Shown here piece by piece: positions 1 through 20,927 of a DNA stretch of 20,927 nt. The position numbers and the translations under genes were made by a program. The DNA is from a virus: positions 1-20,927 of the IMG/VR virus record IMGVR_UViG_3300007504_000082. The stretch is one strand, 5' to 3'. The notes beneath the pieces were generated by a model. It saw nothing but the letters and a program-made list of their open reading frames with translations, did no database searches and had not been told where the DNA came from. Position 1 is the first letter of the stretch; every line of letters starts with the position of its first letter.

Positions 1-1
1 T

Positions 2-1207
2 AATGGAAAAGAAATAACTCCTGAGAATAGAGGAGAGTTTTGGTTAGCCGTACACGGAGCTAATATGTATGGGAATGATAAAGTATCTTTAGAAGATAGA
101 GTTAAATGGGTTAATGATAATGAACAGTGGATAGTTAATTGTGCTCAAGACCCTTTTAGACATAGAGAATGGGAAGACGCTTCTAATGCTTTTCAATTCT
201 TAGCGTGGTGTGATGAGTGGAGAAGATACCAAGCTAGAGGAATAAACGAAAAGTTTATATCTCATTTACCTGTTAATGTTGATGGGAGTTGTAATGGTCT
301 TCAATTATATTCTTTAATGTTAAGAGATAGTGTTGCGGGTAAGTTAGTTAATTTACTTCCGTCAGATACACCTCAAGACATTTATCAATTAGTTGCTAAT
401 GCTGTTAATGAAAAGTTAAAAGTACACGCTTCAGAAGATAGACCTTATGCTCAGCAGTGGTTAGATTATGGAGTTAAGCGTTCTACTACTAAACGAAGTA
501 TTATGACAATTTGTTATGGCTCAACAAGATACTCTTGTACGGACTTTGTAATAGAAGATTTAACCAAGAGACAAGATAAAGGCGAACACCACCCTTTTGT
601 TAATGATTTATTTAGACCTGCTTCTTATTTGGCTAGTGTCATTTGGGATAGCATAGGGGATAATTTAAAATCAGCTAGAGTGGGTATGAAGTATCTTCAG
701 GAGATAGCTAAGATTGTTTCAAAAGAACAATTACCTATACACTGGGTCACACCAGTAGGATTTCCAGTTTATCAATCCTATCCTGAAATGAAGTCTAAAA
801 GAGTTAAAGCTATGCTTATGGGAGAAGTTATAAAACCCCGTATCAATGCTGAGACTGATAAGACAGATAAATTGCGTATGTCAAATGGAGTAGCTCCTAA
901 CGTAGTTCACTCCGTAGATTCCGCAGGTATGATTAAGACTGTTAATTTTGCTCATAAAAACGGAGTTAAGAATTTCTGTAATGTGCACGACAGCTTTGGT
1001 ACAACTGCGGGTGATGTAGAAATGTTAAATAAAAGTATAAGAGAAGCCTTTATTGATATGTTTTCTAATCACGACATACTAGAGAAGTTCAGGCAAGATG
1101 TTGAGAAACAATTACCTGATAAATTGAAGGCTAAATTACCTGAAGTCCCTCAAAAAGGTGATTTAGATATAAATAAACTGAGGGAAAGTAAGTTCTTTTT
1201 TGCGTAA
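2..1207 (+). CDS. T7-like single-subunit DNA-dependent RNA polymerase, C-terminal part (5' truncated by window edge)
   Basis: Phage-encoded single-subunit RNA polymerase that transcribes the middle and late phage genes. The reading frame is open from base 2, so the true start lies upstream of the window. The polymerase palm and fingers are visible. The DGSCNG motif has its Asp at 281-283 (T7 Asp537). TTKRSIM has its Lys at 491-493 (T7 Lys631), followed eight residues later by the Tyr at 515-517 (T7 Tyr639, which selects rNTPs). HDSFGT has its His and Asp at 986-991 (T7 His811/Asp812). The protein ends in FFFA, close to the aromatic-Ala C-terminus of T7 RNA polymerase, which contributes to the active site. 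All catalytic residues in the visible part are intact. The 46-base gap downstream carries a palindromic element that may be one of this enzyme's own promoters. Identification is very secure; only the N-terminal promoter-recognition part is missing from view. Confidence 0.97.
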   Translation, partial: NGKEITPENRGEFWLAVHGANMYGNDKVSLEDRVKWVNDNEQWIVNCAQDPFRHREWEDASNAFQFLAWCDEWRRYQARGINEKFISHLPVNVDGSCNGLQLYSLMLRDSVAGKLVNLLPSDTPQDIYQLVANAVNEKLKVHASEDRPYAQQWLDYGVKRSTTKRSIMTICYGSTRYSCTDFVIEDLTKRQDKGEHHPFVNDLFRPASYLASVIWDSIGDNLKSARVGMKYLQEIAKIVSKEQLPIHWVTPVGFPVYQSYPEMKSKRVKAMLMGEVIKPRINAETDKTDKLRMSNGVAPNVVHSVDSAGMIKTVNFAHKNGVKNFCNVHDSFGTTAGDVEMLNKSIREAFIDMFSNHDILEKFRQDVEKQLPDKLKAKLPEVPQKGDLDINKLRESKFFFA

Positions 1208-1213
1208 GAGCAT

Positions 1214-1237
1214 TAAAGTACCCGTACTTAGAACAAT
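1214..1237 (+). promoter_or_regulatory. Palindromic promoter-like element, copy 1 (before SSB)
   Basis: The gap between RNA polymerase and SSB holds the perfect inverted repeat AAGTACCCGTACTT (1216-1229), followed by AGAACAAT. A closely similar sequence, differing at a few positions and by one indel, occurs only once more in a gene gap, at 12359-12381. Shared skeleton: TAAAGT-R-CCCGT, then a short spacer, then TAGAA-S-AAT. In T7 the equivalent positions carry phage promoters phi2.5 and phi6.5. The call as a phage RNA polymerase promoter is an inference; a short RNA hairpin with another role is the alternative. A good ribosome binding site (GAGGAG) follows at 1244-1249. Confidence 0.5.
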
Positions 1238-1254
1238 AAAACAGAGGAGACAAA

Positions 1255-1872
1255 ATGGCGAAGAATAATAACGTCAAGGTAGTATCACCAGTTGGAGTTT
1301 CGCAATATGCGTGGCTAACGACACCTGATACTCGTTTTGATGAGACTGGTCATTATAAGACTAATCTTATTATAAACGCTAAAGAAGCTCAGTCATTGAA
1401 AGCTCAAATTGATGCTGAGATAAAGAAAAGTGTTGCTCTTGCTAAAGAGAAGGCTAAAGGAAAAGCTATTAAAGAAGCTCCTCGTCCTTATGATGATGAA
1501 ATGATTGATGGTAAAGCATCAGGAAATGTCATTTTTAAATTTAAGACGAAGGCAAAAATTATAGCTAAAGACGGAAAGGTTATACCTAATAGAGTTGCAT
1601 TATTTGATAGTGCAGGGAAACCTATGATTGACGCTAATGTTTGGTCAGGCAGTGAAATGAAAGTATCAGCAGAATTGATACCTTATTACACAGCTATGGC
1701 AGGAGCAGGTGTGTCAATGAGACTAAGAGCAGTTCAAGTAACTAAGTTAGTTGAAGGTGGCTCTAGTAATGCTAAAGGTTATGGCTTTGAAAAAGTTAAA
1801 GATGGCTATGAACAACCTGAAGCAGTAGCAGTAGAAGAAAATGTATCGCAGGAAACTTCGGCTGACTTCTAA
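1255..1872 (+). CDS. Single-stranded DNA-binding protein (T7 gp2.5-like)
   Basis: Replication ssDNA-binding protein of the T7 gp2.5 type. It coats ssDNA at the fork and contacts the polymerase and helicase. It has 205 residues (T7 gp2.5 has 232), an OB-fold-type body beginning MAKNNNVKVVSPVGVSQYAW, a Lys-rich middle, and an acidic tail ending ...VSQETSADF. The terminal Phe after acidic residues is the hallmark of gp2.5; in T7 this tail binds basic patches on the DNA polymerase. Position directly after the RNA polymerase gene and before endonuclease I matches T7. The start has a strong ribosome binding site (GAGGAG, about 5 bases upstream). The last 32 bases overlap the next gene in another frame. 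Sequence similarity within this family is low, so the assignment rests on context, length and tail together. Confidence 0.88.
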   Translation: MAKNNNVKVVSPVGVSQYAWLTTPDTRFDETGHYKTNLIINAKEAQSLKAQIDAEIKKSVALAKEKAKGKAIKEAPRPYDDEMIDGKASGNVIFKFKTKAKIIAKDGKVIPNRVALFDSAGKPMIDANVWSGSEMKVSAELIPYYTAMAGAGVSMRLRAVQVTKLVEGGSSNAKGYGFEKVKDGYEQPEAVAVEENVSQETSADF

Positions 1873-2248
1873 ACAAGTCGGAATACGATACGGATTTCGT
1901 TCAGGCTTAGAAGAGTCTGTAGCGAAAGAGCTAAAAGATAATCGTGTAGTGTATGAATTTGAAAAGACTAAGTTGAAATATACTAAGCCTCAAAAGATTC
2001 ATACCTATACGCCTGATTTTCATTTAACGAAGAAAAAAATTTTTATAGAAACAAAAGGATTATTTACTACTCAAGATAGACAGAAAATGAAATTGATTAG
2101 GGAGCAATACCCTAATTTAGATATTAGATTTATATTTTCTAATTCAAGAGCTAGGATAAGTAAGAAATCAAAAACAACTTATGGAATGTGGTGCGAAAGA
2201 TACGGATATGAATATGCCGATAAACACGTTCCGAAGGATTGGCTATGA
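1841..2248 (+). CDS. Endonuclease I / Holliday junction resolvase (T7 gp3-like)
   Basis: Structure-selective endonuclease that resolves branched replication intermediates and helps degrade host DNA. It has 135 residues (T7 gp3 has 149). The catalytic set of T7 gp3 is fully present: FRSGLE with Glu24 (T7 Glu20), Glu39 (T7 Glu35), TYTPDF with Asp59 (T7 Asp55), and IETKG with Glu70 and Lys72 (T7 Glu65, Lys67). The motif TYG.WCE near residue 117 also matches. The ATG at 1841 lies inside the 3' end of the SSB gene, giving a 32-base overlap in another frame. There is no in-frame ATG between it and the conserved FRSGLE block, so this start is accepted. The upstream Shine-Dalgarno is weak (AGAAGAAA), suggesting coupling to SSB translation. 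The stop overlaps the next ATG (ATGA). Confidence 0.95.
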   Translation: MYRRKLRLTSKQVGIRYGFRSGLEESVAKELKDNRVVYEFEKTKLKYTKPQKIHTYTPDFHLTKKKIFIETKGLFTTQDRQKMKLIREQYPNLDIRFIFSNSRARISKKSKTTYGMWCERYGYEYADKHVPKDWL

Positions 2249-2412
2249 TAGGTAGAGTAATTTATAAACAAGAGAGTGTGCAATACTATTCAGAATCAAA
2301 AGATGAATGGATTGATGTAGATACTATGGACGAACAACATTGTCGTAATGCTCTTAAAAAAATTATTAGAAAGTATGGAGTGATAAATGAGCAATATAAG
2401 AAAAGAAACTAA
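2245..2412 (+). CDS. Small hypothetical protein (55 aa) between resolvase and amidase
   Basis: Unrecognised 55-residue protein, starting at the ATG that overlaps the endonuclease stop (ATGA) and running to TAA at 2410-2412. It begins MIGRVIYKQESVQYYSES and ends in a basic stretch, ...KKIIRKYGVINEQYKKRN. There is no membrane segment and no recognisable motif; the middle is acidic (DEWIDVDTMDE) and the C-terminal third is basic. It overlaps the start of the amidase-like gene by 26 bases in another frame. The stop/start coupling at its 5' end and the lack of any other coding frame over 2249-2386 support it being real. Function unknown. Confidence 0.7.
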   Translation: MIGRVIYKQESVQYYSESKDEWIDVDTMDEQHCRNALKKIIRKYGVINEQYKKRN

Positions 2413-2812
2413 ATATATTGTTATTCATTCTTCAGAAACTAATCCGACACAGAATTTTGACGTAAAGGATATTGACATACAGCACAGAAAAGAAGGTTTG
2501 TTCTCTTGTGCATTTCACAAAGTTATTACTAGAAAAGGTGAAGTGCAAGATGGAAGAGACATACAAATCGCAGGTGCTCACGTTGATAGTAATGTTAAAT
2601 TGTCAAATAAAAATTCTATTGGTATTTGTCTAATCGGTGGACAGACAATAGATGGTAAGCCCGATTGTAATTTTACTTTTAAGCAATACGAAGCTCTTTT
2701 AGAGTTAATTCGTGATTTAAAAAAAGATTATAAAGAGGTTCAGATAGTTGGTCATAGAGATATGACTGACTCCTTATCTCCGCATTTTAACGTAAGTGAA
2801 TTGCTGAGATAG
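2387..2812 (+). CDS. T7 lysozyme-like amidase (gp3.5 family) with substituted active site
   Basis: Homologue of T7 gp3.5, a zinc N-acetylmuramoyl-L-alanine amidase that also binds and inhibits T7 RNA polymerase. It has 141 residues (T7 has 151). The fold is clear: IVIHSS with His14 (T7 zinc ligand His17), GRD at 56-58, NSIGICLIGG at 76-85, and GHRD with His123 (T7 His122). A gap-free alignment of the T7 stretch His17-His47 puts Phe43 where T7 has catalytic Tyr46. At the C-terminal motif, Ser129 replaces catalytic Lys128 and Ser131 replaces zinc ligand Cys130. Two of three zinc ligands and neither Tyr nor Lys remain, so amidase activity is doubtful. A regulatory role on the upstream RNA polymerase is the natural alternative. 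The start has GGAG six bases upstream. Family call is secure; loss of activity is inferred. Confidence 0.92.
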   Translation: MSNIRKETKYIVIHSSETNPTQNFDVKDIDIQHRKEGLFSCAFHKVITRKGEVQDGRDIQIAGAHVDSNVKLSNKNSIGICLIGGQTIDGKPDCNFTFKQYEALLELIRDLKKDYKEVQIVGHRDMTDSLSPHFNVSELLR

Positions 2813-2813
2813 T

Positions 2814-2843
2814 TTGTTTGTACCCCTTGAGGGAGTATATAAT
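2814..2843 (+). promoter_or_regulatory. Possible sigma70-type promoter before primase/helicase
   Basis: A perfect TATAAT at 2838-2843 is preceded, after an 18-base spacer, by TTGTTT at 2814-2819, a partial match to TTGACA. This would start transcription near 2850. The same TATAAT lies inside a short hairpin of the structured-RNA candidate at 2823-2897, and the region is AT-rich, so the match may be chance. Confidence 0.25.
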
Positions 2844-2897
2844 ACTCAACGGAAAATCTTAAATGATTGGAATTGTGAGGCTAAAGCTCTCAAGGGG
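2823..2897 (+). ncRNA. Candidate structured RNA / cis-regulatory element or RNase III site before primase/helicase
   Basis: The 108-base gap between the amidase-like gene and primase/helicase contains two distant complementary arms. CCCCTTGAGGG (2823-2833) pairs with CTCTCAAGGGG (2887-2897) over 11 bp with one G-U. Inside is a 5-bp hairpin, AGTAT-ATA-ATACT (2834-2846), and a weak AATC/GATT hairpin around 2855-2869, so the RNA could form a branched, three-way-junction-like fold. The downstream helicase start at 2921 has no good Shine-Dalgarno, and a 14-codon frame (2863-2907) lies within the element. Possible roles are control of helicase translation, an mRNA processing site like the RNase III sites of T7 (R3.8 is nearby in T7), or a novel ncRNA. 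It does not match the group I intron core I know. Confidence 0.45.
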
Positions 2898-2920
2898 AAA
2901 TATTTAACAGAAAAATTTTT

Positions 2921-4513
2921 ATGGAAAAACAGGAAAGCAACTTTTTATATCACACGCCCTGCAATAATTGCGGTTCGTCAGACGCTAATTCAGTTTATGA
3001 TGATGGACACACTTATTGTTTCTCGTGTAACACAACAACAAGAGGAAATGATTTGACACAACCAAAAGAAAAAACAAGTAGTGAATTTATTAGTGGCACA
3101 GCAGTACCTTTAATTAAAAGAAAAATAGATTTAGATACTGCAAGAAAATTTAATTATCAAATGGGAGCTTGGTTTGGAAGACCAGTTCAGATAGCTAATT
3201 ACTATGATAAAGATAAAAATTTAGTTGCACAAAAATTAAGAAACCCTGACAAAACTTTTCAATGGTTAGGAGACGCAAGACAGTCAGGTTTATTTGGACA
3301 ACACCTTTGGAGAGATAAAGGTAAGATGATAATAATTACAGAAGGCGAGATAGATTGCCTTAGCGTTTCTCATATCAACCAAAATAAATTTCCAGTAGTA
3401 AGTGTAAAGAGTGGAGCTCAAGGAGCTAAGAAAGATATTCAAAGAGAGCTAGAGTGGCTTGAAGGATTTGATTCAGTAGTGTTAATGTTTGACCAAGATG
3501 AACAAGGTAAACAAGGAGCTATTGAATGTGCTAAATTATTCTCACCTAATAAAGCTAAGATATGTAGTCTTCCTTTAAAAGATGCTAATGAAATGTTAGT
3601 TGCAGGTAAGACTAGAGAATTAATAGATTGTTTATGGTCTAGTAAAGCATACAGACCTGATGGAATAGTTTTAGGTGCAGACCTATGGAATGAAATTAAA
3701 AAAGAAGATACTTATGTAACAGTTCCTTATCCTTTTGAGTGTTTAAATACTAAGACACACGGATTGAGAAAAGGAGAATTAGTTACTGTTACAGCAGGTA
3801 CAGGAATTGGTAAAAGTTCTTTTTGTAGACACGTTGCATTACATTTATTAGAAAAAGATTTTAGCGTAGGTTATATTGCACTAGAAGAAAGTGTTAAACG
3901 TAGTGCTCTTGGAATTATGGGAGTGTCTATAAAGAAACCTTTACATTTAACACGAGAAGGGACAGATGAGAAGGAACTCAATAAAACTTTTAAAGCAACA
4001 GTTGGTAACGGGAAATTTTATCTCTACAATCATTTTGGTAGCACTCTTGCTGATAATCTATTATCAAAAATAAGATATTTAGCTAAGGCTTGTGGTGTAG
4101 ACTTTGTAATATTAGACCATTTACATATGGCTCTATCATCTATTGGTGATGAACATACTAATGATGAAAGAAAACTAATTGATTATACTGTTTCTAAACT
4201 AAGAACATTAGTGGAAGAGACTGGTATAGGATTAATATTAGTTAGTCATTTAAGAAGGTCTGAGGGAGACAAAGGCTTTGAAGATGGTAAGAGTGTAGGA
4301 TTAAATGCTCTTAGAGGTAGTCAAAGTATTGCTCAACTATCCGATATAATAATTGGAATGAATAGAAATTTACAAGCTGATAATAATATTGCTCAAGTAA
4401 ATATATTAAAGAATAGATTTTCAGGTGAAACTGGAAAGGCTTGTAACCTTTATTATGATTTAAAGACTGGCTGTTTAAGTGAAGTTAAAGGAGAATTGTC
4501 TGATGAGTTTTGA
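2921..4513 (+). CDS. Bifunctional DNA primase/helicase (T7 gp4-like)
   Basis: Replicative primase-helicase: it unwinds the fork as a ring and makes RNA primers. It has 530 residues (T7 gp4A has 566). The N-terminal zinc-binding domain has Cys14, Cys17, Cys33 and Cys36, with FLYHTPCNNCGSSD very like T7. A TOPRIM primase core follows (ITEGEID about 142-148, MFDQDEQG about 189-196). The RecA-like helicase has Walker A GTGIGKS (293-299, Lys298) and Walker B VILDH (Asp399). The C-terminus is ...KGELSDEF, an acidic tail ending in Phe; in T7 such a tail contacts DNA polymerase. The ATG at 2921 is chosen because the zinc domain starts straight after it. No obvious internal start equivalent to T7 gp4B is seen. 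No strong Shine-Dalgarno precedes it; see the structured element upstream. Confidence 0.97.
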   Translation: MEKQESNFLYHTPCNNCGSSDANSVYDDGHTYCFSCNTTTRGNDLTQPKEKTSSEFISGTAVPLIKRKIDLDTARKFNYQMGAWFGRPVQIANYYDKDKNLVAQKLRNPDKTFQWLGDARQSGLFGQHLWRDKGKMIIITEGEIDCLSVSHINQNKFPVVSVKSGAQGAKKDIQRELEWLEGFDSVVLMFDQDEQGKQGAIECAKLFSPNKAKICSLPLKDANEMLVAGKTRELIDCLWSSKAYRPDGIVLGADLWNEIKKEDTYVTVPYPFECLNTKTHGLRKGELVTVTAGTGIGKSSFCRHVALHLLEKDFSVGYIALEESVKRSALGIMGVSIKKPLHLTREGTDEKELNKTFKATVGNGKFYLYNHFGSTLADNLLSKIRYLAKACGVDFVILDHLHMALSSIGDEHTNDERKLIDYTVSKLRTLVEETGIGLILVSHLRRSEGDKGFEDGKSVGLNALRGSQSIAQLSDIIIGMNRNLQADNNIAQVNILKNRFSGETGKACNLYYDLKTGCLSEVKGELSDEF

Positions 4514-4724
4514 TAAAGTTTTTAAACATAGAAGACAATCTATACAGTGGACTGCTTATGTTTTAGAAGCTGTAGGCAAAGCTAAAAAATATCAAAGACC
4601 AGTTACTTTAGATGTAGCTAAAGAAACTTCAGCTCTTATGTTAGAAGATGCTCTTTTAAATTTAGCTATGAATGGAGAAAATGCGGCGTGGAGAGTAGAA
4701 GTTAAACTACATACATTACAATGA
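4503..4724 (+). CDS. Small hypothetical protein (73 aa) after helicase
   Basis: Unrecognised 73-residue soluble protein, beginning MSFDKVFKHRRQSIQWTAY. The start at 4503 is preferred over an in-frame ATG at 4479 because AAAGGAG sits about nine bases upstream and the result overlaps the helicase stop by only 11 bases. The sequence is helical in character (VLEAVGKAKKYQRP, ETSALMLEDALLNLAMNG) with a basic N-terminus. No catalytic motif is visible. Its stop overlaps the next ATG by three bases (ATGA). Codon use resembles its neighbours. Function unknown. Confidence 0.75.
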   Translation: MSFDKVFKHRRQSIQWTAYVLEAVGKAKKYQRPVTLDVAKETSALMLEDALLNLAMNGENAAWRVEVKLHTLQ

Positions 4725-4807
4725 AAAATTTTCCATATAATATAAACATAATGGCGATGTTTGTTTTTATAGTATTGTATTTATTAATAGTGGAGATAAT
4801 ATTTTAA
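4721..4807 (+). CDS. Single-helix membrane micropeptide (28 aa)
   Basis: Twenty-eight codons from an ATG overlapping the upstream stop (ATGA) to TAA immediately before the next ATG at 4808. The peptide starts MKNFPYNINI and continues as an unbroken hydrophobic helix (residues 10-28, MAMFVFIVLYLLIVEIIF) with a single Glu near the end. The exact tiling of start and stop against both neighbours, with no spare bases, supports translation. Such peptides in phages can affect membrane or lysis functions, but there is no direct evidence for a role here. Confidence 0.55.
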   Translation: MKNFPYNINIMAMFVFIVLYLLIVEIIF

Positions 4808-5086
4808 ATGAAAAAGAAACCTAGTGAACCACTTATAATTGGCGGAAAAAGATATTACAAATATAAAATTATTTGGGAAGATATTGTTGGTGATTCAACT
4901 TTAGCAACTGAAAATGAATTTAGTAAGATGACTTGTGCTGATGTGCATACTGAGTGTTGGATATTTAATAAGACACCTGATTATGTTTATTCTTTTGCAA
5001 GTTATTTTACAGAAAATGGAGAGATAGAATTTGGTGATAGAAATATCTATCCTCGCAGTGTTATTAAAAGTATGAAGAGGATATAA
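4808..5086 (+). CDS. Conserved-looking phage hypothetical protein (92 aa)
   Basis: Unrecognised 92-residue protein. It is rich in aromatic and charged residues (YYKYKIIWEDIVGDS about 16-30, MTCADVHTECWIF about 41-53, and a C-terminal FGDRNIYPRSVIKSMKRI). It looks like a compact alpha/beta domain; no signal peptide or membrane helix. The ATG follows the preceding TAA directly, and the stop is one base before the next ATG. Position among replication genes suggests an early or middle gene product. Function unknown. Confidence 0.75.
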   Translation: MKKKPSEPLIIGGKRYYKYKIIWEDIVGDSTLATENEFSKMTCADVHTECWIFNKTPDYVYSFASYFTENGEIEFGDRNIYPRSVIKSMKRI

Positions 5087-5087
5087 T

Positions 5088-5270
5088 ATGTCAGACTATC
5101 AAAAATTATTAGAAATGTGGAGAGATGAAAAACAAAAGCGACAAAAACTTGAAACAGAAAATAATAAATTAAAAGAAGATTTGAAGACAGAAAAGTTAGA
5201 TAGAGAATATGACAAATCAGTACACACACAAGAAATAGAAGATTTAATGAAAGGTAAATTTAAAAAATGA
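5088..5270 (+). CDS. Small coiled-coil hypothetical protein (60 aa)
   Basis: A 60-residue, highly charged protein that reads as one long helix with a probable coiled coil (residues about 5-40: LLEMWRDEKQKRQKLE followed by NNKLKEDLKTEKL). There are no cysteines or prolines. GAGGAT lies about seven bases before the ATG. The end overlaps the DNA polymerase start by four bases (ATGA), implying coupled translation. It could be a small replication accessory or dimerising regulator; nothing in the sequence decides this. Confidence 0.7.
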   Translation: MSDYQKLLEMWRDEKQKRQKLETENNKLKEDLKTEKLDREYDKSVHTQEIEDLMKGKFKK

Positions 5271-6997
5271 AATATTGTTTTGATATAGAGACAGATGGTT
5301 TTTTAAATCAATGCACTAAAGTACATTGTATAGTATTAAAAAATATTGATACTAATGAAATACTAAAATTAAAAAATGAAGACGCTATAAAAAAATTAGA
5401 ACAAGCGGATTTAATTATTGGACATAACATTATTAAATTTGACATACCCGTCCTAGAAAAGTTTTACGACTTTAAACCTAAAGGAAAGGTTTTTGATACA
5501 ATAGTAGCAACTCGTTTACTTTACCCTGATGTAAAGGAGCGAGATTTTAAAAGAAAAGACTTCCCTACTAATTGTATAGGACGACACAGCTTGAAAGCGT
5601 GGGGGTATAGGGTGGGTAACTACAAGGAAGTCTTTGATACTGACTGGAAAGAATACAGTCCTGCGATGTTGGACTATTGTATTCAAGATGTTGAAGTAAC
5701 TGATAGTTTATATAAAGCTATGGAACGTAAAGGTTATTCTTGTCAGGCGATGGAGTTAGAACACGAAGTAGCAACTTTAATCTTTAAACAAGAGCGTTAT
5801 GGTTTTATGTTTAATACAGATGAAGCAGTTAAATTGTATTCTAAATTAAATGCGAGACGTTTAGAGTTGGAAGAACAATTACAAAAATTGTTTCCACCAA
5901 AACTAGAGCGTACACCATTTATTCCTAAAGTTAATAACAAAACTAGAGGTTATGTTAAAGGTGAAACTTTTTATAAAGAAAAGACTGTTACTTTTAATCC
6001 GAGTTCAAGACATCACATAGCAGATAGATTAATTGAAAGACATAATTGGAAACCTGAAGAGTATACTAATGATGGTAAACCAAAATTAGATGAAACAGTT
6101 TTAGCTAGTCTTCCATATCCTGAAGCAAAAGTTTTATGTGAACACTTTTTATTAGATAAAAGGATAGGACAATTAGCAACTGGTGCTCAGGCTTGGTTGA
6201 AGAATGAAATAAGTGGTAGAATACACGGCACTTGTAATACTAATTCAACAGTAACAGCTCGTGCTAGTCATACAAACCCTAACTTAGGACAAGTTCCAAG
6301 TGTTACAGTTCCTTATGGAAAAGAATGTAGAAGTTTATTCACTGTACCTAGTGGAAAAAAATTAGTTGGTATAGATATATCAGGATTAGAAGTCAGATTA
6401 TTAGCACACTTTATGTCTAAGTTTGATGAAGGAGAATATTCTAAAGTAGTTTTAAATGGTGATATACATACTGAAACAAAAGAATTAGCAGGGTTAGATT
6501 CAAGAGACCTTGCAAAAAGATTTTACTACTGCTTCCTTTATGGTGGTGGTGTAAAAAAGATTGCCTTAGTAACAGGTAAGAGTACAAAAGAAGCAAAGAA
6601 GATACGAGAAAGATTTTTAAATAATCTTCCTGCTTTGAGTAAGTTATTAAAGCAAGTACAACAAGCGGCTGAAAGAGGATATTTAATAGGTCTTGATAAA
6701 AGACAAATTAAAATTCGTTCAGTTCACGCCGCACTCAATTCACTTTTACAAAGTGCAGGAGCTATAGTTTGTAAGCAGTGGTTAGTTGAGTTTAACAAAG
6801 CTGTTAAAGAATATTCTGATGTTCAACAGGTTGTTTGGGTGCACGATGAAATCCAAGTAGAGTGTCCTGAAGATACAGCAGAAGAGATAGGAAAGTTAGC
6901 CGTAGAATCTATTAAGCGTACTGGTAAACATTTCAATTTAAGATTACCTTTAACGGGAGAATATAAAATAGGAAATAATTGGAGTGAAACACATTAA
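5267..6997 (+). CDS. Family A DNA polymerase with 3'-5' exonuclease (T7 gp5-like), shortened thumb
   Basis: Replicative DNA polymerase. It has 576 residues against 704 in T7 gp5. The proofreading domain is intact: DIETDG with Asp6 and Glu8, GHNIIKFDIPVL (Exo II) near residue 50, and DYCIQDVEVTDSLY (Exo III). The polymerase has motif A DISGLEVRLLAHF with Asp370, motif B RDLAKRFYYCFLYGG with Arg413, Lys417 and Tyr421 (T7 Tyr526, the sugar-selectivity residue), and motif C HDE at 526-528. Between the first thumb helix and the FNPSSR motif there are only about 40 residues where T7 has about 80 including its thioredoxin-binding loop, so thioredoxin-type processivity may be lost or altered. The start overlaps the coiled-coil gene (ATGA) and the stop overlaps the next start (TAATG). 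Confidence 0.97.
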   Translation: MKYCFDIETDGFLNQCTKVHCIVLKNIDTNEILKLKNEDAIKKLEQADLIIGHNIIKFDIPVLEKFYDFKPKGKVFDTIVATRLLYPDVKERDFKRKDFPTNCIGRHSLKAWGYRVGNYKEVFDTDWKEYSPAMLDYCIQDVEVTDSLYKAMERKGYSCQAMELEHEVATLIFKQERYGFMFNTDEAVKLYSKLNARRLELEEQLQKLFPPKLERTPFIPKVNNKTRGYVKGETFYKEKTVTFNPSSRHHIADRLIERHNWKPEEYTNDGKPKLDETVLASLPYPEAKVLCEHFLLDKRIGQLATGAQAWLKNEISGRIHGTCNTNSTVTARASHTNPNLGQVPSVTVPYGKECRSLFTVPSGKKLVGIDISGLEVRLLAHFMSKFDEGEYSKVVLNGDIHTETKELAGLDSRDLAKRFYYCFLYGGGVKKIALVTGKSTKEAKKIRERFLNNLPALSKLLKQVQQAAERGYLIGLDKRQIKIRSVHAALNSLLQSAGAIVCKQWLVEFNKAVKEYSDVQQVVWVHDEIQVECPEDTAEEIGKLAVESIKRTGKHFNLRLPLTGEYKIGNNWSETH

Positions 6998-7452
6998 TGC
7001 TAAATACAAATAAAGAGACAAAGAAAGAGTGCGACTTTACATTAGACAAACCTTCAAATTTTAGAAAAGATTTGGAATATGGTCAAGAACGAGAGAAAAG
7101 AGTTATGGACTTATTACATCAAAAAGCAGGTACTAAGTTTGAAGTAAAAACCGAAAGAGATTGGTGGTATAGAACTGATAATATAGCCATAGAAATAGCT
7201 TGTAATGGTAGACCATCAGGAATAATGGCTACGAAGTCTGAGCAGTGGATTCATATATTAGCTGACCCTGTTAGTGGTAAAGATTGCTGTAAAATTTGGT
7301 TTGATACTTCTACTGTTAGACGATTAGCTGAAAAGTACAAAAAAAATACTAAAAATGGTGGTGATGGATATAGAAGTAAGTTTGTTTTAATTCCATTGTC
7401 CGAAATATTATTAGCAAAAAATTTAATAGAGAATAATGGAAAGGAAATATGA
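6997..7452 (+). CDS. Conserved phage protein, possible PD-(D/E)XK-like nuclease
   Basis: A 151-residue soluble protein lying between DNA polymerase and 5'-3' exonuclease. The core EVKTERDWWYRTDNIAIEIA (residues about 48-67), then NGRPSGIMATKSEQWIHI, resembles phage proteins with a restriction-endonuclease-like fold: a Glu in a preceding helix (GQEREKRV), strands with an acidic residue, then a turn with Gly-x-Pro-Ser-Gly. The textbook D-x(n)-ExK spacing is not clean, so nuclease activity is a hypothesis from family resemblance and from the neighbours, which are all DNA-processing enzymes. The start overlaps the polymerase stop by one base (TAATG); the end overlaps the exonuclease start by four bases (ATGA). 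Confidence 0.6.
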   Translation: MLNTNKETKKECDFTLDKPSNFRKDLEYGQEREKRVMDLLHQKAGTKFEVKTERDWWYRTDNIAIEIACNGRPSGIMATKSEQWIHILADPVSGKDCCKIWFDTSTVRRLAEKYKKNTKNGGDGYRSKFVLIPLSEILLAKNLIENNGKEI

Positions 7453-8201
7453 AAAAAAAGGTATTACTAATAGATGGAGATATATTAGCGTATAAAATAG
7501 CTACAGCTAATGAAGTGAGTACACATTGGGGTGATGGTTTTTGGACATTACATTGTGATGAAACTCAATGTAAGTTTGAAGTGGACGCTCAGATAAATGA
7601 TTTGGGTTCTACTTTAGAAGCTGACGATTACATTTGTGCTTTAACTGATAAGAATAATTTTCGTAAAGATGTTCTTCCAAGTTACAAAGACAATCGTAAA
7701 CAAAGACGTAAGCCTATGGTTTTAAATGCTCTTCGTGATTACATTATGAAAAAACATAATGGAGTTATGTGGAAAAATTTAGAAGCTGACGATGTTATGG
7801 GTATAATGGCAACTGAACCACACCCTACTGAAGACAGGATTATTGTTTCTATTGATAAAGATATGAGACAGATACCTGCTAAGGTTAGTAGAGATGGTGA
7901 AACAGTTGAGGATATACCTCAAAGATTAGCTGACTATTGGTTTATGATACAAACATTGGCGGGTGATAGTACCGATGGGTATAACGGACTGCCAAATGTA
8001 GGGGTAAAAACTGCTGAGAAAATGATTAAGCAGTATACTAATGTACCCCTTTTAGACCTATGGAAGATAGTAGTTGGTGCTTATAAGGCTAAAGGCTTTA
8101 CTAAGAAAGAGGCTTTACAACAAGCTAGAGTTGCACATATTCTTAGACATAAAGAATACAATAAGAAGACTGGGAAAGTGAAGCTATGGCAGATAAAGTA
8201 A
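7449..8201 (+). CDS. 5'-3' exonuclease (T7 gp6-like, FEN family)
   Basis: Exonuclease of the FEN/T5-exonuclease superfamily that removes RNA primers and degrades host DNA to supply nucleotides. It has 250 residues (T7 gp6 has 300). Metal-binding acidic motifs are visible: LLIDGDILAY (Asp9, Asp11), LEADDVMGIMA (Glu and two Asp), VSIDKDMRQIP (two Asp), and LAGDSTDGYNGLPNVGVKTA (helix-3-turn-helix with Asp). The closing part, ARVAHILRHKEYN...LW, matches the T7 gp6 C-terminus. The start overlaps the upstream gene (ATGA). The 3' end overlaps the DUF3310 gene by 16 bases in another frame. It lacks about 50 residues relative to T7, mostly near the N-terminus. Confidence 0.94.
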   Translation: MKKKVLLIDGDILAYKIATANEVSTHWGDGFWTLHCDETQCKFEVDAQINDLGSTLEADDYICALTDKNNFRKDVLPSYKDNRKQRRKPMVLNALRDYIMKKHNGVMWKNLEADDVMGIMATEPHPTEDRIIVSIDKDMRQIPAKVSRDGETVEDIPQRLADYWFMIQTLAGDSTDGYNGLPNVGVKTAEKMIKQYTNVPLLDLWKIVVGAYKAKGFTKKEALQQARVAHILRHKEYNKKTGKVKLWQIK

Positions 8202-8470
8202 AACAACCACCTCACTATTTTAGATTTAAGATAGAACCTATTACCTTTATTATGCAGAATGATATTCCGTATGCTGAAGGTAATGCTATTAAATATATTT
8301 GTCGTTGGAGATGGAAACACAAAACTAAAGAAGCTCAGATTGAAGACCTAAAGAAAGCTAAACAATACATTGATTTAATATTAGAACACGAGGAGAATAA
8401 ATCTGATGAACAAGTAAAACTTAAACTAGGGAATGACCCTTCGGGATTAAGAAAGACTGGTGTATTATAA
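8186..8470 (+). CDS. DUF3310 protein (similar to C-terminal domain of T7 gp1.7)
   Basis: A 94-residue protein with the DUF3310 signature: PPHYFRFKIEPITFI, then GNAIKYICRWRWKHKTKEAQIEDLKKAKQYIDLIL. The same pattern (PSHY...I.A...GN.LKY..R...K...EDL.KA..Y) occurs in the C-terminal half of T7 gp1.7, which acts as a nucleoside monophosphate kinase in T7. This homologue lacks the gp1.7 N-terminal cysteine-rich part, so kinase activity should not be assumed. It starts within the exonuclease gene (16-base overlap) and its stop overlaps the SpeD-like start (TAATG). A role in nucleotide metabolism is plausible given the nearby ribonucleotide reductase. Confidence 0.85.
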   Translation: MADKVKQPPHYFRFKIEPITFIMQNDIPYAEGNAIKYICRWRWKHKTKEAQIEDLKKAKQYIDLILEHEENKSDEQVKLKLGNDPSGLRKTGVL

Positions 8471-8841
8471 TGTTGAAGCACAACCATATAATCATTAGGG
8501 CTGAAGTAAAAAAGCCACCGAAGGACATTCGCTTCGCAAGAAAATGGATAAGAAAATTTATTAAAGCAATAGATATGAAGATGTTAGGGCAACCTAATTC
8601 TCATTATGTCTATGATAAAGGGAATAGAGGACTTACTTGTCTTGCTATTCTTAGTACCTCACACATCGCTTTGCATACTTGGGACGAAGTGTCTCCTGCA
8701 TTAATGCAATTAGATGTTTATTCGTGTAGTGATTTAGATAAGAAAATTGTTTTTAAACAGATAGAACAATTTGAACCAAAGGAGATAAATTATGTTACGA
8801 TTGACAGGGATAAAGCTATTCATATTAGCAGTTCTTCTTAA
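8470..8841 (+). CDS. speD: SpeD-like pyruvoyl decarboxylase (S-adenosylmethionine decarboxylase family)
   Basis: A 123-residue homologue of prokaryotic S-adenosylmethionine decarboxylase, a self-cleaving pyruvoyl enzyme that feeds spermidine synthesis. Key residues are present: Ser64 in LSTSHIALHTW (would become the pyruvoyl group), His69 (processing), and Cys86 in VYSCSD (catalytic). The residue before the cleavage serine is Thr63 where the family usually has Glu (ESH), and the His-Cys spacing is two residues longer than in the Thermotoga enzyme. Some SpeD homologues are known to have moved to arginine or ornithine as substrate, so the substrate is open. It overlaps the upstream gene by one base, and the following lipoprotein gene begins inside its 3' end. 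Phage polyamine genes may help DNA packaging or host metabolism. Confidence 0.85.
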   Translation: MLKHNHIIIRAEVKKPPKDIRFARKWIRKFIKAIDMKMLGQPNSHYVYDKGNRGLTCLAILSTSHIALHTWDEVSPALMQLDVYSCSDLDKKIVFKQIEQFEPKEINYVTIDRDKAIHISSSS

Positions 8842-9196
8842 TGGGTGCAGTGAGTTTGCCCTATTATCAAGTGGTGGTAGTTTAGCTATAAGTAATAATA
8901 CATATGCAAAAGCCTATAGTGGTATAGATTTTGCTACAGCATTAACAACAGAAAAAGATATTAAAACTCACGCATATCATTATGTTAAAAAAGTTAAAGA
9001 ACTTAAAGAGTCAGTTATTAATAATAATAATAAAATTGAAACTGTTAAAACTATACCAGTGGAAGAGTCTATTCTCTATCCACCTGATGTAAACTTATTA
9101 CTAGCTTCAATATGGACTTATAAAGAAGATAAAATAAAAAACAATAGAATACAATTATATTCTATAAATCAAACGGGTTATGAATTAAAATGGTAA
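8792..9196 (+). CDS. Putative phage-encoded lipoprotein (134 aa)
   Basis: A 134-residue protein with a lipoprotein signal peptide: a basic N-terminus (MLRLTGIK), a hydrophobic core (LFILAVLL) and the lipobox LNGC with the lipidated Cys at 19. The mature part begins SEFALLSSGGSLAISNN, then has a charged helical region (VKKVKELKESVINNNNKIETVK; NNNN encoded by an AAT repeat near 9020) and a C-terminal SIWTYKEDKIKNNRIQLYS. Probably exported and anchored in a host membrane, where it could act in superinfection exclusion, surface modification or lysis; no specific function is recognised. AAAGGAG sits about seven bases before the start, one of the best ribosome binding sites in this block, and fixes the start although it overlaps the SpeD-like gene by 50 bases. 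Confidence 0.8.
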   Translation: MLRLTGIKLFILAVLLNGCSEFALLSSGGSLAISNNTYAKAYSGIDFATALTTEKDIKTHAYHYVKKVKELKESVINNNNKIETVKTIPVEESILYPPDVNLLLASIWTYKEDKIKNNRIQLYSINQTGYELKW

Positions 9197-9202
9197 AATA
9201 AA

Positions 9203-9487
9203 ATGGCGGATAAAAGATACAACTATAATAGTAAGAATCGTAATATGGCAGGAAATCCGATACACCAACCAACGGAAAAATATAAAAAAGGTTGGGATAG
9301 AATATTTGGTAAAAAGAAAACTGAATCAGAAAAATTACAAGAAGAATTAGAGCCTATAGATAAAGAAACAGAAAAGTTTTTTGATGATATAGCTAACAAC
9401 ACTCCTAACTCAGAACAATTTAATGACGAACCAAAAACTAGATTAGAACAAATCGCAAAATTAAAACACGACCCTATTGTAGATTAA
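9203..9487 (+). CDS. Hydrophilic hypothetical protein (94 aa)
   Basis: Unrecognised 94-residue, strongly hydrophilic protein, starting MADKRYNYNSKNRNMAGN. The N-terminal half is basic (KYKKGWDRIFGKKKTESEK), the C-terminal half acidic (LEPIDKETEKFFDDIANN). No membrane helix or motif; likely partly disordered. It lies six bases after the lipoprotein stop and two bases before nrdA. Function unknown. Confidence 0.7.
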   Translation: MADKRYNYNSKNRNMAGNPIHQPTEKYKKGWDRIFGKKKTESEKLQEELEPIDKETEKFFDDIANNTPNSEQFNDEPKTRLEQIAKLKHDPIVD

Positions 9488-9489
9488 AA

Positions 9490-11241
9490 ATGGATTATAA
9501 TAAAGACAATTTACTAACCGACTTCGGTAAGACTACATTAAAAGATAGATACTTATTACCTGATGAGCACTCTCCGCAAGATGCTTTTATGAGAGCGGCG
9601 AAAGCCTTTTCAGATAATGAAGAAATGGCAGAAAGAATATATGAGTATGTGTCTAATCTTTGGTGTATGTTTTCTACTCCTATCCTCAGTAATGCAGGAA
9701 CTAAAAGAGGTATGCCTATCTCTTGTTTCTTAAATTATGTGGGTGATAGTAGAGGAGAACTTGCTGAACACTATACAGAAAACGCTTGGTTAGCTTCTGT
9801 TGGTGGTGGTATTGCAGGATATTGGGGACACGTTAGGTCTGATGGAACATTGACTTCAGGTGGCTCTCAATCTTCAGGAGTAATTCCTTTTATGCACGTT
9901 GTTGATTCTTTAATACTTGCTTTTTCACAAGGCAAAACTAGAAGAGGAAGTTATGCTTCTTATATGGACATAACACACCCTGAGATATTAGAATTTTTAG
10001 ATATAAGAAAACCTAGTGGTGGAGATATACATAGAAAATGTTTAAACTTACATCACGGAGTTAATATACCTAATACTTTTATGGAACTCATAGAGAACTG
10101 TATTAAAGAACCTACCTATGATGACAGTTGGGATTTAATAGACCCACATACAAAAGAAAAAGTAAAAACAATATCAGCACGAGATTTGTGGCAAAAAATT
10201 TTAGAGAATCGTGTTGCTACAGGTGAGCCTTATGTTTGTTTTACTGATACTATAAATGAAGATTTACCTCAACCACAAAAAGATTTAGGATTAACAGTTA
10301 ATCATTCTAATCTTTGTACTGAAATTACCCTACCTACCAATGAAACACGAACAGCCGTTTGTTGTTTATCTTCCCTTAACTTAGAAAAATATGAGGAATG
10401 GAAAAAAGATAGTTTATTTATTCCTGATATGATTCGTTTCCTAGATAACGTATTACAATACTTTATTGATTACGCACCTGATGAATTATTTAAAGCGAGA
10501 TTTAGTGCGAATAATGAAAGAAGTCTAGGTCTAGGTACTATGGGTTTTCACGCTTACTTACAATCACAAAACATTCCGTTTGAATCTGCTTTAGCCAAAG
10601 CAAAGAATCTCCAAATATTTAAAAAAATAAAAGAAGAAGCTGTAGCTGAATCAAAAAGGTTGGCAGTTAAGAGAGGGGAAGCTCCTGATATGGAAGGGAC
10701 TGGTATGCGTAATGCACATTTATTAGCTATCGCACCTAATGCTTCTTCATCTATTATTTGTGGAACAACATCACCATCAATAGAACCTTATAGAGCTAAT
10801 GCTTATGTTCAAAAAACAATGTCAGGTTCTTTCTTGGTTAAGAATAAATATTTAGAAAAACTTTTAGAAAAGAAAGGTATTAATACTGAAGAAATATGGT
10901 CAAGTATTGTATCTAATAGAGGTTCAGTATTACATTTAAAAGAATTAACGGATTATGAAAAAGATATATTTAAAACAGCTATAGAAATTAATCAACAATG
11001 GATTATAGAACACGCCGCAGATAGACAGAAGTTTATTTGTCAAGCACAAAGTCTTAATGTATTTGTTCCTGCTGATGTAGATATAAAAGAACTACACGAT
11101 ATACATATGTTAGCTTGGAAAAGAAAATTAAAAACTCTTTACTATTGTCGTTCAGAAGCAATCAAAAGAGCTGAATTAGTTTCTAAAAAAATAGAAAGAA
11201 CAATCATACCTGAAGCAGATTGTTTAGCGTGTGAGGCATAA
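9490..11241 (+). CDS. nrdA: Class I ribonucleotide reductase alpha subunit, no ATP-cone
   Basis: Large subunit of aerobic ribonucleotide reductase, converting ribonucleotides to deoxyribonucleotides for phage DNA synthesis. It has 583 residues against about 760 in E. coli NrdA. Active-site residues by E. coli numbering: Cys79 (C225) in MPISCF; Asn274, Cys276 and Glu278 (N437, C439, E441) in NLCTEI; Cys291 (C462) in VCCLSSLNL; Tyr551-Tyr552 (Y730/Y731) in LYYCRSEA; and the C-terminal redox pair Cys578/Cys581 in DCLACEA. Phosphate-binding APNASSS and GLGTMGFHA are present. The N-terminal ATP-cone is absent: the protein begins at the region just before the alpha/beta barrel. Feedback inhibition by dATP through the cone is therefore not expected. 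The stop overlaps the next small ORF (TAATG). Confidence 0.97.
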   Translation: MDYNKDNLLTDFGKTTLKDRYLLPDEHSPQDAFMRAAKAFSDNEEMAERIYEYVSNLWCMFSTPILSNAGTKRGMPISCFLNYVGDSRGELAEHYTENAWLASVGGGIAGYWGHVRSDGTLTSGGSQSSGVIPFMHVVDSLILAFSQGKTRRGSYASYMDITHPEILEFLDIRKPSGGDIHRKCLNLHHGVNIPNTFMELIENCIKEPTYDDSWDLIDPHTKEKVKTISARDLWQKILENRVATGEPYVCFTDTINEDLPQPQKDLGLTVNHSNLCTEITLPTNETRTAVCCLSSLNLEKYEEWKKDSLFIPDMIRFLDNVLQYFIDYAPDELFKARFSANNERSLGLGTMGFHAYLQSQNIPFESALAKAKNLQIFKKIKEEAVAESKRLAVKRGEAPDMEGTGMRNAHLLAIAPNASSSIICGTTSPSIEPYRANAYVQKTMSGSFLVKNKYLEKLLEKKGINTEEIWSSIVSNRGSVLHLKELTDYEKDIFKTAIEINQQWIIEHAADRQKFICQAQSLNVFVPADVDIKELHDIHMLAWKRKLKTLYYCRSEAIKRAELVSKKIERTIIPEADCLACEA

Positions 11242-11411
11242 TGGACGGAAAGAAACCTGATGTTATTCAAGTAGAATATGATGACAATAAAAAAGTTATC
11301 TATGTCAATAAAGATAAGCAAACAGTATTGTGGACTGTATACCACACAATTTTAGCCTTAGAATTAGGTGCAATAGTTATTATAGAAGGGATTGAATTAT
11401 TAACACGATGA
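11241..11411 (+). CDS. Small ORF (56 aa) intercalated between nrdA and nrdB
   Basis: Fifty-six codons starting at the ATG that overlaps the nrdA stop (TAATG) and ending at a TGA that overlaps the nrdB ATG (ATGA). It fills the nrdA-nrdB gap exactly, so it is very likely translated. It begins MDGKKPDVIQVEYDDNKK, then has YVNKDKQTVLWTVYHTI and a hydrophobic C-terminal helix (ILALELGAIVIIEGIELL). There is no CxxC, so it is not a glutaredoxin or thioredoxin. It might peripherally associate with a membrane or with the reductase; function unknown. Confidence 0.72.
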   Translation: MDGKKPDVIQVEYDDNKKVIYVNKDKQTVLWTVYHTILALELGAIVIIEGIELLTR

Positions 11412-12361
11412 GTTTATTTAAAGAAAGAATACACTATAAACCATTTGATTATGACTGGGCGTTTGAATCATATGATACTATGCAAAAAATGCACTGGCTT
11501 CCTAGTGAAGTACCCTTACACGAAGATATAAGAGATTGGAATGAAAGACTTACTAAAGAAGAGAAGAATTTAATTAATCAAATATTAAAATTTTTTACTC
11601 AAGGTGATGTAGATATAGCTAAAGCATACTTAGATAATTATATTCCTAAGTTTAAACCACCTGAAATTAGAATGATGTTGTCTGCTTTTGCTAGTTCTGA
11701 AGCTAACCACGCTCACGCTTATGCTTTACTTAATGATACTTTAGGTGAGCCTGAATTGTTAGACTTTAAAGCATTTCAAGAATACAAAGAGATGGCAGAT
11801 AAACACGAATATTTATTTAAAGATAAAGGAAAAGGTCTTCAAGGTTTAGCTAGAGACATCGCTTGTTTCTCTGCATTTGGAGAAGGACTACAACTGTTTG
11901 CCTCATTTGTTATGCTACTTAACTTTCAAAGATATGGTAGAATGAAAGGTATGTGTCAGATAGTTACTTGGTCTATTAGAGATGAGACACACCACGTTGA
12001 AAGTATGATTAAATTATTTAAAACATTAGTAAAAGAAAACCCGAATATTTGGACAGAAAAATTCAAAGCAAGTATCTATCAAACAGCAAGAGATATGGTT
12101 GAGCTTGAAGATAAATTCATAGATTTAGCTTTTGGTATGGGTGGTATTAGAGGACTAAGTGCTGATGAAGTTAAGAAATATATAAGATATATAGCGGATA
12201 GACGACTGCTACAGTTATCATTAAAGCCTAATTATAAAGTTAAAGATAACCCTTTAGGGTGGTTAGATTGGGTATTAAATGGTGTAGAACACGCTAATTT
12301 CTTTGAGAATAGAGCAACAGAATACAACAAAGGAACTTTAACTGGGAAACTTTGGAACTAA
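11408..12361 (+). CDS. nrdB: Class I ribonucleotide reductase beta subunit (R2)
   Basis: Small radical-generating subunit of ribonucleotide reductase; 317 residues. The diiron ligands are complete by E. coli numbering: Asp67 (D84) in TQGDVD; Glu98 and His101 (E115, H118) in SSEANHAHAY; the Glu in FGEGLQLF (E204); and Glu and His in RDETHHVES (E238, H241). Tyr105 sits four residues after His101, the place of the radical Tyr122, so this is a tyrosyl-radical R2 rather than a Tyr-less type. Start overlaps the preceding small ORF (ATGA). No NrdI, thioredoxin or glutaredoxin gene is in the window, so re-reduction probably relies on host proteins or genes outside it. The stop codon is the first part of the palindromic element at 12359. 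Confidence 0.97.
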   Translation: MSLFKERIHYKPFDYDWAFESYDTMQKMHWLPSEVPLHEDIRDWNERLTKEEKNLINQILKFFTQGDVDIAKAYLDNYIPKFKPPEIRMMLSAFASSEANHAHAYALLNDTLGEPELLDFKAFQEYKEMADKHEYLFKDKGKGLQGLARDIACFSAFGEGLQLFASFVMLLNFQRYGRMKGMCQIVTWSIRDETHHVESMIKLFKTLVKENPNIWTEKFKASIYQTARDMVELEDKFIDLAFGMGGIRGLSADEVKKYIRYIADRRLLQLSLKPNYKVKDNPLGWLDWVLNGVEHANFFENRATEYNKGTLTGKLWN

Positions 12362-12381
12362 AGTGCCCGTTTTAGAAGAAT
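12359..12381 (+). promoter_or_regulatory. Palindromic promoter-like element, copy 2 (before structural operon)
   Basis: Second copy of the element at 1214-1237: TAAAGTGCCCGTTTTAG then AAGAAT. It starts at the nrdB stop codon and fills the 23-base gap before the gene preceding the portal operon. It is also an imperfect palindrome (CTAAA...TTTAG around GCCCG). Differences from copy 1 partly preserve pairing. Position corresponds to T7 phi6.5, the start of class III transcription. Inferred promoter for the phage RNA polymerase. Confidence 0.5.
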
Positions 12382-12384
12382 TAT

Positions 12385-12570
12385 ATGGCAAAAAATAACG
12401 AAGAAGATTTAGTTTTACCTATCAAATCAGAAGATTTGGTAAAACTTTTGAATAATGTATACCCTGAGAAGTCACCTAATTTAAAAGATGATACTAAGAC
12501 TATCTATTTTAAAGCAGGTCAAAGGGACGTAGTACGATTCATAAACACACTTAAAGAGAGGACTAAATAA
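12385..12570 (+). CDS. Small hypothetical protein (61 aa), first gene of the structural block
   Basis: A 61-residue soluble protein, starting MAKNNEEDLVLPIKSEDLV. It has an acidic N-terminus and a C-terminal helix, KAGQRDVVRFINTLKERTK. It occupies the place of T7 gene 6.5 (first gene after phi6.5) but I see no clear residue-level similarity. No signal or membrane segment. Function unknown. Confidence 0.75.
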   Translation: MAKNNEEDLVLPIKSEDLVKLLNNVYPEKSPNLKDDTKTIYFKAGQRDVVRFINTLKERTK

Positions 12571-12572
12571 CT

Positions 12573-12800
12573 ATGTGTATGTCAGCACCAAAACAACAAG
12601 CCGCTCCAATTCAAAGAGCACCTGCTCAGGTTGCTTCAAGAATGGAAGAAGTTGTAGAGAAGCCGATAGAGTTGGTAACAGCCGATAAAGATATTAAGAA
12701 GAAAAAGAAATTAGCTTCTAAATCAGGTACAACAGCTTTACAAACTGGCTTAGGAATCAATACGACTGGTTCAAGTTCAGGCGTATCTTACTCAGCATAA
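12573..12800 (+). CDS. Small Ala/Pro/Ser-rich protein before portal (possible T7 gp7.3-like virion protein)
   Basis: A 75-residue low-complexity protein. The N-terminus is Pro/Gln/Ala-rich (MCMSAPKQQAAPIQRAPAQV), a central acidic/lysine segment includes KDIKKKKKLASKSG, and the end is Gly/Ser/Thr-rich (TGLGINTTGSSSGVSYSA). T7 gp7.3 lies in a similar place and has the same kind of composition (basic middle, Gly/Ser-rich end). Virion association is an inference by position and composition. It ends nine bases before the portal start. Confidence 0.6.
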   Translation: MCMSAPKQQAAPIQRAPAQVASRMEEVVEKPIELVTADKDIKKKKKLASKSGTTALQTGLGINTTGSSSGVSYSA

Positions 12801-12809
12801 AGGATATAA

Positions 12810-14387
12810 ATGGCAACTAAAAAGAGCAACGAAACAATGCTACAGGTAAACCCTACAGCAAAAGAACGATATTTAAAATTAAAAGACAAGAGAGAAATGT
12901 TCGTTGATAGAGCTCAAGAGTGTAGTGAACTTACAATATCTTCTTTAATCCCAACAGACGGACACAATCATTCCGCAAAAATATACAATCCCTTCCAATC
13001 GGTAGGAGCTAGAGGTGTAAACAACTTAGCCTCTAAGTTACTTCTTTTATTACTCCCACCAAATTCCCCATTTTTTAGACTAGCAGTTAGCGGAAAAACA
13101 AAAGAAGAACTTGACCAAAATAAAGAGATGAAATCTGAAATAGAAAAATCTCTAGCAAATATTGAGAGAGAAGTTTCTAAAAAGATTGAAGAGTTAGCTT
13201 TAAGAGTTAGTGTATTTGAAGCTCTTAAACATTTAATAGTATCAGGAAATGTATTAACTTATCTTCCTAAAAAAGGAACGATGAGAGTATTTCCTATTAC
13301 TCATTATGTATGTAATAGAGATGCGTCAGGAAACATATTAGAAATAGTTATTAAAGAAAGTATTAGTCCTTTAAGTTTAGATTCAGAAGTTAGAAATATA
13401 GTAGTTCAAGATGCTGACTATAAAAAAGATGAAGATGTAGAATTGTATACACATATTTATAAATTAGAAAATGATAAATTTTATATTTGTCAAGAAGTAA
13501 ATGGAATTAAACTTCCTGATTCAATCGGTTCATATCCTAAAGACCAACTTCCTTACTCAGCTTTAAGAATGGTTAGAATTGATGGTGAAGATTACGGAAG
13601 AGGTTATGTAGAAGAATTTTTAGGAGACCTTAAATCATTAGAAGGATTGTCTCAGGCACTTGTTGAAAGTGCGGCGGCTTCTTCTAAAGTAGTATTTATG
13701 GTAAGACCTAATTCTGTAACTAAGAAAAGAGATTTAGCTTTAACTAGAAATGGTGATATTATCACTGGTTCAGAAGAAGATGTATCTGTATTACAAGCAC
13801 AGAAACAATATGATTTACAAGTAGTAGAAAGAAGTATAGCAAAATTAGAAGAAAGAATGTCTTATGCTTTCTTATTACATACAGCAATTCAAAGAGATGC
13901 TGAAAGAGTTACAGCTCAAGAGATTAGATATATGGCTGAGCAATTAGAAACAGCTATGGGTGGAGTATACTCATTATTATCACAAGAGTTTCAACTTCCA
14001 TTAGTTAAAATACTAATGAAACGTATGCAAGAAGCAAAAGAAATTCCACCATTACCTAAAAATTCAGTTAAACCTACAATTATTACAGGTATTGAAGCAT
14101 TAGGTAGAGGAAATGATTTACAGAAATTAAGAGAATTTGTGGCTGAGTTAGGTAATCTAGCTCAGATGAATCCACAAGTAGTTCAATCGTTAAATCCTGA
14201 TGATTTAATTAAACGTATCGCTACAAGTTTAGGAATAGAGATGGAAGGTTTGATTAAAACTCAAGAACAAATGGCGGCTGAACAACAAGCACAGCAAGAA
14301 CAGATGCAACAACAACAGATGATGCAGATGGCGGAGAAAGCTGTAGCTCCTGTGGCAAGTAATATGACTAAGCCACAACCACAATAA
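12810..14387 (+). CDS. Portal / head-tail connector protein (T7 gp8-like)
   Basis: Dodecameric portal at the capsid vertex through which DNA is packaged and ejected. It has 525 residues (T7 gp8 has 536). Characteristic blocks: TAKERYLKLKDKREMF, LTISSLIPTDGHN, YNPFQSVGARGVNNLASKL followed by LPPNSPFFRL, and SYAFLLHTAIQRDAERVTAQ, all typical of T7-type connectors. The C-terminus (about residues 485-525) is Gln/Met-rich low complexity (QAQQEQMQQQQMMQM), probably a flexible or coiled tail. AAAGGAT lies six bases before the start. Scaffold follows after 16 bases. Confidence 0.97.
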   Translation: MATKKSNETMLQVNPTAKERYLKLKDKREMFVDRAQECSELTISSLIPTDGHNHSAKIYNPFQSVGARGVNNLASKLLLLLLPPNSPFFRLAVSGKTKEELDQNKEMKSEIEKSLANIEREVSKKIEELALRVSVFEALKHLIVSGNVLTYLPKKGTMRVFPITHYVCNRDASGNILEIVIKESISPLSLDSEVRNIVVQDADYKKDEDVELYTHIYKLENDKFYICQEVNGIKLPDSIGSYPKDQLPYSALRMVRIDGEDYGRGYVEEFLGDLKSLEGLSQALVESAAASSKVVFMVRPNSVTKKRDLALTRNGDIITGSEEDVSVLQAQKQYDLQVVERSIAKLEERMSYAFLLHTAIQRDAERVTAQEIRYMAEQLETAMGGVYSLLSQEFQLPLVKILMKRMQEAKEIPPLPKNSVKPTIITGIEALGRGNDLQKLREFVAELGNLAQMNPQVVQSLNPDDLIKRIATSLGIEMEGLIKTQEQMAAEQQAQQEQMQQQQMMQMAEKAVAPVASNMTKPQPQ

Positions 14388-14403
14388 TAAAAGGAAAATA
14401 TAA

Positions 14404-15165
14404 ATGGTAGATAAAGTAGAAGTACAAAGTCCTGAAACTACTGCTGATAAACCAGTGGAAGAGAATAAGCCTACACAAAGTAAGCCTGAAGGTTTGCCTG
14501 AAAAATTCAACTCAGTTGAAGAATTAGCCAAATCGTATTCAGAGTTAGAGAAAAAACTTGGTGAGCAATCTCAACCTACTAAGGAATCAGTAGACCCAGT
14601 TTCACAGGCTGAAATAAAAAAAGAAGAACAACCTAAATCTGATTTAGATATTGCTACAAAAGCAGTAGATAGTGCAGGTTTAAATATGGATTCTCTAGCA
14701 GAAGAATATGCTAAAGATGGTAAACTTGCTGATGGTTCTTATAAATCATTAGAAAAAGCAGGAATACCTAAAGAGTATGTTGACAGATTTATTGCAGGAC
14801 AACAAGCAATAGCTGACCAACAATCAGCATCAGTTAAAAGTATGGTTGGCGGTACTGAGGCATATGATAGTATGTCTGAGTGGGCTAGTAATAATTTATC
14901 TGAAACTGAAAAACAGGCTTATAATACAGCAGTAAACAGTAAAGATTTAGAAGCTGTTAAGTTAGCTGTAGTAGGTCTTAAAGCAAGATATGCACAATCA
15001 ACTGGAAGTGAACCTAAATTAGTAGAAGGTAAAGCATCTCCTAGTGGTGAACAAGGTTTTTCATCTTGGGCTCAGGTAACACAAGCTATGTCTGACCCTA
15101 GATATGCGAAAGACCCTGCTTATCAAGCTGAAGTTAAAAATAAACTAGCAAATAGTAAGATATAA
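14404..15165 (+). CDS. Capsid assembly scaffolding protein (T7 gp9-like)
   Basis: Internal scaffold for procapsid assembly, expelled on maturation. It has 253 residues (T7 gp9 has 307). Typical composition: acidic, Glu/Lys/Ser-rich N-terminus (VEVQSPETTADKPVEENK), the motif LPEKFNSVEELAKSYSELEKKLGE (about 29-52) found in T7-type scaffolds, helical middle (AKDGKLADGSYKSLEKAG), and a C-terminal region (SWAQVTQAMSDPRY, AEVKNKL) like that which binds capsid protein. It sits between portal and major capsid, as in T7. AAAAGGAAAA precedes the start. Confidence 0.93.
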   Translation: MVDKVEVQSPETTADKPVEENKPTQSKPEGLPEKFNSVEELAKSYSELEKKLGEQSQPTKESVDPVSQAEIKKEEQPKSDLDIATKAVDSAGLNMDSLAEEYAKDGKLADGSYKSLEKAGIPKEYVDRFIAGQQAIADQQSASVKSMVGGTEAYDSMSEWASNNLSETEKQAYNTAVNSKDLEAVKLAVVGLKARYAQSTGSEPKLVEGKASPSGEQGFSSWAQVTQAMSDPRYAKDPAYQAEVKNKLANSKI

Positions 15166-15166
15166 T

Positions 15167-15232
15167 ATGAAAAAGAAAAAAAAGAAAAAAGATAAAAAGA
15201 AGAAAAAAAATAAGAAGAAAAAGAAAAGATAA
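15167..15232 (+). CDS. Poly-lysine micropeptide ORF (21 aa)
   Basis: Starts one base after the scaffold stop. Twenty-one codons: Met, seven Lys, Asp, five Lys, Asn, five Lys, Arg, then TAA; 17 of 21 residues are lysine. If translated it would be one of the most basic peptides possible and should bind nucleic acid. There is no good Shine-Dalgarno (the upstream bases are TAAGATATAAT), although close coupling to the scaffold stop could allow reinitiation. The A-rich mRNA could instead serve as an unstructured spacer, a slippage site or a translation-slowing tract. Lys codons alternate between AAA and AAG with GAT and AAT interruptions, which argues against simple homopolymer expansion. Confidence 0.4.
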   Translation: MKKKKKKKDKKKKKNKKKKKR

Positions 15233-15238
15233 AAGATA

Positions 15239-15307
15239 GTTGTGCAACGCTTATGCGTGGCAACTGCCAAGTAAATAAGTAGATTAACTTGACCTTCCTG
15301 CGGGAAG
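15239..15307 (+). promoter_or_regulatory. Capsid mRNA leader with three successive hairpins
   Basis: The 143-base gap before the capsid gene can fold into three hairpins: GTTGT...GCAAC (15239-15264) with inner ACGC-TTAT-GCGT; CAAGT...ACTTG (15268-15291, wide loop); and CTTCC-TGCG-GGAAG (15294-15307), which has a UNCG-class tetraloop (UGCG) closed by C-G. No T-run follows, so it is not an intrinsic terminator. A strong ribosome binding site, AAAGGAG (15363-15369), follows further down. Likely roles are mRNA stabilisation or a processing site upstream of the most highly expressed phage gene. No copy of the 1214/12359 element is seen here. Confidence 0.5.
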
Positions 15308-15375
15308 ACAATTTAGTATAAGAAGCTGAAAATACAAGGCTTTTATTAACTAACCATAAATCAAAGGAGATAATT

Positions 15376-16350
15376 ATGGCAAATGCAACACCAGCGAGTA
15401 TACCTCAGGTAAACTCAGCAGGAGCAGAAGACGCATTGTTTCTAAAAGTTTTTGCGGGGGAAGTTCTTACTTCTTTTGACAGAGCTTCAAAAACAGGCGG
15501 AGCAGAGATGGTTCGTTCTATCTCTAGTGGTAAGTCGGCAACCTTCCCAGTTATGGGCAGAATTGATGCGGCATATCATACAGCAGGAGCAGAAATTTTA
15601 GGCTCAACTGCTAACCACAACGAAAAGGTTATTACAATTAATGACCTTTTAACATCTTCAGTGTTTTTATCAAACATTGAGGAAGCCAAAAATCACTGGG
15701 ACGTAAGAAGTGCATACTCAGCCGAAATCGGCAGAGCTTTAGCTTTTGTTAAAGATAAGCACGTTTTACAAACTATTGGTCAAGCGGCTATAGAAACTAC
15801 ACCTAACGTAACAGGTGGAGATGTAACAACAAACATATTTGACGCTAATATAGCTTCAGCTACAGATGCAACTGCCGCTACGGCGATGATAGGTGCTATC
15901 TTTACTGCGGCTAAACAGTTAGATGCAAATTATGTTCCAAGCGAAGGCAGAAAATGCTTTCTTAGATTAGAAGAATACTACAAATTAGCAAACGCTACAA
16001 ACGTAATCAATGCTGATTTCAGTGGTAAAGGTTCAATCGCAGAAGGTAAAGTTGCAAGAGTAGCAGGGATTGATTTAATTCCAGTTCCTCATTTTGTTGA
16101 GTCAAATGTAACTTCAGGAGTAGATGCAGGTTCAGCTACAGCAGGTGGTTCAACACCTCAAGCTGTAAATTTGAGCACATTTGTAGCTCTTGTTACACAC
16201 CCTTCAGCAGTTGGTACTGTTAAACTTATGGACTTGGCTGTTGAGTCAGATTATGACATCAGACGTCAAGGTACTTTAATGGTTGCTAAGTACGCTATGG
16301 GACACGGCGTTCTAAGACCTGAAAGTGCTGTAGGAATTAAAGAAGCGTAA
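15376..16350 (+). CDS. Major capsid protein (T7 gp10-like)
   Basis: Major head protein, HK97 fold. It has 324 residues (T7 gp10A has 345). Recognisable T7-type blocks: DALFLKVFAGEVLTSFDRAS (about 19-38), VRSISSGKSATFPVMGRIDAA, HNEKVITINDLLTSSVFLSN, IGRALAFVKDKHVLQ, YVPSEGRKCFLRLEEYY, and MVAKYAMGHGVLRPESAVGI at the C-terminus. The start has an ideal AAAGGAG six bases upstream, fitting high expression. Some codons are more G/C-rich than in neighbours, as often seen for highly expressed genes. No slippery sequence suggesting a T7-like minor 10B frameshift product was seen at the 3' end. A strong terminator follows 30 bases downstream. Confidence 0.97.
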   Translation: MANATPASIPQVNSAGAEDALFLKVFAGEVLTSFDRASKTGGAEMVRSISSGKSATFPVMGRIDAAYHTAGAEILGSTANHNEKVITINDLLTSSVFLSNIEEAKNHWDVRSAYSAEIGRALAFVKDKHVLQTIGQAAIETTPNVTGGDVTTNIFDANIASATDATAATAMIGAIFTAAKQLDANYVPSEGRKCFLRLEEYYKLANATNVINADFSGKGSIAEGKVARVAGIDLIPVPHFVESNVTSGVDAGSATAGGSTPQAVNLSTFVALVTHPSAVGTVKLMDLAVESDYDIRRQGTLMVAKYAMGHGVLRPESAVGIKEA

Positions 16351-16379
16351 TAGTTTCTTTATTACAACACCAATAGATT

Positions 16380-16400
16380 AGGGGGAGAAATCCCCCTTTT
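16380..16400 (+). terminator. Intrinsic terminator after capsid gene (T-phi position)
   Basis: A GGGGGA stem, GAAA (GNRA) tetraloop and TCCCCC stem, extended by one A-T pair, are followed by TTT. The stem is 7 bp and very stable. T7 has its late terminator T-phi at the same place, after gene 10. It shares the 15-base core GGGGGAGAAATCCCC with the second terminator at 16873-16904. Confidence 0.88.
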
Positions 16401-16405
16401 CTACT

Positions 16406-16441
16406 TATAATAACTTCAAGATATGCCTAGTGGGTATCTTG
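16406..16441 (+). promoter_or_regulatory. hsp20 leader: TATAAT box and hairpin
   Basis: Just after the terminator there is a perfect TATAAT (16406-16411) without a recognisable -35, then a hairpin with 7-bp arms CAAGATA (16417-16423) and TATCTTG (16435-16441). The hairpin could protect the 5' end of an hsp20 transcript or, if a promoter lies here, act as an operator. Either way it suggests that hsp20 has its own control signals. Confidence 0.35.
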
Positions 16442-16468
16442 ATTAACTCGCCTAAGAAAGGGGGAAAT

Positions 16469-16864
16469 ATGACACTAGACTTAACACCATTCCGAGCTTT
16501 TTCGGTAGGTTTTGATGACCTATTTGATGAGCTTAGAAGTTTTAAGACAGTTGGTTATCCACCATACAATATTGAAAAAATAAAAGATGGTGAATATAAC
16601 ATTTCAATGGCTGTTGCAGGGTTTTCAAAAGATGACCTTACAATTTCTGTTAAAGAAAATGTCTTAAAAGTAAAAGGAAAGAAAGAAAGTAAAGAGAAAG
16701 ATTATCTTTACAAAGGTATTGGTGAAAGGTCTTTTGAACAATCATTTAAACTAGCTGAATTTACAGAAGTAAGTGAAGTTAAGTTAGAAGATGGTGTTCT
16801 AAATGTTTCTTTGATTCAGAATTTACCTGAAGATAAGAAAGAAAAGACAATCAAAATATCTTAA
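16469..16864 (+). CDS. Small heat shock protein, Hsp20 / alpha-crystallin family
   Basis: ATP-independent holdase chaperone. It has 131 residues from the ATG at 16469, preceded by AAGGGGG (an in-frame GTG at 16430 is rejected because it lies in the leader hairpin and has no ribosome binding site). The N-terminus MTLDLTPFRAFSVGFDDLFD resembles IbpA-type proteins. The alpha-crystallin domain runs about residues 30-115: YPPYNIEKIKDGEYNISMAV, DDLTISVKENVLKVKGK, SFEQSFKLAEF, then LEDGVLNVSL. The C-terminal KTIKIS holds an I-x-I motif used for oligomer assembly. It sits between capsid and tail genes, flanked by two like terminators, so it looks like an inserted cassette. Hsp20 is known from other marine phages; here it probably assists virion protein folding. 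Confidence 0.93.
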   Translation: MTLDLTPFRAFSVGFDDLFDELRSFKTVGYPPYNIEKIKDGEYNISMAVAGFSKDDLTISVKENVLKVKGKKESKEKDYLYKGIGERSFEQSFKLAEFTEVSEVKLEDGVLNVSLIQNLPEDKKEKTIKIS

Positions 16865-16872
16865 TAGAAAGT

Positions 16873-16904
16873 CTAGGGGGGGAGAAATCCCCTCTAGTTA
16901 ATTT
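16873..16904 (+). terminator. Second hairpin terminator, after hsp20
   Basis: Outer arms CTAG/CTAG, then a G-rich arm (16876-16882) pairing with CCCC plus TC, and a GAAA tetraloop closed by A-T; one G is bulged or the loop is wider. A weak T-rich tail (TTAATTT) follows. The core GGGGGAGAAATCCCC is identical to the terminator after the capsid gene. Confidence 0.75.
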
Positions 16905-16925
16905 AACAAGAGGATATAAACAATA

Positions 16926-17036
16926 ATGATAAATAAAATAAATGAAGTAATGTTAGAAGTGAAACACTTTTGGAGTGAACATAAAAAAGTTAGTATCGCT
17001 TTTGCAATAATTTTATTAATAGCAATAATAATATAA
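16926..17036 (+). CDS. Single-helix membrane micropeptide (36 aa)
   Basis: Thirty-six codons before the tail tube A gene, ending four bases before its ATG. The N-terminal half is charged (MINKINEVMLEVKHFWSEHKK) and the C-terminal half is an unbroken hydrophobic helix (VSIAFAIILLIAIII). AAGAGGA lies about ten bases before the start. It is probably an inner-membrane peptide with its N-terminus in the cytoplasm. A small holin-like or membrane-modifying role can be imagined, but nothing proves it. Confidence 0.6.
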   Translation: MINKINEVMLEVKHFWSEHKKVSIAFAIILLIAIII

Positions 17037-17040
17037 TATA

Positions 17041-17652
17041 ATGGCAACACAAATTACACCTACGACTGAATTACAAGCAGTTAATCAAATGTTGAGTGTT
17101 ATAGGAGAAGCTCCTGTAAACGCAATAACAGGTACAGTAACTACCGATGTATCTGTTGCTAAAAACATTTTAGATGAAACTTCTATGTCAGTTCAATCAA
17201 TGGGGTGGAATTTTAATACCCATTATGCTTATACACTAGCAAAAGATACAAACAATAAAGTACCCTTACCATCTAACTGCGTACAAGCCGATGCTTCCGC
17301 ACAATACCGAGATAGAAATTTAGTTATTCGTAATGGTTTTCTATATGATATAGCTAATCATACCGATGTATTTGGAACATCAACAACCCTACCTACTTGT
17401 GACTTAGTTCTAGTCCAACAATTTGAACAACTCCCTGAATATGCAAGACAATATATAGCAACTAAAGCCGCTAGACGTTTTGCTTCAAGATATATTGGGG
17501 ATAAAGGTATCACTGAGTTGGCAGGAAATGATGAACAAGAAGCACTAGCCGCTTTTAGACAAGCTGATAGTAGAAGTGCTGACGCTAATATATTAGAAGG
17601 TGATGCGAATACTTATTCAATCATAAACAGGACTACTAGAAGGACTTATTAA
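17041..17652 (+). CDS. Tail tubular protein A (T7 gp11-like)
   Basis: Adaptor ring of the short tail, between portal and nozzle. It has 203 residues (T7 gp11 has 196). Family blocks: LQAVNQMLSVIGEAPVNAI near the N-terminus, NILDETSMSVQSMGWNFNTH, VPLPSNCVQADAS, and LPEYARQYIATKAARRFASR with a helical acidic end. The stop overlaps the gp12-like start by one base (TAATG), the usual coupling of these two genes. Confidence 0.96.
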   Translation: MATQITPTTELQAVNQMLSVIGEAPVNAITGTVTTDVSVAKNILDETSMSVQSMGWNFNTHYAYTLAKDTNNKVPLPSNCVQADASAQYRDRNLVIRNGFLYDIANHTDVFGTSTTLPTCDLVLVQQFEQLPEYARQYIATKAARRFASRYIGDKGITELAGNDEQEALAAFRQADSRSADANILEGDANTYSIINRTTRRTY

Positions 17653-20150
17653 TGGGACAAGTGATTTCACAATCCGTACCAAATTTTCTAAATGGTATGT
17701 CTCAACAAACCCCTTCACAACGTGGAATTAATCAAGGTCAAGACCAAGTTAATTGTCAAAACAACATTGTAGATGGGTTATCAAAGAGACCACCTTTAGA
17801 ATATGTAGCTACACTAGATTCTACAAATGTATTTCCTAATACTACTAAGATATGGAGTATACAAAGAGATGCGTCAAATAGATATTTATGTGCGTTCTAT
17901 GATAATGGAGTTAAAGTTTATGATTTAGCAGGTAATGAAAAAACTGTAAGTTATCCTAATGGAAATACTTATCTTAATTCTACAAATCCTAAAAGTGATT
18001 TCCGTATGGTTAATATTGCGGATTATACTTTTGTAGTTAATAGGTCAATTACACCTGCGGCTGACAGTACAACAACTGCGGCAAAATTAGAGGAATTTCA
18101 CGTCTACTGTAAATCAACTAATTATGGTAGAGAATATAAAGTAGCATTAAAACACGAAGATTGGGCTTATGAAATAGAAGTTGTATTTCAAATACCTACA
18201 GGAAATGATGCTTCTACAGATAGTAAATATAGAGATACAAATAAGATAGTAGATATATTAATGTATGGTACTTCAAGTGCTCATTATAATTCAAGTGCCA
18301 ATGGGATTGGTTTTAAAACAGTAAGAACAGATACAGGAGCAACTTTATCTGCAACATCAGGTTTAGCAAACTTTTCAGATATAAATACTTATTTTAATTT
18401 TGAACAATTTGATTCTGTTATTTACGGAAAAATTATTAATCAAGCTAAGACTTATACATTAAGTACATCTGATGGTTCAGGTAATACTGCGATGTATGGA
18501 ATTAAAGATACAATACAAGATTTTACAAAATTACCTTACTATGGAAAAGTAGGAACTATTGTTAAAGTAACAGGTGATGAAGGAGATACTCTTTCTGATT
18601 ACTATGTTAAATTTGATGGTACAGGTGTGTGGACAGAAACTATTGCACCTGCAACAAGTGTCGGTTTAGATGATACTACAATGCCTCACGCTTTAATTAA
18701 TAATAATAATGGTACATTTACATTTAAAAAATTAGAATGGACAGATAGAGTTTGTGGTGATGCTACAGACACTAATCCTAATCCTTCATTTGTAGGTAAA
18801 ACAATACAGAATTTAACATATTATAAAAATAGATTAGGACTGTTATCAGGAGAGAATTTAATTTTAACTGAAAATGCTAGTTACTTTAATTTCTTTGCTA
18901 CAACAGTTACACAAGTTTTAGATACTGACCCTATTGATATAGCGGCTTCAGGAACACAAGTTAATACATTGAAACACTCAGTAGGATTTAATGAAACATT
19001 ATTATTATTTTCTGATACAGCTCAATATAAACTTGACCACGCAGGAGATACTATAAGTCCAACTACTGCTATCTTAAATGAAGTGTCAAGTTTTGAACAC
19101 GATGATTCAGTAACACCTATTGCGGCAGGTAAGTTTGCTTACTTTGCTCAAGCTAGAACAAACAATACTGCAATAAGAGAATATTATGCTGATGATGATA
19201 CATTAACAAATGATGGTTTAGATATTTCAGTTTCAGTACAAAGTCTAATACCTTCTAATGCTTATCAAATTGTAAGTAATACAGTTGAGGATTGTCTAGC
19301 AATTTTATGTGCAGACACAGCAGATGCACAGGTTGTACCTTATACTACAGGTTCAGATATAACAGCAACTAATGCTGATACTATGTATATTTATAAATAT
19401 TTCTTTGATGGTGGAGAGAAAGTACAAACAGCTTGGTCTAAATGGGAATTTAGTGGAGTTAAAATACTTGGTGGTATGTCGGTAGAAAGTAATATTTATT
19501 TATTTACTGCTGAAGGACAAGATACAAAATTATTTAAAATAGATTTAAGAAATTTAAAAGATTCAACATTAGGACACGGAATATACCTTGATAAAATGAC
19601 TTCAGTTACAGGTGTATATTCTAGTGTAACAGATTTAACAACTGTAACTTCTCCATATGGAGCGAAGACAGGGTTAATAGCTGTAGATAAAACTGATGGA
19701 GCAGATTATGCTTTAACATTTGTTAGTGGTTCTAACTATACATTAGAAGGAAATCATACAAACTTATGGATAGGTATTCCTTTTGAATCTAAGTATACAT
19801 TATCAACACAATACGTTAGAGAAAATACTGGTAGAGGACTTTTAGCTGTAACTACAGGTCGTTACCAAGTTAGAAATATAGCATTAACTTACGAAAATTC
19901 AGGTTTCTTCACAGCAGAAGTAACACCTGAGAATAGAAGTAAATCTACAACTGTAATGAACGGATATGTTCTAGGGACATCAGGTAGTACCATTGGGTCT
20001 GCCGCATTGTCTTCAGGAACTATTAAAGTACCAGTACAATGTAGAAATACCGATTTTACTTTTGACATTATCTCTAGTTCACACTTACCTATGTATATAG
20101 CAAGTGCTGAGGTAGAAGGTTTATACCATAACAGAGCAACAAGGATTTAA
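17652..20150 (+). CDS. Tail tubular protein B / nozzle (T7 gp12-like)
   Basis: Hexameric nozzle of the tail. It has 832 residues (T7 gp12 has 794). The N-terminus, VISQSVPNFLNGMSQQTPSQ then NCQNNIVDGLSKRPPLEYV, is a family signature. YYKNRLGLLSGENLILTENA and LKHSVGFNETLLLFSDTAQY in the middle are also typical. The rest is beta-rich and Thr/Ser/Asn-rich, as expected of a beta-propeller and fibre-binding region. Stop overlaps the next start (TAATG). No truncation seen. Confidence 0.96.
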   Translation: MGQVISQSVPNFLNGMSQQTPSQRGINQGQDQVNCQNNIVDGLSKRPPLEYVATLDSTNVFPNTTKIWSIQRDASNRYLCAFYDNGVKVYDLAGNEKTVSYPNGNTYLNSTNPKSDFRMVNIADYTFVVNRSITPAADSTTTAAKLEEFHVYCKSTNYGREYKVALKHEDWAYEIEVVFQIPTGNDASTDSKYRDTNKIVDILMYGTSSAHYNSSANGIGFKTVRTDTGATLSATSGLANFSDINTYFNFEQFDSVIYGKIINQAKTYTLSTSDGSGNTAMYGIKDTIQDFTKLPYYGKVGTIVKVTGDEGDTLSDYYVKFDGTGVWTETIAPATSVGLDDTTMPHALINNNNGTFTFKKLEWTDRVCGDATDTNPNPSFVGKTIQNLTYYKNRLGLLSGENLILTENASYFNFFATTVTQVLDTDPIDIAASGTQVNTLKHSVGFNETLLLFSDTAQYKLDHAGDTISPTTAILNEVSSFEHDDSVTPIAAGKFAYFAQARTNNTAIREYYADDDTLTNDGLDISVSVQSLIPSNAYQIVSNTVEDCLAILCADTADAQVVPYTTGSDITATNADTMYIYKYFFDGGEKVQTAWSKWEFSGVKILGGMSVESNIYLFTAEGQDTKLFKIDLRNLKDSTLGHGIYLDKMTSVTGVYSSVTDLTTVTSPYGAKTGLIAVDKTDGADYALTFVSGSNYTLEGNHTNLWIGIPFESKYTLSTQYVRENTGRGLLAVTTGRYQVRNIALTYENSGFFTAEVTPENRSKSTTVMNGYVLGTSGSTIGSAALSSGTIKVPVQCRNTDFTFDIISSSHLPMYIASAEVEGLYHNRATRI

Positions 20151-20632
20151 TGGAAAAAGAAAACTATGTACGTCCCGCAGTATTAGCTGACGCATTACAA
20201 TTAGCACCTAAAATGCGAATAGCAGATAGGGAAGAAGTAAGAGCATCAAATGGAGCTTCTCCGTTAGAGGCTCTAGTTACTCCGTTTACTTATGACGGAA
20301 GTAGAAATTATACAATCATTGGCACAGCCAGTGAAGGAGTTATAGGTATGTTTGGGGTTGCTCCAACAAAAGACCCTGAATATGGCGTAGCTTGGTTATT
20401 ATCAAGTGAAGACTTATTTAAACATACAAAACAATTTATTAAGGAATGTCCTTACTGGGTAGCTAAAATGAGTAAAGGATATACTTATATATACAACTGG
20501 GTTGATAGAAGAAATTGGAAGTCATTAAAATGGCTACAGTTTCTAGGCTTTGAACCTAAAGAAGAAATTAAACAATATGGGGTAGGAAAATTACCCTTCT
20601 TATTAATGATAAAGGAGACAAATAAAGAATAA
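20150..20632 (+). CDS. Internal virion protein / assembly protein (T7 gp13-like, DUF2833, GNAT-like)
   Basis: A 160-residue protein (T7 gp13 has 138) with the gp13/DUF2833 pattern: an N-terminal region like acetyltransferases (VRPAVLADALQLAPKMR), a central GVIGMFGVAP then YGVAWLLSSEDLFKHTKQFI, and YIYNWVDRRNWKSLKWLQFL followed by GFEPKEEI, which corresponds to T7 ...NYVWVGNTSHIRFLKTIGA. In T7 gp13 is needed for virion assembly. Catalytic acetyltransferase activity is not implied. Position between tail nozzle and gp14-like gene agrees. Confidence 0.88.
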   Translation: MEKENYVRPAVLADALQLAPKMRIADREEVRASNGASPLEALVTPFTYDGSRNYTIIGTASEGVIGMFGVAPTKDPEYGVAWLLSSEDLFKHTKQFIKECPYWVAKMSKGYTYIYNWVDRRNWKSLKWLQFLGFEPKEEIKQYGVGKLPFLLMIKETNKE

Positions 20633-20927
20633 TGTGTGGAGTACCTGAAGCTCAATTAGCACTTAGTGTGTTTAGTACTGTCGCTAAATTTCAAAATGAT
20701 AAAGCAGTTCACGAAACAAATATGGCGGCTAATGAAGTTAGTATGCGAAATGCTGACCAAGCATATTTGAATGATTTATCTAAAATTGATAATGAGTCTT
20801 CTCGTGCAACACAAGCAAAGGCTTTAGCTGAATTAAAAGCAAGACAAGAATTAACTAAGAACCAAGCGTATGCTCTTAACTCAGGATTTGGAAATTCACT
20901 TAGAGTGATGCAAGATATGAGTGGAAG
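20632..20927 (+). CDS. Internal virion protein B (T7 gp14-like), 5' part; cut by window end
   Basis: The frame is open from the ATG overlapping the gp13-like stop (TAATG) to the window end, 98 codons. It begins MCGVPEAQLALSVFSTVAKF, similar to the short Cys/Ala-rich hydrophobic start of T7 gp14, and continues as a long Ala/Gln/Glu-rich helix (NEVSMRNADQAYLNDL, TQAKALAELKARQELTK), again like gp14. In T7, gp14 is an ejection protein that forms a pore in the outer membrane. The C-terminal part lies outside the window. Confidence 0.85.
   Translation, partial: MCGVPEAQLALSVFSTVAKFQNDKAVHETNMAANEVSMRNADQAYLNDLSKIDNESSRATQAKALAELKARQELTKNQAYALNSGFGNSLRVMQDMSG

Follow-up and report, generated by a model that had tools for sequence, protein, structure and literature searches.

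The stretch of DNA analysed here (the window, 20,927 bases) is a segment of a Pelagivirus-type phage (Autographiviridae), as judged from its gene content read against annotated relatives, with ten small genes assigned through PHROG. Its genes run in the order RNA polymerase (RNAP) C-terminus, gp2.5, endonuclease I, gp3.5, primase, DNA polymerase, ribonucleotide reductase, portal, capsid, and tail genes. The gp3.5 gene lies downstream of RNAP between endonuclease I and primase, an order also found in T7 and in cultured Pelagivirus, and when gp3.5 is compared, HTVC031P is the closest annotated phage (74% identity). The genes around gp3.5 that concern us are the following.

65..1207, plus strand: phage RNA polymerase, C-terminal part (frame open from base 2)
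1841..2248, plus strand: endonuclease I, conserved neighbour upstream of gp3.5 (PHROG)
2387..2812, plus strand: gp3.5 homologue with T7-lysozyme fold and eroded amidase site (ATG start, 141 aa)
2921..4513, plus strand: primase/helicase, conserved neighbour downstream of gp3.5 (directly after endonuclease I in gp3.5-less relatives)

A 57-aa ORF with a weak match to PHROG 6655 (2239-2412) separates endonuclease I from gp3.5 at the place where these two genes overlap by 4 bases in HTVC031P, and an Hsp20 gene (PHROG 432; 16430-16864) lies between the capsid and tail tube genes, where HTVC031P has no annotated gene.

Using HMMER, the window gp3.5 matched T7 lysozyme (1lba/1aro) at E ~1e-20; it also matched Pfam Amidase_2 and PHROG 822 ('amidase'). 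Its AlphaFold2 model (mean pLDDT 81.9) has the T7 lysozyme fold (TM 0.91 to 1lba, Z 23.1), and the protein is by descent an orthologue of T7 gp3.5 within the Amidase_2 family. T7 lysozyme (gp3.5; an N-acetylmuramoyl-L-alanine amidase, 1LBA/1ARO) shares with it the fold, the length, the gene order (RNAP, gp2.5, endonuclease I, gp3.5, primase), and two of three zinc ligands. It differs in that the catalytic Tyr46 and Lys128 and the ligand Cys130 are gone from the window protein, which also has a shorter N-terminal tail and a 4-residue loop insertion and belongs to a phage with a separate lysin gene. The residues concerned map as follows.

2426..2428, plus strand: His14, equivalent to T7 His17, first zinc ligand, kept (HMMER alignment, codon)
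2513..2515, plus strand: Phe43, at the position of T7 catalytic Tyr46, changed (HMMER alignment, codon)
2753..2755, plus strand: His123, equivalent to T7 His122, second zinc ligand, kept in the window (HMMER alignment, codon)
2771..2773, plus strand: Ser129, at the position of T7 Lys128, changed (HMMER alignment, codon)
2777..2779, plus strand: Ser131, at the position of T7 Cys130, third zinc ligand, changed (HMMER alignment, codon)
2783..2785, plus strand: His133, possible substitute zinc ligand (codon; co-occurrence with Ser/Ala131)

A catalytic zinc amidase of this family has the three ligands His17, His122, and Cys130 together with Tyr46 and Lys128; the window protein has Ser131 for the third ligand and Phe43 and Ser129 for the last two. 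The first-pass annotation had drawn this same map (H17 to H14, Y46 to F43, H122 to H123, K128 to S129, C130 to S131), and it is reproduced when HMMER aligns the last loop without gaps. A gapped multiple alignment moves the K128 and C130 columns by one, and loop states were therefore read ungapped; under either alignment the window loop, HRDMTDSLSPHF, contains neither Lys nor Cys. Eight IMG/VR loci besides the window encode gp3.5 at 99-100% identity, and one locus, L018, is 100.000% identical to window positions 1-12,809 (the full reach of L018), so the residue changes are not sequencing errors. L018 also covers sequence upstream of the window and, given this identity over 12,809 bases, is in effect the same virus.

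To place these changes among relatives, we tabulated active-site residues in 256 complete gp3.5 sequences (171 Pelagivirus-type, 83 Stopavirus-type, T7, and CRP-113). The Pelagivirus-type gene is complete (at least 120 aa) in 171 of 174 loci, the other three being cut by contig ends and dropped. All five canonical residues are intact in none of the 171 Pelagivirus-type sequences versus all 83 Stopavirus-type ones, and T7 and CRP-113 are likewise intact; in control loci from other scans, the five residues are intact in 60/60 T7-like and 17/18 CRP-113-like cases. Given the intact T7-like, Stopavirus, and CRP-113-like sets, the loss in Pelagivirus-type gp3.5 is beyond chance. The sole CRP-113-like exception (L419) is a weak partial match (38%) and therefore probably not a true orthologue.

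Summed over the table rows, Tyr46 is replaced by Phe in 165 of the 171 Pelagivirus-type sequences, Cys130 by Ser or Ala in 84, and His122 in 80 (by Cys in 73, the HTVC019P group, and by Tyr in 7), and the Lys two positions before the Cys is kept in 62, all from the HTVC019P group. The 'lysozyme' gp3.5 proteins of HTVC031P, HTVC142P, Eistla, and HTVC019P are orthologues of the window protein, 46-74% identical and in the same gene place, and each has at least one canonical residue changed; they differ from the window group, which has Ser131 and His133, in keeping Cys130, with Cys at the His122 position in HTVC019P. The deposited annotations of Pelagivirus gp3.5 as 'lysozyme' are silent on the eroded site, and our literature search found no title or abstract describing eroded gp3.5 in pelagiphages, although subscription journals were thinly covered and an earlier description is possible.

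A scan with endonuclease I reached further gp3.5 members, whose active sites were read by eye. The mildest case is L388, whose only departure from the canonical set is Lys to Thr; PGRP-LB has Thr in place of Lys128 as well. HTVC168P and L388 keep Tyr and the three ligands, and judging by these residues L388 and HTVC168P-type gp3.5 may still be active. HTVC109P has Tyr at the His122 position, His17 and Cys130 are both gone from L381 and L393, and no zinc ligand at all is left in L375 or L377. The 80 endonuclease loci comprised 66 with gp3.5, 7 too short, and 7 without gp3.5, three of which (L399-L401) are distant phages. In the fragment contigs L384/L385 and L390/L391 primase directly follows endonuclease I, and we did not find gp3.5; the Sieqvirus S42C7 genome shows the same arrangement. 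The gp3.5 of Votkovvirus S28C10 (L427 31225-31557; annotated 'lysozyme') is a truncated remnant that lacks both His17 and the C-terminal zinc ligands, and erosion of gp3.5 is thus not confined to Pelagivirus. On a gp3.5 tree of 96 distinct rows, which includes one in five of the Stopavirus ones and has a short alignment and many open forks, Tyr46, His122, and Cys130 each changed at least three times; a primase tree did not resolve the placement of the gp3.5-less lineages. The first-pass annotation had described the amidase active site as dismantled and had asked whether the changes were clade-wide among marine homologues. With none of the 171 sequences intact, the description is borne out, and the erosion is both clade-wide and graded, from one residue up to ligand-free proteins or absence of the gene.

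What these changes do to the enzyme can be judged from mutants of related proteins. According to PMC8124813, Y46F abolishes the amidase activity of T7 lysozyme and Y78F does likewise in PGRP-LB; with C160S in PGRP-LB, which corresponds to C130S, the crystal lacks zinc and activity is reduced but not abolished. The window gp3.5 carries both Tyr46 to Phe and Cys130 to Ser, and from the effects of such changes in T7 lysozyme and PGRP-LB we infer that amidase activity has been lost. The earlier comparison with non-catalytic peptidoglycan recognition proteins (PGRPs), which had rested on their having the same Cys-to-Ser change, is incomplete: these animal proteins share the fold and a lost zinc site, but their catalytic Tyr, which is Phe here, is invariant even among non-catalytic members (PMC8124813).

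A second lysis gene is present in these phages. All 12 cultured Pelagivirus genomes examined have a lysin gene after the maturase B or terminase gene, deposited as 'lysozyme', 'lysozyme murein hydrolase', or, in HTVC031P, 'putative peptidase'; by Pfam, the scanned cultured-phage lysins are Phage_lysozyme (GH24), and that of HTVC031P is Pesticin. In HTVC109P the GH24 lysozyme gene is separated from maturase B by a glucosaminidase gene (PF01832; L004 39481-39975). We scanned the slot after maturase B using stop-to-stop frames, since some lysin frames start inside maturase B. A lysin directly follows maturase B in 30/30 Pelagivirus-type records in which the maturase B end can be read (near-duplicates included), and with the L375 record, where a PHROG-873 'endolysin' domain follows maturase B alongside a ligand-free gp3.5, the total is 31/31, a count of presence and not of independent discovery because the HMMs were built partly from slot genes (that of L053 from its one gene). 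By family, the 31 records have 24 GH24-like, 5 pesticin-type, and 2 PHROG-873 lysins, families being named by Pfam or PHROG only for the proteins scanned. The same scan found no lysin after maturase B in 4/4 Stopavirus records, T7, or CRP-113; CRP-113 has a Hydrolase_2 gene elsewhere. The GH24 (T4-type) and pesticin-type phage lysozymes that fill this slot in most window relatives belong to families other than gp3.5 and are glycan-cutting enzymes, not amidases.

For the virus of the window, the first-pass annotation had expected the gene responsible for lysis to lie beyond the window, and such a gene exists: in L018 maturase B is immediately followed by a GH24-like lysozyme gene, some 5 kb upstream of where the window begins, in line with the 31/31 checkable records; the window itself has no match to our A1 lysozyme profile. 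The GH24-like domain of the L018 protein has no Pfam family at E 0.1, but lysozyme/endolysin PHROGs match it, as does the A1 profile (1.4e-51). It is preceded by a 45-residue leader with one hydrophobic helix, a predicted signal anchor. L039 has the same arrangement, and in L022 and L037 an almost identical leader precedes a pesticin-type domain. The leader-fused lysins, each with the 45-residue leader and hydrophobic helix, are located as follows.

L018, 1810-2424: leader and GH24-like domain
L039, 1758-2390: leader and GH24-like domain
L022, 2114-2830: leader and pesticin-type domain
L037, 1871-2596: leader and pesticin-type domain

The leader joins the lysin domain at the Met-Asp where unfused homologues begin. 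This arrangement amounts to a domain swap behind a shared leader, itself probably a signal anchor, and the fused proteins are possibly SAR-type endolysins or products of a dual-start gene.

Searches of whole records returned fewer matches than the slot scan. With A1, 5 of 14 records matched, 5 of the other 9 having pesticin-type or PHROG-873 slot genes, and the records of L063, L066, L069, and L072 (24-31 kb) gave no A1 match. A second A1 set of 12 records, six of them 9-14 kb fragments, gave 3 matches, one of which contains a flagged TAG, and in this set the L375 record has its PHROG-873 gene instead; the L157 (39 kb) and L261 (33 kb) records had no A1 lysin match, and their maturase B slot was not located. 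PF00959 matched 3 of 17 records and missed the GH24-like gene of the L263 record that the slot scan found, and PF16754 matched 1 of 17, and none of 12 in the second set. Among gp3.5-less phages, maturase B was not found in the L385 and L391 records (fragments fetched whole), and S42C7 has no ORF of at least 60 aa between the terminase end (33829) and 34899. Comparative evidence strongly supports the view that the amidase has been lost and a lysin has replaced it, which we regard as very probable.

With the cutting site lost and lysis seemingly covered by a separate lysozyme gene, gp3.5 probably survives for another job. Median pairwise dN/dS of gp3.5, from within-group pairs with dS of 0.2-1.2, is 0.160 in the window group, 0.169 in the 031P group, 0.178 in the 019P group, and 0.176 in intact Stopavirus; for the 109P group (0.077) only 2 pairs were available. 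Purifying selection on Pelagivirus gp3.5 therefore stays strong, like that on intact Stopavirus. In the Pelagivirus-type alignment the catalytic columns vary while other columns are fixed, and His14 is invariant in all 82 distinct sequences aligned. The peptidoglycan groove appears remodelled, with the 4-residue loop insertion placed after T7 residue 69, T7 His68 replaced by Ile in roughly half the distinct sequences, and Trp41 mostly replaced.

T7 lysozyme also binds RNAP, and PMC5445346 places its polymerase-binding region at residues 2-52 and its contacts on T7 RNAP at 307, 309-312, 720, 721, 724, 726, 728, 736, 844, 850-853, and 855. The N-terminal tail of T7-type lysozymes is used for, or important in, RNAP inhibition (PMC10138996). 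This tail is about 4 residues shorter in window-clade gp3.5 than in T7, and the window protein thus departs from a T7-type inhibitor, whose N-terminal tail contacts RNAP. On the polymerase side, part of the patch falls within the window.

728..775, plus strand: RNAP segment aligned to part of the T7-lysozyme contact patch (contact list from PMC5445346)
740-742, plus strand: RNAP His, equivalent to T7 His726 (alignment to T7 RNAP)
770-772, plus strand: RNAP Tyr, equivalent to T7 Trp736 (alignment to T7 RNAP)

In a plain comparison of 11 polymerases few contacts are conserved; the cognate RNAP keeps H726, V728, and an aromatic residue at 736, but not most of the others. Among gp3.5-bearing Pelagivirus-type loci that have residues at these positions, in counts that include repeat fetches and close relatives, H726 is present in 204/205 and an aromatic residue at 736 in 203/205. 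Both are also found in 3/3 loci whose gp3.5 lacks His17 (L375, L377, L381). The gp3.5-less near relatives, which in those counts are four contigs from two lineages, carry R726 and, at 736, E, R, or I, and a viral search with the L422 polymerase recovered no contigs beyond two already in the set. Position 726 is H or Y and position 736 is W in T7 and 22 T7-like RNAPs; in CRP-113-like RNAPs the former is V or M and the latter M (M, V, or I in the locus counts). Stopavirus-type RNAPs, from amidase-intact phages, have H726 in 0/69 loci. Gp3.5 is present without the patch in RHEph01 (N726/Q736) and LUZ100 (R726/L736). Distant gp3.5-less phages have T/N (P-SSP7), T/V (Syn5), M/E (SP6), and H/F (phiKMV) at 726/736; Lo5R7ANS has F726/Y736 and no gp3.5 in the 9 kb read, and S28C10, with its truncated gp3.5, has H726 but R736. 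Thus phiKMV, Lo5R7ANS, and S28C10 do not fit a pattern in which the patch tracks gp3.5.

In 25 gp3.5-bearing RNAPs, 491 positions conserve their residue class; at 6 of them all three gp3.5-less near relatives depart from it, and two of the 6 are contacts (hypergeometric P=0.0012, in a test devised post hoc, once H726 and 736 had been seen); by plain identity, 1 of 12 is a contact (P=0.09). A topology with all gp3.5-bearing Pelagivirus RNAPs as one clade was not rejected (AU p=0.184), and the contrast at the patch may thus be a single event. As support for binding, the patch comparison is suggestive only, and loss of the gene in some relatives means that gp3.5 is not indispensable. The earlier proposal that the protein survives by binding RNAP accordingly gains indirect support, from constraint and from the contact patch, for a binding that is predicted from sequence. 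Retention as an RNAP binder offers the best single explanation of the conservation of gp3.5, and on balance we consider it probable.

Other readings of the conserved protein have to be set against these data. The zinc amidase might still work in a re-wired form, with His133 standing in for Cys130 in the window group and Cys122 for His122 in the HTVC019P group. His133 does accompany Ser/Ala131 in the window, in L073, and in most HTVC109P-type relatives, and in the table every state with Ser/Ala131 has it except L261 and two Ser-bearing HTVC019P-group sequences; the HTVC019P group keeps His17 and mostly Lys and Cys alongside Cys122, and HTVC168P and L388 may be active as they stand. But a substitute ligand would not replace Tyr46, without which T7 lysozyme and PGRP-LB are inactive and which is gone in 165/171. 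L375, L381, and L393 have Ser/Ala131 without His133, residue 131 being Ser in L381 and L393; the ligand-free L375 and L377 and the Tyr of HTVC109P also speak against re-wiring, as do the dedicated lysins in 31/31 checkable records, and we think a working re-wired enzyme unlikely. Alternatively, the amidase could be lost and the protein kept as a peptidoglycan binder like non-catalytic PGRPs, aiding the new lysin or sensing wall fragments. The fold is common to PGRPs and AmpD, His14 is invariant as noted above, and active-site mutants of PGRP-LB still bind peptidoglycan (PMC8124813). This role is nevertheless quite unlikely in our estimation: the groove appears remodelled, inspection by eye shows no signal peptide or wall-targeting element in gp3.5, His17 too is lost in L375, L377, L381, and L393, and a polymerase patch that tracks gp3.5 would be left unexplained.

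It is also conceivable that gp3.5 is a slowly dying relic, functionless and kept only by the shortness of elapsed time or by overlapping signals, as its absence from L384/L385, L390/L391, and S42C7 might suggest. The medians of 0.16-0.18 in the three larger Pelagivirus-type groups, equal to intact Stopavirus, and the completeness of the gene in 171/174 loci make this very unlikely. Retention for RNAP binding, by comparison, would account for both the constraint and the patch, and suggests the following history. An ancestor would have gained a dedicated lysin right after maturase B (terminase), mostly a GH24 or pesticin-type muramidase and in some cases preceded by a predicted signal anchor. 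Once another gene provided for lysis, selection would no longer have maintained the gp3.5 amidase site, which would then have eroded piecemeal by lineage at Tyr46 (to Phe), Lys128, Cys130, His122, and His17, while the rest of the protein would have remained constrained by binding to the phage's own single-subunit RNAP near the T7-lysozyme patch (726-736), where it may act as a stoichiometric brake or switch. The erosion, the constraint, and the second lysin gene are observed; we infer the order of events and the polymerase binding. Taken whole, from new lysin through eroded amidase to retention for RNAP binding, the scenario seems to us rather more probably right than wrong.

Stopavirus (HTVC011P, HTVC025P, HTVC041P), another pelagiphage group, has the same gene and neighbours as the window, but with the full H-Y-H-K-C site, no lysin after maturase B, and an RNAP without His726. 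The RNAP of HTVC041P (L010) and HTVC025P (L011) is annotated as two ORFs, and a split RNAP gene in this group is seemingly discussed in PMC6811365. There is perhaps an even chance that the two groups represent a natural separation of function, in which Pelagivirus gp3.5 would be a dedicated RNAP regulator whose enzyme has been replaced by a swappable lysin (GH24, pesticin-type, or PHROG-873), and Stopavirus the opposite, with the amidase kept and the polymerase patch absent.

The eroded gp3.5 is a variant of a known protein family and not a new kind of system. T7 lysozyme, a component of the pET expression system, is a standard case of two unrelated functions in one protein: it cuts the cell wall and restrains the polymerase. 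The names 'lysozyme' and 'amidase' in databases seem misleading for this gene of common marine phages, in which, our results suggest, the lysis gene sits elsewhere. Pelagivirus supplies many enzyme-off gp3.5 variants, together with RNAP partners with and without gp3.5, and makes it testable whether the two jobs are naturally separable and whether control of RNAP is general in T7-like phages.
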